Part shown: one piece after another, positions 1-64,000 of the stretch
Layout: every line of letters begins with the position of its first letter
How positions within the stretch are numbered: position 1 is the first letter of the stretch
Source: Pseudarthrobacter sp. NamE2
GTDB taxonomy: Bacteria > Actinomycetota > Actinomycetes > Actinomycetales > Micrococcaceae
Assembly (NCBI RefSeq): GCF_005796205.1
Contig: NZ_VAHN01000006.1
Span: 62,001-126,000 of the forward strand
Direction of reading: 5' to 3'
Length of the DNA: 64,000 bases
Made by a program: the position numbers and the translations under genes
Notes under the pieces: model-generated
What the model saw: only the letters and a program-made list of their open reading frames with translations
Database searches by the model: none
What the model was told of the DNA's origin: nothing

Positions 1-338
1 ACGATTTCATGGCCGCTGAGGACGCCCAGGCTGACGCTCTCGCGGGTCTGCTGGGCCAGGGCGCGCAGCAAATCGGGCGCCACGTCCATGACCTCGACCG
101 ACTGCACTGCGGCCATGGCGAGGCGGGCGATAGAGGGTCCTAGCCGCCACTGGCCGGCGGGGGTCTGAACTATGTATTGGTCTTCATGCAGGCGCTCAAC
201 CAAGCGGTACATGGCGCTGCGACTCATGCCCATCGCCTTGACCAGGTCCGCTGTGGATGCTTCTCCTGTTTGCGCCAGGTAGTTGAACAACTCCAGTCCG
301 CGGTCCAGTGATCCCTTGCCGGCTGGGGTGGATGCCAT
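1..338 (-). CDS. IclR-family transcriptional regulator (3' part outside window)
   Basis: The first 112 codons are visible and the gene runs off the left edge. The N-terminus (MASTPAGKGSLDRGLELFNY, then a winged helix with TADLVKAMGMSRSAMYRLVERL at about residues 29-50) is the standard IclR DNA-binding domain. The part that follows is the start of the effector domain. The ATG at 338 is preceded by AGAGGAA. A TCCCGAT palindrome lies about 90 bp upstream at 427-441, and the same palindrome recurs before the MFS, SDR and enolase genes. I therefore infer that this is the autoregulated local regulator of the sugar-acid cluster. The effector cannot be read from sequence. Confidence 0.9.
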   Translation of the reverse strand, partial: MASTPAGKGSLDRGLELFNYLAQTGEASTADLVKAMGMSRSAMYRLVERLHEDQYIVQTPAGQWRLGPSIARLAMAAVQSVEVMDVAPDLLRALAQQTRESVSLGVLSGHEI

Positions 339-426
339 GCACGTTCCTCTCAGTCTTCCGGCCCCGCAAAAACCGGGGCCCGGGGCTTCCGCTTGAATCG
401 CGGCTACACCGATCAAGTGATCGCGT

Positions 427-441
427 TCCCGATCATTGGGA
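427..441. promoter_or_regulatory. Candidate IclR operator 1
   Basis: TCCCGATCATTGGGA is an imperfect palindrome upstream of the iclR-type gene. It matches 14 of 15 bases with the copy at 3149-3163. It is inferred to be the binding site of the local IclR protein. Confidence 0.6.
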
Positions 442-588
442 CCAAGTATCTCACTTCGGAGCCAGAACGGCTGGGAAGTGCGAGGCGGCAGCATTTTTGC
501 TTTCTTGGCGGTCTTTTTGACCGGAAGCCACCTTCAATCGGGACCTGGAGGCAGGGGGCCGGTGGCCGCACGGCCCCCTGCCGGACCC

Positions 589-1398
589 TCACAGGCCGGC
601 TACGACGGGGTTGTGCAGGGTGCCCACTCCGGTGACCTCCACCCTCATGTCGCTGCCTGGCTGCACAAAGCGGGGCGGATCCATGAACCCGCCACATCCC
701 GACGGGGTGCCTGTGAGGATGATGTCGCCGGGCTGCAGTGTGAAGTGCGTGCTCAGGTACTCAATCAGGGCCGGGATCCGGAAGAGCATATCGGAGGTAT
801 TTCCGTCCTGCACCAGTTCCCCGTCAAGCCAGGTGCGGATGCGGACGTCATGAGGATCCGGGATCTCATTGCGTGTCACGGCCACCGGTCCCAGGGGGCA
901 GAACGTGTCCAGCCCTTTACCGCGTACCCACTGCGGATCTGCCCGCTGGACATCGCGGGCAGAGACGTCATTGGCGGCTGTATAGCCCCAGACGTGGTCC
1001 AAGGCCTCTTTGGCAGGTACTTTGGAAGCCCGCTGGCCGATGATGACGGCGAGTTCGCCTTCCCAGTCGACTTCTCTGCTTACCTCGGGGTCAGCCACGA
1101 CCGGCGCGTCCGGACCTGTGACACTGTTCGCGAGCTTGGGGAAGAGATAGGGCTCGGTCGGCAAGGGAAAGCCCATCTCTAGGATGGTCTGGCGGTAATT
1201 CAATCCGATGCCGAAAATTGTTCCTCCCGTGTATGGGGCGAGGAACCGCGGCGTGGCAACGACGGCGGCCGCTGGTTTCGTTGCTACCGGCTGTCCGGCA
1301 AAGACTTGTTCCAGGTTCCCGTCGAGTTCGGCCCAGCCTCCGTCCACTTCAACTGCCGCATAGCGGCGTCCATTATGTTCGACGTGCGCGTACCTCAT
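589..1398 (-). CDS. FAH-family hydrolase (probable 2,4-diketo-3-deoxy sugar-acid hydrolase)
   Basis: A 269-residue protein of the fumarylacetoacetate hydrolase fold. The central motif VDWEGELAVIIG gives metal ligands E113 and E115, and NDVSARD gives D144. The C-terminal GDIILTGTPSG loop is typical. The ATG at 1398 follows AGAAGGACCGTA and gives a normal family N-terminus; the longer open frame upstream is not family-like. FAH-family enzymes cleave 2,4-diketo-3-deoxy acids in non-phosphorylative L-rhamnose and L-fucose routes. With an SDR, a mutarotase-like protein and an enolase dehydratase nearby, that role is the best inference. The exact sugar is unknown. Confidence 0.85.
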   Translation of the reverse strand: MRYAHVEHNGRRYAAVEVDGGWAELDGNLEQVFAGQPVATKPAAAVVATPRFLAPYTGGTIFGIGLNYRQTILEMGFPLPTEPYLFPKLANSVTGPDAPVVADPEVSREVDWEGELAVIIGQRASKVPAKEALDHVWGYTAANDVSARDVQRADPQWVRGKGLDTFCPLGPVAVTRNEIPDPHDVRIRTWLDGELVQDGNTSDMLFRIPALIEYLSTHFTLQPGDIILTGTPSGCGGFMDPPRFVQPGSDMRVEVTGVGTLHNPVVAGL

Positions 1399-1578
1399 TA
1401 CGGTCCTTCTATTCGTACTGTTGTGGGGGATGGTCGCTGTATCAGCAACGCGGGACTTTATTTCAAGCAGTTCTGCTGTTGCTGTTGCGGGCCGTTCATG
1501 ATTCACCAGCAAGGCCCACCGTCGGCATTGGTGGGAATCACCGCCGGTCTGCGGGGCTGACCCGTGGAAACAGGAAAA

Positions 1579-1617
1579 AGGGGTGTTGGAGCGGCCGGGC
1601 GCCACTCCAACACCCCT
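1579..1617 (-). terminator. Rho-independent terminator after the MFS gene
   Basis: A perfect 13-bp stem (AGGGGTGTTGGAG at 1579-1591 with its complement at 1605-1617) is followed on the minus strand by TTTTT. It lies between the MFS stop codon and the FAH gene and should end the MFS transcript. Confidence 0.85.
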
Positions 1618-1703
1618 CGCCACGGTTGCAATCGTGGGTGGCAATCTTTCTCTATCGACCTCGTCCTGCGGACGGCGTCCGGGAGATGACCCGAAGGGTT
1701 ACT

Positions 1704-3092
1704 TTAGGATGCGTGAACCTTCGCATTGTGGCGGTCGTGGAGGTCCTGCTCGATTTGCTCGAGGCTGCGCCCCTTGGTTTCCCGGACGAACTTCAGGCAG
1801 AACAGGAATCCGAGGATGTTGCACGCAACGAAGAGCTGCATGGTTCCTGCCAGGCCAAGGGCCTCGCGCAGCAGCGGGAACCCGAAAGTGATACCGAGGG
1901 TGGCGAACCAGGTGATCATGCTGGCCATGCCCATTGCCGCGCCGCGGACACGCAGCGGGAAGATCTCACCGAGGACGACCCAGTTGACGGGCCCCCAGGT
2001 AAGCGAGTAGCTGACAAACATGACTGACATCGCGACGAGCATCGATACCGGGTTGATCTGGTCGCCCTTGCCCGCCTCGAAGGCCATCCATGACATGCAC
2101 ACCGCCATGCAGGCACTTCCGCTGATGAGCAGCGTCCTGCGGCCGACGCGGTCGATGAACTGCAGCCCGATCGCCACCGAAACGACCTTGATCGTCCCCA
2201 GGATGATGGTGAAGATCAGCGCGTTTTCATGCGGCAGGTTCAGGCTCTCAAAGATAGTAGGAGCGTAATAAGTGACCATGTTCAGGCCGGTTGCCTGGCA
2301 GAGAATGGGGATCCCGATTCCGACGATAACGGCCGGCCGGACCCACTTGGCCAGAAGCTCCCAGCGCGAGCTCTGGGCCTCGACACGGGTAATAGCTTCG
2401 ATGTCGGCTGCAGCTTCCTCAGCGGACCGCGTGGCATAGAGCAGGCGGGCGGCCTCCTCGCGGCGGCCTTTGGTCATCAGCCAGCGGGGGCTCTCGGGCA
2501 GGAATGGAAGACCTGCCACCAGGAGAACTGCCGGCAGCGCGCCGGAGGCGAGCATCAGGCGCCAGTCGCCAGTGCCTGCCAGAAGGAAGTTGACGCCGTA
2601 ACCGAGCAACAGGCCGGTGACGATCATCAGCTGGTTCAGGCCCGCAAGACGTCCGCGGGCTTTGGCCGGAGCCATTTCCGACAGATAGACAGGCACCAGC
2701 GCGGAGGAACCGCCGACGCCAAGTCCCAGGAAAATGCGTCCGGCGATCAACAGTTCATTGTTCGGGACTACGGCACAAGCCAAGGATCCGACGATGAAAA
2801 TGATGCCCAGAATCAGGATGACCCTTCGTCGGCCAATACGGTCCGAGAGCTTCCCTGCCGTGACGGCGCCTACGATCGCACCGATGGAAATACCGCCGAC
2901 GATCAGGCCGGTGGTTAGCGCGCTTTGAGTGAATCCTGGAGTGGCGTATATGTAGGACAAGGCGCCGGCGATGATGCCGGTCTCGTAGCCAAAAAGGATG
3001 CCTCCCAAAGCACCGAAGAAATAGATCAAACCAGGCTTGGGGACCGGGCCGCTAACCCTGCCCGTCCGAAGACTGTTGGCTGAAATCGTCAT
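1704..3092 (-). CDS. MFS sugar transporter, sugar-porter family
   Basis: A 462-residue, 12-TM protein. It carries sugar-porter signatures: GGILFGYETGIIAGAL in TM1, the DRIGRR loop between TM2 and TM3, LPESPRWLMTKGRREEA after TM6, the VDRVGRR-like DRVGRRTLL repeat in the second half and the C-terminal RETKGRSLEQIE motif. The ATG at 3092 follows AGGAAGGTTCCTT. Expected function is proton-coupled uptake of a mono-sugar across the cytoplasmic membrane. It is divergent from the SDR gene, and the shared 460-bp promoter region holds several TCCCGAT palindromes, so it is probably induced with the catabolic enzymes. Confidence 0.92.
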   Translation of the reverse strand: MTISANSLRTGRVSGPVPKPGLIYFFGALGGILFGYETGIIAGALSYIYATPGFTQSALTTGLIVGGISIGAIVGAVTAGKLSDRIGRRRVILILGIIFIVGSLACAVVPNNELLIAGRIFLGLGVGGSSALVPVYLSEMAPAKARGRLAGLNQLMIVTGLLLGYGVNFLLAGTGDWRLMLASGALPAVLLVAGLPFLPESPRWLMTKGRREEAARLLYATRSAEEAAADIEAITRVEAQSSRWELLAKWVRPAVIVGIGIPILCQATGLNMVTYYAPTIFESLNLPHENALIFTIILGTIKVVSVAIGLQFIDRVGRRTLLISGSACMAVCMSWMAFEAGKGDQINPVSMLVAMSVMFVSYSLTWGPVNWVVLGEIFPLRVRGAAMGMASMITWFATLGITFGFPLLREALGLAGTMQLFVACNILGFLFCLKFVRETKGRSLEQIEQDLHDRHNAKVHAS

Positions 3093-3148
3093 AAGGAACC
3101 TTCCTGAAGCTCAGCACCCGCCATTGGGGCTATGTGAAAAGCGTTTCG

Positions 3149-3163
3149 TCCCGATCAGTGGGA
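3149..3163. promoter_or_regulatory. Candidate IclR operator 2 (MFS side)
   Basis: TCCCGATCAGTGGGA lies 57 bp upstream of the MFS start. Half-sites follow at 3171-3182 (ACTAATTGGGA) and 3258-3267 (CTTATCGGGA). It has the same geometry as the sites at 427, 3435 and 8384. Confidence 0.6.
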
Positions 3164-3434
3164 CGTCAACGTACTAATTGGGAATGGCTTACCACTAAGA
3201 TAGCCCACTGTAACTGGAATCACAAGCACCAGTTCCGCTTATGAGGACAAAATCCGCCTTATCGGGACGGCAAAAGCTGCTTGAACCTCTAAGAGGCCCG
3301 GGTGACGGCCTTGGTGGAATTGCCTCCCGCTCGGGGATGCAGAGTCCGCCTCGGCCTTGGCCCCTAGGAATAAGAGCTGAAAGCGGCCAAGGGGTTGCCG
3401 GGACAGGAGGGTACTCCCCGATCGGCCGTACTTG

Positions 3435-3449
3435 TCCCGATAGCCGGGA
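3435..3449. promoter_or_regulatory. Candidate IclR operator 3 (SDR side)
   Basis: TCCCGATAGCCGGGA is followed by a TTGATTGGGAC half-site near 3459-3470, about 100 bp before the SDR start. With operator 2 it fills the divergent promoter region at 3093-3550, where no gene is supported. Confidence 0.55.
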
Positions 3450-3550
3450 TGCTATTGCTTTGATTGGGACGGGGGTATAACTTAGCAGGGAAAGAAATGG
3501 TACCTAGCCTCGTGAACACCATCAGTTGAGGCCACACAGACAAGGACGTC

Positions 3551-4429
3551 ATGATGCCCAGCAAGGAACATGGGAATCCTCAAGCTTCGCCGGCCAGGCT
3601 TCAGGGCCGGGTGGCTCTCGTTACGGGAGCGGCACACAATATCGGGGCGGCCATCGCACTTCGCCTTGCGGAAGAAGGCGCAGCCGTCGCCGTGGCTGAT
3701 ATCGATGCCGCCGGCGCGGCGGAGGTCTGCCGCCAAATCGTCGAGGCAGGCGGACAAGCCTTTCCAGCAGCCGGGGATCTGACAGACATCCAGGACATTG
3801 ATCGGATTTTCGCGGAGATCGAATCGGCTCTGGGGCCAGTTGATGTGCTGGTCAACAACGCCTATACCCGCGTCAGCGAATCCTGCTTCCAGCCCTTCCT
3901 TGGCGTCGAGCCAGTCCAGTGGCAGCAATTTGTCGCAGCGAACACAACCATGTTCTTTGCCTGCTCCCAACGGATGGCACGCCGCCTCGCTACGGCGGGC
4001 CTCCCCGGAAGCATCGTGAACATCAGCTCCCACGGAGCCGCACGGGCCCACCGCGAGCAAATCCCTTACGACGCCGTCAAGGGAGCGATGGAATCCTTCA
4101 CCCGGGCCATTGCCGTGGACCTGGCCCCCTGGGGTATCCGCGCCAACGCTGTTCGGCCTGGGTCCATTAACGTCCAAGACGGACGAATGGGCTGGGACGT
4201 CGGCGAGTTGCAGCATGCACAAATCCCACTGGGGCGCCAAGGTACCCCAATGGACGTTGCCCACGCTGTCGTTTTCCTCGCTTCCCACGAATCGGACTAC
4301 ATCACCGGTCAGGTCTTTAACATCGACGGAGGTCTGGCTGCACAGGCGCGCGCTCCCCAGGTGGAGCCCCATCCTCCGGCCAGTCCGACGACCTTCACGG
4401 ACTTCCCTGTACCGTTGCAGAGCCGGTAG
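3551..4429 (+). CDS. SDR-family NAD(P)-dependent sugar/sugar-acid dehydrogenase
   Basis: A 292-residue classical short-chain dehydrogenase. The Rossmann nucleotide loop is TGAAHNIG (residues 25-32), NNA lies near 102-104, the catalytic serine is in NISS (about S160) and Y173/K177 come from YDAVK. The end, ITGQVFNIDGGLA, is the usual SDR C-terminus. The loop has H-N in place of the common xxGIG, a tolerated variation. AAGG precedes the ATG at 3551. It is the first gene of a plus-strand unit with the epimerase-like gene 12 bp downstream. It could oxidise the aldose or the 3-deoxy keto acid; sequence alone does not decide. Confidence 0.88.
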   Translation: MMPSKEHGNPQASPARLQGRVALVTGAAHNIGAAIALRLAEEGAAVAVADIDAAGAAEVCRQIVEAGGQAFPAAGDLTDIQDIDRIFAEIESALGPVDVLVNNAYTRVSESCFQPFLGVEPVQWQQFVAANTTMFFACSQRMARRLATAGLPGSIVNISSHGAARAHREQIPYDAVKGAMESFTRAIAVDLAPWGIRANAVRPGSINVQDGRMGWDVGELQHAQIPLGRQGTPMDVAHAVVFLASHESDYITGQVFNIDGGLAAQARAPQVEPHPPASPTTFTDFPVPLQSR

Positions 4430-4441
4430 ACCAGGGTTCTG

Positions 4442-5371
4442 GTGGGACCGAATGTGCCGGAAGAACAGTCGCTGAGGGGACGCGTTTCCCTCTCTGCCAC
4501 GCGGCGGATCGTTCTTTCACGGGATGGGTTTGAGCTGGCAGTGGCCATCCGTGGTGCCGAGATGCAATCTTTCATCGGACCGGATGGACACGAGTATCTA
4601 TGGCAAGCCGGACCTGTATGGCCCCGCCACGCTCCGATACTCTTTCCGGCGATCTGCCGGCATCCCGGTGACGTACTCAGGATAGACAACCGGGAATACC
4701 CTTTGGGCCATCACGGTTTCGCCCGGGATCTCGACTTCGAGGTGACGGACCAGGGCCCTGATCACCTCACCTTAACCCTCAACGATTCGCCCTGCACCAG
4801 CAGGCACTATCCGTTCCCCTTCCGGCTGGACGTCAGCTACCGGCTGACCAAGTCAGGGGTCCTCGTTGAATTCCGGGTGCACAATCCCGGGCCCCGGACG
4901 GCACCTTTCGGCATCGGCTCACATCCGGCATTCAAGTGGCCCCTTGACCCTGCAGCGGCTGCCGAAGAGCACACGGTCCTCTTTGAGCGACCCGAGCCCG
5001 GCAACATTCGGAGAACACATGACAATCTCCTGTTGCCCGAGGTTTTCCGCAACCCATCCCTTGCCAGCGGGCAGTTGAAGCTCGGTCCCGAACACTTTAT
5101 CGAAGGCGCCATCATCCTCGAAGCCCTTCGCAGTTCAGCCCTTCAGTACCGTTCTCCCAGTGGGCGGAGCATTCGCCTTCGCTGGAGTGGTTTCACAGAT
5201 CTGGCGCTGTGGTCACCGCCCAAAGGCCGCTTCCTCTGCATCGAACCGTGGCGCGGTCTGCCGGCGCCGCGGGACTGGAGCGGCGATGAAGGAAGCCGAC
5301 CTGATTTGGAGCACCTATCCCCAAAAGAAACACGAAGCTACGGTTACCGCATCGATATCGAGACACCATGA
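4442..5371 (+). CDS. Aldose 1-epimerase (mutarotase) family protein
   Basis: A 309-residue galactose-mutarotase-like beta-sandwich protein starting at GTG. Family features include FPAICRHPGD and the PLGHHGFARD segment near residues 83-92, and the GIGSHPAFKWP motif, whose histidine is the usual catalytic residue. The C-terminal CIEPWRGLP segment supplies the second conserved acid. It probably speeds anomer conversion of the sugar used by this cluster. It is co-transcribed with the SDR gene and its TGA overlaps the ATG of a small downstream ORF. The Shine-Dalgarno sequence is weak, so translation may depend on the upstream gene. Confidence 0.85.
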   Translation: MGPNVPEEQSLRGRVSLSATRRIVLSRDGFELAVAIRGAEMQSFIGPDGHEYLWQAGPVWPRHAPILFPAICRHPGDVLRIDNREYPLGHHGFARDLDFEVTDQGPDHLTLTLNDSPCTSRHYPFPFRLDVSYRLTKSGVLVEFRVHNPGPRTAPFGIGSHPAFKWPLDPAAAAEEHTVLFERPEPGNIRRTHDNLLLPEVFRNPSLASGQLKLGPEHFIEGAIILEALRSSALQYRSPSGRSIRLRWSGFTDLALWSPPKGRFLCIEPWRGLPAPRDWSGDEGSRPDLEHLSPKETRSYGYRIDIETP

Positions 5372-5520
5372 TGAACACCCTTCATGTATCCCTGCGCACC
5401 CAAGAGCCACTTGCCGAAGCCGCACCGGCGCCCGCGGGCAGCCCAGCCCTGGTCGGGGTTGTGGAAGCTGTAGCGTGTGAACCCAACTGCCACTACTGCT
5501 CCGGTCCGGAAACGGACTGA
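5368..5520 (+). CDS. Small coupled ORF with a CxxxCxxC motif (unknown)
   Basis: A 50-residue ORF. Its ATG (5368-5370) overlaps the TGA of the mutarotase-like gene in an ATGATGA junction, a translational-coupling arrangement. The protein is Ala/Pro-rich and ends with VVEAVACEPNCHYCSG, giving a C-x3-C-x2-C spacing like the radical-SAM cluster motif, but it stops a few residues later. It may be a small metal-binding or precursor peptide, or the left-over start of a truncated radical-SAM gene. No function is assigned. Confidence 0.5.
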   Translation: MMNTLHVSLRTQEPLAEAAPAPAGSPALVGVVEAVACEPNCHYCSGPETD

Positions 5521-5879
5521 GTCCTCGGCACTTGTCTTCGGGCGCTTGCTATCTCGGGAGTAACGCTTCCCCGACTGGACGAGCATGGCGTCCAACTCCG
5601 TAACTGACCGACTGACCTGCATTCCTCCGGAAGCACTGCGATAGCCAGCCCGGTAGCATCCGCATGTCCTTTGTCCCGGTCTTGCCCGGATACTGCTGGG
5701 CTAAGCCGCGCTGGTGCACCCGTTGCACAGCCTCCGGTCCGGGAGCCCGGATCGGTCCTTCTGGCGGCAGGCATAGGCAGTCCAGTGCATCCAAGACTTT
5801 CTGGACGGCTCCCTGGCAAGGCCTGACCAGAAAAACTGTCCTGTCACGGGCTGCCGGGCAGTTCGGGTTGAGCGCCTCG
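5521..5879. other. Intergenic, no supported gene
   Basis: Several overlapping open frames on both strands are Arg/Cys-rich, lack ribosome sites and resemble no family I recognise. The stretch lies between two convergent genes and may hold decayed sequence. Confidence 0.4.
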
Positions 5880-6848
5880 TCAAAAGGTTGGAAAGGCAGT
5901 TGGGCTGCCAGATCCTCCCGCGCGGATGAGGTGATCGCTGATCTTTGTGAGTTCGCTCCTCATGCGGATGATTTCGCGTGCGTGAGCCGCCAGGCGTTTG
6001 TCCTCAGCGGTTCGTTGATTGATGGCTAACGGGGCGGGGTGGCGCTCGTCCGTTGTGAAGATCATCATGCAGCGTGTTGTCAGTGACAGCTTTTCGGGGT
6101 GGCTTGGCGGGGCGGAACGTACAAGGACGCTGATGTGGATGTCTTGCCCTGCGACCAGGATGGCTCTGGCATGGACTTCCACGAGATGTCCGATGCGGAT
6201 CGGGTGATGGAAGTGGATGCCGCCGGAGTACCGGGCCCGGGCGCCTTCCGGGCTAAGGAGTACCGCGCAGGTTCCTGCGGCTTCATCGATCCAGCGCATG
6301 ACAGTGCCGCCATGGGCGTTGCCGGACCAGTTCGCGGTTTCCTTACCTGCCACGAACCGAAGCGTGCTTCCGGGTGCGGTTCCCTGGCCGGAATAATGCT
6401 CAGCCAGCATGGCATCTTTGAGCCGCATCCGCACCGGAATCCGCTGGAGAGCAAGTTGTTGCCTGGCCTCGTCGTCTCGGGTCTTGGGCTGCCAGGGCCG
6501 GACCGCGTGAGGTTTGCCCTGCTCATCCACTGTCACAAAGACAAGAATGCAGTGCATGGCGCGCGTGTACTCAGCCTCTTCCAAAGAACGTGCGTGAACC
6601 GACACCAGCACGTGAATGCTGGACTTACCTGTGTGAATGATCCTCGCGTCAACTTCAACGACGTCGCCGGGGCCAATACTTCCGTCGTAGTGCACGTTGC
6701 CGACGTAGGCCGTGACACAGTAACTGGAACTCCAGGCCACCGCGCAGGCATAGCCCGCGCGGTCAATCCATTCGAGAACGCGGCCGGCATCCACCTGGCT
6801 GCCACTATGGTCCATGTCCTGGGGGGCGGTAAGAAATCGCAGGTTCAA
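5880..6848 (-). CDS. Acyl-CoA thioesterase, two hotdog domains
   Basis: About 322 residues with two tandem hotdog domains. Domain 1 begins LRFLTAPQDM and has VLEWIDRAGYACA; domain 2 begins TLRFVAGKETANWSGNAHGG and has VMRWIDEAAGTCA. The N/D and HGG motifs are typical of BFIT/Acot-like thioesterases, which hydrolyse acyl-CoA in the cytosol. The start is uncertain: the TTG at 6848 gives the usual N-terminus but has no good ribosome site, no ATG or GTG lies upstream in frame, and the ATG at 6815 would cut the first strand. The gene does not obviously belong to the sugar-acid pathway around it. Confidence 0.82.
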   Translation of the reverse strand: MNLRFLTAPQDMDHSGSQVDAGRVLEWIDRAGYACAVAWSSSYCVTAYVGNVHYDGSIGPGDVVEVDARIIHTGKSSIHVLVSVHARSLEEAEYTRAMHCILVFVTVDEQGKPHAVRPWQPKTRDDEARQQLALQRIPVRMRLKDAMLAEHYSGQGTAPGSTLRFVAGKETANWSGNAHGGTVMRWIDEAAGTCAVLLSPEGARARYSGGIHFHHPIRIGHLVEVHARAILVAGQDIHISVLVRSAPPSHPEKLSLTTRCMMIFTTDERHPAPLAINQRTAEDKRLAAHAREIIRMRSELTKISDHLIRAGGSGSPTAFPTF

Positions 6849-7070
6849 CCGGTCGTCAGTGACCGCAGGTGATCCTTGCGCCGTGGTGGCAGAAATTATC
6901 GTTTCCGTTCTTCAGTATTCATAGACCGCCGTGCCGCAGCGCAGCGATGTGAGTGACAGGCACGCAGCTGCACCCGGATCGCGGTGATCCGGGAGTGCAC
7001 TCCAAGTGCAGCCCTTGCGCTGTACGCCCGCCAAGAAATGGCGATGCGTTCCACGAGGCTGGGACTGGTC

Positions 7071-8243
7071 TTAGTCCTGAGTGCCGGGACGTGGGTTGGG
7101 TGTATAGGCGTTGAGGACGGTCCAGTCAGGTTCGAAGCCGGTGCCGGGACCGTCCGGGATCTGTACCCGGCCCTCGCGGGGGATAGGGGTAGCGATGCCC
7201 GGGAAGGCTTCGGGTTCGACGTAGAGATGCTCAAGCTTCGGATCACCCGAAGCGGCGGAGAGCAGCTGGAGCGTTGCCCAGTATCCGGGGCCGAAGTAGG
7301 GCGAGTGGGGCATGCAGGCAATCCCGCGCTGCTCGGCCTCGTGCAGAACAGCCATGAATTCAGTGACCCCGCCGATCTTTGTCACGGAGGGTTGGGGATG
7401 CTGGACGGCATTGGCCTGCATCATTTTGTGGAACTCGTAGCGGGTGCAGGCGTTCTCTCCTGCCGACAGCGGAATGCTGGTCATCGCCGCAAGCTGGGCC
7501 AGCGATTCGAAGTCCTCAGGTGGGTAGATGGGCTCCTCGAGCCAGTCAATGCCGATTGCTTCCAGTGCAGGCAACTGCTGGCGTGCTTCGTCCAGGTTCC
7601 AGGCGCAATTTGCATCCACAGTGAGCTCGGTTCCCGTACCTGCGCCTTCGCGTCCGGCGCGGATGATCTCCGGCAGCGTCTCGTGCAGCTTCACCGAGGT
7701 GTACCCCGATTCGACAGCGTGTCGGGCCCGGTCGCGGACGACCTCCGCCTGGCCGTAGTGGACGAGGCTGGCGTAGGCTGCCACTTCAGAGCGTTTCCGC
7801 CCGCCCAGCAGCTCCCCCAAGGGCACCCCGGCCGATCGGGCCTTCCTGTCCCACAGAGCGATGTCAGCTCCGGAGACCGCGAACATTGCAATCCCGTAGC
7901 GGCCGAACAAGTGTAGTTTCTGCTGGACCTTGCGTATCAGGCCAGGGACATCATCCGCGTCCTGGCCCATAAGGAGGGGAGCCACCATGGTGCGAAAAGC
8001 CTCCGCGACCGCAGACCGGCAGCTGTAAGCAAAGCACTCTCCCCAGCCGCTGATCCCGTCAGCCGTCGTGATGCGCACAATAACCCCGTCGAACCGGTTC
8101 CACCGTCCGGCAGGCGCCCCGTAGCCGCTGCTGTCATCGTCGAAAGGGATATCGAGTTCGTAAACATCCACACCCATGATGGTTGACGCACCGTAAGCCA
8201 AGGCAGCTGCCCCCGCCTTCTCAACTCGCTGGTCCAGGATCAT
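7071..8243 (-). CDS. Mandelate racemase/muconate lactonizing enzyme superfamily protein (probable sugar-acid dehydratase)
   Basis: A 390-residue enolase-superfamily protein. The N-terminal capping domain is followed by a TIM barrel. Metal ligands are D210 (TVDANCAW), the glutamate pair E236/E237 (WLEEPI) and E263 (SAGEN). The strand-2 base motif is K185-L-H187 instead of KxK. H313 (MPHSPY) aligns with the mandelate racemase histidine, but its partner Asp is Ser (S286 in QPSVTKIGG). The likely reaction is dehydration of an aldonate to a 2-keto-3-deoxy acid. The ATG at 8243 is preceded by GGAGGAAAG. Two TCCC-type palindromes lie about 120-155 bp upstream. Confidence 0.88.
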   Translation of the reverse strand: MILDQRVEKAGAAALAYGASTIMGVDVYELDIPFDDDSSGYGAPAGRWNRFDGVIVRITTADGISGWGECFAYSCRSAVAEAFRTMVAPLLMGQDADDVPGLIRKVQQKLHLFGRYGIAMFAVSGADIALWDRKARSAGVPLGELLGGRKRSEVAAYASLVHYGQAEVVRDRARHAVESGYTSVKLHETLPEIIRAGREGAGTGTELTVDANCAWNLDEARQQLPALEAIGIDWLEEPIYPPEDFESLAQLAAMTSIPLSAGENACTRYEFHKMMQANAVQHPQPSVTKIGGVTEFMAVLHEAEQRGIACMPHSPYFGPGYWATLQLLSAASGDPKLEHLYVEPEAFPGIATPIPREGRVQIPDGPGTGFEPDWTVLNAYTPNPRPGTQD

Positions 8244-8363
8244 GATTCTTCTCTTTCCTCCGAGGAACGGGCCGTAGAGTGCCAGGCTTCCTGCACTGCA
8301 CGTCGACGCGATGCCCACGAACCAGGCTGCAAAAGCTGCGCCCACAAGTAAGATACCTCAAAG

Positions 8364-8398
8364 TCCCGATAAGTGCCATAGAGTCCCTATTAGAGGGA
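8364..8398. promoter_or_regulatory. Candidate IclR operator 4 (double site)
   Basis: TCCCGATAAGTGCCA (8364-8378) and TCCCTATTAGAGGGA (8384-8398) lie 20 bp apart upstream of the enolase gene. They match the palindromes at 427, 3149 and 3435. Confidence 0.55.
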
Positions 8399-8589
8399 CT
8401 GACCTGTTCCAAGCGTGCAGCTTGTGCGTGGAACTTCTTTCGTTTGCACCGATTCGATGCGGGGGGATCGGCCGCAAGCACGATGAAACTGGTTCAACTC
8501 CAGTGCTTTAGACGCGGATACCTGAGTTCGAGGCCCTTCCCGGAGGAAACGTCCAGAGATAAGGAAGTGCAGCGTCGATAAGGAAGGGC

Positions 8590-8877
8590 AGCGTCAGGTT
8601 GGGCTGGGTCTCACCTCGATGGGGCCGTAACGCCCTGATACTGCAGGTAAAGGTAGCGATCGTCATGGCTGGCTTCGGGATTCTCAACGAATAGTGCGCC
8701 TGCCAGCCGTCCTCCCGGCGGAATGTTCGTCCACCTCTCCCGTAAGTGAGCTTGAGCCGGATGATGCTTAAATCCGAAGCCACGTCATCGATTACTCCAC
8801 GTGCAATGACCAGGCCGCATCCCCGGGTCTGATCCCGTTCCAGTCGAAATCTCAAAAGTCGTTGGCGTCATGAGATC
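8590..8877 (-). pseudogene. Possible decayed small gene
   Basis: On the minus strand an ATG-started frame (MTPTTFEISTG...) reads 28 codons to a TGA. The same frame then continues as a protein-like stretch (RERWTNIPPGGRLAGALF, VENPEASHDDRYLYLQYQ) to a TGA near 8611. A second, overlapping frame (LRFRLERDQTRGCGLVIA...) is also protein-like over the first half. Either it is a gene with a frameshift or it is coding remnants. I do not recognise the family. The remaining 8244-8968 sequence shows no gene. Confidence 0.3.
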
Positions 8878-8968
8878 TTTCTTGATTCTTCGGCACAGCG
8901 TACTGTCGGCCCTCAGTAAGGGCTGCTATTTTGCTCCCGCGGCAAGCAGCGGCCGCTGAGTGAGGTCG

Positions 8969-10318
8969 TCAGGACGCAGAGCGCGAGGCCTGAGGTACAG
9001 GTGCGTCCTCAAGGGGATCCAGCCGCAACTTTGGCCCCGGCGTCGCAGGAGCGGCGCTGTCGCTCGGCTGATGCTCTGAATCCGGCTCCGCCTGGGCTGA
9101 GACGCCTCGGGGCGAGCCTCTGTCCACCCACCGAGACAGCATGCGGGGGTCCAATAGTGCGTCGAGTGCGAGCACTGCTGCGCCGATGTTGCCTTCGCGG
9201 TGATTGAGCGGGACGTTGCGGACCACCAAGCGTTCGGTGGCGAGCGGTTGAGAGCGGCGCCGCACCTGCTCTGCGATGGCCTCGAAGAACGGGCGACCGG
9301 CGAGGGCCAGCCCTCCGCCGACGAACACGGTCGCCGGGTTAAGTAGGTTCACGACGGTGGCAAGGCTGGCGCCGATGAGTGTGCCGGATCGATCAATCAG
9401 CTCACGACTGACCGGATCAGCCGCGAGGGAGCCCGCAACGATGTCTTCGAACGTGAGCCCCCCTTGCCGTGCAATGCGGTCCTGAAGGAACGTGGAGTCG
9501 CGGGTGAAGGCGGCGGTGTAGCCGTCCCGAGCGAGTGCCCATCCGCCGGCCAGCGCCTCCAGGCAACCGAAATTCCCGCACCGGCACTGCACGCGCGAGT
9601 ACTCGGCGACGGTGGTGTGGCCGAAGTCTCCGGCGGCGCCCCGATCGCCACGGACTAGCTCGCCGTCCGCGATGATTCCAGCGCCGAGGCCGGTACCAGC
9701 CTTGATGAACACGACGTCGTCACCGGACTGACGACGGAGGCGCTGCCAGGTCCCCAACGCCATCAGGTTTGCGTCATTTTCGACAAAAGCCGGAACGCCG
9801 TACTCGCGCTCGAGCCACTCCCTTACCGGATAGGCGTGCCAGCCCGCCATGATCGGCGGATGGACCGGCGAGCCGATGGACACGCTCACCGGTCCGGGTA
9901 CGCCGATGACTACCGCCCACAGTGGTGCGGTCGGCACGAGCATGGCCGCAGCCGCGTCGCGGAGAAGCGAGAGCGACGCCTCCGGGCCGTTGTTGATGTC
10001 CCACGCGGTGTAGCTCTCGGTCTCGACGCGTCCGGCCAGGTCAGTAAGCGAGATGGCGACCCGCGACGCCCCGAAGACCGCCGTGAGTACACGCCCGCGG
10101 TCCGCTCGGACCCGCAACGTGCGGGCGGGGCGGCCGCCTTTGGAGACCCCTTCGTCCAGCTCTTCGATGAGCCCTGCCTCCAGCGCGTCCTCGACGCGCT
10201 GACTCACAAGCGCTCGGCCCAGGTCGGTTCGGCGTATGAGCTCCGGCCGCGTCGTCGCATCACCGCTGCGGATGAGGCCGAGCACCAGGGACAGCGTCCT
10301 GCTGTGATCCATACCCAT
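8969..10318 (-). CDS. ROK-family transcriptional repressor
   Basis: A 449-residue protein. The N-terminal winged helix (SGDATTRPELIRRTDLGRAL, about residues 18-37) precedes a ROK sugar-kinase-like domain. That domain carries IGVPGPV, the NDANLMALGTW motif and the zinc site CRCGNFGCLE. The C-terminus has an unusual Pro/Ser-rich tail of about 45 residues. GGAGGT lies 4 bases before the ATG at 10318. It is divergent from the C-glycoside cluster, 153 bp away, and is the natural candidate for binding the palindrome at 10384-10404 and its copy at 15368-15388. Confidence 0.9.
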   Translation of the reverse strand: MGMDHSRTLSLVLGLIRSGDATTRPELIRRTDLGRALVSQRVEDALEAGLIEELDEGVSKGGRPARTLRVRADRGRVLTAVFGASRVAISLTDLAGRVETESYTAWDINNGPEASLSLLRDAAAAMLVPTAPLWAVVIGVPGPVSVSIGSPVHPPIMAGWHAYPVREWLEREYGVPAFVENDANLMALGTWQRLRRQSGDDVVFIKAGTGLGAGIIADGELVRGDRGAAGDFGHTTVAEYSRVQCRCGNFGCLEALAGGWALARDGYTAAFTRDSTFLQDRIARQGGLTFEDIVAGSLAADPVSRELIDRSGTLIGASLATVVNLLNPATVFVGGGLALAGRPFFEAIAEQVRRRSQPLATERLVVRNVPLNHREGNIGAAVLALDALLDPRMLSRWVDRGSPRGVSAQAEPDSEHQPSDSAAPATPGPKLRLDPLEDAPVPQASRSAS

Positions 10319-10383
10319 GGTTTACCTCCGTCGGAACTGACTATACGGGAAGGGTCTTTTTCACGTTCAGCGCGACCCTTTAC

Positions 10384-10404
10384 TTTTGCAGATTTTCTGC
10401 AATA
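10384..10404. promoter_or_regulatory. Candidate ROK operator, oxidase promoter
   Basis: TTTTGCAGA-TTT-TCTGCAATA is an inverted repeat with a 3-bp spacer (8 of 9 half-site positions pair). It lies between the divergent ROK gene and the oxidase gene. The same geometry occurs at 15368-15388. Confidence 0.65.
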
Positions 10405-10471
10405 CTACTGTTGGTATCGATCCGGACGGGGCATCGCCGCCCCGCCCTCGTGAGACTTCAATGGAGAAACC

Positions 10472-12079
10472 ATGACTGATTCACCGCGTGTCATCGTTGT
10501 CGGCAGTGGGCCGATCGGCGCTGCGTACGCCAGACTGATTCTCGACGGCAACACTCGCGCAACCGTGCTCATGGTGGAGCTGGGGCCGCGAATCTCGCAG
10601 ACCCCCGGCCTCAACGTCCGCAATATCCCCGATAAGGCCGCACAGGACGCCGCTCGCCTCGCCTCGCAGGGCCCGAATTCGCCCGGCATGCTTGGCGGCG
10701 GGGGCATCCCTGGCGGCGTACCCGCAGTCGAAGGCACCTTCACCGCCCGGCAAGGCACCCACCTTGTCGACGACGGCGGTCCGCTGACTGGCCACAGCCC
10801 CGGTATGCCCGCCGCCGCGCTGGCTACCAACGTCGGCGGGCAGGGCGCGCACTGGACCTGCGCATGCCCTCCGCCCGCCGACTCGGAGCTCGTCGACTTC
10901 ATTCCCGCCGCCGAGTGGGACGACCTGATCGGTGAAGCCGAGCGACTCCTGCACGTCGAGAAGGACGCGTTCCATTCGTCCGTCACCCAGGCCATTACTC
11001 AGGCCCTCGGCGCGGAGTTCAACTCCCGCCTGCCCCAGGGAAAAAAGGTCGGCCCATTCCCGGTGGCCGTTACAATCAGGCCTGACGGGAAGCTGGAGTG
11101 GACCGGCACTGACACCGTGCTCGGACCCCTCCTCATCGACGGCACCTCGCAGCAAAAGCGGTTTGAACTGCGTGATCGCACTCAGGCACGGCGCATCCTG
11201 CTCAACAACGACGTGGCCACCGGCGTGCTTCTGCGCGACTTGCATACGGGCCGGGAGTACGAGGAGCACGCCGACGTCGTGATCGTCGCAGCGGACGCGG
11301 TTCGCACCCCGCAGCTGCTGTTCGCGTCCGGCGTCCGCCCCGCTGCGCTCGGCCGCTATCTCACCGAGCATCCCGTACTGCTGAGCACCGCTGCCCTGCG
11401 GCCCGAGGTCGTCGAGCGGCTCTATCCCGACGGGGTTCCCGATGGAGGCTCCTTCTCCACGGCCGCAGGTGACGCGGTGTCCGCAGCCATTCGCATCCCG
11501 TTCAGCGACGCGGGGTTCCCTTACAGCGCGCAGATAATGCACACCTTGAAGGCCCCAATGCCCATCCCGGACGATCACCCGCTCGCGAACAGTCCCTACG
11601 GCTACGTCAACGTCGGCTTCGGGATACGAAAGTACCCCCGAGTCGAGGATGGCCTCACGTTCAGCGAGACGGAGTCGGACGCGTTCGACATGCCGAACGT
11701 AACGATCGACTATGCGCTCACGCAACGCGAGGAGAAGGAGATCGCCGCCGCCCGGCTCGATCAGACCCGCGCGCTCGAGATCCTCGGCACCGTGGTGCCG
11801 GGCGGCCAGCCGCGACTTGCTCCGAACGGCTCCTCGCTGCACTACCAGGGAACCTTCCGTTCCGGCGCCACCGACGACGGAACGAGCGTGGTGGACCCAT
11901 GGTCCCGTGTCTGGGGTATCCAGAACCTCGTGCTGGGTGGCAACGGCACGATCCCTACTGCGACCGTGGTCAACCCCACGCTGTTCAGCACCGCCCTCGC
12001 GGTCCGCGGGGCCCGCAAGCTGCTCGAGCAGTTCGAATCGGCTGGCGCCGAGGACCGCACCGCACCCGTCTCCGCCTGA
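10472..12079 (+). CDS. carA: GMC/pyranose-oxidase-like FAD oxidoreductase (probable C-glycoside 3-oxidase)
   Basis: A 535-residue flavoprotein. The dinucleotide motif VVGSGPIGAAYA is at residues 9-20. The segment NVGGQGAHWTCACP (H127) matches the pyranose oxidase motif around the flavin-linked histidine. The GMC C-terminal region supplies the catalytic pair H457 (SSLHYQG) and N501 (TVVNPTL). Pyranose-oxidase-like CarA enzymes of Microbacterium and Arthrobacter oxidise C3 of the sugar in C-glycosides, which primes C-C cleavage. The downstream deglycosidase subunit genes make that role likely here. GGAG precedes the ATG. Alternative: a 3-oxidase for O-glycosides or free sugars. Confidence 0.85.
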   Translation: MTDSPRVIVVGSGPIGAAYARLILDGNTRATVLMVELGPRISQTPGLNVRNIPDKAAQDAARLASQGPNSPGMLGGGGIPGGVPAVEGTFTARQGTHLVDDGGPLTGHSPGMPAAALATNVGGQGAHWTCACPPPADSELVDFIPAAEWDDLIGEAERLLHVEKDAFHSSVTQAITQALGAEFNSRLPQGKKVGPFPVAVTIRPDGKLEWTGTDTVLGPLLIDGTSQQKRFELRDRTQARRILLNNDVATGVLLRDLHTGREYEEHADVVIVAADAVRTPQLLFASGVRPAALGRYLTEHPVLLSTAALRPEVVERLYPDGVPDGGSFSTAAGDAVSAAIRIPFSDAGFPYSAQIMHTLKAPMPIPDDHPLANSPYGYVNVGFGIRKYPRVEDGLTFSETESDAFDMPNVTIDYALTQREEKEIAAARLDQTRALEILGTVVPGGQPRLAPNGSSLHYQGTFRSGATDDGTSVVDPWSRVWGIQNLVLGGNGTIPTATVVNPTLFSTALAVRGARKLLEQFESAGAEDRTAPVSA

Positions 12080-12181
12080 CAAGTCGGTCGGGCGGCAGCC
12101 CCACCGACCTCTTTCCTAAGATCCATCTGTCCCTCGCCGCGGTCACGGCCCGGCGAGCACAACGAAGTGTTTGGAGTAGAT

Positions 12182-13657
12182 ATGACAACCCCTACCTCGG
12201 CCAGCCCCGCCGACACCATCGCTGCCCCGCCACGGCTGCCCCTATACAGACGAGCCGCATTCGGGCTGGGCGACTTCGCCGGACAGCTCGTGTGGACCAC
12301 AGTCACCAGCTACCTAGCGGTGTTCTACACCGAAACGGTCGGCCTCGGTGCCGGCGTCGTTGCGCTGCTGTTGCTTGTGACGCGCGTGGTCGATGCGCTC
12401 ATCGATCCGCTGGTCGGTGCCCTCGCCGAGCGCACGCGATCCCGGTACGGGCGATTCCGCCCTTGGCTCCTGTACGGCATCGTGCCGCTCGGCATCACCT
12501 TCGTGCTGACCTTCACCGCACCGTTCCCCGGTTCGAGCGCCAGCGCTGTGGTCTGGGCGGCGGTGACCTACGGCATCCTTGGCATCCTGTACTCAGTTGT
12601 CAACGTCCCCTACGGTGCGCTCCCGGCCGTCATGACCGAATCTGCGACCGACCGCGTCTCGCTCAACTCGTTCCGAATGATCGGCACGAACGCCGCGAAC
12701 GTGCTTCTGTCGCTGCTGACTCTCCCCGTGATCGTGTTCTTCAGTGGGGCCGGCGATGGACGGACACAGACCGTCGGGGGCTACACGCTAACCGCGACCG
12801 TCTTCGCGGTCCTCTCGGTGGGGCTCATGCTTGTCGTGTTCGCCACGTCCCGAGAGGTGATCACCCCCGTCAAGAAGGGGCCGGCACCGATCGCGGCTAC
12901 GGCGCGAGCTATCTTCACGAACCGGCCACTGATGCTAAATCTCATCGGCACCTTCCTGGTCCTCACCGCGTTCTTCGGCCGGCTGGGCGTCGTCATCTTC
13001 TATGCCCTCTATAACGTCCAGAACTTCGCGCTCGTCCCCGTCCTGATGAGCACTCCGGCCATCGCCGCGATCATCGGCATCGTCGTCTTCACCCCGCTCG
13101 CTCGACGATTCGGCAAGCGCAACCTCTTGATCACGTCGCTGCTCGGGCAAAGTGTCTCGCTGTTCACGCTGTTCTTCGTCGGCTTCGACAACATCATGCT
13201 CGTTCTCGCGCTGTCCTTCGTCTACGGCCTTTCGACGTTCGGTACCCCCCTCGTGCTTGCGATGGTGCCGGACGCGGTCGACTACGGCGAGGAGCGATCC
13301 GGGATTCGAACCGACGGCAGCTCTTACGCCACGATCAGCTTCTCGACGAAGATCGCAAGCGCGGTGGGCGGCGGTGCCGGCGTAGCTCTAATCGGTGCGT
13401 TCGGCTTCGTGCCGAAAGCACAGCAGACGGCCGAGGCCATGAACGGCATCAACATTGCCGTCAACCTCGTTCCCGCCATCATCACCCTGCTTGCGATCGT
13501 GCCCTACCTCTTCTATAACCTCACCGAGTCCCGAGTGGCCGAGATCCGTGCACGACTGGACGCCCGCGGAGGCATCATCACCGACTCGGAAGAAGTGAAC
13601 GAGCAGCAACTCTCTGCTGGAAAGAAGCACATGCAAAACAAGAAGGAGAAGCCATGA
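12182..13657 (+). CDS. GPH-family glycoside:cation symporter (MFS)
   Basis: A 491-residue, 12-TM protein of the glycoside-pentoside-hexuronide family. It has DALIDPLVGALAERTRSRYG and RFRPWLLYG after TM2, PYGALPAVMTE in the middle and MVPDAVDYGEERSGIR in the second half, all MelB/XynB-type signatures. I chose the ATG at 12182 because TTGGAG lies 8 bases upstream; the TTG-like start 15 bases earlier has no ribosome site. Its stop overlaps the next start (ATGA), so uptake and cleavage proteins are made together. The substrate is presumably the glycoside. Confidence 0.9.
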   Translation: MTTPTSASPADTIAAPPRLPLYRRAAFGLGDFAGQLVWTTVTSYLAVFYTETVGLGAGVVALLLLVTRVVDALIDPLVGALAERTRSRYGRFRPWLLYGIVPLGITFVLTFTAPFPGSSASAVVWAAVTYGILGILYSVVNVPYGALPAVMTESATDRVSLNSFRMIGTNAANVLLSLLTLPVIVFFSGAGDGRTQTVGGYTLTATVFAVLSVGLMLVVFATSREVITPVKKGPAPIAATARAIFTNRPLMLNLIGTFLVLTAFFGRLGVVIFYALYNVQNFALVPVLMSTPAIAAIIGIVVFTPLARRFGKRNLLITSLLGQSVSLFTLFFVGFDNIMLVLALSFVYGLSTFGTPLVLAMVPDAVDYGEERSGIRTDGSSYATISFSTKIASAVGGGAGVALIGAFGFVPKAQQTAEAMNGINIAVNLVPAIITLLAIVPYLFYNLTESRVAEIRARLDARGGIITDSEEVNEQQLSAGKKHMQNKKEKP

Positions 13658-14067
13658 CCTTTCAGGGCTATATGGTGCAGGCGGACAGCGCCACCACCGA
13701 CGGCAGCACGCTGCGATACATCGTGCGGCTGCCGTGGTACCGCAGCCTCCCGCTCTCCGCAGTCGTGGTGCTCGCGGTCGAGATCGATGGCCGAGAGATT
13801 TCCGGGGATTTGATCCGACTGGAGGTAAACGGTGGCAGCTACCGCATCGAGGACCTGGCAGAACGGTGGGATGACATCTGGTTTGTCCAGGACGAAGCCA
13901 CTGTCGCGATTACCGACTCGACGGCTGCCGCCCTGCACCACGCCGAGATCACCACTGTCATCGACCTGCGCAGCCCATACATCCTCATTGGCCCCGAACG
14001 CCCACTTGTCACCAACACCCGCTCCAGACAGGTGTTCGAAATCGCACAGAAGGTTCCGACTTCATGA
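13654..14067 (+). CDS. C-glycoside deglycosidase beta subunit (DUF6379 family)
   Basis: A 137-residue all-beta protein. Its sequence (SAVVVLAVEIDGREISGDLI, YRIEDLAERWDDIWFVQDEA) matches the small DUF6379 subunit that pairs with a TIM-barrel subunit in C-glycoside deglycosidases. The family has no catalytic centre of its own; it shapes and holds the active site of the alpha subunit. It overlaps both neighbours by ATGA, so the transporter and the two subunits are translationally coupled. The assignment rests mainly on recognition of the family and on this exact gene order. Confidence 0.82.
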   Translation: MTFQGYMVQADSATTDGSTLRYIVRLPWYRSLPLSAVVVLAVEIDGREISGDLIRLEVNGGSYRIEDLAERWDDIWFVQDEATVAITDSTAAALHHAEITTVIDLRSPYILIGPERPLVTNTRSRQVFEIAQKVPTS

Positions 14068-15107
14068 CTGCCACCGCGACCACCTCCCGAGCCCTTCCCG
14101 GTACCGACATCAAGCTCGGACTGACGCTCTACTCCCTCACGAACGAGTGGGTCACGGGGCAGTACTCGCTCGAATCCCTCATCGCCCGGGTCGCCGAGGC
14201 CGGGATCGGACCCGGGGTGGAAGTCGTCGGGTTCCAGACGATCCGCAACTACCCGGCCGTATCTGATGACTTCGTGCGCAGCTGGCGCGCACTGCTTGAC
14301 CAATACGAGCTTGAGCCCTCCTGCCTGGCGGTCAATACCGACGTGGCACTCCGACGCGACCGGATGCTCACCGATGACGAGATCGTCGACTACCTCGCCC
14401 GGCAGATCGAGACTGCGCATCGATTGGGGTTCCCTACCGTGCGTACCCAAATGGGCGGCTCCACGGCCGTGCTCGAGCCCCTCCTGCGCCGCGTCGAGCA
14501 GTACGGCATCAAGCTCGGCATGGAAATTCACGCGCCCGAGGGGCCCAACACGCCGACCGTCATGCGGGTGCGTGAGGCCTACGAGCAGATCGACTCGCCA
14601 CTGCTGGGGTTCATCCCGGACTTCAGCTCCACGATGCGCGGAGTACCCGCACCGGAGATCGACTACTTTGTGCGGCTCGGCCTACCCCGTGCAGCCGGGG
14701 ACGAGCTCGAAACCATCTGGGCCGAATCCGGAAACCCCCAAGAGCGCTTCGGGCGATTCGCTGAGCTCGCTCGGTCGAAGGGCGCCTCCGATGAGGCACT
14801 CCGCGCCGTGCACACGGCATTCAGCATGCACGGCCACGAGCCCGTCGATTCGTGGCGCGAGATCATGCCGCAGATCGTGCACGTCCACGGTAAGTTCTAC
14901 GACATCAACGCCGCGGGCGAGGAGCCGTCCATCGACATCCCCGCCATCATGCGCATCTTCGTCGAGGCAGGCTACGCCGGCTATTTCTCGTCCGAGTGGG
15001 AAGGGCACGCGTTCCGCGACGTCGGCGAGGTCGATCCGATCGCGCTGATCCAGGGGCAGCACCGTCTGATTGTCTCCGCAGTTCGGGACGCGGTCGCGGA
15101 CCGTTAA
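14064..15107 (+). CDS. C-glycoside deglycosidase alpha subunit (TIM barrel, metal-dependent)
   Basis: A 347-residue xylose-isomerase-like TIM barrel. Probable metal ligands are E154 (GMEIHAP), D186 (IPDFSS), H275 (VHVHGKFYD) and E311 (SSEWEG); H156 lies beside the metal site. Enzymes of this type bind a divalent metal and, with the small subunit, eliminate the aglycone from a 3-oxo-C-glycoside. This leaves an unsaturated 3-keto sugar. The ATGA overlap with the beta subunit gene supports a stoichiometric complex. It is the last gene of the first transcription unit. Confidence 0.82.
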   Translation: MTATATTSRALPGTDIKLGLTLYSLTNEWVTGQYSLESLIARVAEAGIGPGVEVVGFQTIRNYPAVSDDFVRSWRALLDQYELEPSCLAVNTDVALRRDRMLTDDEIVDYLARQIETAHRLGFPTVRTQMGGSTAVLEPLLRRVEQYGIKLGMEIHAPEGPNTPTVMRVREAYEQIDSPLLGFIPDFSSTMRGVPAPEIDYFVRLGLPRAAGDELETIWAESGNPQERFGRFAELARSKGASDEALRAVHTAFSMHGHEPVDSWREIMPQIVHVHGKFYDINAAGEEPSIDIPAIMRIFVEAGYAGYFSSEWEGHAFRDVGEVDPIALIQGQHRLIVSAVRDAVADR

Positions 15108-15505
15108 CCGCGATCGACCGCGATCGCTCCACCGCCCTTCGCGGCCATCTGCGGCGGAAGGGCCGGGAACAGGCCGCATCCCCCGCGGGCAGGTGAACCG
15201 CTGGCAATTTGGCCTGGCGACGCCGGGCTCCCCGTAACCGCGCGTCCAAGGCTCGCTCCGCCGCAATGGCTCGGAGCGGGTCGTCCGCAAGGACGTACGT
15301 CCGAATGATGCTCCAGGACAGACATCGAGAGCCACTCTCCGTCAGACCATCACTATCACCCCCTACCTTTTGCAGACAATCCGCAGAAGATAGCTATGCT
15401 GGCGGCCGACCCGCCCGTCAGGGTGGGGTGGTCTGACCCGATAAGCCCCCTTTGAAGGAACCGCCGAGAGCCTGTGGATGACCAGGCTGGCTGAAAGGAT
15501 CTCCC
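15108..15505 (+). other. Intergenic region with second promoter of the C-glycoside cluster
   Basis: About 400 bp without a supported gene. It separates the oxidase/deglycosidase operon from the two sugar-processing genes and contains the operator copy at 15368-15388. I see no clear terminator hairpin. Confidence 0.5.
15368..15388. promoter_or_regulatory. Candidate ROK operator, second promoter
   Basis: TTTTGCAGA-CAA-TCCGCAGAA is an inverted repeat with the same 9-3-9 layout as 10384-10404, including an identical left half. It is followed about 20 bp later by TATGCT, a possible -10 element for the Gfo/Idh gene. Confidence 0.65.
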
Positions 15506-16657
15506 ATGCGTTCACCACGAGTAGCCATTCTTGGCACGGGCATGATCGCGGCCGTGCACGCCCGCTCCGCTCGAACCGCTGGAGCGGAAGTGCTCGGTGT
15601 ACTTGGTCGCAACCCGCAGCGCTCACAGCAGGCCGCTGACCAGCTCGGCGTCCCCCGAGGCTACGGCTCCCTCCAACAGGTCATCGACGACACTCCTGAT
15701 GTCGTGCACATCTGTACGCCAAACGACCAGCATCATCCTCAGGCCCTCGCGGTCATTCGCGCTGGCATCAACGTCATCTGCGAAAAGCCACTCGCCGTGA
15801 CTGCCGATCAAGCCTCCGAACTCCTAGAGGCAGCTCAGCGCGCAGGCGTAGTCGCAACCGTCCCGTTCGTGTACCGATTCCACCCCCTGATCCGCGAGAT
15901 CCGCTCCCGAATCCAGAGCGGCTCACTCGGCCGGGTGCTTACCATCCACGGTTCTTACCTACAGGACTGGATGCGCGACCAAGAGTCCTCCAGCTGGCGT
16001 GTAGACGTCGCTTCCGGCGGCGCGTCCCGGGCATTCGCGGACATCGGATCTCATTGGTGCGACCTCGTGGAGTTCGTCACGGGAGAGCAGCTCAGCGCCG
16101 TCGCTGCGACCACCGACATCGCCTACCCCACACGCCCAGTTCCGGATGGACCGTCCTTCTCCAAGGCAGAGGGTGTCGAGCACGAGGGAGAAACTCAGCA
16201 GCGGATGAAGGTTGCGACGGAGGATATAGCCGTTGCGACGTTCAAGACCGCTTCAGGGCGTCTTGCCAACGTTGTGGTGTCGCAGGTCGCATCGGGTCGA
16301 AAGAATCGGCTCTGGTTCGAGGTTGACGGCACCCTTGGAAGCGCGGTGTTCGACCAGGAAAACCCAGAACAAGCCTGGTTCGGCACGGAAACAGGTGCCA
16401 GCATCGTGGTTCGGGACCCTTCACAGGGCTCTCCCGATCAGAGCAGGCTCGCTATTGTTCCCGCCGGGCATCCGCAGGGCTACCTCGACGCGTTCGCTGC
16501 CTTCGTCGCGGACACGTATGCCGCAGTCCGCGGGGAGAGCCCCGAGGGGCTCCCCACATTCGTTGACGGTACCCGTTCAGCTCGCATCGTCGATGCCGTC
16601 GTTGCCAGCGCGTCCGCCGCCGCTGTCTCGGAAAACAACTGGAAGGACATTCAATGA
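15506..16657 (+). CDS. Gfo/Idh/MocA-family oxidoreductase
   Basis: A 383-residue NAD(P)-dependent oxidoreductase. The Rossmann motif GTGMIAAVHA is near residues 10-19, the catalytic EKP lysine is in VICEKPLAV (about residue 95), and a DIGSHWCDL-type segment carries the substrate-domain histidine. It probably reduces or re-oxidises the 3-keto sugar freed by C-glycoside cleavage. AAAGGA precedes the ATG. Its stop overlaps the next start (ATGA). Confidence 0.88.
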   Translation: MRSPRVAILGTGMIAAVHARSARTAGAEVLGVLGRNPQRSQQAADQLGVPRGYGSLQQVIDDTPDVVHICTPNDQHHPQALAVIRAGINVICEKPLAVTADQASELLEAAQRAGVVATVPFVYRFHPLIREIRSRIQSGSLGRVLTIHGSYLQDWMRDQESSSWRVDVASGGASRAFADIGSHWCDLVEFVTGEQLSAVAATTDIAYPTRPVPDGPSFSKAEGVEHEGETQQRMKVATEDIAVATFKTASGRLANVVVSQVASGRKNRLWFEVDGTLGSAVFDQENPEQAWFGTETGASIVVRDPSQGSPDQSRLAIVPAGHPQGYLDAFAAFVADTYAAVRGESPEGLPTFVDGTRSARIVDAVVASASAAAVSENNWKDIQ

Positions 16658-17580
16658 AACTCGGGATGCTGACCGCATGCCTACCGGGATGGTCGCTCGA
16701 CCGGATCTCCACGTTCGCCGCCGATCAAGGGTACGAGCGGCTCGAGGTTGCGGTGTGGCCGGGCATCGGCGGACGCGACTTCGAGGCCGCGCACCTGCCC
16801 GTCGCGACCTTCACAGACGAGGACGCCGCCACGACCCTGGCACTCCTCGACCGGGCCGGTCTAGAAATCAGCGCGCTTGCGTACTATGAGAACAATCTGC
16901 ACCAGGACCTCGCGCGCCGCGAGCAGATCCGAACGCACCTCAAGCACGCCGTCGACACCGCTCAGACCCTGGGGATCCCGTACGTCGGCACGTTTATCGG
17001 CCGCGACAACACGAAGTCCGTGCGTGAGAACATGCGCGAAGGCAACCGGGTCCTACCCGAGCTGGTCGATTACGCCGGGGAACGTGGCGTGCGGCTCATT
17101 ATCGAGAACTGCGTCATGGAGGGCTGGCACCCCGACGGGTACCCCGGCAATATCGCATACTCCCCTGAGCTCTGGGACTGGGTGACCGGTCTCGGCTTCG
17201 GGCTGAACTGGGACCCGTCGCACCTCACTTGGATCGGAATCGACCCGGTCGAGACGATCCTGCCGTTCGCCGAGCACATCGTGCACGCGCAGGCAAAGGA
17301 CCTCGAGCTATTCCCCCGGAAGCGGAACCAGTACGGGTTCTTCGGCCTCGTTGACAAGGGCGATGACCCGTGGGACATGGGGTGGTGGCGCTTCCGGGTG
17401 CCGGGGCGTGGCGTCGTTGACTGGCCGCACGTCATCGACCGCCTCTACGAGGCAGGGTTCACCGGCACCCTGTCCGTCGAGCACGAAGACCCGCTGTGGG
17501 GCGGCACTGACGACAAGATTCTCGAAGGCCTGCGCATCGCGCATCGCACTCTCCGCCCCCTCATCGCGGAGGAACGATAA
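16654..17580 (+). CDS. Sugar phosphate isomerase/epimerase family protein (TIM barrel)
   Basis: A 308-residue xylose-isomerase-like TIM barrel. Probable ligands are E151 (IIENCVMEGW), D187 and H190 (NWDPSHL), H211 (VHAQAKD) and E276 (SVEHEDP). Members act as keto-sugar isomerases, epimerases or 2-keto-inositol dehydratases, and some C-glycoside clusters carry one. It is coupled to the Gfo/Idh gene, so the two probably work in sequence on the keto-sugar product. The exact reaction cannot be read. Confidence 0.82.
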   Translation: MKLGMLTACLPGWSLDRISTFAADQGYERLEVAVWPGIGGRDFEAAHLPVATFTDEDAATTLALLDRAGLEISALAYYENNLHQDLARREQIRTHLKHAVDTAQTLGIPYVGTFIGRDNTKSVRENMREGNRVLPELVDYAGERGVRLIIENCVMEGWHPDGYPGNIAYSPELWDWVTGLGFGLNWDPSHLTWIGIDPVETILPFAEHIVHAQAKDLELFPRKRNQYGFFGLVDKGDDPWDMGWWRFRVPGRGVVDWPHVIDRLYEAGFTGTLSVEHEDPLWGGTDDKILEGLRIAHRTLRPLIAEER

Positions 17581-17936
17581 ACACAAGGAGGCACTCCGCC
17601 TCTTACGCTCTTACGCGTTGCTTTCGCTGCAGCGCAGAAGGGCAACGAGGGCCGCCAATCTCGCCGTTCCATGCCGCGAGCATCCGACGGCATCAGCGCC
17701 GGCAGCGCGTCTCGCGCGTTGGGGTTGTTGACGAGCGGAGAAGCCCGACCATCATTGCGGTCTCGGCCTCCCTTGCGCGATCCCGCGCCACCTCCAGCTG
17801 CCAGAGCGCGCCCATGCCGTGGTGGTGCGGTACAGCAGATGCTGGATTCTCGCCTCATTAAGGGGTCGGGGCAAACGCTCCGTCAAGCTCCGGCCACGGG
17901 AACTATTGCACATCGACGGCACAGGCAGGGGAGAGG
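17581..17936. other. Intergenic, left flank of broken recombinase
   Basis: No gene is supported. The part next to the pseudogene (about 17890-17936), read on the minus strand, resembles the sequence after the intact recombinase near 35145-35170 (CTCCCCTGCCTG..GCCGTCGATGTGC). The duplicated segment therefore extends past the stop codon. Confidence 0.45.
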
Positions 17937-18448
17937 CTACTCCAGCTTGGCCTGGCGCAGGTACTGGTAGACAGTCGCCCTGCTGGTCCCGTAGTCACGG
18001 GCAAGAACGGCTTTCGGGACACCGTTACCGGCGCGCCGAACTAGGTCTGCCGCCCGCTCCGGGGCGAGGGTCTTTTCCGCCCTCTCTAGGCGCCGCGCTG
18101 CTTGGCCAGGGCGATGCCCTCCCGCTGTCGTTCCCGGATGAGCGAGCGTTCGAATTCAGCGAAGGCATCCATGACGGAGAGCATGAGGTTGGCCATGGGG
18201 GAGTCCTCGCCGGTGAAGACCCGGCTCTCCTTGACGAACTCCACCCGCCGGCCCTTGCGGGTGAGTCCCTGGACAAGAGCACGCAGGTCATCGAGGTTCC
18301 GGGCGAGCCGTTCCATGCTGTGCACAAACCATCGTATGAAGATCCGGTCCAGAACCTGGCGTTCGAGCTGGCGTTTCTCGTTCTGGTCCAGCATGCTCAC
18401 GCGCGCATACCCGATCCGCTGTCCAGTCACCGGTGCCTCCACCCTCAT
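17937..18448 (-). pseudogene. Serine recombinase (resolvase/invertase) pseudogene
   Basis: Close relative of the intact recombinase at 34576-35142. The N-terminus (TGQRIGYARVSMLDQNEKRQ) keeps the catalytic serine. About 25-30 codons around the DKASGRDTSRPELTELL segment of the intact copy are deleted. The reading frame then hits a TAG straight after AKQRGA where the intact copy has Tyr, and a single-base loss follows. The C-terminal helix-turn-helix (RAGNGVPKAVLARDYG) is still readable in the shifted frame down to a TAG at 17937. It is non-functional. Confidence 0.88.
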
Positions 18449-18539
18449 CCTTTCAGGTTGAGTTCTAGGCCCCTCTCAGCCCACGGCCACGAGGATCACC
18501 ATGCACTGGCTGTGGATGGTGGCGGGGCCGGAATTAAGC

Positions 18540-18576
18540 GCAATGCCCCGTCCGCTGAGGGCGGACGGGGCATTGC
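18540..18576. terminator. Hairpin terminator after the CE12-PL11 gene
   Basis: A perfect 16-bp GC-rich stem (18540-18555 with 18561-18576) and 5-base loop lie 30 bp beyond the stop of the lyase gene. There is no long T-run, so termination strength is uncertain. Confidence 0.65.
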
Positions 18577-18605
18577 AGTTTCACCCGAGGTTGAATGCGC
18601 GGGGG

Positions 18606-21600
18606 CTAGCCGGCGCGGCGGGTGTAGACGATGTCCGGCTGGCCCGGCAGTTCCATGCCTTCACCGATGTAGAAGCCCGGGTGCGGCGGCTGGTTGTAGG
18701 AGATGTTCTCCCGGGCCACAGACAGGCGGTACACCGGATCGTGCATGAGTGTCCGCAGGCGGACATCGGTGCCGGCTGTGGTGGTGTAGATCCGCAATTC
18801 CGTGCTGTCTGCTGACGGCCAGGCAATCTCTTCCCGCCAGTCACCGAGGAGGTCGGCCTGGATGGCAGGGTTGCCCTTGGTGCTGTTGTTGGTTTTTGCC
18901 CCGGTCGCGGTCAGCAACCGGTCGCTGGATTCGGTCTCCCAGTTCCACTTGGCGATGCTGGGCGTGCCTGTGTTGGTGGCAGCGTTCCAGTCATGGTCCA
19001 CGATCTCGCGCAGCAGGTCGCCGTCCCACCAGGCCAGGAAGTTGGCTGCAGGGATCTTGTTGGCGATCAGTTCGCCCTTAGCCGAGCGGAGCTCACCAAC
19101 GGGGGAGTTCCACGCCGCGTCGCCGCCGATGGCCCAGCCTTCGGCACCCGGGTGGCGGGGGTCGATGTCTCCGGCAGCAGCGCGTCCGGTGTCCTTGGTG
19201 GCCGGGATGCTCCAGAGCACTTCACCTGTCCGTGAATCCCGGAACGTAGCGCCCTTGTTGCCGCTTGAGCCCATGTCCTCGTGGGCGGCGAAGGTCTCCA
19301 GTCCTGGGCGGGACGGATCAAGGTCACTGGTGTGGATGGCGTCGCCGTGGCCGAGGCCGGTGGTGTACAGCGGCTTGCCGTTGTCGTCGATGGTCATGGA
19401 CCCGAAGACGAACTCGTCCTTGCCGTCGGCGTCCACGTCAGCCACGGAGAGGTTGTGGTTGCCCTGGCCCCGGTACTGGGCACCGGCGGTGTCGGAATCG
19501 AAGATCCAGCGCTTGATGATCTTGCCATCCACCAGGTCGTAGGTGGCCAGCACCGTGCGGGTGTAGTAGCCGCGGCTGAACATCATGGAGGGCCGCTCGC
19601 CGTCGAGGTAAGCCACGGCGCCGAGGAAGCGGTCCACGCGGTTTCCGTAGGTATCGCCCCAGGCTCCAACGTCCCCCCGGGGCGGGTCGTAGGCCACGGT
19701 GTCCATCACGGTGCCGGTGGCACCGTGGAAGACCGTGAGGAACTCCGGTCCCGTGAGCACGTAGCCGCTGCTGTTGCGGTAGTCAGCTCCGGCGTTACCG
19801 ATGACGGTTCCGGCACCATCACGCGTGCCGTCCGCGGTCTTCATGGCAACCTCGGCCTTGCCGTCGCCGTCGAAGTCGTACGCCAGGAGCTGGGTGTAGT
19901 GGGCGCCGGCACGGATGTTCGGGCCCATGTTGATCCGCCAGAGCTTGGTGCCGTCCATGCGGTAGGCGTCCACGTAGACGGTCCCGGTGTAGCCTGCCTG
20001 TGAGTTGTCCCTGGAATTGGACGGGGACCACATCTGGATGACTTCGTAGGTCCCGTCGCCGTCCAGGTCCGCCACGCTGGAGTCACCTGCGGAGTAGCTG
20101 TAGGGCTGGCCGTCCTTGGTGTAGTCGTCTGCAGGCTTGTCCAGCTTGACTGCCAGATAGTCCTGCGCCAGCGGGGTGAACTCACCGGTCAGCTGGTCCC
20201 CGCCGTTGCCGACGCTCTTAATGACGTAGCGGGAAGCCGCTGTGCCTGATGAGTCCAGGAAGGTAGTGCTGTTCCGGATCGGCTCTTCGGTGAGCTGGAC
20301 GCCGTCGCGGATGACATGGAACCCGATCTGTTCGGGGTCCAGGCCCAGCATGCGCCAGCCCACCCGTACGCCCTGGTCGGTCAGCAGGGCCACGGGGGCG
20401 CGGTCCAGCTGCTCCATCTGCCGGTTAATAACGGTGACCTTCTCTGTTCCCACCACGGGGGAGGGCACGGATTCGCCGCCCTTGTTCACGGTGGTGACCC
20501 GGTAGTAGTACTTGATGGTGGTCAGCACGGTGTAGTCGGTGTAGTTCACTTCGCCGGCGCGGCCCACGTATTCGAAGGGGCCCTCGGGCGAGGTGGAGCG
20601 GTAGATTTGGTAGGCGGCGGCATCGGCCACCTTCTGCCATTTCAGGGTCACGCTGGTCTTTTCCACGGCCTTGACGTCCACCTTGAGGGGCGCGGCGGGA
20701 ACCGGGGTGTTGGGATCTACCAGGGCGGTCTCGACGGTGTTGGAGGGAACGGATTCCAGGCCGGTGCTGTCCAGCGCCGTGACGAAGTACTTGTACGTCA
20801 GGCCGGCAAAGGCAGTGGTGTCCTGGAAAGATGGTGCCGTGACGTTTTCGGCCACCAGCGAAGGCTCGGCCTCAAACGATGCCTGGCGGAACACCTTGTA
20901 GCCGGCGGCGTCCGTCACGGGGTCCCAGGCAAGGTCGACCACTGGAGGTTCGGCGGCTGCATTAACGGCCGTGGTGTGCAGGTTGGTGGGTCCCACCAGC
21001 AGGGGGGTGACCTCCAGGCCGTTGAGCCGCTGGCCGGAACCGCTGATGGTCAGGTTCAGCTGCCCGTCGGAGACCAGGACCTGGTTGATGATTTTGGTGG
21101 CGGAGGAGGACCGGCCGGAGGAGACCTGGCCGTAGGGGGTGCCCTCGGCGGCAACATCGGTGCGGGTGGAGCCGATCCAGTCGCTGTGGTACGTCTTCAG
21201 CGCATAGGTGCCGTTGGGCACGTCCAGCTTGAACTCGAAGCTGGAGCTGCTCAGGACGAAGTCGCGCAGGAGATTGGTGGTCACGGCGCCCCGGTCCCGG
21301 TCGCTGAGTACCGCGGTGTCCTTGAAGCCGAAGCCGCGCTCAGGGGTGTAGGCCATGGTCCGGTTGACTTCGGTGTAGCCGGGCTCGAGAGGCGCCCCTA
21401 CGGGCCCAAAGTCGAACTTGTACTTCGCCTGCTTCGTGGTCACCGCCAGGGTGTCGCTGGGCTCGGAGAGTCCCTTGCCGTTCATGGCAGCCACCCGAAC
21501 ACTGTAGGCGGTACCTTCGGCGAGACCGCCCAGGTTGGCGGTGGGGACAGTTGAGGTGGTGGTCAGCGTGAAGGCGCTGTCCGGCTCGGAGGCCAGCTTG

Positions 21601-23000
21601 CGGTACACCTTGTAGATGTCCGCACCCTCAACGGGCTGCCACTTCAACAGTGCGCCGGCGTTGGAGACGCTGCCGGCCACGAGTCCCTGCGGTTTGGCCG
21701 GAACGGACGACGGCGGTGCGATTTCCTTGACCCGTGATGCCAGCGGGACGCTGAGCTGCTTCACGCCTTCGGCGACCAGCCGTGCGATCTGGATGGCGCC
21801 GTATTCCTGGAAGTGGGTGTTGTCCACGGTTCCGGTGGGACGGTTGGGGTAGACGCCTGCATCAACATGGAGGAACACCGATTTTGTGTCTTCCGGGCCG
21901 ATGGCATCGTAGTAGGCGCGGCTGGAGGCCGAAAGGTCCACCAGCCCCACGTTTTCCTCAGCGGCGAGTTCGTGCACCTTGGCGACGTACTCAGGGAAGC
22001 TGACCCGGAACTTGCCGGTTGATTCGTCGAAGTCGCGGCGGCCTACGGGCGTGACCAGGACGGGTACGGCACCGCGCTGGCGGGCGCCGTGGACGTAGGT
22101 CCGCAGGTATTCCTTATAGTCAGCGGGTGAGGCGTAGCGGTCGTCCACCCCGACGGTGGCGTCGTTGTGGCCGAACTGGACCATCAGGTAGTCACCGGGG
22201 TTAATCACGCGCAGGATCTCATCCAGCCGGCCCTGGCTGATGAAGTTCTTGGAACTGCGGCCGCCGATGGCGTGGTTCTTGAAGGAGACCCGGTCATCGA
22301 AGTACCGGTCGATCATCTGGCCCCAGCCGGCCTGCGGGACGTATCCGGCGTCGTAGGTCTGGACGGTGGAGTCGCCGGCGAGGTAGACGCCGGGGTCCGC
22401 GGTTGCCGTGCGGGGAGCCCGGGCGGCGATCACCAGGGAGTTGATCTTCGCAGCTGTTCCGCTGAAGTCCAGGTTAAGCTGGCCGTCCACCAGGGAGATG
22501 GGGAATTCCATTTCAAGGTACTGGCCGGCAGGCTTGTCGGTGGCCTGTACCTTGGCCATCTTCTCTGCAGTAATGGCGATGTTGGTCGCCTCGGTGGCGT
22601 CGCCGGCGATGAGCTTGACGGTGTAATCGCCGTTGGGCAGGTCCACCAGGAAGCTGCTGTCCTGGGCCTGCACGAAGTCGGACCGCAAGGGGTCACCGGT
22701 GCCGCGGTCGGCCCCCGAGGTGACAGCGGTATCAGTGAAGCCGAACTTTGCCGCGGCGGAGTACTGGGTGCCTGCTTCAATGCGGGTGTAGCCTTCGGCC
22801 GTGGCACCGGGGCCGAAGTCGAATTTGAATCCGCTTCCCACCGGCGGCAGGGCGGTGTCGGCATGGACCGCCGGCAGCCCGGTGAAGGCGATGGCAGCGG
22901 AAGCCACCGCGGCGGTGACCGCCTTGGTGCCTCTGGCCAGCCTGCGGCCTGGCGGCGGCGCTTCCTTCGACAACGGGGGCACTTGCGGGGGTATATGCAC
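18606..23000 (-). CDS. Secreted rhamnogalacturonan acetylesterase (CE12) - rhamnogalacturonan lyase (PL11) fusion
   Basis: A 1464-residue secreted protein. Signal peptide about 1-47 (GLPAVHA-DT). A beta-sandwich follows at about 58-195, then an SGNH/CE12 esterase at about 204-415 with S211 (AGDSTV), G246 (IGGRSS), N279 (FGHND) and D393/H396 (DNTHF). Next come a fibronectin-III-like domain, a second beta-sandwich, two more Fn3-like domains, and a PL11 lyase from about 855 to the end (VINRQMEQLDRAP, ADLDGDGTYEV, YDFDGDGKAEV, GQGNHNLSVADVD). It should deacetylate and cleave the rhamnogalacturonan I backbone outside the cell. I chose GTG 23000 because AAGGAG lies 6 bases upstream; the ATG at 23006 touches that ribosome site. 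Confidence 0.93.
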   Translation of the reverse strand: MHIPPQVPPLSKEAPPPGRRLARGTKAVTAAVASAAIAFTGLPAVHADTALPPVGSGFKFDFGPGATAEGYTRIEAGTQYSAAAKFGFTDTAVTSGADRGTGDPLRSDFVQAQDSSFLVDLPNGDYTVKLIAGDATEATNIAITAEKMAKVQATDKPAGQYLEMEFPISLVDGQLNLDFSGTAAKINSLVIAARAPRTATADPGVYLAGDSTVQTYDAGYVPQAGWGQMIDRYFDDRVSFKNHAIGGRSSKNFISQGRLDEILRVINPGDYLMVQFGHNDATVGVDDRYASPADYKEYLRTYVHGARQRGAVPVLVTPVGRRDFDESTGKFRVSFPEYVAKVHELAAEENVGLVDLSASSRAYYDAIGPEDTKSVFLHVDAGVYPNRPTGTVDNTHFQEYGAIQIARLVAEGVKQLSVPLASRVKEIAPPSSVPAKPQGLVAGSVSNAGALLKWQPVEGADIYKVYRKLASEPDSAFTLTTTSTVPTANLGGLAEGTAYSVRVAAMNGKGLSEPSDTLAVTTKQAKYKFDFGPVGAPLEPGYTEVNRTMAYTPERGFGFKDTAVLSDRDRGAVTTNLLRDFVLSSSSFEFKLDVPNGTYALKTYHSDWIGSTRTDVAAEGTPYGQVSSGRSSSATKIINQVLVSDGQLNLTISGSGQRLNGLEVTPLLVGPTNLHTTAVNAAAEPPVVDLAWDPVTDAAGYKVFRQASFEAEPSLVAENVTAPSFQDTTAFAGLTYKYFVTALDSTGLESVPSNTVETALVDPNTPVPAAPLKVDVKAVEKTSVTLKWQKVADAAAYQIYRSTSPEGPFEYVGRAGEVNYTDYTVLTTIKYYYRVTTVNKGGESVPSPVVGTEKVTVINRQMEQLDRAPVALLTDQGVRVGWRMLGLDPEQIGFHVIRDGVQLTEEPIRNSTTFLDSSGTAASRYVIKSVGNGGDQLTGEFTPLAQDYLAVKLDKPADDYTKDGQPYSYSAGDSSVADLDGDGTYEVIQMWSPSNSRDNSQAGYTGTVYVDAYRMDGTKLWRINMGPNIRAGAHYTQLLAYDFDGDGKAEVAMKTADGTRDGAGTVIGNAGADYRNSSGYVLTGPEFLTVFHGATGTVMDTVAYDPPRGDVGAWGDTYGNRVDRFLGAVAYLDGERPSMMFSRGYYTRTVLATYDLVDGKIIKRWIFDSDTAGAQYRGQGNHNLSVADVDADGKDEFVFGSMTIDDNGKPLYTTGLGHGDAIHTSDLDPSRPGLETFAAHEDMGSSGNKGATFRDSRTGEVLWSIPATKDTGRAAAGDIDPRHPGAEGWAIGGDAAWNSPVGELRSAKGELIANKIPAANFLAWWDGDLLREIVDHDWNAATNTGTPSIAKWNWETESSDRLLTATGAKTNNSTKGNPAIQADLLGDWREEIAWPSADSTELRIYTTTAGTDVRLRTLMHDPVYRLSVARENISYNQPPHPGFYIGEGMELPGQPDIVYTRRAG

Positions 23001-23049
23001 GGACATCTCCTTCGATGAACTCTGGCAAGACGATACCCAGGCGGGGATC

Positions 23050-23064
23050 TGGAACGATTCAAAA
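23050..23064. promoter_or_regulatory. Candidate operator upstream of the CE12-PL11 gene
   Basis: Read on the minus strand, TTTTGAATCGTTCCA matches CTTGTATCGTTTCAA at 26018-26032 at 11 of 13 core positions. A LacI-type site shared by the pectin-enzyme genes is inferred. Confidence 0.35.
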
Positions 23065-23307
23065 CGAGGCCGCCGGACAGCGGATGTCGATTTTGGTGGG
23101 TTCCGGGTTGGACCGTGGATTGAAGCGAGACCTGGGTGGGGTGATGCGACCCTGTAAGGTTTATCAGCCCCGAGCCCATGCTGGCAACCGTTTTCCCAAC
23201 TTTCCCGGGAGTTTTTGGTATTGAATGTTCCTGCTTGTTCGGCCGAAAAATCCGTACTGGGGGAGCTCTTCACACTGGCATGGGCGGGGTGTGTACCGGT
23301 TAAACAG

Positions 23308-23345
23308 CGACGGCGGATGCGCACCGAAGTGCCCATCCGCCGTCG
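23308..23345 (-). terminator. Hairpin terminator after CE12-like gene
   Basis: A 12-bp perfect stem (CGACGGCGGATG at 23308-23319 with 23334-23345) lies just beyond the stop codon of the upstream esterase gene. It is followed on the minus strand by CTGTTTAACC. Confidence 0.65.
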
Positions 23346-23378
23346 TGTGTTTTGCCGGCTTGCGCCGGAATTATTTCC

Positions 23379-24647
23379 CTAGAAACTGCTGAGGATGCCG
23401 GTGTCTTGAGGCGCGCTGGTCAGGTAGGTGAACTCATCCATTCCTTGGTCCTGCAAATTTTGAACGACGAGCTTCGCCAGGACAGTGGCCCCATCCCGAT
23501 TGAAGTGCAGCCAGTCACCCGTGGTGTAAAGGGACGCGGTCTCGACCGGGCCGATCGAAGTGAAGTAGGCGGAACTGAGCACGTTGAGATCCACGAGGTC
23601 AACACCCTGCTCCTCCGCCAAGGCAATCATGGCCGGCCGGTACATGGCCTGCTCGGCATTGTGCACAGGAGTTCCATTTTCATCCGTCGTCCAGGAGATT
23701 GATCGCCCCTGCGCAGTCACGAGGACGACTGTCGCTCCGGTGCTCTTCACCGCCGACACGGTCTGACGCATGTAATCCTGGAATTGAGCCGCTGAATAAG
23801 CCTTCTCGTCGTTAATCCCCATCTCGAGAAGGAAGTAGTCGCCAGGTTTGGCGTACTTCAGAATCGTATCGAGCGATCCTCCTTGGAGGAATCCCTTGGC
23901 AATCTGCCCCGCGGAGGCCATGTTGCGGACGTTGAGAACGTCTGGATTCACAAGCTCCGGCACAATCTGACCCCAGCCGACCATTTCGTCGGCATCTTTG
24001 GGATAGTAGTTCGTGACCGTTGAGTCACCTCCAAGCCAGACCGTCGCGGGCAACTGTGGATCCTTAGAGACGTGGGTGATGACCATCGCCGACAGCGTGT
24101 GCGCCGCATTCTGACCCGGGACGACCGAAAGGTTTAGTTGCCCGTCGGTTATGGGTATGAGAAAGGAATCCTGGGCGTTAACACCTGTCAGATTCAGAAG
24201 TTGATATACGCCTTCAGCCGCCACACTCGATCTGTTCGTATCTCCCAACATAACCTGGACGCGGTAGAGACCTTTGGGTAGGTCCACATTGAAGGTGTTC
24301 GGGCTGGCCGGTGCGGACTTCAAGAACCGGACAGCAGTCGCTCCCACCCCTGAGCCGGTCGCCGAGACATCAGTCATGTCTTGCGGCGTGTTGAACCCGT
24401 ACCCTGTCGCGGAATCATATGCATCGGCAGCACTCACGTTGGTGTAGCCGGACACCTCCGGGCCTGCGCCGAAGTTGAACTTCGTAGCTACGGCCGCGGC
24501 TTCTACCTTGCCCTGTTGTTGGCCGGGTTGCACTGCCGAGGCCTGGCCGGTGCCCATGATCGGCCCTAAGAACGCTGCGACCGCCAAACCCACGAGGAGT
24601 ATCTTGGCCTTCGCTGGGATGTGTCCGAGTTGCGTTACCGATTTCAT
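23379..24647 (-). CDS. Secreted CE12-like SGNH esterase (rhamnogalacturonan acetylesterase family)
   Basis: A 422-residue protein with a signal peptide (hydrophobic 15-30, cleavage near GQASA at about 38). An N-terminal beta-sandwich (FNFGAGPEVSGYTNVSAADA) precedes the SGNH domain: S209 (GGDSTV), G near 247 (ASAGQ), N279 (MGIND) and D378/H381 (GDWLHFN). It is likely to remove acetyl groups from pectic polysaccharide outside the cell. AAAGGGAAG precedes the ATG. It closely resembles the next upstream esterase, so the pair looks like an old tandem duplication. Confidence 0.9.
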   Translation of the reverse strand: MKSVTQLGHIPAKAKILLVGLAVAAFLGPIMGTGQASAVQPGQQQGKVEAAAVATKFNFGAGPEVSGYTNVSAADAYDSATGYGFNTPQDMTDVSATGSGVGATAVRFLKSAPASPNTFNVDLPKGLYRVQVMLGDTNRSSVAAEGVYQLLNLTGVNAQDSFLIPITDGQLNLSVVPGQNAAHTLSAMVITHVSKDPQLPATVWLGGDSTVTNYYPKDADEMVGWGQIVPELVNPDVLNVRNMASAGQIAKGFLQGGSLDTILKYAKPGDYFLLEMGINDEKAYSAAQFQDYMRQTVSAVKSTGATVVLVTAQGRSISWTTDENGTPVHNAEQAMYRPAMIALAEEQGVDLVDLNVLSSAYFTSIGPVETASLYTTGDWLHFNRDGATVLAKLVVQNLQDQGMDEFTYLTSAPQDTGILSSF

Positions 24648-24788
24648 CTTGTCTTCCCTTTCAAGCGTTTTCCGATCGCTTTGTCCGCTACCACGACCTG
24701 ACCACTGATGCCGGCGGGAACCGCCACAGGGTCACCAGTGTGGAGTCGGTGTTCATGCACCTCTTTGGTCGTCAGGACTCGCGTCCCT

Positions 24789-25970
24789 TTAGAGTCCCTG
24801 CCTCTTCAGGTCCTCTGCGACCAGCCGGGCCAGCTCAGCGGCGCCCGCGCGGTTGGGGTGGAGCGAGTCACCGGTCATGTAGAGGGCAAGGGTGGCCTCC
24901 GGGCCAATCTCGGTGAAGTACGCCGAAGCCAGGACGTTCAGGTCTACTAACGGGATGTTCTCTTCCGAGGCCAGTGCCACGGTGGAGTTCCGGTACCAGC
25001 GGTTCACTGAGGTGTGGACCCCTTCGGCGTTGAAGTCCGTAGCGCGGCCCTGCGGGGTGACCAGCACCGGCGTTGCTCCGGTAGCTGCCACTTGCTGGAC
25101 CATGTCCCGCATGATCTCCTTGAACTCGGCCTCAGTGGTGGCATTCTTGGCGGCGGTGTCGTTGATGCCCATTTCCAGCAGGAAGAGGTCGCCCGGCTTG
25201 ATGTACTGCAGCACGGCCTCGAGCTGGCCGTCGTTTCGGAAGCCCCGGGCGATCTGGCCGCCGGTGGCCATGTTCCGGATATCAAAGGCTTCCGGGTCAA
25301 CGTACTGCGGCAGCATCTGGCCCCAGCCTCCCTGGACACTGGATTCGAGCGGGTAGTAGCTGGCCACGGTGGAGTCCCCGCCCACCCAGATGGTGGGGTC
25401 CATTTCCGGGTGGCGAGAGACCTTCTCAATCTCCAGGGCGCTCAGGGTGAAGGCGGTGCCCACTTTGCCTTCGGTTACCAACAGGTTCAGCTGGCCGTCC
25501 GTCACCGGTATCTCGAAGGAGTCCTTGGCGCCGTTCCCGGTGAGGTTCATCGCCTGGTAAACGCCCTCAGCGGCGATGCTCGCGCGGGAGGTGTCGCCCA
25601 GGGTGACGGACACCTTGTACAGGCCCTCCTTGAGGTCCACGTTGAACGTGTTGGCGCTCTTGGTGCCGAATTGCAGGAAGCGCACGGCGTCGCTTCCCGC
25701 GCCGGCCCCCTTGGCGGGGACGTTCACCATGTGCTCGGGGGTGTTGAAGCCGTAACGCTTCTCCGGGCTGTAGGTGTCGACGGCGCTGACGCCGATGTAA
25801 CCTTCTTCCACCGGTCCGTTGCCGAAATCGAACCTGTAGTTGCTGGGTTCCGCATTGGCTGCGGGGGCCGCCAGGCTCACGCCCAAGCCACTCAAGAGCA
25901 TGACTGCGGCCATGCCCCCGGCAAGGGTTTTCTTGGACTTGCTAGTTGAATGCTTAGCACTACCGAGCAC
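24789..25970 (-). CDS. Secreted CE12-like SGNH esterase (paralogue)
   Basis: About 393 residues. The signal peptide ends near PAANA (about 40). The N-terminal sandwich (YRFDFGNGPVEEGYIGVSA) and SGNH domain (S200 in GGDSTV, GIND, GDSLHPN) follow the same plan as the neighbouring esterase. The start is ambiguous in the same way as the PL11 fusion: AAAGGAG abuts an ATG at 25976, while GTG 25970 has ideal spacing, so I chose the GTG. A possible LacI-type site lies at 26018-26034. It is the first gene of the likely esterase transcription unit. Confidence 0.88.
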   Translation of the reverse strand: MLGSAKHSTSKSKKTLAGGMAAVMLLSGLGVSLAAPAANAEPSNYRFDFGNGPVEEGYIGVSAVDTYSPEKRYGFNTPEHMVNVPAKGAGAGSDAVRFLQFGTKSANTFNVDLKEGLYKVSVTLGDTSRASIAAEGVYQAMNLTGNGAKDSFEIPVTDGQLNLLVTEGKVGTAFTLSALEIEKVSRHPEMDPTIWVGGDSTVASYYPLESSVQGGWGQMLPQYVDPEAFDIRNMATGGQIARGFRNDGQLEAVLQYIKPGDLFLLEMGINDTAAKNATTEAEFKEIMRDMVQQVAATGATPVLVTPQGRATDFNAEGVHTSVNRWYRNSTVALASEENIPLVDLNVLASAYFTEIGPEATLALYMTGDSLHPNRAGAAELARLVAEDLKRQGL

Positions 25971-26017
25971 GTTCATCTCCTTTGATAACGCGTGGAACTG
26001 CAACCACAACGCCGGGC

Positions 26018-26034
26018 TTGTATCGTTTCAAAAA
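26018..26034. promoter_or_regulatory. Candidate operator upstream of esterase genes
   Basis: CTTGTATCGTTTCAAAA, 48 bp before the esterase start. A near copy (CTTGTATCGTTTGAGGA) occurs at 35404-35420 and a related one at 23050. Confidence 0.4.
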
Positions 26035-26185
26035 GCCGCGCAAATGCGGATTCTGTTGAAATGAGGCATTCGCGGGTGCCGGATAGTTCCGACCTCTCGC
26101 GCTACAGCATTTGTAACAGCCATCAACGCAAGCGGTCAAGAGACTCTGGTAGATTTCTGTCTCTTTTGTTTCTGAATGTGAGCAC

Positions 26186-26370
26186 ATATGCCTGGCCGTA
26201 AACTCGCTGCAGCGCCAACTGGGGCTGGGCCGGTATCAGACTGCGCGGACGATGTTGCATAACTGCGTCGTGCCTGCGCTAGGCGGGCAGCCAGACGGTC
26301 TGCGACGAGCTCGTTGAAGTCGCCAATTCCGCTCCCCTGGAAGGGTTAATTTCGGTTTCTCAATGGCCGT
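26186..26370 (+). pseudogene. IS1595/ISXO2-like transposase remnant
   Basis: A plus-strand frame reads LAVNSLQRQLGLGRYQTART followed by MLHNC and GGQPDGLR, which resembles the helical segment before the catalytic core of ISXO2-like transposases. After LRR the frame is lost to a one-base shift; in the next frame DELVEVANSAPLEG follows. No DDE residues remain. The rest of 25971-26761 holds no recognisable gene. Confidence 0.5.
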
Positions 26371-26761
26371 ATAGTGGGTGGGTTTCTCCCCTGGGACTAC
26401 CAACAGGCTGCGTCCGACTTGGTTGTCTATGCCCGCCGGGTGCTAGATATCGATACTGGAGGAGAGCAAATTCTCGAATCCCTTAATCCTCCACGCGGGA
26501 GCGTTGCATGCGCCTTAGTGGGCCATTGACGGCTATGCAAGGCCCCATTACACTTTTTGAATCGGTTCAAGCCATCCCACGCATAGATGGAATGAAAGTC
26601 GAGCAGCTGAATCGAACGGCCCCACTTCCCGGTTCGAACACACACGGCCAAGCTCTGGCCACAAGGCCTGAGGCATAGACTGCAGATGATTCCTCAAGGC
26701 AGGGCGCAACGAAGCGGAGCCGGAAGGAAGGTAAAACCCTTGGTGATCTCGAGGTTTGCTC

Positions 26762-28435
26762 ATGCGAGCAGCACTCCGTAGGGCATTCGCTTGCCTAGGG
26801 ATGCGACGCATCACTTGGTCAATTGTTTTATCGGTGAGCCTTCTTGCCGTCCTTCATCTACAGAGTGTGGCGACACCCACAGCGCTCTATCAGGTCGACC
26901 GGAAAGTCCACGACGCCGGCGCCTCCGGCATTGCCGCTGCGCCCTACGACGAGGACATTGCGGCGGCCAACAAACTGGGATCGACGACGCTGCCCTCGGG
27001 CAGCCCCCTAGGCTCAATACCGTTTCTTGCGGACTCCCCGCAGGAATATCTGGGAGCGCTCTGCTGGAGCCACCAGCCCTGGATGTCATCGTTTTTTAGT
27101 GGCAGGCATATGTCCGACACCCAGTTAAACAATGCTTCCAGCATTATCGACGCCGCTGTGAGAGCCGCGCTGCCCGATGAGGCTCAAGTGCTCGGCGTGC
27201 AAGCCGCACTCGGTGAGTCTTCACTTGAGAACCTGGATCATGGGGATGCTGCAGGACCCGACTCTAGGGGACTCTTCCAGCAACGCGACAACGGTGCGTG
27301 GGGATCATTGAGCGACCGCATGGACCCATCTGTCAGTGCAACTCACTTCTTCATGGCACTCAGAAACGTCGACGGATGGGAACAACTCCCGCCCAGTGCT
27401 GCCATCCATCAAGTACAACGGAACCAAGACCCGGAGCACTATACAAAATTCCGCCAGCAGGCACTGAAAATTGTCGACATTCTGAAGGCTCAGACCACTG
27501 GGGGCCTCAATCCGCACAACCGTGCCTGCGGCCCAGCCAGGACACAACAGACCCAGGTTTCGCTGGGAGCCCTCTTGCAGCGACCCGCAGCAGGGACGCT
27601 GATGTCTCCGCTGGCGAATCTCAAGGAGACCTCCCCGTTCGGACACCGATCCAGCCCAATCACGGGAACAGCCGGGGAATTCCATACGGGGCAAGACTAT
27701 GCGGGCAGCTGCGGCACCCCTGTCCACGCCGCAGACGAGGGAACAGTCCGAGAGGTCGGTTGGCACCCGTGGGGAGGAGGAAACAGGGTAGAAATCGACC
27801 ACGGCAACGGCCTGGTGACGACCTACAACCATCTACAGGGGATCGCTGTAAGCAAGGGGCAAAAAGTCGACGCCGCAGAAATCATTGCAACAGTCGGCAC
27901 AACTGGCTCCTCTACCGGCTGCCACCTTCACTTTGAAACCATACTCAACGGCCAGCATACGGACCCACACAAGTGGCGGCTCGTCCCGCTGTGGGCAAAA
28001 TCCTCCGTCGGCGCGCTCACGCTGACAAGCTACGCTCCAGGATCAGCAGCCGGGCAGTCCACCGCACCGCCTATTTGGTCACTGCCGACTGTGCGCACCT
28101 CACAGCCAGTCCCTCCCACCGCTGCCGCGTCCTGGCAGGCGCCGACCGCCACGCCGGGTCATACCCCCGGACCAACGCCGGCACCTAGCCCCGAGCCAAC
28201 CCCGACATCTGCTCCCACCCCTGAACCAACACCGACGCCTACCCCCGAGCCGTCACAGACCGCCGAGCCGGAACCAACACCGACGCCTGCCCCGGAGCCG
28301 TCACAGACCGCCGCACCGGAGCCAGAGCCGGCAGTTCTTCCTGAGCCCACGCCCACCGCCGAACCGGAACCAACACCGACGCCGCCCGCCGGGTCAACAG
28401 CGACGGCCGAGCCGGAACCTATTCCTACTGCCTAG
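26762..28435 (+). CDS. Cell-wall hydrolase: lysozyme-like region plus M23 peptidase with Pro-rich tail
   Basis: A 557-residue exported protein. An N-terminal membrane or signal segment (about 18-36) is followed by a lytic-enzyme-like region at 90-240 (LGESSLENLDHGDAAGPDSR, then GLFQQR). The M23 LytM-type endopeptidase has H308 and D312 (FHTGQD) and H388/H390 (CHLHFE). Residues about 465-557 are a Pro/Glu/Thr repeat tail (PEPTPT units), possibly a wall-spanning or wall-binding segment. It should cut peptidoglycan cross-links. GAGG precedes the ATG; an in-frame TTG lies 6 bases earlier. It sits at the edge of the accessory region, where such proteins often belong to conjugative or phage modules. 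Confidence 0.85.
   Translation: MRAALRRAFACLGMRRITWSIVLSVSLLAVLHLQSVATPTALYQVDRKVHDAGASGIAAAPYDEDIAAANKLGSTTLPSGSPLGSIPFLADSPQEYLGALCWSHQPWMSSFFSGRHMSDTQLNNASSIIDAAVRAALPDEAQVLGVQAALGESSLENLDHGDAAGPDSRGLFQQRDNGAWGSLSDRMDPSVSATHFFMALRNVDGWEQLPPSAAIHQVQRNQDPEHYTKFRQQALKIVDILKAQTTGGLNPHNRACGPARTQQTQVSLGALLQRPAAGTLMSPLANLKETSPFGHRSSPITGTAGEFHTGQDYAGSCGTPVHAADEGTVREVGWHPWGGGNRVEIDHGNGLVTTYNHLQGIAVSKGQKVDAAEIIATVGTTGSSTGCHLHFETILNGQHTDPHKWRLVPLWAKSSVGALTLTSYAPGSAAGQSTAPPIWSLPTVRTSQPVPPTAAASWQAPTATPGHTPGPTPAPSPEPTPTSAPTPEPTPTPTPEPSQTAEPEPTPTPAPEPSQTAAPEPEPAVLPEPTPTAEPEPTPTPPAGSTATAEPEPIPTA
28160..28432 (+). repeat. Low-complexity PEPTPT-coding repeat
   Basis: Imperfect tandem repeats of CCGGAACCAACACCGACG-like units encode the Pro/Glu/Thr tail of the M23 protein. 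Such tracts are prone to length change. Confidence 0.8.
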
Positions 28436-28481
28436 CCAATGTCGTGTGTCCTTACCGGGCACTCCCCCGCCCATTTCGCCG

Positions 28482-28507
28482 CGCCGATAATAAAGATTCT
28501 GTAAACC
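28482..28507 (+). repeat. Dispersed 26-bp element, copy A
   Basis: CGCCGATAA, nine variable bases ending TTC, then TGTAAACC. It lies between the M23 and pRiA4b genes. Copies B and D have the same 9-9-8 spacing. Confidence 0.6.
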
Positions 28508-28550
28508 TGGAGTTCGATGACAGGGGAGAGGTCTCGGTCTCCGGGCAAGA

Positions 28551-29228
28551 ATGCGGCCTGAAAGAATGGCCTGCATGGAGAACGGTAACGCCGCCATGGG
28601 TGCGAAACCAGAGTCGATGCTGGAGGTTCGGGTGGAGCTGGTTGACAGCGAGCCGAAAATCTGGCGCCAGCTCGAGGTCCGCGGCTCCCTGACGCTGGAC
28701 CAGGTGCACCAGGTCCTGCAAGCGGCATTCGGGTGGGAAGACATGCACCTGCACAGGTTCACAGCCGATGACCCCTTCGCGCCACTGCGGCCGGTGAACG
28801 GTGAAGTTCCGGAAGCCCTGCAGTGGCTTCCACGGCGGGAGTGTGACGAACCGGGCGAGAGGCCGGAGGAAGATTTCTCCCTTGAACAGTTGCTGGCGCT
28901 GGGCGCCGGAGCAGCGTTTTATGAATACGACTTCGGTGACAACTGGCTGCACCGGCTCGAGCTGGTCACGCAGAGTCCCGCGAACGAAGGCACCCCGCCG
29001 GCCAGTGTGATCGATGGTGCCCGTCGCGGCCCATTGGAAGACTCCGGAGGATTTCCAGGGTACGAAGAGATCCTGGAGGCGCTGGCCGACCCGGCCCATC
29101 CGGACCACGCTGAGTACTCAGAATGGGTGGCAGAAATTACCGGTTCGGCTGAACCTTTTGACCCCGCCTTCCTCGACATCCCGGCACTGAACCAAGCGTT
29201 GATCGCCCAAGTTCAAGTGCGTGAATAG
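28551..29228 (+). CDS. Plasmid pRiA4b ORF-3 family protein
   Basis: Up to 225 residues. Family motifs are clear: LEVRVELVDSEPKIWRQLEV, LDQVHQVLQAAFGWEDMHLH, FYEYDFGDNWLHRLEL and CPP-less SVIDGARRGPLEDSGG, then GYEEILEALADP. The family is common on plasmids and near transposon resolvase genes, but its function is not established. Several ATGs (28551, 28566, 28575, 28596) could start it and none has a clear ribosome site, so the N-terminus is uncertain. It is flanked by copies A and B of the dispersed element. Confidence 0.85.
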   Translation: MRPERMACMENGNAAMGAKPESMLEVRVELVDSEPKIWRQLEVRGSLTLDQVHQVLQAAFGWEDMHLHRFTADDPFAPLRPVNGEVPEALQWLPRRECDEPGERPEEDFSLEQLLALGAGAAFYEYDFGDNWLHRLELVTQSPANEGTPPASVIDGARRGPLEDSGGFPGYEEILEALADPAHPDHAEYSEWVAEITGSAEPFDPAFLDIPALNQALIAQVQVRE

Positions 29229-29586
29229 CAAGCGAAAAGCCCCACCGCGATACCGGAATGCAACCCCTTCTGGGGCCGCTCTCCCGGCCATTTTCGAACG
29301 CCGATAACTGACCTTATGTAAAGCTAGCGCCGATAGGGGCTCACTCGTGGTGGGCCGTGACGATGCCGTTCGCTCGCTACGCGCTGTGTGAGGCCCCGGA
29401 CTCTGTAGTCGCACTGTTCGGATCCGTCCCTAAAGGCGTATGCGAACCTTTGGCTCATGCCGCATCCGTGTGATGAGTTCAGCCGGAAGAATGCCAAGAC
29501 AAGGGCGAACTGTATAGACTCACTGGTTTCTAAATTATCCAGAGGTCATAGCTACGATTGCACGCAGCTATTGCAAGACGGTCACC
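29229..29586. other. Intergenic with dispersed element copy B
   Basis: No gene is supported. Besides element B it holds an arm CCGGCCATTTTCGAA just before the element that resembles CCGCCCATTTCGCCG before copy A. Confidence 0.45.
29299..29324 (+). repeat. Dispersed 26-bp element, copy B
   Basis: CGCCGATAA, CTGACCTTA, TGTAAAGC. It is followed directly by a second GCGCCGATA (29327-29335). Confidence 0.6.
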
Positions 29587-29787
29587 CTACCGCGACGTCC
29601 TGTCTGTGCGTTGTGATGCAGACGAACCGGAGGTCCGAGGACGGAAAGCAAACACGTCACTCCCGTCTCGTGAGGTGCCGCCGTTACCGCTCGACCCTTC
29701 AGTCTGCCGCCGTTCTTTCTCGACTTGTAATGCCTTAGCACGAAGCTGACGGACGAGCTCACGCGAATGTTTGCGATCTGTGCTCAT
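29587..29787 (-). CDS. Small hypothetical protein (66 aa)
   Basis: A hydrophilic protein starting MSTDRKHSRELVRQLRAKAL, with a charged helix at about residues 5-32 and a Ser/Thr-rich tail. Its ATG overlaps the TGA of the upstream gene (ATGA), which is the main reason to believe it is translated. I do not recognise a family. Confidence 0.5.
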   Translation of the reverse strand: MSTDRKHSRELVRQLRAKALQVEKERRQTEGSSGNGGTSRDGSDVFAFRPRTSGSSASQRTDRTSR

Positions 29788-30407
29788 TGGACACCTCCCT
29801 TCGTTTCAATACTGCCATCATCTTCAGTATCCATACTCTCGAGAGCATCAGCAACGGCAAAAGCGATGTCAGTGTCTTCTTGGCCGGCCCAAGGATGTCC
29901 GACCAAGCCGATCATACTCACCACCCCGACATCTCTAGTCTTGGGGTCAAGTGCTCTTTCTGTCGCCCAAGTGAATCGGTCCCACCACTGAGCACGGAGG
30001 TCCGCCTTCTCACGTTGCAGGCGGTCCTGTTCGGCAGCGTGGTCACGCTGCTGGCGGTCTTGTTCAGCAGCTTGTTCACGTTGTTCGCGGTCTCTCAACG
30101 CATTCTGCCCGGCTCGATGACTGCTGTATGCGGCTGCACCAAATGCTACTCCAGCAGCCGCTAATGCCATGACCCCGCCGAAACCGGCAGAGGTGAAAAA
30201 AGCTCGCCAAAAGTCGTTGTCCAAGACAAAGGGCGGGAAAAGACGGCCTAGAACTGCTCCTGCTAATAGGCCACTCGCCAAACTCAGCAAGATAACGCAT
30301 CGTTTCGAAACCCAAAATGCCTGGATCTTTTCTTTCTTGGTGGGTACATGCACTGCGCCAACACTGGACGCCTCAGGGGTTCCCGCTGGGTCTGGATCTG
30401 TGGTCAT
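29784..30407 (-). CDS. Membrane protein with charged coiled-coil (unknown)
   Basis: A 207-residue protein. Two hydrophobic segments (about 35-58 and 68-95) are followed by an Arg/Gln/Glu-rich coiled coil with DREQREQAAEQDRQQRDHAA-type repeats (about 105-140). A cytosolic tail contains WWDRFTWATERALD and IGLVGHPWAGQEDTDIAF. No known family comes to mind. The architecture, anchor then coiled coil then small C-terminal domain, together with coupling to a 66-residue ORF and its place beside PIN-like and AIPR genes, makes a defence or stress role possible but unproven. Confidence 0.6.
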   Translation of the reverse strand: MTTDPDPAGTPEASSVGAVHVPTKKEKIQAFWVSKRCVILLSLASGLLAGAVLGRLFPPFVLDNDFWRAFFTSAGFGGVMALAAAGVAFGAAAYSSHRAGQNALRDREQREQAAEQDRQQRDHAAEQDRLQREKADLRAQWWDRFTWATERALDPKTRDVGVVSMIGLVGHPWAGQEDTDIAFAVADALESMDTEDDGSIETKGGVQ

Positions 30408-30845
30408 TCTGCCGTGCCTTCAGTTAACGCTGTACAGGTCTTAGCCACCAGCGTGGGCGCCGATGGGACCGGGGTGGACCTGAGTAGAGCTGCTTGAGTT
30501 TTTATAACATCTACCTATTCGGGGCTTCTCGGCCTAACCGCCACGCGGGACAAGTTACGTTCGAGACCTCCGCGTTCCAGGCTCCTCCCCTTGTTCACTT
30601 GCTTGGCTATATTCGACGTCTTAGCAAGCGACAGTTTTTGCGCGACGGCGGCCGTCGCCGGTGTGCCTGGTGCTTTGCTTGGTGACCAGCAAGACAAGGT
30701 AAGCGAGATGCAGCCGCCCACCCGTTCGCGGCGCCATTGAAATCACAACAGGAAAGCCGATTGATGGTCGCTGACCTGATGCCTACAACCGGAGGCCGTG
30801 AGAAGGCAAAGCGTCAGCAATCTCCTACTTGGCTAGCATCAGATC
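30408..30845. other. Intergenic, 438 bp
   Basis: No supported gene, hairpin or repeat. It separates the divergent membrane-protein and PIN-like genes and presumably carries both promoters. Confidence 0.4.
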
Positions 30846-32225
30846 ATGCATAACGATGCCACATCCCCCGACTACGCCAGTGTCCGGGCGATTGCTCTCG
30901 ACGCCAATGTTTTTAAGAGCGCTCCCGGGATCAGTGCGCTTAGCTCCCTTGCTGAGCGCGCAGATACACACGGTCGCGTTGAAATCTGGATAGCGGACAC
31001 AGTCATTTGGGAATGGGGGCAGCATTTGCACGAAACGCACGTCGCGTTAAGGGTAGCCGCCAAGAAGTTGCGGGCTGCAGGCCTATGGGCGAAGGATCCT
31101 GGAGACCTTTCGGCACATGATGTCGCCGGCCAGCTTTTGGACCGAATCAGGGGGCTGGGGCGAAGCGTACGAGTGGTAGACACTTCCCCGTTTGCGCACG
31201 AGGCGCTAAGAGACCAGATCCTGCTAGAGGGGCCGGGCAAGCGCAAAGGAGACGTGAAGACTGGAGCAGCCGACAGCGCTCATCTCAGGGCGTATCACGC
31301 ACAAGCGTCTTTCCAAGAAATAAGTTACCTCCTGGTTTCGGCTGACGGAGACGCTCTAACGGCCCACGAGCGATGGGGACATGAAACACCGCCCAGCATC
31401 ATGAAAAGCCTGACAAGAGCGGCCGAGGCTGTCTTTCATTCTGTACCAAGTAACGCTGCGGGCGTGCAGTTGGCGCTTAGCGTGGCGTTGGACGCATCTT
31501 CCCTCCTAAAAGACGTGAGTATAGGTGGCGCGGAGCTCGGATATGCCCTTGACCACGCCCCCGAAGATGGCCTGTCGATGGAGGTGAATGCCGAGGCCGC
31601 TAGGTTCGTAGGTCTGGTTCATACCAAACAAGATCCAACCGCCGTAACGTTTACCGCTCTGTATCTTGCCGACGTGAAAGTTGTTGGGGCAGCGTTCAAT
31701 TGGAATCCTGTGCCGCAAGAAGTGACCGTTAGCAACGCCTTGCTGCGTGTTCAAGTTTCCATCCCCCAGGGCTCCGCATCTTCTAAGGACGCGGTGGTAA
31801 TCAATTGCGACATGACGGCTCCGGTCGCCGGACCGTGGAATGCGCCGCGAGAGGCACTGGATGATATTTGGACCGCTCTGTCCTCGATACCCGGAGTTGC
31901 CGGCGTTACGGACGGCGGCTGGCCAAGCGCAGAGGACCTGTCGCTTCTTTCCAAAGTCACCCTCGGGATCGGGGGTGAGGAGTTGACCCTGGATCTGATG
32001 GGTTCTGGATTTCACGCGTGGGAGCTCAGGTGCACGTACCGCGGGCAAGAACAGCATTTACTCTGTTACGAGGCGGGTGAGGGCTACGCTGACTCCGAAA
32101 ATGGCACTGTCACTGTGCCCTTCTACGGGATAGCCGTATTGGGAACGCCGGAATGGTCCGAACACGCTGAGTATGGGCTCAACGAGTTCATCTTTCGAGT
32201 AGGCATCCCGGGGCTGACTCAGTAA
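30846..32225 (+). CDS. PIN-like domain protein with unknown C-terminal domain
   Basis: A 459-residue protein. The N-terminal ~190 residues look like a PIN-type nuclease: D19 (IALDANVF), E56 (TVIWEWGQH), D143 (TGAADSAHLRAY) and D167/D169 (LVSADGDAL) form an acidic set in the right order. The C-terminal ~260 residues are beta-rich and not recognised. PIN proteins are RNases of toxin-antitoxin and defence systems; with no antitoxin-like gene beside it, the partner is unclear. It is convergent with the AIPR gene, leaving about 300 bp between them. The ribosome site is weak. Confidence 0.65.
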   Translation: MHNDATSPDYASVRAIALDANVFKSAPGISALSSLAERADTHGRVEIWIADTVIWEWGQHLHETHVALRVAAKKLRAAGLWAKDPGDLSAHDVAGQLLDRIRGLGRSVRVVDTSPFAHEALRDQILLEGPGKRKGDVKTGAADSAHLRAYHAQASFQEISYLLVSADGDALTAHERWGHETPPSIMKSLTRAAEAVFHSVPSNAAGVQLALSVALDASSLLKDVSIGGAELGYALDHAPEDGLSMEVNAEAARFVGLVHTKQDPTAVTFTALYLADVKVVGAAFNWNPVPQEVTVSNALLRVQVSIPQGSASSKDAVVINCDMTAPVAGPWNAPREALDDIWTALSSIPGVAGVTDGGWPSAEDLSLLSKVTLGIGGEELTLDLMGSGFHAWELRCTYRGQEQHLLCYEAGEGYADSENGTVTVPFYGIAVLGTPEWSEHAEYGLNEFIFRVGIPGLTQ

Positions 32226-32533
32226 ACGGAGTGGCAGGCGCTTAGGAAGTGACTCCTAGGGTTCAAGTCCGCCTCGTTCGAGTATTTTCTTGGGCGTCAG
32301 TGTGCGGCCGTTTTCGAGGTTTCGACCAGCGGTGGTTCTTGAGCAACGGCGGCCGTGGCAAATGTGTGCCCGAGAGGTTTCACACTCCCCTGCCTGGTTA
32401 CACCTGGTTTCCGTGAGCGCTGATAGCCCAGTATGTAAAGCTGGCGCCGAGAGAGGCTCGCAGGGGCTCGTGTTTAGCATAATTGAATGGCACATCCCCA
32501 GGCCTGACCTCAGACATCTTGGATCTCCATGGA
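32226..32533. other. Convergent intergenic region with dispersed element copy C
   Basis: It holds copy C at 32418-32441, preceded by CTCCCCTGCCTGG (also found after the recombinase at 35145-35160). A tRNA-like GGGTTCAAGTCC near 32258 has no proper stem. No gene is supported. Confidence 0.4.
32418..32441 (+). repeat. Dispersed element, copy C (divergent)
   Basis: CGCTGATAG, seven bases, TGTAAAGC; two bases shorter than copies A, B and D. The right flank (TGGCGCCGAGAGAGGCTC) matches that of copy B. Confidence 0.5.
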
Positions 32534-34252
32534 TTAAGCAACAGCAACCCTTCTAGGGCTGGACGACAGGTACGTCTTGGCCCTGTTCAGCAGCTGGATA
32601 GTTACGTCACCGTCTTTTGCAACCCGGTCCAACATCACTTCTCGGCGTCGGCGTGCCCCATCCGCGAATTCGGCTCGAACAAGTTTGAGGAGCTCATTGA
32701 GCTCTTCGGTGTCCGGGAACTCAGTAATTTCAGCGATGTCCACAGCTGTTGGGCGGTTTTTTCGCGTTGCGGCGATGGTCGCCAGCATCGTCAGGTGGAA
32801 ACAGAGGTCCTCTACCTGACCCCGGGTACTCTCCTCTTGGCGCAAGAAATCCTCGCATACTCTCTGGATTCGGATAGCGGAGAGATATGCCCCGATAGGA
32901 TGCGTGGGGACAAACAAGAGGTCGTAGATTTCATCCTCAAAGACTCTGCTTACTTGTCCCCTAGCTACATGGGGCATTTGCACCAGGCTAGCCAGCAGGG
33001 CTTGGCCCATTTGGTCAATGGAAACTAGATCTTGGATGCGTATTCCCTTATTGCTGTACAAGTGTTTTCGACGTTCATAGTACAAACCATGTTGGAGCAA
33101 ATACTCCTCGATCTGACGCTGCACTTTGTCTGTTGCACGCAGCGAACTCAGACTCAAGCTAGTTTGACTGTTCGTCGCGCGAATGATGCGATCTCGAACA
33201 CGATCGTCTTCTGCCTGAATGATCTTAACCAAGACGCTGCGATTTTCCGGACTGGCCGAGGCATTGCGTCCTCGCTTGTAAATCTCGTGAGAAGTCTGCA
33301 ATCCATTGACAATTTGAGGTGACTCTAATTCCAGTAGCTTGTTTGCTGGCTGGACGCGGTGGGCGACGATCGTAACGCCATTGTTGAGCCACCAAAAGTC
33401 GACGTTCTCATCATGCTTTTCCAGCGTTGATTGGATACTTCGATTGACCGTTGTTTCGCCTTCGTAGTCCCGCACATTGGCTTCAAACAGCGAAGCGTCC
33501 AAGTTTCCGATTTCATCCGTGATGAACTTTTCATACTCATCCAAACGCACGACACCGATGTAACCTCCAGCCGTATCCGTGGATATCGGGTTCTCGGCCA
33601 AGGCTAGGCATCGCGTAACAGATGGCTTCTCACGAGCCATGTCGGAAAGGGCAGAGGCGTCCAAGAAGTCGATTTGAGGAACACAAGCACCAAAAGAATT
33701 TTTCAGTGCATCTGCAATTAGCGTCGACTTCTCTACGGTGTTCGGATGCAAGTGCTCGGCTTTGAGCGCGACGAAACACGTGAGAATCCGAAGGGAGGGC
33801 ATTTCAAGGGCACGATAGGCATCCAAAAACCTTCGCGTTATCTCGAGCACTCGAGGATTAAGTGTCCTCGCAAGCTTCTCCTCGCTCCTGCTGAAGTCCA
33901 AAAGGCGCGGAAGGTTGACGACGAGCTTGTCTATGGCAGATTCGCCAAATCCCTTGGTGTTCTTAACCTGCAAGATGACTAGGTCGAGTTGCGCGTTGCG
34001 GCCAAATCCCTTCAATGGGGTGTCATCGCGGATGCAAAAGCCGTTTACAAACATATAGAGAGCATCAATTCCTCCGTCCTGCGCGCCGTCGACGATCCCG
34101 GACAGCAAGTCGTCGTGGGTGGCATTGAAGTGGCGAAGATACTGTTTTGCAGAAAAGTACGTTTCGTGCTCAGTCTCACTCAGAGCCGGGATCGTTTCGG
34201 CTCGAGCACGAGTGAGCATGTCGGCCAGAAGAACGACGTCATTGCTGGTCAT
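32534..34252 (-). CDS. AIPR-family (abortive infection phage resistance) protein
   Basis: A 572-residue protein. The AIPR core is distinct: RDYEGETTVNRSIQSTL, WLNNGVTI (288-294) and PQIVNGLQTS (312-321). The N-terminal ~130 residues carry D63 (GGIDALY) and Q95-x-K97 (LVILQVKN), compatible with a PD-(D/E)xK-like nuclease fold. AIPR proteins are linked to abortive infection against phage. I chose the ATG at 34252 because GGGGGA lies upstream; earlier ATGs lack ribosome sites. It lies inside the block with dispersed elements and recombinase genes, convergent with the PIN-like gene. Confidence 0.82.
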   Translation of the reverse strand: MTSNDVVLLADMLTRARAETIPALSETEHETYFSAKQYLRHFNATHDDLLSGIVDGAQDGGIDALYMFVNGFCIRDDTPLKGFGRNAQLDLVILQVKNTKGFGESAIDKLVVNLPRLLDFSRSEEKLARTLNPRVLEITRRFLDAYRALEMPSLRILTCFVALKAEHLHPNTVEKSTLIADALKNSFGACVPQIDFLDASALSDMAREKPSVTRCLALAENPISTDTAGGYIGVVRLDEYEKFITDEIGNLDASLFEANVRDYEGETTVNRSIQSTLEKHDENVDFWWLNNGVTIVAHRVQPANKLLELESPQIVNGLQTSHEIYKRGRNASASPENRSVLVKIIQAEDDRVRDRIIRATNSQTSLSLSSLRATDKVQRQIEEYLLQHGLYYERRKHLYSNKGIRIQDLVSIDQMGQALLASLVQMPHVARGQVSRVFEDEIYDLLFVPTHPIGAYLSAIRIQRVCEDFLRQEESTRGQVEDLCFHLTMLATIAATRKNRPTAVDIAEITEFPDTEELNELLKLVRAEFADGARRRREVMLDRVAKDGDVTIQLLNRAKTYLSSSPRRVAVA

Positions 34253-34575
34253 AAGATCCCCCATTTGAAGTGCTCCGAAAGGGCACTGTGCTGCATCAGC
34301 TATCTCCAAGATGATGCCACGCCCATGGGATTTGGGCCGGCAACGCGCCGAAAATTACTAGCCTAGATCTCCGAACGCCATCAGCGCCCCCCTTGCTCCA
34401 ATAGACACCAGCATCGACGATGAAGCTTCACCTCTATACGGGATTCAGAAGCTCTCGCAGACACCTGGACAAAGAGGTCAGTACACGCAGATCTGACAAC
34501 CGACTTGCGAGGTCTTGACTTCCTTGTAGGACGGCTCTAGAACTCAACCTCACAGGCAAAAGGTTGGAGGAAGCA
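34253..34575. other. Intergenic between AIPR and recombinase genes
   Basis: No gene is supported. The last ~40 bases (TCTAGAACTCAACCTC...) resemble the sequence upstream of the recombinase pseudogene at 18449-18475, so they belong to the recombinase module. Confidence 0.45.
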
Positions 34576-35142
34576 GTGTCCGGACAGCGGATCGGGTACG
34601 TCCGAGTAAGCACTCTTGACCAGAATGAGAAACGCCAGCTCGAAGGCCAGGTTCTGGACCGAGTCTTCACGGACAAGGCCTCCGGCCGGGACACTTCCAG
34701 ACCGGAGCTTACGGAGCTGCTGCGGTTCGCCCGGGATGGCGACACCGTAGTGGTTCACAGCATGGACCGGCTCGCCCGGAACCTTGATGACCTGCGGGCC
34801 CTTGTCCAGGGCCTCACCCAAAACGGTGTACGGGTGGAGTTCATCAAGGAGAGCCTGGTCTTCACCGGCGAGGACTCCCCCATGGCCAACCTCATGCTCT
34901 CCGTCATGGGCGCCTTCGCCGAATTCGAACGCTCCCTCATCAGAGAACGCCAACGGGAGGGCATCGCTTTGGCCAAGCAGCGCGGCGCCTACAAAGGACG
35001 GAAGAAGACCCTCACACCGGACCGGGCAGCAGAACTCGTCCAACGCGCCGGCACCGGTGTTCCGAAAGCACTTCTTGCCCGTGACTACGGGATCAGCAGA
35101 GAGACCGTCTACCAGTACCTCCGCCACGCAAAGTTAGAGTGA
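34576..35142 (+). CDS. Serine recombinase, resolvase/invertase family
   Basis: A 188-residue intact small serine recombinase. The catalytic serine is in IGYVRVSTLDQNE (about S12). RDTSRPELTELLRFARDGD and VHSMDRLARNLDDL are catalytic-domain motifs, FAEFERSLIRERQREG is the E-helix region, and residues about 145-188 form a helix-turn-helix (VPKALLARDYGISRETVYQY). The GTG at 34576 follows TTGGAGGAAGCA and is a better start than the TTG at 34564. Possible targets are the dispersed 26-bp elements; copy D lies 49 bp past its stop codon. Confidence 0.92.
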   Translation: MSGQRIGYVRVSTLDQNEKRQLEGQVLDRVFTDKASGRDTSRPELTELLRFARDGDTVVVHSMDRLARNLDDLRALVQGLTQNGVRVEFIKESLVFTGEDSPMANLMLSVMGAFAEFERSLIRERQREGIALAKQRGAYKGRKKTLTPDRAAELVQRAGTGVPKALLARDYGISRETVYQYLRHAKLE

Positions 35143-35190
35143 TCCACTCCCCTGCCTGGCCGTCGATGTGCCCTGGACCGCAAGCCATTA

Positions 35191-35216
35191 GCTTTACAGA
35201 ATATCCATTATCGGCG
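35191..35216 (-). repeat. Dispersed 26-bp element, copy D
   Basis: On the minus strand: CGCCGATAA, TGGATATTC, TGTAAAGC. The inverse orientation relative to A, B and C, and the position right after the recombinase gene, suggest a recombination or end site. Confidence 0.6.
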
Positions 35217-35866
35217 TTTGAGTGGGACGAGTAGAAGTAGATGAGACAACGCGTCCAAGCGGTTCATTGGGCGTTTTTCAACATCGGGCGTGATGTCTGC
35301 CCATCAGATGGTGCTGGGGTAGGCTGCGTGCAGCGTAGCCATGGGATCGCTAACGGTGTCGTCGTCTCGCTATCGGAAAGGGTCTTAGGACCATGAAGCT
35401 CGCTTGTATCGTTTGAGGAATCCGATGACCGGGGTCAACCCGCGGCCCTCCGGCGTGCATCCCCTGTTTCGTGGCGGTCGTTGGCGGGCCACCGGCAAAA
35501 CCAAAGTAGCAAACCGTAGCGCGGCCCCAAGTGCCGCGGACGCCGCACCAACGCTGTCGGCCGCGGTTTCAACGAAGTTTGGCAACCGAGCCGGTCGGCC
35601 AGCCATCCTGCTGGGCGATTGCAGGGAACAGGGCCACCGCAGAGCGCGTCTCCGGTACGCCCCGGTCCTTCGCGAGCGTGATCAACGGCGGTTGGAAAGG
35701 GTGACTGCAGCAAGATTATCCCTTTGCTGCCACCCTTCCCCGCCGGTGAACAGAAGCTTGAGGGCATGCAGTCGGGTTGGATGAGGAGTGTTCTGACATC
35801 GCTTACGTCCGGACTGCCGGATGCTTATGCGGCGGGAGAGGCGCGGCTCAGGGAAGAGCATTAAGA

Positions 35867-35927
35867 AAGAGGACCTCCGGGGTGGTGCTTGCCTGGGCAA
35901 GTCCACGGCCGCGAAGGTCCTCTTTGG
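35867..35927 (-). terminator. Hairpin after MHS transporter gene
   Basis: An 11-bp inverted repeat (AAAGAGGACCT / AGGTCCTCTTT) with a ~40-base loop lies just beyond the stop of the transporter gene and is followed on the minus strand by CTTAATG. Confidence 0.45.
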
Positions 35928-35953
35928 TTTTGGCGGAATCAGCCCGGGTGGAT

Positions 35954-37303
35954 TCAGTGCTCTTCGTGGAGCGACTGCTTGTAGCGTTCCGGGAGCAGGA
36001 TGGTGGCGATCATGGACAGGATAACCAGGCTCAGTCCGATGCATGTAAGCGCGAGAGTGCCGTTTTCGGTGTTCTGGAAGATCCAGGCGGCGACGAACGG
36101 GATCGGGGCGCCGAAAATCAGGCCGGCCATGGTCATGCCGAGCGCGGAGCCGGTGTAGCGCATGGACGTCGGCAGGGCTTCGGAGAAGAAGGCGGCCTGC
36201 GTGCCGGCCGTGACTTGGATGCCGCAGAGTGCGAGGGCAATGATGGCTGCGCTGGCAGGGAAGTTCATGGTGTTCATGATCGGGAACATGGTGGCTGCGG
36301 CCATGCCCTGCATGGTGAGTCCGAGCAGGAAGGTCTTTTTGCGGCCGATCCGGTCACTGAGGCGGCCGCCGAGCAGGGCTGCGGGAATGGAGACGAGGTT
36401 GGCCATGAGCAGGAGCCCGAACGTGATGGAGTTGTCGTAGCCGAGCTCCTTTGTCAGGTAGTTCACGGCGTAGGTAACGCTGATCCAGAACAGGCCGGCC
36501 GAGGCAGCCCAGGAAAGTACGAGCTTGATGACCGTGCCGGGCTTCTTTGCAATGACGGCCAGCGCGCGTTCCTGCGGAACGGCCGATTCGGCGGCCTTCT
36601 TCTGGTTCTCCTTGAACGCCGGGGTTTCCTCAATGCGGCGCCGGATGAAGACGCCCACCACCAGGAGCAGGACACCCATCAGGAACGGAACGCGCCAGCC
36701 CCAGGAAGCGAAGTCTTCCTTGGAGAGGAACATGGCTAGACCCGTGAGGGTAATGGATGCGAAAGTCTGCGCGAGGGGCGAGCCTGTGGCCAGAATCCCG
36801 CCGTACAGTCCCCGGTGGGCTGTTGGTGCATGCTCGACGACGAGCACTTGGACGCCTGTCGCCTCGCCGCCGAGGGCGAAGCCCTGCAGGAAGCGGAGGA
36901 TTACCAGGAGGGTCGGTGCGATGATGCCGGCTACCGCGTAGGTGGGCAGCAGGCCGATGAGGATGGAGGCGGCTCCCATCAGGATCAGGGTGAACATGAG
37001 GACGTTGCGGCGGCCGATCTTGTCGCCCAAAGCGCCGAAAACGATGCCACCGAGGGGACGGGCCACCATGCCGGCGCCGAACGTGGCGAACGAGGCCAGG
37101 ATGGCGGTGTTCGCGTCAAAGCTGGGGAAGAAAAGCTGGGGGAAGAGGGTTGCGGACAGAGTGCCGTACACGGCGAAGTCGAACCACTCCAGCGCTGTTC
37201 CGAACGTGCCGCTCACGACGGCCCGGCGTGACGTCCTGGGGTCAAGGGTTGCTGCATCGGCCGTGGCGGGCGCGGGCTGAACAGGATTAGCTAATTCCGA
37301 CAT
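35954..37303 (-). CDS. MFS transporter, metabolite:H+ symporter (MHS) family
   Basis: A 449-residue, 12-TM protein. The start TALEWFDFAVYGTLSATLFP and the loop ALGDKIGRRNVLMFTLILMG mark the MHS family (ShiA/ProP/KgtP/benzoate-type symporters). RFLQGFALGGEATG (TM4) and LSDRIGRKKTFL (second half) agree. AAGGAAG precedes the ATG at 37303. It probably imports the carboxylic acid degraded by the acyl-CoA genes downstream. A half-palindrome AACAAGCGTTCGTTTT lies at 37465-37480, and the MaoC gene is divergent. Confidence 0.92.
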   Translation of the reverse strand: MSELANPVQPAPATADAATLDPRTSRRAVVSGTFGTALEWFDFAVYGTLSATLFPQLFFPSFDANTAILASFATFGAGMVARPLGGIVFGALGDKIGRRNVLMFTLILMGAASILIGLLPTYAVAGIIAPTLLVILRFLQGFALGGEATGVQVLVVEHAPTAHRGLYGGILATGSPLAQTFASITLTGLAMFLSKEDFASWGWRVPFLMGVLLLVVGVFIRRRIEETPAFKENQKKAAESAVPQERALAVIAKKPGTVIKLVLSWAASAGLFWISVTYAVNYLTKELGYDNSITFGLLLMANLVSIPAALLGGRLSDRIGRKKTFLLGLTMQGMAAATMFPIMNTMNFPASAAIIALALCGIQVTAGTQAAFFSEALPTSMRYTGSALGMTMAGLIFGAPIPFVAAWIFQNTENGTLALTCIGLSLVILSMIATILLPERYKQSLHEEH

Positions 37304-37464
37304 TGGAACTTCCTTGCGTTGTTGATAAGCCAACTTGAAGCCGGGCACCTGGTCAAGGGATTTCCGGAGGTGGACCATGGACGGCATGTGATCCGGCTTC
37401 AGTGGCTGAGAGGAGGCCTCTGGCCCACGGCCATCGCTTTTGATGGGTAGTGGAATCGCCGGAG

Positions 37465-37480
37465 AACAAGCGTTCGTTTT
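37465..37480. promoter_or_regulatory. Candidate TetR operator 1
   Basis: AACAAGCGTTCGTTTT, upstream of the MHS gene. It shares the CGTTCGT half with the clearer sites at 53792 and 54473. Confidence 0.4.
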
Positions 37481-37544
37481 CAGTGTAGGTGTGACGTGAG
37501 TCGCATTGCAAGAGTTAACTTTTGAGGTCCAGCAAGGCATTCCG

Positions 37545-37560
37545 TACGAACGCCCGTTAG
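37545..37560. promoter_or_regulatory. Candidate TetR operator 2
   Basis: TACGAACGCCCGTTAG, an imperfect palindrome 73 bp upstream of the MaoC start. Confidence 0.55.
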
Positions 37561-37632
37561 TCTATGCTTGGCACTGAAGGTTCAGTGGCGGATGCGACTG
37601 AACTCCCTTCGTCAGAGCTTAAGGGAGAGCAG

Positions 37633-38109
37633 ATGAGCGAGCAGGTACAGGAAAGACTCGTCAAGGGACGCCCGGACCATTTCTGGGACGACCTCGTTAC
37701 GGATGACCGGCTAAAGAGCCCGGGTATTACCATTTCCGAAGCACACCTCGTCCAGTGGGCAGGGCTGACCGGCGACTGGGTATCCCTCCACCTCGATGAG
37801 GAATACGCCTCCCAAACCCCCTTCGGGCAGCGGATCGGTCATGGTCCGCTCACACTCTCCCTGGGTCTTGGCCTCATGACGCAGACCGGGTACTTCACCA
37901 ATGTCATCGCATGGCTGGGCCTGGACGCCGTCCGCGCGGTCCAGCCCGTTTTCATAGGTGACACTATCCACGTCGAGGCGACCGTCAGCGAGGCCCGCGT
38001 GACCAGCAAGCCCGGCTCCGGCCTGTGGACCATCGACTACGCCGTTCTGAAGCAGGACGGCAGCACCGTCATGACCTTCTCCAGCAGCTTCCTGATCAAG
38101 CGCCGCTAA
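37633..38109 (+). CDS. MaoC-like hydratase/dehydratase
   Basis: A 158-residue hotdog protein. The hydratase motif is GLTGDWVSLHLDEEYA, with D and H spaced as in (R)-specific enoyl-CoA hydratases, followed by FGQRIGHGPLTLSLGLGL. It probably hydrates an enoyl-CoA in the cytosol. GGGAG lies 7 bases before the ATG at 37633, so I prefer it to the longer frame from 37564. It is followed after 37 bp by an acyl-CoA dehydrogenase gene, a dehydrogenation-hydration pair. Confidence 0.87.
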   Translation: MSEQVQERLVKGRPDHFWDDLVTDDRLKSPGITISEAHLVQWAGLTGDWVSLHLDEEYASQTPFGQRIGHGPLTLSLGLGLMTQTGYFTNVIAWLGLDAVRAVQPVFIGDTIHVEATVSEARVTSKPGSGLWTIDYAVLKQDGSTVMTFSSSFLIKRR

Positions 38110-38146
38110 TTTCCTGCAGCAGGAGCACCACAGCAAGGACATTTCC

Positions 38147-39343
38147 ATGAGTATCACCACAGAACACCAGGCAGCCTCCCGGGTCGAAGGCGACAAGCCT
38201 GAATCTCCTGAGGAGTTGCGCGCCCGCCTTGTCAGCTTCCTCGACGAGCACGTGAGCGAGGAAAGCCTGATTGCCCATGACGAGAATGAAACCTACGACG
38301 TGGAGCTGTTCCGGGCCCTCGCCAAGGCCGGTTTCGTACAGCTTGAGTCGCGGATCGGCGGAGCAAAGGCCAAGCATCGCAGCCAAACGATCGTCCTCGA
38401 GGAGCTCGGTGCCCGCGCTACCTCCATGGGGGTGAGCTTCGTCGTCCAGTACATGGGCGTGGAATTGCTGCACTCCTTCGGCACCCCTGAGCAGCAGGAA
38501 CTCTTCCTCGCGCCGCTCTTCGCCGGCGACGCCAAGATGTCCTTCGCGCTGAGCGAGCCGGCGGGCGGGACCGACGTAGCACGGGCCATGACAACCAAGG
38601 CCGTAGAGCAGCCCGACGGATCGTTCCTGATCAATGGAGCCAAGAAGTGGATCGGTGGGGCCTCGGACGCGGACTACCTTATTGTTCTGGCACGGACGAG
38701 CGACATCCAACGGTCCTCGATCGACGGGATCACCATGTTCATCGTTCCCCGCGACACCCCCGGTATCACAACGACGCCCATTGACACCATGGGAATCCGG
38801 GCTTTGGAACAGTGCGACATCGAATTCGCGGACGTCCCGGTTCCCGCCGAACTGGTGCTCGGCAAAGTGGACAAGGGCTTCCGCCACGTCTTGGGAACCC
38901 TCAACGGGGAGCGTCTCAACGGCGCTGCCGTCGCACTGGGCATCGCCCGCGGCGCTCTTGACTACGCCGTGGGTTACGTGAAGGAACGCCATGCTTTCGG
39001 CCGTCCCATCGGCGCCTTCCAGGCCCTGCAGCACAAACTTGTGGACAGCAGTGTCAAAGTGGAAAGTGCCAGGCTCCTGCTCGAAAAAGCCGCCCTGGCG
39101 TCCGACGAACTGGCCGGTGCCGATGAAACCCTTTCAGCGATGGCGAAGCTGGCAGCAGCCGACGCAGCCACCACCGTCACTGACGTCGGAATGCGGGCCA
39201 TGGGCGGGTGGGGCTTCCTGCGGCAATTGCCCATGCAGCGCTACTTCCGCGATGCCCGCCTCTACACCTTCGCTCCGCTGACCGATGACATGATCCGCAA
39301 CTACATCGGCGAGCAGCACCTGGGACTCCCCCGCTCTTACTGA
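38147..39343 (+). CDS. Acyl-CoA dehydrogenase
   Basis: A 398-residue flavoprotein with the usual segments: MSFALSEPAGGTDV, KKWIGGASDAD, HAFGRPIGAFQALQHKLVD and GMRAMGGWGFLRQLPMQRY. The common catalytic Glu near the C-terminus (in EGTxEIQ) is absent; the aligned text is APLTDDMIRN. A Glu instead sits in helix G (E255 in LNGERLNGA), the position used by isovaleryl-CoA dehydrogenase. This favours a branched or unusual acyl-CoA substrate. It is co-transcribed with MaoC. Confidence 0.9.
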   Translation: MSITTEHQAASRVEGDKPESPEELRARLVSFLDEHVSEESLIAHDENETYDVELFRALAKAGFVQLESRIGGAKAKHRSQTIVLEELGARATSMGVSFVVQYMGVELLHSFGTPEQQELFLAPLFAGDAKMSFALSEPAGGTDVARAMTTKAVEQPDGSFLINGAKKWIGGASDADYLIVLARTSDIQRSSIDGITMFIVPRDTPGITTTPIDTMGIRALEQCDIEFADVPVPAELVLGKVDKGFRHVLGTLNGERLNGAAVALGIARGALDYAVGYVKERHAFGRPIGAFQALQHKLVDSSVKVESARLLLEKAALASDELAGADETLSAMAKLAAADAATTVTDVGMRAMGGWGFLRQLPMQRYFRDARLYTFAPLTDDMIRNYIGEQHLGLPRSY

Positions 39344-39406
39344 GTCGGAGCGACCCAAGAAAAACTGAAGACAGCCGCCGGACGCCACCTGCCCTCCGCC
39401 GTCGAA

Positions 39407-39471
39407 GGACACTTGTTTTGCCTGCTGTGCGCGCCTCCTCGGGGCCAGCCCAAACAGGCAAACAAGTGTCC
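39407..39471. terminator. Long hairpin between acyl-CoA dehydrogenase and TetR genes
   Basis: GGACACTTGTTTTGCCTG (39407-39424) pairs with 39455-39471 with one bulged T and a 30-base loop. A terminator is most likely; there is no U-run. Confidence 0.5.
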
Positions 39472-39514
39472 GTGCGTTAAACTTTGAGCAAGCGACGACG
39501 ATAGGTGGCGCCAC

Positions 39515-40147
39515 ATGGTTGCAACGACTGAACGCGGAACGGCGCAGGCCATCCGCGAAGAAGCAGCAAAGCTGTTCTTTGAACGCGGCTACGACGGAAC
39601 CAGCCTGAGGCAGGTCGCCTCGGCCGTCGGTCTCATGGTTGGCAGCCTGTACAACCACATCGACAGCAAGGAAAACCTGCTGCTGCAGATCATGGGCGGC
39701 ATCATCGATGATCTCCTGGACAGCGCCCGCAAAGCTGTCGAGATCGACGGCGACGCTGTGGACAAGCTGCAGGCGGCACTCACTGCGCACCTGAAGTTCC
39801 ACGCCGAACGCGCCCAGGAAGTCTTCATCGGTAACGCCGAGCTCCGCTCTCTCTCTGACGACGCGCGCAACGTGGTGATCGCCAAGCGCACCGAATACGA
39901 GCAGTTCCTGCAGGACCTAATCGAAGAAGCGGGCCGGGCCGGCCTCGCCGACGTCATCGATCCTCGCATCCACGTCTACAGCATCGTTGCCCAGGCCACC
40001 CACATTGCCGGCTGGTTCAAACCGGGCGGGAGGATGTCACTGGACGAAATCGTGGCCGTCTACACCAAACTCGCTCTTCGCGAACTCAACGTCCCCGACG
40101 CGGACGCCAGAGTCGAGGGCCGGCAAGGAAATGTCAAAACCGCCTAG
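39515..40147 (+). CDS. TetR-family transcriptional regulator
   Basis: A 210-residue protein. The HTH is EEAAKLFFERGYDGTSLRQV with SLYNHIDSKENLL. The C-terminal ligand domain contains AERAQEVFIGNAELRSLS and THIAGWFKPGGRMSLDEIV, which recur almost unchanged in the TetR protein at 48008-48598, so the two are close paralogues and may share operators and acyl-CoA-type ligands. It has no clear ACGAAC site of its own. GATAGGTGG gives only a weak ribosome site. Confidence 0.9.
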   Translation: MVATTERGTAQAIREEAAKLFFERGYDGTSLRQVASAVGLMVGSLYNHIDSKENLLLQIMGGIIDDLLDSARKAVEIDGDAVDKLQAALTAHLKFHAERAQEVFIGNAELRSLSDDARNVVIAKRTEYEQFLQDLIEEAGRAGLADVIDPRIHVYSIVAQATHIAGWFKPGGRMSLDEIVAVYTKLALRELNVPDADARVEGRQGNVKTA

Positions 40148-40404
40148 CCGCGAACGTACAGCCTTGGATTGCCTGTGACGTCCGTTGGCTGGCCTCGTTC
40201 TCCAAGGGGATTAAAAATCAGCCACGTGGAGCAGCATAATTTACGGCTTCGGAAGCCGCAGAGGCTTGTGCCCAGACCCGTTTGGATCCTTACTTGAGGG
40301 GAGGGATCGCCCCCACACCGGAGCACCGGAGCGGTTCTGTTTGAACGTCAGTCCCGTTGCAGGGCCGGGGGCGATGTCCTTCCAGCCCACCCTTGGAGGA
40401 ATCA

Positions 40405-40689
40405 ATGTTCGCCAGAGTCAGCACGTACCGTCCGGAGCCCGGGAGCACGGGGGCGCCGTCAGAAGACACCGTTGACCAGGTGCTTAGAATGCCTGGCTGC
40501 AAAGGGATCTATTATCTGTTTGGCAAAGACAACACATCCCTGTCCATCACCCTTTGGGACGACGAAAATGCCCTTGCCGGCAGCCAGCAGGCAGCGGACC
40601 GGCTCCGCTCGGAGACCAGCGCCCAGCAACACCTGCAGATTCTGAACGTGGCCGAGTTCGAAGTGCTGACCAGGGAACTCAGGGACTGA
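40405..40689 (+). CDS. Small ABM-like (dimeric alpha-beta barrel) protein
   Basis: A 94-residue protein. The pattern (MFARVSTYRPEPGSTG, DQVLRMPGCKGIYYLFGKDN, SLSITLWDDENAL, then a C-terminal strand) fits the antibiotic-biosynthesis-monooxygenase/DUF fold of small dimeric barrels. There are no cofactor residues. TTGGAGGAATCA precedes the ATG. Its role in the cluster is unknown. Confidence 0.65.
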   Translation: MFARVSTYRPEPGSTGAPSEDTVDQVLRMPGCKGIYYLFGKDNTSLSITLWDDENALAGSQQAADRLRSETSAQQHLQILNVAEFEVLTRELRD

Positions 40690-40846
40690 CTCCCCCGCTG
40701 ATCCGACAGGCACAGCCGGAACACCGGGAGCGCGGACTTTCTGTAGGAGCAGTTCCAGGCAAGGTCCTGCACGGGCCCGGATCCGGGGAGGGAAAGGGTT
40801 CATATCAGTACGCGGATTGCCTTCGGCGCGCGGCGCAGTCGTATCT

Positions 40847-42237
40847 CTAGCGCAAGCGGCGGAGCCGTGAATCGTTGATCAGGATCCACTCCAGAAATAT
40901 TCGTCGGTTGATTTTTCCTCTGTCGGTCAGAGGCAGCTCAGTGAGCGAGTAATAGTGCACGGGCCTCTTGTCCCTGGCCAGGAGTGCGTGCAAGCCGGCG
41001 TTGAGGGTGGCTGCAGTGAGCCCCCCCACAGGAGGGAATGATTCCTGCAACGACACACTGTCCGCGCAGGTCATCGGGAAGCCCTGCCACCACGGCAGCA
41101 TCAACGCCAGGGACGGACGACAGGGCGAGTTCAACCTCGTGAGGGTAGACGTTCCTGCCTGCGGTGTTGATCGTCCGAGCTCCGCCCGAGAATGTGGAGG
41201 ATCCCGTCGAGGAGGTATCCCTGATCACCAACCGTGGAGAGGCCGCTCAGGGTCCGGAGGGCTTTCCCGTCGTCGCCCCACAGGTAGCCTTGGCAGATCA
41301 TGGGGCTTTTGACGCTGATGTTTCCCACGCATCCGTCCGGCTGGGGTTCCCCACGGTCGTCGAGGATCTGCACTTCGATGCCGGGGAAGGGCTGGCCAAT
41401 GGCCGTGCCGGCCGTGTCCAATGGTTCCTTTGCGTCCAGGCGACGGCCGGCCACGAAGCTGAGTTCCGCGGCTCCGTAATATTCGAAGATGGCCGCGTTC
41501 GGTGCCCAGCGCCTGGCGGCTTCCAGGGTGCGGGCGTCGAGCTTGGACCCGGCACAGATGATGGTTCTGATGGCGGAGGCGTCCACCGACGCCATGAGTC
41601 CCCGTTCGCTGAGGAGCCGAAGCATGGTGGGGACGAGGACCAGCCTCGTGATGCCGTCGTGGGCGATGACGGCGTGGGCATCGCCGACGTCGAGCGTGGG
41701 CAGGGTGTGGAATTCGGTGCCGGCGTACAGGCATTCGGACAGTGTGTAGAGGTTCAGGCTCGCCGAGAGCGGGCCCGGTGCCAATGTTTTGTCATCCGGC
41801 CGGAGGCCGAAGAACTCGATTGAGGCGTCAAAGGATGCCTGCCATGACCGGCGGGTGCGCCTGAAGGCTTTCGGTATTGACGTCGTCCCGGCGGTGAAAC
41901 CGATGAGGAAGGGCTCGTCCGGGTCGCCGTCTTCCAGCGCCGTCCCGGTGGCGCGTGACGGGAAGGGCAGCCGGCGGGTCACGTCTTCCTGCGCCTGTTG
42001 CGTCCAGGCGGGATCGAGGACAGCGATCTGACGCCCCTTGGCTACCCCGGCACAGTACAGGGCTGCGAATTCGGGCGAGTTGGGTTCGGACATGATGCAG
42101 GTTTCCGGGGTGGCAGGCAGGAGTTGGTGTGCTGCGCCGCGGAGTTCCGCCCAGCTGAATCCGCGGCCGCCGACGGCGACGGTTGTGCCGTCGGGGCGGA
42201 GGTCAGCCCATCTCTGGAGTCTGTTCAGGAAGGGCAC
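40847..42237 (-). pseudogene. AMP-dependent acyl-CoA synthetase, two frameshifts
   Basis: The N-terminal frame (GTG 42237) reads a normal ligase: FLIGFTAGTTSIPKAF (P-loop), EYYGAAELSF and GQPFPGIEVQILDDRG, up to LLDGILHILGR. There the frame shifts by one base (about 41190) and continues as INTAGRNVYPHEVELALSSV. A second shift occurs in a run of seven C (41022-41028). The third frame supplies the C-terminal lobe ending LTDRGKINRRIFLEW. The catalytic lysine GKI is present but out of frame. It is either a recent pseudogene or affected by base-call errors. It lies next to MaoC and CitE genes. Confidence 0.85.
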
Positions 42238-42318
42238 TGCTTGGGTCCTGCTTCCGGCTGGCGTGGCGGGCCGGCCGACATCTTGCCGGCCGGCACGCTC
42301 ACATTGTGGAGTGAACGG

Positions 42319-42798
42319 CTATGCGTTGGCGGCCGCTTCTATCGGAGCCGTCTCGCGGCGCTTCATGAGCGCAGTGCGCCGGACGACGCACACGAGCTCG
42401 TTGTTCTGGTTGTACCCGCGGTGCTCGATGCCCACGATTCCTGTTTCCGGCCGTGAGTTGGAGACGCGCTTGTCCAAAGCTTCGGTCTCCACGCGAAGGG
42501 TGTCACCGAAGAAGACCGGCTTGGGGAATTCGATGTCGCGGAAGCCGAGGTTGCCCAGGGTGGTGCCGAGGGTCGTGTCCTGGACCGGAACGCCGGTGAC
42601 GACGCCCAGGGTGAAGATGCTGTTGACGATCTGCTTGCCGTACATGCTCTTGGCAGCGAACTCGGCGTCCAAGTGCAGCGGCTGCACGTTCATGGTCAGC
42701 GTGGTGATGAGCAGGTTGTCCGTCTCGGTGACGGTGCGCGTGACTTCGTGGCGGATTACTTCGCCTACCTGGAAGTCTTCGTAGTACATTCCGGCCAT
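42319..42798 (-). CDS. MaoC-family dehydratase
   Basis: A 159-residue hotdog protein starting MAGMYYEDFQVGEVIRHEVT. The central QPLHLDAEFAAKSMYGKQIV is the MaoC hydratase motif, with an N/D and H arrangement like mesaconyl- or itaconyl-CoA hydratases. FGDTLRVETEALDKRVSNSR follows. AGGAGACACACC precedes the ATG. It lies just downstream of a CitE-type lyase gene; hydratase plus lyase pairs split branched C5 acyl-CoAs into acetyl- or propionyl-CoA and a keto acid. Confidence 0.87.
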   Translation of the reverse strand: MAGMYYEDFQVGEVIRHEVTRTVTETDNLLITTLTMNVQPLHLDAEFAAKSMYGKQIVNSIFTLGVVTGVPVQDTTLGTTLGNLGFRDIEFPKPVFFGDTLRVETEALDKRVSNSRPETGIVGIEHRGYNQNNELVCVVRRTALMKRRETAPIEAAANA

Positions 42799-42842
42799 GG
42801 TGTGTCTCCTGTAGTTTGTTGGGCCTGGTGGCCAGTCGTTGC

Positions 42843-43712
42843 TTAGTTGCTGCCGGCGAAGGCGAGTGCCTGGCGGGCATGGTTCGCGTGGGCGAGGTCG
42901 ATGTGGTCGCCGCGGTAGGAAACAGCTCCGTGTCCCTGGCGCTGGCCTTCCTCGAATGCCTCCACGAGGCCCTGGTAGTAGCCCCGCATGGATTCCGAGA
43001 GTCCATACGATTCGTTGGCCACGGGTGCGTGCGAGGGATGGATCAGCACCTGCCCCGTGTAGCCCAGCCCGTGGTTGGCGGTGGCGAAGGCCTTCAGCCC
43101 GTCAAGGTTGTGGACTTCCTGCCAGAGGCCCAGGACGATGCTGCGGAGCCCGGCAGAACGGGCCGCGACCACCACTTTGCTGCGGAGGTACAGGGTTTCG
43201 ATCCCTTCGGGGGTCCAGGCGAAGCCCACCTCGCGTGAGACGTCGGCGTCCTTTGCGGCGGCGGCCATGACTCCACCCACCCGCGGGCCGGCGAGGATTT
43301 CGTCCACCTTGTTAATGGAGGCAGCCGTTTCCAGGGAAGGAATCAGCTCTACCTTCCCCTTCGGCACCTCATTCAGGATCTCGCCGGCGGTCACCAAAGC
43401 GTCGAAGCGGACGACGTCATCGCGGGAGAAGAGCTTCGGCAGCAGGAAACCGGTCAGTTTGGCGTGGGTCGTTTCCGCGATGTCCTTGCCGAAGTGGACG
43501 GTGTCCAGGGCGTTCGGGCGGATCAGGATTCCCTTGTCACCGTTGTGGGTGTCCAGCGCGTCCTTGGCGTTGGTACGGGCCAATGGCTTATCGGCCTCCG
43601 GAACCGAGTCCTCGAGGTCGATGATGATGGCATCGGCCTCGGAGGCCAGTGCCTTGTCGATCCAGCTTCGCTTGTGGCCGGGGACAAACAGGATTGAACG
43701 GAAGGGCTTCAT
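42843..43712 (-). CDS. HpcH/HpaI/CitE-family acyl-CoA lyase
   Basis: A 289-residue TIM barrel. RSILFVPGHKRSWIDKALAS, ADAIIIDLEDSVPEADK (metal acid), ILIRPNALDT, VELIPSLETAASI (metal Glu) and a late GQVLIHPSHAPVAN are CitE family signatures. Candidate reactions are citramalyl-CoA, malyl-CoA or beta-methylmalyl-CoA cleavage. Its ATG overlaps the stop of the carboxylase alpha gene (TGATG). In actinobacterial leucine-type clusters a CitE gene sits in the same position. Confidence 0.9.
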   Translation of the reverse strand: MKPFRSILFVPGHKRSWIDKALASEADAIIIDLEDSVPEADKPLARTNAKDALDTHNGDKGILIRPNALDTVHFGKDIAETTHAKLTGFLLPKLFSRDDVVRFDALVTAGEILNEVPKGKVELIPSLETAASINKVDEILAGPRVGGVMAAAAKDADVSREVGFAWTPEGIETLYLRSKVVVAARSAGLRSIVLGLWQEVHNLDGLKAFATANHGLGYTGQVLIHPSHAPVANESYGLSESMRGYYQGLVEAFEEGQRQGHGAVSYRGDHIDLAHANHARQALAFAGSN

Positions 43713-45475
43713 CAGGCTGCACCTTCCAGGACGAGCTGGGTGAGCAGGGTTCCGGCGGCCATGGAGTCACCAACGGTTGCATGGATGGGTCCTACGATGC
43801 CGGCAGCCGGCGCCTGGATGGGATTCTCCATTTTCATCGCTTCAAGGACGAAGAGGACATCACCGGGGGCTACCATCTGGCCTTCTTCGACGTTGACCTT
43901 GATGATGGTTCCCTGCATGGGGGCCTTGACGCTGCCGTCGCTGGCCTTGCCCTTGCCACGGGCCCGGGTGCTGCGCGTCCGCTGCCCGGCCGAAGCTTCC
44001 TCGGCGGGAGCGGCGGGGTACGCTGCCGGTGCACCCGCAAAGGCTCCCGGACGGTCGGAGAACTGCGGGATGATGTAGAACCGGCCGCCGACCTCAACCT
44101 CGTTGCGGGCCAGGGGTTCTTCTTCAGGTTCCTCCGAGAAATCGACCTTCTCTTCCAACCAGCGGGTGGTGAACTGCGCCGATTTGAAGTCGTCGTGACG
44201 GATGACAGCCAGCGAGGCGGGAACGGTGGTGGGGACGCCGCGAACGAGCAACTCCTGAAGCCCCCGTTCCAGCCGGGCCAACGCTGTTTCGCGGTCCGGG
44301 CCGTAGGCGATGAGCTTGCCTATGAGGCTGTCGTAGTAAGGAAGGACCTCGTCACCGCTTTGGTAGCCGGCGTCGAAGCGGAGGCCCTCGCCCTCGGGTG
44401 CCTTCAGTTCTTCGATGAGCCCCGGGGCGGGAAGGAAGCGCCCGCCGGCAACATCCTCGGCGTTGATGCGGGCCTCGATGGCGGCACCCTGCGGCACCAG
44501 CAAATGGCGGATGCTGAGTTCGTCGCCGGCGGCGACCTTGATCTGTTCCGCGATGAGGTCCACGCCGTGCACCATCTCGGTGACCGGGTGCTCCACCTGA
44601 ATACGGGTGTTCATCTCCAGGAAGTAGAAGTTCTCCCCCTCCACCAGGAACTCCACGGTTCCGGCTCCGGCGTAGCCGACGTGCTCGGCAAGCCTGACCG
44701 CGGCGGCCCCCATGGCGGCGCGCAGTTCCGCGGACAAGCCTGGGGCCGGTGATTCTTCGACGAGCTTCTGGTGGCGGCGCTGCACGGAGCAGTCCCTGTC
44801 GCCGACGTAGACAGTGTTGCCCAGCTTGTCGGCGAAGACCTGCACCTCTACGTGCCGGGCGCTGGTCAGGTAACGCTCCAGGTAGACTTCCCCGTTGCCA
44901 AAGGCCGCGGTCGCTTCACGGACCGCTGCCGCTACGGCTTCCTCTGCCTGTTCCTCCGACTCCACGATGCGCATGCCGCGGCCTCCGCCACCGGCGGAAG
45001 CCTTCACCAGGACCGGATAGCCGTGCTGCGCACCGAAGGCGGTCACATCGCCGGCGCCGGAAATGGCGTCCCGCGAGCCCGGCGCAAGGGGCACCTCGGC
45101 GGCGATCGCCACGGCGCGGGCAGCCACCTTCTCGCCCATGGTGGAAATGGCGTCGGGGCTGGGGCCGATGAACACCAGTCCGGCATCCTCCACGGCCTTG
45201 GCAAACGCTGCGTTTTCGGAGAGGAAGCCGTAACCGGGGTGGATAGCATCGGCGCCGGTCTCCAGGGCTGCGCCGATGATGCGCTCGATGTTCAAGTAGT
45301 TCTCACTGGCTGCGCCGGCGCCGAGGTTCACGGCCTCGTCGGCTTCCCGCACGTGCATGGAACCGGAATCGGCCTCGGAGTGGACAGCCACGGAATTGAT
45401 GCCAAGCGAGCGGCAGCTGCGGATGACCCGTACGGCAATCTCGCCACGGTTGGCGATCAGGATTTTGCTAAACAT
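43712..45475 (-). CDS. Acyl-CoA carboxylase alpha subunit (biotin carboxylase + BCCP)
   Basis: A 587-residue protein. The biotin carboxylase part has KILIANRGEIAVRVIRSC at the N-terminus, VKASAGGGGRGMRIV (ATP-grasp loop), EMNTRIQVEHPVTEMVHGVD, and C-terminal GLIEELKAP. A short linker leads to a biotin carrier domain with K548 in EAMKMENP. It carboxylates biotin with bicarbonate and ATP for a short-chain or branched acyl-CoA carboxylase. The matching beta subunit is at 52162-53742, about 8 kb away. Confidence 0.93.
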   Translation of the reverse strand: MFSKILIANRGEIAVRVIRSCRSLGINSVAVHSEADSGSMHVREADEAVNLGAGAASENYLNIERIIGAALETGADAIHPGYGFLSENAAFAKAVEDAGLVFIGPSPDAISTMGEKVAARAVAIAAEVPLAPGSRDAISGAGDVTAFGAQHGYPVLVKASAGGGGRGMRIVESEEQAEEAVAAAVREATAAFGNGEVYLERYLTSARHVEVQVFADKLGNTVYVGDRDCSVQRRHQKLVEESPAPGLSAELRAAMGAAAVRLAEHVGYAGAGTVEFLVEGENFYFLEMNTRIQVEHPVTEMVHGVDLIAEQIKVAAGDELSIRHLLVPQGAAIEARINAEDVAGGRFLPAPGLIEELKAPEGEGLRFDAGYQSGDEVLPYYDSLIGKLIAYGPDRETALARLERGLQELLVRGVPTTVPASLAVIRHDDFKSAQFTTRWLEEKVDFSEEPEEEPLARNEVEVGGRFYIIPQFSDRPGAFAGAPAAYPAAPAEEASAGQRTRSTRARGKGKASDGSVKAPMQGTIIKVNVEEGQMVAPGDVLFVLEAMKMENPIQAPAAGIVGPIHATVGDSMAAGTLLTQLVLEGAA

Positions 45476-45508
45476 GGTGTTTCCTTGTCGTGTGTAAAAG
45501 TCGGGGCG

Positions 45509-46330
45509 TCAGCGGCGGACGCAGCGGTTGCTCGCGGAGCCGAGGGTGTTGATGCTCGTTTCGAGGACGGACCCGGCCTCAAGGAACTCCTTGGGGTTCA
45601 TGCCGTCTCCGACACCGCCGGGGGTGCCGGTGAGGATGACGTCTCCTGCCCGCAGGGTGGTGATGGCCGAAATGTACTGGATGAGAGCTACCGGGCCGAA
45701 GACCAGCTCCGAGGTGCGCGAGTGTTGCTTGGTGACGCCGTCCACGGAGCAGCTGATGTCGAGGTCGGGCTCAGGGCCCGTTTCGTCGGCGGTCACAAAG
45801 TAGGGGCCCAGGGGTGTGGTCTGGTCGAACGTCTTGCCTTGGAGCCACTCCGGGGTGCGGCGCTGGAAGTCACGGGCGCTGACGTCGTTGGCAACCGAGA
45901 AACCGGCGACGGCGTTCCTCGCCCCGGCTTCGTCGGCGCGGCTTACGGTGGTACCGACAACCACAGCCAGCTCCGCTTCCCAGTCGACGCTGGCAGAGCC
46001 TGGCGGGAGCACAATATCGTCGTGCGCTCCGATCAGTGAATCGGAGAACTTGGCGAAGAGGGTGGGGTGTTCGGGCAGTTCCCGGCCCATCTCGAGGATG
46101 TGGTCCCGGTAGTTCAGCCCGACGCAGATAATCTTTCGCGGTTCGGTGATCACCGGCGCGAAGTCGGCGTCGTCGGGGCTGACGGGTGAGCCGGCCGCCA
46201 ATCCCGACCACTGCGGGGCTCCGGCCTTCAGCCAGGCCCCCACGTCGGTGAAGTCCAGCGGAACCAGCTTGCCGCCGTTGAGCACTGCCGCCCTGGTTCC
46301 GTCTTCGGTGCGGATTGTTGCCAGCTTCAT
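45509..46330 (-). CDS. FAH-family hydrolase
   Basis: A 273-residue protein with metal motif VDWEAELAVVVG and NDVSARDFQRR, plus GDVILTGTPGGVGDGMNPKE. It shares the plan of the FAH protein at 589-1398 but is clearly divergent. The ATG at 46330 overlaps the stop of the ligase gene (ATGA); MERMKL from 46339 would overlap more. It may hydrolyse or decarboxylate a beta-diketo or keto-enol acid in this pathway. Substrate unknown. Confidence 0.88.
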   Translation of the reverse strand: MKLATIRTEDGTRAAVLNGGKLVPLDFTDVGAWLKAGAPQWSGLAAGSPVSPDDADFAPVITEPRKIICVGLNYRDHILEMGRELPEHPTLFAKFSDSLIGAHDDIVLPPGSASVDWEAELAVVVGTTVSRADEAGARNAVAGFSVANDVSARDFQRRTPEWLQGKTFDQTTPLGPYFVTADETGPEPDLDISCSVDGVTKQHSRTSELVFGPVALIQYISAITTLRAGDVILTGTPGGVGDGMNPKEFLEAGSVLETSINTLGSASNRCVRR

Positions 46331-47865
46331 GCGTTCCATCCCAGATTTACTTTGAGCTGGCTCTTGACCAGTTTTCCTGCTGCGGACCGGGGTAGTTCCT
46401 CCGGTCGCATGAACACCATCTTTTTGGGGATCTTGTAGCCGGCAAGGTGCTGGCGAAGGAACGCCGAGAGCTCTGCCGCGTCGACGCTGACCCCGCTGCG
46501 AAGCACCACGACGGCACGGACTTCCTCATCCCACTTGGGATCGGGAACACCGACGACGACGGCCTCCAGGACGGAGGGATGCATGTGCAGGATCTGCTCG
46601 ATCTCGGCTGAGTAAACATTCTCCCCGCCCGTCTTGATCATTTCCTTGAGGCGGTCGCGGAAATAGAAGTAGCCACGCTCATCGCGTGTTGCGAGGTCTC
46701 CGGTGTGCAGCCAACCACCCAGCATCGCCTCTGCCGTGGCATCCGGACGACCGTAGTAGCCCGTCATGATGCCCGGCCCGCGCACGCAGATCTCACCCAG
46801 TTCTCCCGGGGCCACTTCCTGCCCCAGGGGATCCTGCAGTTGCGCTTCCACCAGGAAGTACTCCGTACCGATCGAGCCGTCCACGGCAGGGTCCAGCATG
46901 TCCGAGGGCTTGAGCCTGGTGACCATGGGGCCGGCTTCGGTAAGGCCGTAGCGGAAGTAGAGCTCCGTTTCCGGGAGCATTTCCGTGAAGAGTTGCTTGT
47001 CCGGCATGCGGAGCAATCCGGCACCGGTGTGCACGGCCTTCAGGTTCCTGCGGATGATCGGATCACCCAGGACGCCCGTGTCCATGAGCCTGCGCATCAT
47101 GTTGGGGATCATGAACGTGTTGGTGATCGACTCCCGGCCGACCAGGTCAACCACGGTTTCTTCGGTGAACTTCTCCGCGATGACACTCGTGGCGCCGGCG
47201 ATGAAATGCGGCACGAGCCAGCACAAAAGGGCCGCGGAATGAAAGAGCGGAGTGACGATCAGTCCGCGTTCGTTTTCCCGGCTGCCGACTCCGCAGTCGT
47301 ACATCTCATTGAACGCGTTCGCCATGGCCGATCGGTGCGACAACACCACGCCCTTGGGGGTTCCGGTGCTGCCGCCGGTGTAGATGATGCAGAGAGCCGA
47401 CTCGGGCGCGGCCACATCCTCGATGGGACCGGTCCCGACACGAAGCGCCTCGATCTCGCGGCCCTGCCGGACCACCATCGGCAGTTGCTTGTCACCTTCG
47501 GCGAGGATCTGCAACGCCTCTTCGAGCAGCGGAAGGTGCGCGTCCTCGGCGAGGATGACCTTGGCTTCCGTTTCCAGGATCCCTGCGGCCAGCTCGGCCG
47601 GGGCCCACCGCCAGTTGTAGGCGATGTAGACGCCGCCGGCAGCTGCGATACCAAAGAAGGCCTCGGCGTTGAATACTGAATTTCCGGCCAGCACTCCAAC
47701 ACCCGAGCCATGGACCACTCCCGCATCGCGCAGGCCCCTGGCCAACTGCCACGCCCTCTCGGCGGCCTCGCCGAAGGTGACTCTGCCGTCGACGCCGACG
47801 AACGCTTCCCTTGCGGGATTGCGTCGGCTGTTCAGCCGGATCCAGTCTCCAATAGTTCGCATCAT
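46327..47865 (-). CDS. AMP-dependent acyl-CoA ligase
   Basis: A 512-residue, complete ANL enzyme. P-loop IIYTGGSTGTPKGVVLSH, FRYGLTEAGPMVT, GWLHTGDLATRDERGYFYFRD and the C-terminal PRSAAGKLVKSQLKV with the catalytic lysine. It activates the cluster's carboxylic acid as its CoA thioester. A palindrome TACGAACAAGCGTACG lies 60 bp upstream. Being intact, it could cover for the broken ligase at 40847-42237. Confidence 0.92.
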   Translation of the reverse strand: MMRTIGDWIRLNSRRNPAREAFVGVDGRVTFGEAAERAWQLARGLRDAGVVHGSGVGVLAGNSVFNAEAFFGIAAAGGVYIAYNWRWAPAELAAGILETEAKVILAEDAHLPLLEEALQILAEGDKQLPMVVRQGREIEALRVGTGPIEDVAAPESALCIIYTGGSTGTPKGVVLSHRSAMANAFNEMYDCGVGSRENERGLIVTPLFHSAALLCWLVPHFIAGATSVIAEKFTEETVVDLVGRESITNTFMIPNMMRRLMDTGVLGDPIIRRNLKAVHTGAGLLRMPDKQLFTEMLPETELYFRYGLTEAGPMVTRLKPSDMLDPAVDGSIGTEYFLVEAQLQDPLGQEVAPGELGEICVRGPGIMTGYYGRPDATAEAMLGGWLHTGDLATRDERGYFYFRDRLKEMIKTGGENVYSAEIEQILHMHPSVLEAVVVGVPDPKWDEEVRAVVVLRSGVSVDAAELSAFLRQHLAGYKIPKKMVFMRPEELPRSAAGKLVKSQLKVNLGWNA

Positions 47866-47924
47866 TGCCTCTCTGGAACCAAAAATCTGCTGTCAGAAAG
47901 CTGCCGCACTGGCAACCCCTTCGG

Positions 47925-47940
47925 TACGAACAAGCGTACG
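47925..47940. promoter_or_regulatory. Candidate TetR operator 3
   Basis: TACGAACAAGCGTACG, upstream of the ligase-FAH-carboxylase-CitE-MaoC transcription unit. Confidence 0.5.
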
Positions 47941-48007
47941 TCCGAAGGTGTATTTGTGCAATGTGCCACAGAGAATTAGGCAGTGAAAATTTCGGCAGCC
48001 TGACGGT

Positions 48008-48598
48008 TCAGGCTTCCGGGACCTTGAGTTCACGAAGGGCAAGCCGGGTGTAAATCTCCACGATTTCATCCAGGGACATGCGCCCGCCCGGCTTGAACCA
48101 GCCTGCAATGTGGGTGGCTTGGGCAACAAAGCTGTAGACATGGAGGCGCGCATCCACAACGTCGGCCAGGCTGGCGCGGCCGGCCTCCTCGATCAGGTCC
48201 TGCAGGAGCAGTTCGTACTCGTGACGCTTGGCGATCACCACGTCCCGGGCTTGTTCAGAAAGGGAGCGCAACTCCGCATTGCCGATGAAGACCTCCTGCG
48301 CACGCTCGGCATGGAACTTCAGGTGCGCGGCAAGTGCGGCACGGAGCCTGGCGACAGCATCGCCGTCGAAGTCGATCGCCAGCCTGATGGAACCCATGAG
48401 GTCATCCATGATGCCGCCCATGATTTGGAGCAGCAGGTGCTCCTTGCTGTCGATGTGGTTGTAGAGGCTTCCCACCCGGAGCCCCGACGCCGCGGCAACC
48501 TGGCGAAGGCTGGTGGCGTCATACCCTCGCTCGAAAAATAACTTGGCGGCCTCGGCCCGAATTACTTCGGCGCTGCTCCGCTCCACAAGCTCCGTCAT
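48008..48598 (-). CDS. TetR-family transcriptional regulator (paralogue)
   Basis: A 196-residue protein. The HTH EAAKLFFERGYDATSLRQVA and SLYNHIDSKEHLLLQIMGG, and the ligand domain (AERAQEVFIGNAELRSLS, FKPGGRMSLDEIVEIY), are nearly the same as in the TetR protein at 39515-40147. I chose the ATG at 48598 behind AAAGGGGTGG; the longer frame has no family N-terminus. It is divergent from the OYE gene with a perfect palindrome in between (48724-48739) and is the prime candidate to bind it. Confidence 0.9.
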   Translation of the reverse strand: MTELVERSSAEVIRAEAAKLFFERGYDATSLRQVAAASGLRVGSLYNHIDSKEHLLLQIMGGIMDDLMGSIRLAIDFDGDAVARLRAALAAHLKFHAERAQEVFIGNAELRSLSEQARDVVIAKRHEYELLLQDLIEEAGRASLADVVDARLHVYSFVAQATHIAGWFKPGGRMSLDEIVEIYTRLALRELKVPEA

Positions 48599-48723
48599 TC
48601 TTGCCACCCCTTTGCCGTGATGCGCCAGCATTTTTCCTTGCACTCCACGCCGGGTTGCGGCGTGGGGCGGTCCGGCGCGCATGTTGACTTTCCCGTCACA
48701 ACCTCGTTCACTAAAACATAGAC

Positions 48724-48739
48724 GTACGAACGATCGTAC
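48724..48739. promoter_or_regulatory. Candidate TetR operator 4
   Basis: GTACGAACGATCGTAC, a perfect inverted repeat (6-4-6) between the divergent TetR and OYE genes. Confidence 0.65.
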
Positions 48740-48760
48740 TCCTCAGATAGGAGGTGTGTC

Positions 48761-49861
48761 TTGTTCGATCAGCTTTTCCAGCCAATTGACCTTGGCGGCC
48801 AGACCTTGCCCAATCGCCTGGTCCTTCCGCCGCTAACGCGAAGCCGGGCCGGGGACAACGGCGTCCCTACTCCCCTCATGGCGGAGTACTACCGCCAGCG
48901 CTCGGGCGCCGGGCTGGTCATCAGCGAGGGCACGGTGGTTTCACCGCAGGGTGCTTCCTACGCGAGGGTGCCCGGACTGTACTCGCAGCAGCAAGTGCAG
49001 GGCTGGCGGCCCGTCGTGGCAGCCGCAAGGTCCCAAGGAGCCGCGGTTTACGCCCAGTTGTGGCATGTTGGACGGCAAGCCCACTCCTCCGTGCAACCCG
49101 ACGGCGGCAGGCCGTGGGCTCCCTCGGCCATCGCCATCACCGGCGGGCAGTACAGGAGCCCGCAGGGGCGGGTTCCTTTCGAAGAACCGCGCGAACTCAG
49201 CATCGACGGAATCACGGAGATCGTGGAGCAGTTTGCCACGGCAGCCCGCAACGCCATGGCTGCCGGCTTTGACGGTGTGGAACTGCACGCGGCGAACGGT
49301 TACCTTTTCGACCAGTTCCTAAACTCGAGCTCAAACCAGCGGACCGACCAGTACGGCGGATCAGTGGAAAACCGGCTGCGTTTCCTCAACGAGGTCATCG
49401 ACGCCGTCAGTTCCTATGTGCCTGCGCACAGGATCGGCGTGCGCCTATCGCCGTCGTCGACGTGGATGGATGTCTTCGATCCTGACAAGCGAAGGCTCTA
49501 CTCTGCTTTGGTCCGCAGTAGCAGCCCCCGGGGCCTCGCCTACCTTCATCTGGTGGAGCCGGGAATTGCCGGAGCCGTGGACAGCGCCGACCACGCAGGA
49601 CCTATCACCAGTAGTGAGCTGGGCGCCCTCTTCGATGGTCCCGTGATCGTCACCGGCGGGCATACGCCGCGGACTGCAGCAGCAGCCATCGGAGCCGGAG
49701 AGGCGGACCTCGTGGGCTTTGGCAGGCTCTTTATCTCCAACCCGGACCTGCCGCTGAGGATCCGTCTGGGTGCCGAGCTGGCGGACCTCCGCAACGCAGG
49801 CCTTTACGGCGGCGGGCCCGAGGGCTACACAGACTATCCCGAACTTCAGACTGCACACTGA
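48761..49861 (+). CDS. NADH:flavin oxidoreductase, old yellow enzyme family
   Basis: A 366-residue FMN TIM barrel. LFQPIDLGGQTLPNRLVLPP, LTRSRAG, QLWHVGRQAH, the catalytic region GVELHAANGYLFDQFLNSSS, NQRTDQYGGSVENR and GFGRLFISNPDLP are OYE signatures. It reduces alpha,beta-unsaturated carbonyls or nitro groups. The start is TTG at 48761, seven bases behind AGGAGGT. It is the first gene of a plus-strand unit with an SDR and an MBL-fold gene. Confidence 0.9.
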   Translation: MFDQLFQPIDLGGQTLPNRLVLPPLTRSRAGDNGVPTPLMAEYYRQRSGAGLVISEGTVVSPQGASYARVPGLYSQQQVQGWRPVVAAARSQGAAVYAQLWHVGRQAHSSVQPDGGRPWAPSAIAITGGQYRSPQGRVPFEEPRELSIDGITEIVEQFATAARNAMAAGFDGVELHAANGYLFDQFLNSSSNQRTDQYGGSVENRLRFLNEVIDAVSSYVPAHRIGVRLSPSSTWMDVFDPDKRRLYSALVRSSSPRGLAYLHLVEPGIAGAVDSADHAGPITSSELGALFDGPVIVTGGHTPRTAAAAIGAGEADLVGFGRLFISNPDLPLRIRLGAELADLRNAGLYGGGPEGYTDYPELQTAH

Positions 49862-49887
49862 CATCCGGACCAGAGAGGGACCAGAAC

Positions 49888-50664
49888 ATGTCCGAGCAAA
49901 ACACCGCCAGCCAGCGCAGCCTTAATGTGCTGGTTACGGGAGCCGCAGGCGGTATGTGCCGCGGGATCAACAAGCGGCTGGGCAACGCCGGACACACGCT
50001 GGTGTGCGTGGACCTTGACTTGGAACGCTGCCAGGCCGCCGTCGACGAGCTACGTGGGCAGGGAATCACGGCCCATGCGTTCGCCGCGGACGTGACGCGG
50101 GAGGACGACGTCGAACGGTTGCGTGCCGCCGTTAAGGAGACGGTCGGTGAGGTCCACGCCTTGGTCAACGCTGCCGGAATCCTGGATCGGAAGATGCTCC
50201 TGGACCACAGCGTTGAGTCCTTCTCGTGCGCGATCGACATCAATCTGGTGGGACCGTTTGCGCTCATTAGGGCCTTCGCGGAAGACCTGCTCGCCGCCAA
50301 CTGGGGGCGGATCGTCAACGTCTCTTCCATTGCCGGGACCACCGGCTACCCCTACCCGAGCTATGCCGCTTCCAAAGCCGGCCTCTCTAACCTCACCCGG
50401 TCTTTGCTGGTGGATTTCTGGGGCACGGGTATCACCGTCAATTCCGTGTGCCCCGGCGTGGTGGACACCCCCATGGTGATCCAGGAAGTGCGCGACCAGG
50501 TTCCCAATAAGGTACCCACGGGCAAGATCGTGGACCCCGACGAAATCGGCGCCCTGATTGCCTTCCTTCTGACCGATGATGCCCGGAGCATCAACGGGGC
50601 GGACCTGGTGATCGACGGCGGTGCCACCCAGGTCTTCCGGCTTTTCGACCCCACCCAGGGCTGA
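49888..50664 (+). CDS. SDR-family oxidoreductase
   Basis: A 258-residue classical SDR. The cofactor loop is VTGAAGGMCRGI, with a Cys-Arg variation; LVNAAG, IVNVSSIAG and YAASK give the catalytic Ser/Tyr/Lys. The C-terminus INGADLVIDGGATQVF is normal. D in VCVDLDL after strand 2 suggests NAD preference. The likely role is hydroxyacyl or alcohol oxidation in the cluster's pathway. Confidence 0.9.
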   Translation: MSEQNTASQRSLNVLVTGAAGGMCRGINKRLGNAGHTLVCVDLDLERCQAAVDELRGQGITAHAFAADVTREDDVERLRAAVKETVGEVHALVNAAGILDRKMLLDHSVESFSCAIDINLVGPFALIRAFAEDLLAANWGRIVNVSSIAGTTGYPYPSYAASKAGLSNLTRSLLVDFWGTGITVNSVCPGVVDTPMVIQEVRDQVPNKVPTGKIVDPDEIGALIAFLLTDDARSINGADLVIDGGATQVFRLFDPTQG

Positions 50665-50668
50665 ACGC

Positions 50669-51703
50669 GTGCAGATCACCGGCACGCGACAGCGCGAGGC
50701 ATGGCTGAACAAGCTCCAACCTCCGGTCGAGAACGTCGGCGAAGGGTTGTGGTCCATCCCCGTAGTGTTCCCGGGGAACCCCATGCGGTATACGTTGTCC
50801 TACCTTGTGATCAGCGGCCCCGACTGCCTGGTCATCGACCCGGGCTTCGACAGCCCGCAGGGACGGTTGGATTTGGAGGCTGGCCTCCGGGCAGCCGGCG
50901 TGGGGATTCCGGACGTGTCGGGCATCGTTGCGACGCACTTCCACACGGACCACCTGGGAATGGCTTCCTGGCTCAGGAAGCGGTCCGGGGCCTGGCTTGC
51001 GCTGGGCCAGGCCGAGCAGCGTCATATCTCCGTCTTTGACGATCCCGCCGTCGAAAGCGAAACAGACCGGAACCGCATGCGCTCGTGGGGCGTCCCCGAA
51101 GGCCGGCTCGATGAAGCCGCCATGAGCGTGGACCAACTGATGCATTTGAAGCAGCTGGCGGATCCCGATCTCCGGCTCGGCGACGGCGACGCGGTCCCCA
51201 TCTGTGGACGGCCACTCACCGTCATCGAAACCCCCGGCCACACACCCGGCCACATCTGCCTCCGCGACCCGGGTCGCGAGGTCTTCATCAGCGGCGATCA
51301 CGTGCTGCCACGCATCTCCCCCAACGTTTCCCTGGAGATCCGCGGCGACGCCGATCCCCTGCGCAGCTGCATTAAGTCGCTCGGACGGCTGGAGGCGGAC
51401 ACGCACTTCGAGGTCCTGCCTGCCCACGAATACCGCTTCAGGGGACTCCGGGACCGGGTGCTGGCACTGCAGTCCATGAACCTGGAACGCTCGCAAGAAG
51501 TGGTGCGGGAACTGGAAGCACAAAGGAACCCCACCGTGTGGTCAGTCGCGTCGCGGCTCACGTGGTCCCGTGGCTTCGATTCGCTGGGCAACCTGCAGCT
51601 CCGGCTGGCCCTCAGCGAAACAGCCGCCCACCTGCAATACCTCCGCACCTCGGGCGTGAACCACACCGTTGAAGGGCTCCCGACCGCGGAACTCGCCGTA
51701 TAG
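50669..51703 (+). CDS. MBL-fold metallohydrolase
   Basis: A 344-residue protein. Metal motif THFHTDHLG (HxHxDH), TPGHTPGHICL, ISGDHVLPRI and LPAHEYRF are the ordered ligands of a two-metal metallo-beta-lactamase-fold hydrolase. The GTG at 50669 lies 4 bases after the SDR stop, so the two are coupled. It may be a thioesterase or lactonase of the pathway. The longer frame starting inside the SDR is rejected. Confidence 0.87.
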   Translation: MQITGTRQREAWLNKLQPPVENVGEGLWSIPVVFPGNPMRYTLSYLVISGPDCLVIDPGFDSPQGRLDLEAGLRAAGVGIPDVSGIVATHFHTDHLGMASWLRKRSGAWLALGQAEQRHISVFDDPAVESETDRNRMRSWGVPEGRLDEAAMSVDQLMHLKQLADPDLRLGDGDAVPICGRPLTVIETPGHTPGHICLRDPGREVFISGDHVLPRISPNVSLEIRGDADPLRSCIKSLGRLEADTHFEVLPAHEYRFRGLRDRVLALQSMNLERSQEVVRELEAQRNPTVWSVASRLTWSRGFDSLGNLQLRLALSETAAHLQYLRTSGVNHTVEGLPTAELAV

Positions 51704-51755
51704 GGACGGCCCGCCTTTGGGTGGGCCTGAACTGCGCAAGCCTTGAACTGCTGAA

Positions 51756-51796
51756 AGCCAAAGGGCCCGGATCCCGAAGGACCCGGCCCTTTGGCT
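51756..51796. terminator. Bidirectional terminator
   Basis: A 12-bp stem (AGCCAAAGGGCC with its complement at 51785-51796) with further pairing in the loop, between the convergent MBL and EthD genes. Confidence 0.75.
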
Positions 51797-51818
51797 GTAA
51801 ACAACAGCCTGTCTGTGC

Positions 51819-52151
51819 TTAGGAGGCCTGGACTTCTTCTCCAAGGTCGACCTCGACCTCGTCAGCCAGGAACCACTGCATGTCAGCCAGGAACTCATAC
51901 TCGTGCTCGAACAGCTCCCGGGCTTCCTCACCCGCGTAGGCCGTCTTCACATCAGCCACCGAATCGAACCAAAGCTCAGCCATCCCATTGAACGGCCACT
52001 CCTTGTGATGTTCGACTGCGGGGTTCTGCCTGTAGCGCCTCAGCCCGGGAAGCCTGCGCACCAGGACAGGATGCTCGACGTTCCACTTGTACAGGAACTC
52101 ATCCCGGCTCAGGCCCTCCCTGGCTTTGAGGACAGCAACCACTTTGATCAT
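51819..52151 (-). CDS. EthD-domain protein
   Basis: A 110-residue dimeric alpha-beta barrel protein. IKVVAVLKAREGLSRDEFLY, KWNVEHPVLVRRLPGLRRYR and the AELWFDSVADVKTAY segment fit the EthD family. AAGGGGAC precedes the ATG at 52151. It starts 10 bp after the carboxylase beta gene ends and is probably in its operon. Function unknown. Confidence 0.82.
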   Translation of the reverse strand: MIKVVAVLKAREGLSRDEFLYKWNVEHPVLVRRLPGLRRYRQNPAVEHHKEWPFNGMAELWFDSVADVKTAYAGEEARELFEHEYEFLADMQWFLADEVEVDLGEEVQAS

Positions 52152-52161
52152 CCGCGTCCCC

Positions 52162-53742
52162 TTAGGCAGGCGTAACAGCCTGGCGACGCTCAACCGGCAC
52201 AGCCTTGCGGCGGCCGTAGAGATCCAGGCGCACCATCAGGTCCGAGCGCAGCTCGTTGGCCGGAACAACAGCCTCAACGGCGTTGGCATTGGCGATCTTG
52301 AAAACATCGATGCCCTCGGCATACTCAGCCTGCTTCTCGGCAATGAACTTGCGGCGCTCTTCCGGATCCTCGATTTCGTGGATCTGGTTGTAGTACACGC
52401 CGTTCACGGCAGCATCCGGGCCCATGAGGGCGGGGCGGGCCGTCGGGAGGGCAATGACGGCATCCGGGTTCATGGGAGCGCCGGACATTGCCAGGTAGCC
52501 GCCGCCGTAGGCCTTGCGGACCAGCACGGTGATGCGCGGGACGCGGCACTCGGAGACTGCGAAGATCATCTTGGCGCCATGGCGGATGATGCCTTGACGT
52601 TCCACGGCCGAGCCGATCATGTATCCGGCGATGTCCACCAGGAAGATGATCGGGATGTTGTAGGCGTTGCAGATCCAGATGAAGCGCGCGGCTTTGTCCG
52701 AGGAATCGGGGAAGATCGAGCCGCCCATATGCTTCGGCTGGTTTCCCACCAAGCCCACGGGACGTCCACCGATCCGGGCAAAGCCGGTCAGCATCTCCGG
52801 TGCGAATAGTTCCTTGTACGGGAACCAGCTGCCCTCGTCCACCAGGGATTCAACGAACTCCTCCATGTCGAAGACCTCGGCCTCACGGAGGGGGACGATC
52901 TCCTGCAGCGTGCGCCCCGGGCGCGGTTCCTGGGCAGGGGCCAGAGGCGCCGGCTGCTCCCAGTTGGCGGGGAGGAAGCTGAGCCATACACGGATGGCGG
53001 CGATGGCTTCTGCGTCATCTTCAACCAGGACGTCGCCCAGGCCGGAGACGCTGCAGTGCATCTCTGCTCCACCCATTTCCTCCAGGGTGACCTTCTCACC
53101 AGTGACCATTTCCGCCAGACGCGGCGAACCCAGGTACGCCGTTGCATGCCCGCGGACCATGATCGTCATATCGCACAGGGCGGGAACGTAGGCCGAGCCG
53201 GCCGGGGACGGACCGAACAGCGCGCACACCTGCGGAACGCGGCCGGAGATCTGGACCTGATTGTAGAAGATGTTGCCCCAGGCGTGGCGGCCTGCGAAGC
53301 TCTCGAACTGCTCGTCAATGCGTGCACCGGCAGAATCGAACAGGTAAACGAGCGGGATTCCCGCAGCGTTGGACTTCTCCTGGGCGGCGGTGATCTTCTC
53401 GAAGGTCCGGTTGCCCCACGTACCGGCCTTGACGCTGAAGTCGTTGGCGATGACACACACCTGGCGGCCGTCGACCCGACCGAACGCGATGACGACGGCG
53501 TCCCCCGGGAGTCCGTCTTCGAAACGGGCCAGCAGGCCGTCTTCAATGTATTCGTTGTCGTCGAACAGCAGCGCGAGCCGCTCACGCACCAGCAGCTTGC
53601 CGGATTCAACGATCTTCTTGCGGTTCTTCTCCGAACCGCCCAGCCGCGACTGTTCGAGCTTCTCCTGGAGAAGTTCGTGCACGGTAGGTGCTTTAGCCGT
53701 CGACGTCGACGCCTCTACTTCCGTGATCGTGGTGGTGCTCAT
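52162..53742 (-). CDS. Acyl-CoA carboxylase beta subunit (carboxyltransferase)
   Basis: A 526-residue two-domain crotonase-fold carboxyltransferase. RERLALLFDDNEYIEDG, SAGARIDEQ, GRVPQVCALFGPSPAGSAY (first oxyanion region), and the C-terminal PIIFLVDIAGYMIG and RKAYGGGYLAMSG (second oxyanion region) are in place. It moves carboxyl from biotin to an acyl-CoA and should pair with the alpha subunit at 43712-45475. The sequence is of the methylcrotonyl/geranyl/propionyl-CoA type; the acyl chain cannot be fixed by eye. A 20-bp palindrome lies 50 bp upstream. Confidence 0.92.
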   Translation of the reverse strand: MSTTTITEVEASTSTAKAPTVHELLQEKLEQSRLGGSEKNRKKIVESGKLLVRERLALLFDDNEYIEDGLLARFEDGLPGDAVVIAFGRVDGRQVCVIANDFSVKAGTWGNRTFEKITAAQEKSNAAGIPLVYLFDSAGARIDEQFESFAGRHAWGNIFYNQVQISGRVPQVCALFGPSPAGSAYVPALCDMTIMVRGHATAYLGSPRLAEMVTGEKVTLEEMGGAEMHCSVSGLGDVLVEDDAEAIAAIRVWLSFLPANWEQPAPLAPAQEPRPGRTLQEIVPLREAEVFDMEEFVESLVDEGSWFPYKELFAPEMLTGFARIGGRPVGLVGNQPKHMGGSIFPDSSDKAARFIWICNAYNIPIIFLVDIAGYMIGSAVERQGIIRHGAKMIFAVSECRVPRITVLVRKAYGGGYLAMSGAPMNPDAVIALPTARPALMGPDAAVNGVYYNQIHEIEDPEERRKFIAEKQAEYAEGIDVFKIANANAVEAVVPANELRSDLMVRLDLYGRRKAVPVERRQAVTPA

Positions 53743-53791
53743 ACGGGCCTCCAGTTGAAACAGCAGGGTAAATACTTATGTGTTCCAGTAT

Positions 53792-53811
53792 ACGAACGAG
53801 CGCTCGCTCGT
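53792..53811. promoter_or_regulatory. Candidate TetR operator 5
   Basis: ACGAACGAGCGCTCGCTCGT, almost perfectly palindromic over 20 bp, upstream of the carboxylase beta gene. Confidence 0.65.
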
Positions 53812-53870
53812 CTAGTCCTTCGAAAAAAATGCTTGGATTACAAGGGAAATTTGCTTCTGGACAGCAGTGA

Positions 53871-53896
53871 GGGCTGCCCGAAACGTCGGGCAGCCC
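53871..53896. terminator. Hairpin after cupin gene
   Basis: An 11-bp perfect stem (GGGCTGCCCGA / TCGGGCAGCCC) with an AACG loop, just beyond the cupin stop codon. Confidence 0.65.
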
Positions 53897-53918
53897 TCGG
53901 TTCTGTGGCGCGCAGGAA

Positions 53919-54371
53919 CTAGGAGCGGTAGTCGATCTCCAGGTCAACGATGTCCTGGTCCTCAAGGTTCACCACGATGTTGTCGGGGGTGCGGGTGGTC
54001 ATCCAGATCAGCTCTTCGGTCTTGCTGGCGTTGCCTTCGATGTGGGGCATGTACGGCGGGACGAAGACGAAGTCCCCTTCTTCGAGGTAGACGATCTCGC
54101 TGTAGCCCTCGCCGAAACGAATGAAGCCACGGCCCTTGAGCACATAGCCGCCAGTGTTGGCCTCGCCATGATGGTGGGCGCCTGAGATCTCTCCCGGACC
54201 CGTGTAGACCTTGCCGAACCAGAGGCGCTCCACCGGGCTGTTTTCCTTGCTCACGCCGGAAATGCGGCGGGCGTTCTGCGTCTGGCCCGGAGCCGCTTCC
54301 AATTCGCCCGCCCGGTGAACACGGAAGATGTCTGTGTTCTTGTTGATGTCAAAGGCGACGTCAGTAGTCAT
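53919..54371 (-). CDS. Cupin-domain protein
   Basis: A 150-residue single-cupin protein. Motif 1 is GPGEISGAHHHGEANTGGYV with the metal histidines; motif 2 is YLEEGDFVFVPPYMPHIEGN. It may be a dioxygenase, isomerase or small-molecule sensor. AAAGGACC precedes the ATG at 54371. ACGAAC-type sites at 54423-54434 and 54473-54484 suggest membership in the TetR regulon. Confidence 0.85.
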   Translation of the reverse strand: MTTDVAFDINKNTDIFRVHRAGELEAAPGQTQNARRISGVSKENSPVERLWFGKVYTGPGEISGAHHHGEANTGGYVLKGRGFIRFGEGYSEIVYLEEGDFVFVPPYMPHIEGNASKTEELIWMTTRTPDNIVVNLEDQDIVDLEIDYRS

Positions 54372-55173
54372 CGCTGGTCCTTTCGAAGTGGGTGCGGGGA
54401 TGTTGCGGATCGTCCAAACGAAGAACGAACGTCCTTTAGCCAAGTATCCAGCGAAGACGGCACGAGGTCAAGACGAACGTTCGTACGTAAATCGTAGGGG
54501 CACCTCCACCAGGAGCGAACTGTTCGATCGGGATTCCGAGCTAGAGATCGGACGGAAGCTCCAAGGACTCCGCAAGTACGGTGAGGGAGAACGGGCTAGG
54601 AAACGCGCGATCTGCTCTATCGCCACATTTGACCGTTATAAGGAAGCTGCTGCCTCTAACGCTAACGCCGAAGCCGACCGGATAATCCTGGCGGCGGCTC
54701 GGCTGCAGCCCCTCCACTCTTGGAAATGGCCCAAGCGGCTCATGGGTGAGGCGACTTCTTCAGGTCGTGTCGGTCATGAAGTAGTCGTTGTCCCCGGCGT
54801 AGATGCCCGGGAAGTTCGAACGGTAGATTCAGACGAGTTCGTGGGCGTAGTCCTCGGGCGCATTTAAGTCGTGGATCCCGCTGCACTGACCTTTTGCTTA
54901 GTGGATTGAGTGAAGGCGTCAGGCCCCGGCGAGGGCATCGCCTCGTCGCGGGCCTGCTTCACGAAGCCTAGCTGGGTCAGAGACCCCATCGTGGGGGGCT
55001 TAGATTATGCGAGGCGCGATACGCCACCGACCAAACAGTTGCCGAACGCCCATTCGATCCCGTTGTTCCGGTGAGTGACTTGCGCTGGCCTGACGCTAAG
55101 CCGTACTTCGGGGAAGGGTGGCCAGCTGATGTAGGTCCGATTGGTCTGTCGCCAGCGGCAGTAGGTAAAACTG
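54372..55173. other. Intergenic, about 800 bp, with degraded coding traces
   Basis: A minus-strand frame near 54750-54870 reads PEDYAHELV, stop, IYRSNFPGIYAGDNDYFM, TDTT, stop. This looks like the end of a decayed gene, family unknown. The first 110 bp are the cupin promoter region. Confidence 0.35.
54473..54484. promoter_or_regulatory. Candidate TetR operator 6
   Basis: ACGAACGTTCGT is a perfect 12-bp palindrome, about 100 bp upstream of the cupin start; GAACGAACGTCC at 54423 is a second half-site. Confidence 0.55.
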
Positions 55174-55208
55174 GACGGCGCCGGCCCGAAAACCGGGCCG
55201 GCGCCGTC
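55174..55208 (-). terminator. Terminator after GH3 gene
   Basis: A perfect 15-bp GC-rich stem (55174-55188 with 55194-55208), followed on the minus strand by CAGTTTTACC. Confidence 0.8.
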
Positions 55209-55213
55209 GCAGT

Positions 55214-57589
55214 TTAGTAAGTTAGGCCAAACCCGAAGGGGAAAAGCTCTCCGTCGGTGGTCTCCTTGTAACCCGGAAGGTCGCTGTACTGTTCACGGAT
55301 CGCTTCAGCGGTGCCCGCCAGTGCGAACGGCATGCGGCCCTGCGGCGCGACCTTGCCCGAGAGGATATCCAGCAGTGCGGTGTCGCTCATGCCGAACCCG
55401 GCAACAATGGCGCCGGCGTCGCGCAGTCCGCTTGCTTCGTCCAGGACGAAGGGCTGGCGGAAGTACACCTGCAGTACTACCTTCTCAGGGTCCTCGACCT
55501 CGGCCATGACCTGCTTGATCGTGTCGAGTGACGGGGTGATCTTCCAGGACTCCGACTCGGCCATGGATGTGAAGTCCAGGATGCTTGACTCCCAGGGCAG
55601 GGAACCGCCGAAGCGCAGACCGTTGTCCGTGCACGACGGCGCACCCTGGGCTACGCATGCATCCGCTGCACCGTACGGGCTCTTCCCGTCCAGTCCAGCC
55701 ACACCATCAAGCGTGATCGGGTTGATGTGCTCGGGGTTCATGCCGGAGGTCGGAGAATTGCTGACGTACGACGAGGTGTTGGTGTTGTTCACCGTCACCG
55801 AGATCAGTGCGTAGTCGCTGCCGGCGGCGCTCGGACGCTCGTCCGGGTTTGCCACGTTCCCGTTAGTGACGTTGTAGCCGTAGCTCTCCACGGTTTTCTG
55901 TGTGAAATCGCCAAGGATATAGACGTCTGATCCGTCCTTCAGCGGCAGGGTCTTGCCGCCGTCGGCTGTGTCCTTGTTCTGCAACAGAACCGCCGACTTG
56001 CGCTGGAGGTCCAGCCCCACTTCACGGTGGGCAGCGTTGCCGACGACGGCGCCAGCAGCTTCGGCGTCCACGTATGGGTTTTCGAAGAGACCCATGCTGA
56101 ACATTGGCTTCAGCAAGCGGGTCGCGGCCAGCGTGACACGTTCCTCGGAGACAAGCCCGCTGTCCACCAAATCGGTGATGGTCTTGACGTCGTGAAAACC
56201 GGAGAGGGTGTCAGTTCCACCATTGATCGCTGCCGCGACGCGCTCGGGGACGGTCTTGTCCTCCAGGCCCCAGGCGCGGTCGTTGATGATGCCGGTGTCG
56301 GAGTTGACGTAACCGTCGAAGCCGAGCTTGCCGCGCAGGAGGTCGTTGACGATTTGGTTGGAGAATGCCATGCCTGTCTGGTCGTATGTGACGCCGTCGT
56401 GTGTGACGTCAACGGGAGCGCCGTAGTAGGGCATGATCGATGAGACGCCGGCTTTGATCGCCGCTTCGAAGGGCTGCAGGTGGTAGCCAAAGCCATCGCC
56501 GGGGTACACCTGCGTCTTGCCGAAGGAGTAGTGCGCGTCGAGGCCAAGCTCCTGCGGCCCGCCGCCGGGGAAATGCTTCATGGTCAGGGCCACGGAAGTG
56601 TCCGGGCTGAGCGAGTTTCCGTCGTCGTCAACAGGTCCCTGCAGGGTCTCCACGAGCTGGGTCATGATGTTGGAGTTAAGGTCCGCGTCCTCGGTGAAGG
56701 TTTCATGGGTGCGATACCAGCGTGGCTCCGTGGAGAGGTCGGCCATGTAACCGTACATCCCGCGCAGCCCGATCGCCTCCCATTCCTCGCCCATGACGGT
56801 GGCGAAGTCATCGACGACGGACATGTCACCGGTGGTGGGGTCCTGACCGGTCTGCCGTGCTTCCTCGCCGAGCGCTGCGGCGGCGATACCCGCTTCCTTT
56901 GGGAAGGCAGTGAAGGCGCCGGCTGCTTCGTTGATTCCTGCCCGGGCGTCCGGGTCGATGTGGTTGCGGGCGTTGGACTTGTAGAGCATGGGGATGCCCA
57001 GGCGGGTTGCTTCACCCAGTTCCTGGATGGTGTTCATGTATCGCGCGGCTTCTTGCGGTGTTAGAGACGTGCTGGCTGCGAAGCCACCAGACCCGCCGCC
57101 GCAGACTGCCTTGTCCTCGCTGGTCACGACGTTGCGGATGATGAACCGGTGCATTTGCTGGTTGTTGATGAAGTCGCTTGCCGTGGGGCCGAGGGTGCCG
57201 CGGGTCTGGGTTGCTGTGTCACACGCGGCGTTGAGCGTATCGATCAGCATAAGGCCGGCCTTCTCGTCCAGCGTCATGAGCGACACGAGGTTCGCCGTGC
57301 GGTCCTCGGCCGAAAGGCGCCAGTCCTCATAGGGGTCGAGGGTGCCGTTGGCGTTGAGGTCCTTAAAGGTCCGGCCGTTGACCTTGATCGTGTCCTTGAC
57401 GCGTGCGCCGAGCACCGGGGGCTTGCTATGGTTGCCCTGGTCTTTGTTCGCGGCCTTCGTGGTCCCCTCCGGGGACTTGGCCTGAACCGGCAGCGCTCCG
57501 GCGGTCACCCCCAGCGTAAGGGTCAGGGGAACTGCCACCGCAGCGGCAAGGCGCTGGCGCGCCGACAATCGCTTCAATAAACGAGTCAT
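55214..57589 (-). CDS. Secreted glycoside hydrolase family 3 protein
   Basis: A 791-residue protein with a signal peptide (hydrophobic 14-32, cleavage near PVQA). The family-3 barrel shows VALTMKHFPGGGPQELGLDA and the nucleophile region GFDGYVNSDTGIIND; the C-terminal sandwich follows, ending GELFPFGFGLTY. GH3 enzymes release terminal beta-linked sugars; here a pectic or glucuronyl side chain is possible because of the uronate genes nearby. The ATG at 57589 follows GGAGAG. A TTGCCACAAGTTGC site lies about 115 bp upstream. Confidence 0.9.
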   Translation of the reverse strand: MTRLLKRLSARQRLAAAVAVPLTLTLGVTAGALPVQAKSPEGTTKAANKDQGNHSKPPVLGARVKDTIKVNGRTFKDLNANGTLDPYEDWRLSAEDRTANLVSLMTLDEKAGLMLIDTLNAACDTATQTRGTLGPTASDFINNQQMHRFIIRNVVTSEDKAVCGGGSGGFAASTSLTPQEAARYMNTIQELGEATRLGIPMLYKSNARNHIDPDARAGINEAAGAFTAFPKEAGIAAAALGEEARQTGQDPTTGDMSVVDDFATVMGEEWEAIGLRGMYGYMADLSTEPRWYRTHETFTEDADLNSNIMTQLVETLQGPVDDDGNSLSPDTSVALTMKHFPGGGPQELGLDAHYSFGKTQVYPGDGFGYHLQPFEAAIKAGVSSIMPYYGAPVDVTHDGVTYDQTGMAFSNQIVNDLLRGKLGFDGYVNSDTGIINDRAWGLEDKTVPERVAAAINGGTDTLSGFHDVKTITDLVDSGLVSEERVTLAATRLLKPMFSMGLFENPYVDAEAAGAVVGNAAHREVGLDLQRKSAVLLQNKDTADGGKTLPLKDGSDVYILGDFTQKTVESYGYNVTNGNVANPDERPSAAGSDYALISVTVNNTNTSSYVSNSPTSGMNPEHINPITLDGVAGLDGKSPYGAADACVAQGAPSCTDNGLRFGGSLPWESSILDFTSMAESESWKITPSLDTIKQVMAEVEDPEKVVLQVYFRQPFVLDEASGLRDAGAIVAGFGMSDTALLDILSGKVAPQGRMPFALAGTAEAIREQYSDLPGYKETTDGELFPFGFGLTY

Positions 57590-57701
57590 TTCGTCTGCTC
57601 TCCATTGAGTGTGGGATGCTGCTTGGCGCCCGGAGACCAAAAGAGTCAGGTATGAAGCGCCTCTTCCACTCTTCCCGAATGCCAACCGAGGGTCTTAGGA
57701 G

Positions 57702-57715
57702 TTGCCACAAGTTGC
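57702..57715. promoter_or_regulatory. Candidate LacI operator (GH3)
   Basis: TTGCCACAAGTTGC, matching TTGCCA-N3-R-TTGC sites before dctP-like, lacI-like and uxaC genes. Confidence 0.5.
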
Positions 57716-57758
57716 TCCGGTTGCGGAAGTTGCATGGAACGGGGGCCGGAAACAACAA

Positions 57759-57808
57759 AAGCGCCGGAGTGGTGCAGGGATGGGTGATCCTGCACCTCTC
57801 CGGCGCTT
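57759..57808 (-). terminator. Terminator after TRAP operon
   Basis: Bulged 19-bp stem (AAGCGCCGGAG and GGTGCAGG arms) followed on the minus strand by TTTTGTTGTTT, 74 bp beyond the DctM stop codon. Confidence 0.85.
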
Positions 57809-57881
57809 CTATCGGTGTAGCCAGTCAATCTAAGCGACGATCAGCTCCAACTGCCTCCGCCGTCAATTAGCGATGGGTTGC

Positions 57882-59192
57882 CTACGGTTTCGTCAGGCCC
57901 ATGACGGTGGGCAGCCACATGGATAGCTGGGGGATGAAGGCTACGAGGAAGAGGGCGACGGTGAGTGCCCAGAATATGGGCATGATCCTGGTAATCATTG
58001 GTTCAATGCTCACCTTGGCTACCCGCGCGGCCACGAAGAGGTTGTTTCCTACAGGAGGCGAGATATTCCCCAGGCACATGTTGAAGACCATCATCGTGCC
58101 GAAATGGATCGGATCAACACCAAGCTCCGTAACGATCGGCAGGAAGATCGGTGTGAAGATCAGGATGGCCGGCGTGGGATCCATCACCGTGCCGGCCAGG
58201 AGCATGATGATCATGATGATTACGAGTATCACGACGGTGTTGTCGGTCAGGCCCAGGAGGGCGTCACCGACGAGTGCCGGCACCTTCGCGAAGGACATTA
58301 CCCAGGCAAGAATTCCCGAGACGCCGATGAGCAGCATAACGATCGCCGTCGTTTTGGCCGCTTCGAGGGTGATCGAGGGCAGCGCGCGCAGCGGCAACGT
58401 CTTCTGAATCAGGCCGAGGGCGAGGGAGTAGAGCACTGCGATGACGGCCGATTCTGTGGCGGTGAAGAACCCCGCGAGGATACCGCCGATGACGATGACG
58501 ATCATCAGCAGGGAGGGGACGGCGCGCAGGAACACCATCCCGGCCTCGCGGGCGGTGGGACGCCGCCCGCCGCCCAGTTCGGGGTGCTTACGCGCGTAGA
58601 TCGCGACCATGACGATGCAGACCAGCGCCCACAGCAGGCCCGGACCGACGCCGGCCATGAACAGCGCTGCGACAGAGGTGCTCGAGACCAGGGAATAGAT
58701 AATGAAGGTGTTGCTCGGCGGTATCAGCATTCCCGCCGGCGAGGCGGCTGCGTTGACAGCGGCGGCAAAGGCCGGGTCGTAGCCCGCTTTACGCATCGGC
58801 GGCGAAAGCACCGAACCGACGGCGGCGGCCGAGGCGACGGAGGCACCGGAGACAGCGCCGAACATGGCGTTCGCCACTACGGTGGTCTGAGCCAGGGAGG
58901 CAGGCAAACGCCCTGCCAGGACCTGCGCTAAGTCAATGAGCCGTTGCGCAATTCCACCGGTATTCATCAATCCGCCCGCAAGAATGAAGAACGGAATCGC
59001 AAGCAAGGCGAAGGAATTACTGGCGGCGAACAGGCGCTGGGCCGACGTGAGAGCCGCGCCGTCCCAGCCGAGGAGGACGACAATGGCGAGGGCCGAGGGC
59101 ACGCCCATTGCGACGGCAACGGGGACCCCCAGAGCAATTCCGATGACCAAGCCGCCGAGCAGTATGAGCGCGGCGAGTGTGACGGGTTCCAT
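57882..59192 (-). CDS. TRAP transporter large permease (DctM-type)
   Basis: A 436-residue, ~12-TM protein. PFFILAGGLMNTGGIAQRLI, PPSNTFIIYSLVSSTSVAAL, and a C-terminal HFGTMMVFNMCLGNISPPVG are DctM signatures. It forms the ion-coupled channel of the tripartite transporter with the small permease 6 bp upstream. Context (UxaC, mannitol-dehydrogenase-family gene) points to uronate uptake. Confidence 0.93.
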   Translation of the reverse strand: MEPVTLAALILLGGLVIGIALGVPVAVAMGVPSALAIVVLLGWDGAALTSAQRLFAASNSFALLAIPFFILAGGLMNTGGIAQRLIDLAQVLAGRLPASLAQTTVVANAMFGAVSGASVASAAAVGSVLSPPMRKAGYDPAFAAAVNAAASPAGMLIPPSNTFIIYSLVSSTSVAALFMAGVGPGLLWALVCIVMVAIYARKHPELGGGRRPTAREAGMVFLRAVPSLLMIVIVIGGILAGFFTATESAVIAVLYSLALGLIQKTLPLRALPSITLEAAKTTAIVMLLIGVSGILAWVMSFAKVPALVGDALLGLTDNTVVILVIIMIIMLLAGTVMDPTPAILIFTPIFLPIVTELGVDPIHFGTMMVFNMCLGNISPPVGNNLFVAARVAKVSIEPMITRIMPIFWALTVALFLVAFIPQLSMWLPTVMGLTKP

Positions 59193-59198
59193 AATGCC

Positions 59199-59846
59199 TC
59201 AGATTCCTTGGTTGTTCTCGTCGATCTCAGGCATGGGCTCCTCCGTGCCAGCGAACATGCCGACCAGGTGGCACAGCGCGAAAAAGGTGATCAGTGCGCC
59301 CGCAACTGGCAGGACCAGGTAAATCTGGCCCACACTCACCGGCATCGTGGAAATGTTCTGGTTCCATGCATTCATCGCCACTTCATAACCGCCGAAGATC
59401 ATCACGAACACGGCGAAGAATATGATCGTCGCTTCCACAACGAGGGCGACGCCCCTTTGCACCGGCTCCGGAAACTTCTTGATGAAGATTTCAACTGCGA
59501 TGTGGCCACGCTCAGAGAACACCAGCGCAGCGCCGAGCAGTGCCAGGACGACGAAGACATAGCGGGCTGATTCCTCGGTCCAAGATGCCGGCGCGCCGAG
59601 CACCTGCCGTGAGATCACCTGCCAGGCGACAACGACTACCAGTGCAGCGAAGATCACCACGCACAGCAGGGCCAGGACCCGGTCGATGATACGCCGCACT
59701 GCCTCCAATGCGGCTACGGCAGGACCACCGGTGGGGCGTCGCTGCCCGACGCTTGCCCCTGGTGCCGGCACGGCGGAAGCACCGCCGTCCCGCCCGGTCA
59801 TGGCCGGGACGTCACCGTCGGCCCCTGTTGGCTTCTTGCTGGTCAT
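59199..59846 (-). CDS. TRAP transporter small permease (DctQ-type)
   Basis: A 215-residue, four-TM protein with a ~40-residue soluble N-terminal extension rich in Ala/Pro. RQVLGAPASWTEESARYVFV is the family motif near TM2. GGAGGAAATA precedes the ATG. It bridges the binding protein and the large permease. Confidence 0.9.
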   Translation of the reverse strand: MTSKKPTGADGDVPAMTGRDGGASAVPAPGASVGQRRPTGGPAVAALEAVRRIIDRVLALLCVVIFAALVVVVAWQVISRQVLGAPASWTEESARYVFVVLALLGAALVFSERGHIAVEIFIKKFPEPVQRGVALVVEATIIFFAVFVMIFGGYEVAMNAWNQNISTMPVSVGQIYLVLPVAGALITFFALCHLVGMFAGTEEPMPEIDENNQGI

Positions 59847-59921
59847 TATTTCCTCCGCTGGGGAGCAACGATGTCGCTGCTCCCTGTTGTCATCTATGTG
59901 CCCGATTCATGGGCACGCGGT

Positions 59922-59950
59922 GGTGGGGGCGCACTTGGTGCGCCCCCACC
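59922..59950. terminator. Intercistronic hairpin between dctP-like and dctQ-like genes
   Basis: A perfect 13-bp stem (GGTGGGGGCGCAC with 59938-59950) and TTG loop just after the binding-protein gene. It may stop part of the transcripts or protect the mRNA end, giving more binding protein than permease. Confidence 0.65.
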
Positions 59951-59956
59951 CGTTGG

Positions 59957-60982
59957 TCATTTCGCGGCGGCGCGAGCGGCGTCGTAGAGGGCCTGCTGGG
60001 CGTCATTCTCGATAAATTTTCCGGCGATCGGTTCGAGCACCTTGTCGAAAGCGGCCTCATCGACCTCGCTGAAGGTAGCACCAGCGGCCTTGGCGCTGGC
60101 GATATCCTCCTCGGTGGCCGTGGTCCAGAGCTTGGTGTGCTCTTCGTGCGTGGCCGTCCACTCCTTCTGGAACACGGCGCGGTCAGCCTCGGACATCTTC
60201 CCGAGCAGATCGGAGTTGACGATCAGATAGTCCAGACCGACCAGGTGATTGGTCTGGGAAAAGTGCGGGGCGACCTCGAAATGCTTCTGCGTGAAGTAGG
60301 AGACTTCGTTGTTCTCAGCTGCGTCTACCACTCCGGACTGCAAGGCTGTATAGAGCTCGCCGAAGGCCATCGGGGTTGCGGAGGCACCCAACGCCTCGGC
60401 CAGCGCTATCATCACGTCCGACTCCTGCACGCGCAGCTTTTTACCGGCCAGGTCCGCCGGCGTCTTCACCGGGGCGTCATTGGTGTAGATGCTGCGGGCC
60501 CCCTGGGTAAACCCACCCAGGACGGTGAGGTTGTTCGACTCCTCCAGCGAGGTGTACAGCTCTCCGGTGACCTTCGGGTCATGGATAACCTTCATCTGGT
60601 GCTCGACGTCATCGAAGACCTTGGGGAGGTTGAAGACCCGAAAGTCCTTATTGAGGTTCTCAAGTTGGGTGCCCGAGACGATCGCCAGGTCCACCGCTCC
60701 CTGGGAGACCAGCTGCAGGGCCTCCTGCTGGGCGCCGAGGGTCTCGTTCGGATACACGTCCATCTTCCAGCGGCCCTCAGTGGCCGCCTCAAGACGCTTC
60801 CCGAAGTTATCCAGGGCAATGTACGAGGGGTGCTCCTCGGTCTGGTTCAGCGCCACCCGCAAGGTGCCGCTTTCCCCACCGGTGCTGCTTCCCCCGGCCT
60901 CACCCCCGCCGCCGCAGCCCGTCAGGGCCAGCGCAGTGGCAGTGGCAACAGCCACCAGGGAAAAAATCTTTGTGCGCAACAT
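59957..60982 (-). CDS. TRAP transporter solute-binding lipoprotein (DctP-type)
   Basis: A 341-residue protein with a lipobox (LALTGC, Cys at about 23). The DctP fold is shown by GAQQEALQLVSQGAVDLAIV, KKLRVQESDVMIALAEALGA and FGELYTALQSGVVDAAENN. The usual Arg that binds the substrate carboxylate lies in KLRVQ. AAGGAA precedes the ATG at 60982. It captures an organic acid, probably a uronate, at the outer membrane face. A TTGCCA palindrome lies about 100 bp upstream. Confidence 0.92.
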   Translation of the reverse strand: MLRTKIFSLVAVATATALALTGCGGGGEAGGSSTGGESGTLRVALNQTEEHPSYIALDNFGKRLEAATEGRWKMDVYPNETLGAQQEALQLVSQGAVDLAIVSGTQLENLNKDFRVFNLPKVFDDVEHQMKVIHDPKVTGELYTSLEESNNLTVLGGFTQGARSIYTNDAPVKTPADLAGKKLRVQESDVMIALAEALGASATPMAFGELYTALQSGVVDAAENNEVSYFTQKHFEVAPHFSQTNHLVGLDYLIVNSDLLGKMSEADRAVFQKEWTATHEEHTKLWTTATEEDIASAKAAGATFSEVDEAAFDKVLEPIAGKFIENDAQQALYDAARAAAK

Positions 60983-61079
60983 GATGTTCCTTCTCTGCTC
61001 GTCGATGAGCTTCTGGGCACGTCGCGAGGCGACGCTGTCGTACCAATTGGGGCTGATGGCAACACGGGAAAACAAGGAG

Positions 61080-61095
61080 TTGCCATTTGTTGCAA
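61080..61095. promoter_or_regulatory. Candidate LacI operator (TRAP operon)
   Basis: TTGCCATTTGTTGCAA, an inverted repeat (5 of 6 pairs), between the divergent dctP-like and lacI-like genes. Confidence 0.6.
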
Positions 61096-61288
61096 GTCTT
61101 CAAATGACCCGCTCAACAACTCAGGTGGTTCCCGGTGCTTGAGCCGCCTCCCGCGCTTGCGCGCCGTCGTGCAGGGGTGCTTCGCTTCAAAAGTTCCCGG
61201 AGTACTAACTATGGGCCGTTGCGAACTGCACACTGCGGCATGGAGGCTTCCTCCATAAAGCCAATAAAGTACTGCAACCTACAAGTAG

Positions 61289-61303
61289 TTGCCAAGAATT
61301 GCC
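61289..61303. promoter_or_regulatory. Candidate LacI operator (autoregulation)
   Basis: TTGCCAAGAATTGCC, 34 bp before the lacI-like start. An overlapping GCAAC-N9-GTTGC repeat occupies 61274-61292. Confidence 0.45.
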
Positions 61304-61336
61304 TTCACCGGTCTATGGTGGGCGGCGGAGGTAATC

Positions 61337-62344
61337 ATGGCTGACTCACAAGGCTTACCCTCGATCTACGACGTCGCCCGCGTCGCCGGGGTGTCGGCAT
61401 CTACCGTTTCGCGTGCCTTCGCCCGCCCGGGACGGGTCAGCCACCACACGGCACAGAAAATCTTCGCTGCCGCGATCGAGGTGGGCTACCGCTCGGCCCA
61501 CGTGGCCGGAATCCAGCATCCCGGCGGGCAGCGCTCCTCGATGATCGCCCTGGTCATCGCGGACATCCGGAACCCTGTGTACGCGGAGATGGTGCGTGGG
61601 GCTGAAGCCGCGGCGGCAGAAGCGGGTTACACCATGCTGCTCGCCCACACACAGGAGTCCGAACGGAAGGAACGTGAAGCGCTCGAACGCGCTCTGCCCT
61701 CCGTAGACGGTATCGTCCTGTCCAGCTCGCGTATGTCCGACTCGGCAATCCGCATGATGGCCAAGCAGAAACCACTCATCGTCATGAACCGCGCTGTCAA
61801 GGACGTCGCCAGTGTGGTTACCGATAATCCCCGCGGCATCCGGCGTGCAGCCGAACACCTTGGGGAAATGGGACACCGCAGCATCACCTACCTGGCTGGG
61901 CCTGAGGCTTCCTGGGCCGATGGCATGCGGTGGCGTTCTCTACGCGAAGCTGCCATGGAACTGGAGCTCTCAGTTCGCCGGACCGCGTCGCATTTGCCGA
62001 CGATTCAAGGCGGTGAGGAAGTCGCCGCCGAGTGGCTGCGCCACCGCACGCCCGGTGTCATCGCCTACAACGACCAAATGGCCATCGGCTTTATTCGTGC
62101 CCTGCAGCAGAGAGGCTTATCGGTTCCCGGCGACGCCAGCGTGGTAGGGCACGACAACAGCTACGGGGCCGCGCTCATCACTCCCTCTCTGACCACGATC
62201 GAGGCCCCCCTGTACTCCCTCGGTGCTACTGCAGTGAACAACCTGCTGGCCTTCGCTGCGGGCGCCCGTTCCCGATCCAACCAGCCGGTGGTTCTTCCTA
62301 CACGGCTTGTTGTCCGCGACTCCACCAGGCCGGCGACCAGCTGA
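61337..62344 (+). CDS. LacI-family transcriptional regulator
   Basis: A 335-residue protein. The HTH SIYDVARVAGVSASTVSRAF plus the hinge helix (PGRVSHHTAQKIFAAAIEVG) precede a periplasmic-binding-protein-like effector domain (VIADIRNPVYAEMVRGAEAA, GVIAYNDQMAIGFIRALQ). GGAGGTAATC precedes the ATG at 61337. It is divergent from the TRAP operon and upstream of uxaC, and is likely to bind the TTGCCA sites with a uronate-derived effector. Confidence 0.92.
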   Translation: MADSQGLPSIYDVARVAGVSASTVSRAFARPGRVSHHTAQKIFAAAIEVGYRSAHVAGIQHPGGQRSSMIALVIADIRNPVYAEMVRGAEAAAAEAGYTMLLAHTQESERKEREALERALPSVDGIVLSSSRMSDSAIRMMAKQKPLIVMNRAVKDVASVVTDNPRGIRRAAEHLGEMGHRSITYLAGPEASWADGMRWRSLREAAMELELSVRRTASHLPTIQGGEEVAAEWLRHRTPGVIAYNDQMAIGFIRALQQRGLSVPGDASVVGHDNSYGAALITPSLTTIEAPLYSLGATAVNNLLAFAAGARSRSNQPVVLPTRLVVRDSTRPATS

Positions 62345-62355
62345 CCCTCGCCTTG

Positions 62356-62372
62356 TTGCCAACAAATGGCAA
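62356..62372. promoter_or_regulatory. Candidate LacI operator (uxaC)
   Basis: TTGCCAACAAATGGCAA, a perfect TTGCCA-N5-TGGCAA palindrome, between the lacI-like stop codon and uxaC. Confidence 0.65.
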
Positions 62373-62413
62373 CTCGTTGACGCAAATCGTTCCCCTTGGC
62401 AACGATTGGGCGC

Positions 62414-63829
62414 ATGCCCTCTTCAATTTCTTCCCTCGCAGCAGAGCCTGACCGGCTCCTGCCTGCGGAGCCCGGTGTGCGGGCGATAGCCCGGAACCTA
62501 TTGGCCCGCGTGGAGTCACTGCCCATCATCTCCCCGCATGGCCACGTCGACGCTGCTGTATTGGCCCAGGATGAACCATTCCCCGATCCGGCGACGCTGC
62601 TGGTTACCCCGGACCACTATGTCGTCCGTCTGATCCACGCCAGCGGAGTTCCGCTCGACCGACTCAACCAAGGCCCGATTGCCAACACCGACCCCCGCAC
62701 TGTGTGGCGCGAATTCTGCAAGGCCTGGCCGCTGTTCGATGGCACCGCATCCGGCTACTGGATCCGTTCGGAATTCGAGCACGTCTTCAAACTGGACCAG
62801 GAGATCTCAGAGGGCACTGCCGACAGCACCTTCGACGCGCTCCAGGCCCGCCTGAACGAGCCGGCATTCCGTCCGCGCCAGCTCTTCCATGACTTCAAGA
62901 TCGAGGTGCTCGCGACCACCGATGACCCGCTTGACGACCTGCAGCACCACGCTGCCATCGCCGCTGATCCCACCTTCCGCGGCAAGGTGTTGCCCACCTT
63001 CCGCCCGGACGCGTACATCAATATCGCCCACCCTAACTGGGTGGAAAACGTCGACCGGCTGATCGGCCTCGCGGGCGATGGCGCGGCGGGCTACGCCGGA
63101 TACATCCGGGCGATGGAGAACCGGCGGCACTACTTCGTGGAGCACGGTGCCGTGTCAGCAGACCACGGCGTACGCACGCCGCTGACCCTCAAACTGGGAC
63201 GGTCTGATGCAGAGAGGCTCTTCACGCGTGCGCGGTGCGGTGAATGGACAGGCGAGGACCGCGACGTGTTCGAAGCCCACATGATGTACGAGATGGCGCG
63301 CATGTCCGTCCAGGACGGCCTCGTCATGACAATCCACCCGGGCTCCTATCGCAATCACCACCTGCCGAGCTTTGAGAAGTTCGGCAGCGACACCGGCCAT
63401 GACATCCCGATTCCGGTGAGCTACACCGAAGCCATCCGCCCGCTGCTGCAGGACTTCGGAACCACACCCGACTTCCACCTGGTGCTGTTCACCCTGGACG
63501 AGACCGTCTTTTCCCGCGAACTGGCCCCGCTGGCCGGATTCTACCCTTCCGTCTACATCGGAGCGCCCTGGTGGTTCCTTGATGCCCCGGACGCAATGCT
63601 GCGCTTCAGATCCGCCATCACAGAAACCGCCGGGTTCTCCCGGTCCTCCGGCTTCATCGACGACACCAGGGCCTTCTGCTCCATCCCTGCCCGCCATGAC
63701 GCCTCGCGCCGAATTGAAGCCTCCTTCCTCGCACGGCTTGTGGCCGAGCACCGCATCACGCCGGCACGCGCCGAAGAGCTGATCGTGGACTTGGTGGACC
63801 GTGCACCACGAAGGGTCTTCAAGTTGTGA
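62414..63829 (+). CDS. uxaC: Glucuronate/galacturonate isomerase
   Basis: A 471-residue protein of the amidohydrolase-like uronate isomerase family. LPIISPHGHVD (metal histidines), PHGH with YVVRLIHASGVPLDRL, WREFCKAWPLFDGTASGYWI, the QDGLVMTIHPGSYRNHH segment and GAPWWFLDAP are characteristic. It converts D-glucuronate to D-fructuronate or D-galacturonate to D-tagaturonate. The ATG at 62414 has only a weak ribosome site; a TTG 18 bases upstream is possible. The reductase gene that follows overlaps by GTGA. Confidence 0.93.
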   Translation: MPSSISSLAAEPDRLLPAEPGVRAIARNLLARVESLPIISPHGHVDAAVLAQDEPFPDPATLLVTPDHYVVRLIHASGVPLDRLNQGPIANTDPRTVWREFCKAWPLFDGTASGYWIRSEFEHVFKLDQEISEGTADSTFDALQARLNEPAFRPRQLFHDFKIEVLATTDDPLDDLQHHAAIAADPTFRGKVLPTFRPDAYINIAHPNWVENVDRLIGLAGDGAAGYAGYIRAMENRRHYFVEHGAVSADHGVRTPLTLKLGRSDAERLFTRARCGEWTGEDRDVFEAHMMYEMARMSVQDGLVMTIHPGSYRNHHLPSFEKFGSDTGHDIPIPVSYTEAIRPLLQDFGTTPDFHLVLFTLDETVFSRELAPLAGFYPSVYIGAPWWFLDAPDAMLRFRSAITETAGFSRSSGFIDDTRAFCSIPARHDASRRIEASFLARLVAEHRITPARAEELIVDLVDRAPRRVFKL

Positions 63830-64000
63830 GTACCCGGAACAAGCTAAGGTCGCTCAACCGCACCAACGTAGCCGCCCCCGCTGCACCCGTGCGGATTGTG
63901 CACATGGGACTCGGTGCGTTCCACCGCTCCCACCAGGCCTGGTATACAGAACAAGTCGACGCGGACCACCAGTGGGGCATCGCGGCGTTCACGGGCCGAA
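63826..64000 (+). CDS. Mannitol dehydrogenase family oxidoreductase (5' part; probable fructuronate/tagaturonate reductase)
   Basis: Only 58 codons lie in the window. The GTG start overlaps the uxaC stop (GTGA). The N-terminus reads VRIVHMGLGAFHRSHQAWYT, the nucleotide-binding start of the polyol/mannitol dehydrogenase family. Directly after uxaC, reduction of fructuronate or tagaturonate to an aldonate is the expected step. Confidence 0.85.
   Translation, partial: MSTRNKLRSLNRTNVAAPAAPVRIVHMGLGAFHRSHQAWYTEQVDADHQWGIAAFTGR

Follow-up and report, generated by a model that had tools for sequence, protein, structure and literature searches.

The genome of Pseudarthrobacter sp. NamE2 contains a cluster of genes that raises the question of whether neighbours of defensive appearance work together as one anti-phage system or have come together as separate units. 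The window analysed here is a stretch of 64,000 nucleotides (contig NZ_VAHN01000006.1, positions 62,001 to 126,000), and the original prediction described its positions 29587-34252 as a possible undescribed multi-gene defence island bounded by recombination repeats. The four open reading frames on which that claim was based were confirmed at their positions:

29587..29787, reverse strand: 66-aa ORF, overlapping the 207-aa ORF by 4 bases
29784..30407, reverse strand: 207-aa protein with two hydrophobic segments, a charged coiled-coil-like stretch (judged by eye) and a C-terminal QWWxRxxWAxxxAL domain
30846..32225, forward strand: predicted PIN-fold protein of 459 aa, assigned from its model, fold matches and invariant residues
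32534..34252, reverse strand: AbiU/AIPR protein of 572 aa with a PD-(D/E)xK-like N-terminal nuclease domain and an AIPR core (alternative TTG start possible at 34309)

It is unlikely that these four genes form a single new defence system; they appear to be unrelated passengers, one of which belongs to a known anti-phage type.

That one is the AIPR protein, whose profile matches place it at full length in AbiU, an already named defence family that consists of a single gene. It matched the PADLOC AbiU model (PDLC02357) with an E-value of 1e-161, residues 4-559 covering positions 1-535 of the 537 in the model, and Pfam AIPR (PF10592) with 5e-41, so that its assignment to a defence family stood. 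Its identity to the relatives examined does not exceed 36 %. The proposed N-terminal nuclease (D63, QxK) was likewise borne out, with G61, D63, Q95 and K97 invariant over six sequences, including the window protein, and with residues 17-210 of the model aligning to FokI in VIA-align (Z 9.0); that comparison returned nuclease and ParB-like rows, of which those below Z 8 may reflect common arrangements. A Foldseek search with the model gave nothing at E <= 0.001, and phmmer against PDB sequences gave chance matches only. The PD-(D/E)xK-like N-terminus of the model differs from the HEPN domain with which AIPR is described in the part of PMC3506569 considered here. In its full-length profile match and in the lack of a constant partner gene among the AbiU/AIPR loci compared, the window protein is typical of its family. 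AbiU would most likely be a nuclease effector that halts phage growth, with a predicted active site formed by D63 and Q95xK97.

The PIN protein matched no Pfam or NCBIfam model below E 0.1. Nevertheless, the PIN-like reading was right: D19, N21, E56, D143 and D167 are invariant in eight sequences (the window protein and seven relatives), and the N-terminal 200 residues of a structural model of moderate confidence align to PIN domains with Z up to 11.1, including SMG6 (2hww; Z 10.1, 136 aligned) and VapC4 (5h4g; Z 8.8). The two marks of a PIN nuclease, the fold and the conserved acidic residues D19, E56, D143 and D167, are thus both present in model and alignment, and the protein is, as modelled, a real PIN fold of a rare family. 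The C-terminal half, about 260 residues whose structure prediction had been suggested as a check, proved to be mostly beta, and its placement yielded weak NTF2-like rows only (residues 199-330, Z about 7). No relatives of the protein were confirmed in viral contigs. Its 459 aa far exceed the size of VapC, a small PIN protein; no coupled ORF of at least 50 aa lies directly upstream, and a 63-aa ORF on the same strand is found at 30494-30685. A VapBC-type pair is rated as less likely for this gene. Its product would most likely be an RNase effector acting on its own.

Apart from a C-terminal motif that is widespread, sequence gives the membrane/66-aa pair no placement. In 66 of 150 genus genomes the C-terminal part of the 207-aa protein has matches, which lie in small membrane-like proteins; the best defence model for this protein is LeoBC (E 0.02), and plasmids gave no match to it. 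The 66-aa ORF has no family match and was found neither in the loci compared nor in plasmids.

The unity of the block comes from its repeats. The bounding repeats are real, their arms at 29294-29326 and 35189-35221 being 82 % complementary over 33 nt. Two more copies, one at 28480 and a degenerate one at 32418, had gone unnoticed in the original prediction, as had the dif-like nature of them all. Together with the two further genes that they enclose, the sites are as follows:

28480..28507, forward strand: dif-like site 1, XerC arm CGCGCCGATAA, spacer TAAAGA, XerD arm TTCTGTAAACC; 17 of 22 arm positions
28551..29228, forward strand: pRiA4b ORF-3-like gene (Pfam PF07929, 3.9e-47), cargo of module 1
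29297..29324, forward strand: dif-like site 2, AACGCCGATAA CTGACC TTATGTAAAGC; 19 of 22 arm positions
32418..32442, forward strand: degenerate dif-like site 3, CGCTGATAG CCCA GTATGTAAAGCT, with a 4-bp spacer, between the PIN and AIPR genes
34564..35142, forward strand: serine recombinase of the resolvase/invertase family (Pfam Resolvase, 5.8e-37)
35191..35218, reverse strand: dif-like site 4, inverted, AACGCCGATAA TGGATA TTCTGTAAAGC; 18 of 22 arm positions

Arm positions were scored against the published Frankia alni dif, CACGCCGATAATGCACATTATGTCAAGT (as given in the part of PMC3025954 used here), in the layout of XerC arm, 6-bp spacer and XerD arm. Twenty shuffles of the window produced 154 matches at a score of 14, 25 at 15, three at 16 and none higher, and at the sequence level the repeats match actinobacterial dif better than expected by chance, in the spacing as well as in the two arms. 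The position weight matrix is not independent of the window, whose own sites are among the 77 used to train it, whereas the arm score against the Frankia alni dif is. Site 3 has two mismatches on the XerC side, all 11 bases of site 2 on the XerD side and a spacer 2 bp short; its flank repeats that of site 2 (89 % over 28 nt), and its pattern was absent from 60 window shuffles, in a test shaped after the site had been seen.

Arms of this kind are widespread in the genus. The candidate chromosomal dif of the source genome (C1:269381) agrees with the Frankia alni dif at 21 of 22 positions, and the chromosomal form was found in 58 of 61 genus genomes. An arms-only pattern gave 433 copies in 145 of 150 genus genomes, chromosomal dif included, with none for the reversed-pattern control, and at least two such sites were present in 99 of the 150. 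On profile scores the host has both recombinases: XerD at C6:9824 (345.6 bits, above the curated cut-off), and a protein at C2:155048 that best fits XerC (319.3 bits, under the XerC cut-off of 335.15 and above that of the Xer subfamily).

Taken as sequence evidence, these observations make it likely that the block consists of accessory modules in a short array, lies in a chromosome of the Arthrobacter group and is delimited by copies of the host dif. Module 1 (28480-29324) would carry the pRiA4b-ORF3-like gene, module 2 (29297 to about 32442) the membrane/66-aa pair and the PIN gene, and module 3 (about 32418 to 35218) AbiU and the serine recombinase. The PIN and AIPR genes would then fall into different modules. 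The host XerC and XerD presumably recombine the sites, and cassettes could be exchanged between replicons through co-integration and resolution or through excision. Sites 1, 2 and 3 all lie on the forward strand, and only site 4 is reversed. All four spacers differ, and by the rule described for Acinetobacter, in the part of PMC13141974 drawn on here, that recombining sites need identical spacers, the window sites should therefore not recombine with one another at present.

In Arthrobacter plasmids the pRiA4b-ORF3 module starts and stops at dif-like sites amid unrelated surroundings, its window counterpart being 28480-29324. On the left, DNA similarity to three plasmid records (L184, L189 and L191) sets in at 28481-28482, and on the right, similarity to the copies of P. 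ureafaciens pA and AT5, which represent one lineage, ends at 29323. A pair of forward sites, 814-825 bp apart, encloses the gene in L185, L191, L218 and L235; the analysis included eight regions picked for their clustered sites. The flanks shared by plasmids pJ340-114 and pJ337-114 extend to L191:4995 on the left (95 %) and start at L191:5818 on the right (89 %); pJ340-114 has sites at 5003 and 5821 and pJ337-114 one at the right junction. The left junction of pJ337-114, and likewise that of pJ349-116, yielded no recognisable dif-like site (best score -26.9), so that the exchange between pJ340-114 and pJ337-114 is clean on one side only. The plasmid pTC2 carries the same module alone (L218:4998-5825, 85 %; sites at 5004 and 5818) within other flanks, and in the comparison of pJ340-114 with pTC2 the module appears as one exchanged unit whose breakpoints lie at sites on both sides.

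Neither module 2 nor module 3 was seen as a unit anywhere else, and both presumably arrived by the same route as module 1. Around relatives of their genes, dif-like sites were missing in 9 of 9 AIPR and 10 of 11 PIN neighbourhoods, the single site lying about 4.5 kb from the PIN match. The GC content of the block (49-59 %) is weak evidence for its distinctness, because values of 55-60 % recur at 26-27.6 kb, the sequence just outside having mostly 58-67 %. The right flank is of chromosomal type, being found in contigs of 3.1-5.4 Mb in four genomes (G072, G140, G058 and G067), and positions 36000-60000 gave no Arthrobacter plasmid match. Synteny with G072 on the right stops at 35725, no counterpart of the window's left side was found in that genome, and no empty insertion site was identified.

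The neighbouring serine recombinase offers another origin for the repeats, as crossover sites of an invertase/resolvase cassette in which XerCD has no part. Its gene is matched in 61 of 150 genus genomes (E<=1e-60), its distant relatives include DNA invertases (NCBIfam), and in 17 of 30 loci, that of the window among them, a dif-like site lies 40-59 bp past its stop codon. Genomes with the resolvase average 4.30 sites (n=61) and those without it 1.92 (n=89; Mann-Whitney 9e-10, kinship not corrected). Similarity between the window and 32 other resolvase loci (L124-L152, L184, L188 and L190; L186 and L187 repeat L127 and L130) ends at 35215-35221, that is at site 4, in 10 of them, and elsewhere, mostly just past the gene, in 22. 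Because of this association the serine recombinase may also act at the sites. However, the sites have chromosomal dif arms, 6-bp spacing and variable spacers; genomes in which no resolvase matched at E<=1e-60 (89 in all) still average 1.92 sites, chromosomal dif included; and no resolvase relative (tblastn E<=1e-3) was detected in the module-bearing stretches (10.7-10.8 kb) of pJ340-114, pTC2, P. ureafaciens pA and AT5. A cassette that dispenses with XerCD is thus rather unlikely.

Less likely still is a single system, the strongest reading of the original prediction, in which the membrane pair would serve as sensor or effector and the PIN RNase and AIPR nuclease would act together. The genes do adjoin, and AIPR is a defence family. 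However, the PIN and AIPR genes are convergent and separated by the degenerate dif-like site 3, and the two families do not co-occur: across 150 genus genomes, an even draw from a larger group, the PIN query matched 10 and the AIPR query 14, and the source genome alone had both, with 0.93 shared genomes expected. In the gene neighbourhoods, whose comparison had been put forward as a check, none of the block's other cargo genes came up again. AbiU and the 207-aa and 66-aa genes were found in none of 11 PIN neighbourhoods (some built on partial PIN matches, and L100 spanning only 3.5 kb), and the PIN, 207-aa and 66-aa genes in none of nine AIPR neighbourhoods. The 11 distinct PIN loci comprise eight of the nine matches outside the source genome together with L095, L099 and L100, leaving out G072 (where the match spans 65 residues and has a stop) and three loci that repeat L069-L071; the nine AIPR neighbourhoods were taken from 14 AIPR matches outside the source genome, in 13 genomes. 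A PIN-annotated gene does lie within 5 kb of the AIPR gene in two of four plasmid AIPR loci, yet the two PIN proteins have no BLASTP relation to that of the window or to each other. Lack of co-occurrence, the computational half of what had been named as counting against a joint system, is therefore what was found, and joint action is very improbable; each cargo gene probably acts alone.

Least probable of all is that the repeats are the terminal inverted repeats of an ordinary transposon that has lost its transposase, a reading suggested by the inverted pair at 29294-29326 and 35189-35221 and opposed by the direct copies (28480 and 29297), the variable stretch between conserved arms, the identity of those arms to the chromosomal dif arms and several plasmids in which the same module ends at such sites and has no inverted ends.

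An array of dif-delimited modules can be set beside several known arrangements. Integron gene cassettes are also site-bounded, mostly single-gene units exchanged by a tyrosine recombinase, whereas the sites of the window are dif-like. The XER modules of Antarctic Arthrobacter plasmids are, in the portion of PMC6305408 consulted, Xer-related mobile units with variable cargo, and differ in being defined by XerD-like, XRE and XerC-like genes of their own; the term 'dif site' occurs nowhere in the main text of that paper. By sequence organisation, the window modules resemble the dif (pdif) modules of Acinetobacter Rep_3/OrfX plasmids, described in the cited parts of PMC13141974 and PMC12907356 as small cargo units between host-dif-like sites with a 6-bp spacer, arranged in arrays, exchanged between replicons, with chromosomal examples in Acinetobacter and with serine-recombinase and toxin-antitoxin modules among the cargo. 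They differ in host, replicon and site orientation. Dif-like boundary sites are present in the window (three sites), whereas alternating inverse orientation is absent and the flanks point to a chromosome, not to a Rep_3/OrfX plasmid. The host and the dif sequence are actinobacterial; the replicons are Arthrobacter-group plasmids, those examined being mostly typed conjugative, and a chromosome; and the cargo of AbiU, PIN gene and membrane pair is different. Several modules of the group lie between direct sites, whereas in Acinetobacter C/D and D/C sites alternate in inverse orientation, CD fusion modules with direct sites being a described exception in the part of PMC13141974 cited. The same source (2026) calls the system unique to Acinetobacter, and among the literature matches listed no dif modules were reported outside that genus.

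Beyond this locus, the balance tips slightly towards the Arthrobacter group, within the Actinomycetota, having its own genus-wide Xer/dif cassette system, in which hundreds of sites on plasmids and chromosomes, often with one gene between two direct sites, would allow the host XerCD to move accessory genes between replicons.

The accessory genes named as cargo in this genus-wide reading are defence proteins, PIN nucleases, serine recombinases and pRiA4b-ORF3 proteins. If the reading is correct, a dif-module system would exist for a second time, independently of Acinetobacter and in a phylum distant from it, with direct-site cassettes able to excise singly, and Xer-driven cassette shuffling would have arisen more than once or would be widespread and overlooked. 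It would also provide a new route of defence-island assembly. Neighbours within a defence island may then be separate cassettes, and co-location by itself, the usual evidence for multi-gene systems, would mislead here.

The original prediction had placed a membrane coiled-coil pair, a PIN-like protein and an AIPR nuclease in a possible undescribed defence island, as one system or as neighbouring ones. All four genes are present, and they lie with a serine recombinase gene among four dif-like sites:

28480 (+), dif-like site 1
28551-29228 (+), pRiA4b-ORF3 gene
29297 (+), dif-like site 2
29587-29787 (-), 66-aa protein of the membrane pair
29784-30407 (-), 207-aa protein of the membrane pair
30846-32225 (+), PIN-like protein
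32418 (+), dif-like site 3, degenerate (two XerC-side mismatches, 11/11 of the XerD side of site 2, spacer two bases short)
32534-34252 (-), AIPR protein
34564-35142 (+), serine recombinase
35191 (-), dif-like site 4

In the genomes and loci compared, these genes did not recur as a single system. A search of 150 genomes of the genus gave matches to the PIN query in 10 and members of the AIPR family in 14; only the source genome, counted in both, carried the two together (1/150; 0.93 expected). The PIN relatives were compared in eight neighbourhoods of 15-19 kb and in three loci from the species-genome collection (L095, L099 and L100, the last of only 3.5 kb); the AIPR, 207-aa, 66-aa and pRiA4b proteins were absent from all 11 (tblastn E <= 1e-3), and distant serine recombinases (30-35%) were found in two. 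Likewise, the PIN, 207-aa and 66-aa proteins were absent from all nine AIPR loci compared (of 14, outside the source locus), two of which carried distant recombinases. A PIN-annotated gene was located less than 5 kb from the AIPR gene in two of four plasmid loci, those of a Streptomyces plasmid and of pA40H2, where restriction-modification genes lie alongside. These two PIN proteins have no detectable relation to that of the block (pA40H2, BLASTP E 2.5 and hhalign probability 2%; Streptomyces plasmid, BLASTP E 0.78) or to each other. An island can thus hold genes of both the PIN and the AIPR type, but the families of the block do not travel as a unit in this way.

The recombination-type repeats said to flank the block are indeed present as inverted repeats with dif-like arms (CGCCGATAA, a variable middle, GTAAAGCTA). 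A further copy in the source genome, at C1:269381, reads CGCCGATAATCTACATTATGTCAA and agrees with the published Frankia dif (available text of PMC3025954) at 21/22 arm positions; sites of this form occur in 58 of 61 genus genomes, once in most. Scored over the two 11-base arms only, sites 1, 2 and 4 match the Frankia site at 17/22, 19/22 and 18/22 positions, the next best hit in the window reaching 15 and 20 shuffled windows never exceeding 16. A match like site 3 occurred in 0 of 60 shuffles, in a test shaped after the site was seen, and the sequence just downstream of site 3 repeats the one that follows site 2 (89% over 28 nt). With chromosomal dif counted, the arms-only pattern has 433 copies, spread over 145 of the 150 genomes (two or more in 99), and the reversed pattern has none. 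Genomes G128 and G140, with 13 and 17 strict dif-like sites, are good places for the study of module arrays.

A dif-like site follows the serine recombinase stop by 40-59 bp in 17 of 30 loci, the block's own counted, and similarity to 10 of 32 other recombinase loci halts on reaching the outer edge of site 4 (35215-35221). A decayed second copy of the recombinase gene, with an internal stop, lies at 17908-18468 (-) (83-87% DNA identity); another, full-length and about 91% identical in protein, occurs elsewhere in the source genome (L036, C15:11000-24000), together with a pRiA4b-ORF3 relative whose coding sequence is divided between two reading frames and a dif-like site beside it.

The clearest module comparison is between plasmids. 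pJ340-114 (L191) and pTC2 (L218) have one 0.83-kb block in common (85%; L191:4997-5828 = L218:4998-5825), with dif-like sites at both ends (5003/5821 and 5004/5818) and differing flanks. pJ340-114 agrees with pJ337-114 up to L191:4995 and again from L191:5818; pJ337-114 has, in place of the module, other DNA ending in a dif-like site at 5857. No dif-like site was recognised at the left junction of pJ337-114, so the exchange between these two plasmids is not fully explained. The same pRiA4b module is found in the window, where plasmid similarity starts at 28481-28482 for three records and, for others, 15-130 bp further inward; it ends at 29323 for the P. ureafaciens and AT5 copies, which are one lineage, and within or just past the pRiA4b gene for other plasmid copies. 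Site-to-site length is 817 in the window, 818 in pJ340-114, 818 in P. ureafaciens (left site degenerate), 814 in pTC2 and 825 in locus L235, and two further plasmids hold a second gene between the module sites (1498 and 1599 bp). In plasmid NicSoilB11-2, rhamnosidase and GMC oxidoreductase genes adjoin its own pRiA4b module.

The right flank of the block is chromosomal: the adjoining transporter gene sits in 3.1-5.4 Mb contigs of four related genomes (G072, G140, G058 and G067), and 36000-60000 of the window has no Arthrobacter plasmid match. To the left lie pectin/rhamnogalacturonan-use genes (8969-26009; RGL11 lyase, GDSL esterases, GMC oxidoreductase, sugar transporter). No empty insertion site was found in relatives sharing the right flank.

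The AIPR protein (Pfam AIPR, 5e-41) is assigned to AbiU, a named single-gene defence family, by a full-length PADLOC match (1e-161). Its predicted N-terminal nuclease (D63, QxK) is borne out by G61, D63, Q95 and K97, kept in 6/6 sequences (its own counted), and by its structure model (mean pLDDT 71.1), in which residues 17-210 align to FokI (VIA-align Z 9.0, rmsd 3.3, 139 aligned). Lower rows (Avs4 7.7, MspJI 7.5, HamA 6.5) may, being under Z 8, reflect common arrangements, and Foldseek returned no match at E <= 0.001. The model supports a nuclease over the HEPN domain assigned to AIPR in the available text of PMC3506569. In the AIPR core, residues 227-366 align to ParB N-terminal domains (PadC 6.3, ParB 5.6; likewise under Z 8), possibly hinting at nucleotide binding.

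Although neither Pfam nor NCBIfam gives a family match below E 0.1, the PIN-like call stands: D19, N21, E56, D143 and D167 are kept in 8/8 sequences (its own included), and the N-terminal 200 residues of the model (mean pLDDT 67.8) align to PIN domains (exosome chain 5c0x_J Z 11.1, SMG6 10.1, VapC4 8.8). The remaining 260 residues, described as unrecognised, are mostly beta in the model, with a weak NTF2-like alignment at 199-330 (Z about 7). A short remnant of a close PIN relative lies at L076:8415-8557 (65-86% identical across 21-34 residues); the PIN query matched nothing else in that genome. In loci L072 and L073, a large gene read by eye 1.1 kb downstream of the PIN relative, on the opposite strand, apparently encodes the same P-loop NTPase, not seen in the window. 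Read by eye, the 207-aa sequence shows two hydrophobic segments and one charged stretch, and its C-terminal part carries a QWWxRxxWAxxxAL motif shared with small membrane-like proteins in 66/150 genus genomes. The 66-aa ORF, overlapping it by four bases, has no family match and no relative in the compared loci or plasmids.

In this reading, sites 1-2 bound the pRiA4b gene, sites 2-3 the membrane pair and PIN gene, and sites 3-4 AbiU and the serine recombinase; since site 3 parts the PIN gene from the AbiU module, the proposed island spans two modules. The sites themselves suggest that host XerCD recombines them. In the host, XerD scores over its curated cut-off, and a second recombinase fits XerC best. 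Under the identical-spacer rule from Acinetobacter (available part of PMC13141974), the four differing spacers suggest that partners would be sites elsewhere rather than each other. That 2026 paper calls dif modules unique to Acinetobacter, and none outside it was among the literature matches listed; the 'XER modules' of Arthrobacter plasmids are defined, in the portion available of PMC6305408, by their own recombinase genes. Neither the site orientation nor the replicon fits how modules are defined in Acinetobacter, so the array is best regarded as a variant that would work like dif modules, outside the Acinetobacter system proper. The supposed defence system is probably a neighbourhood assembled by recombination.
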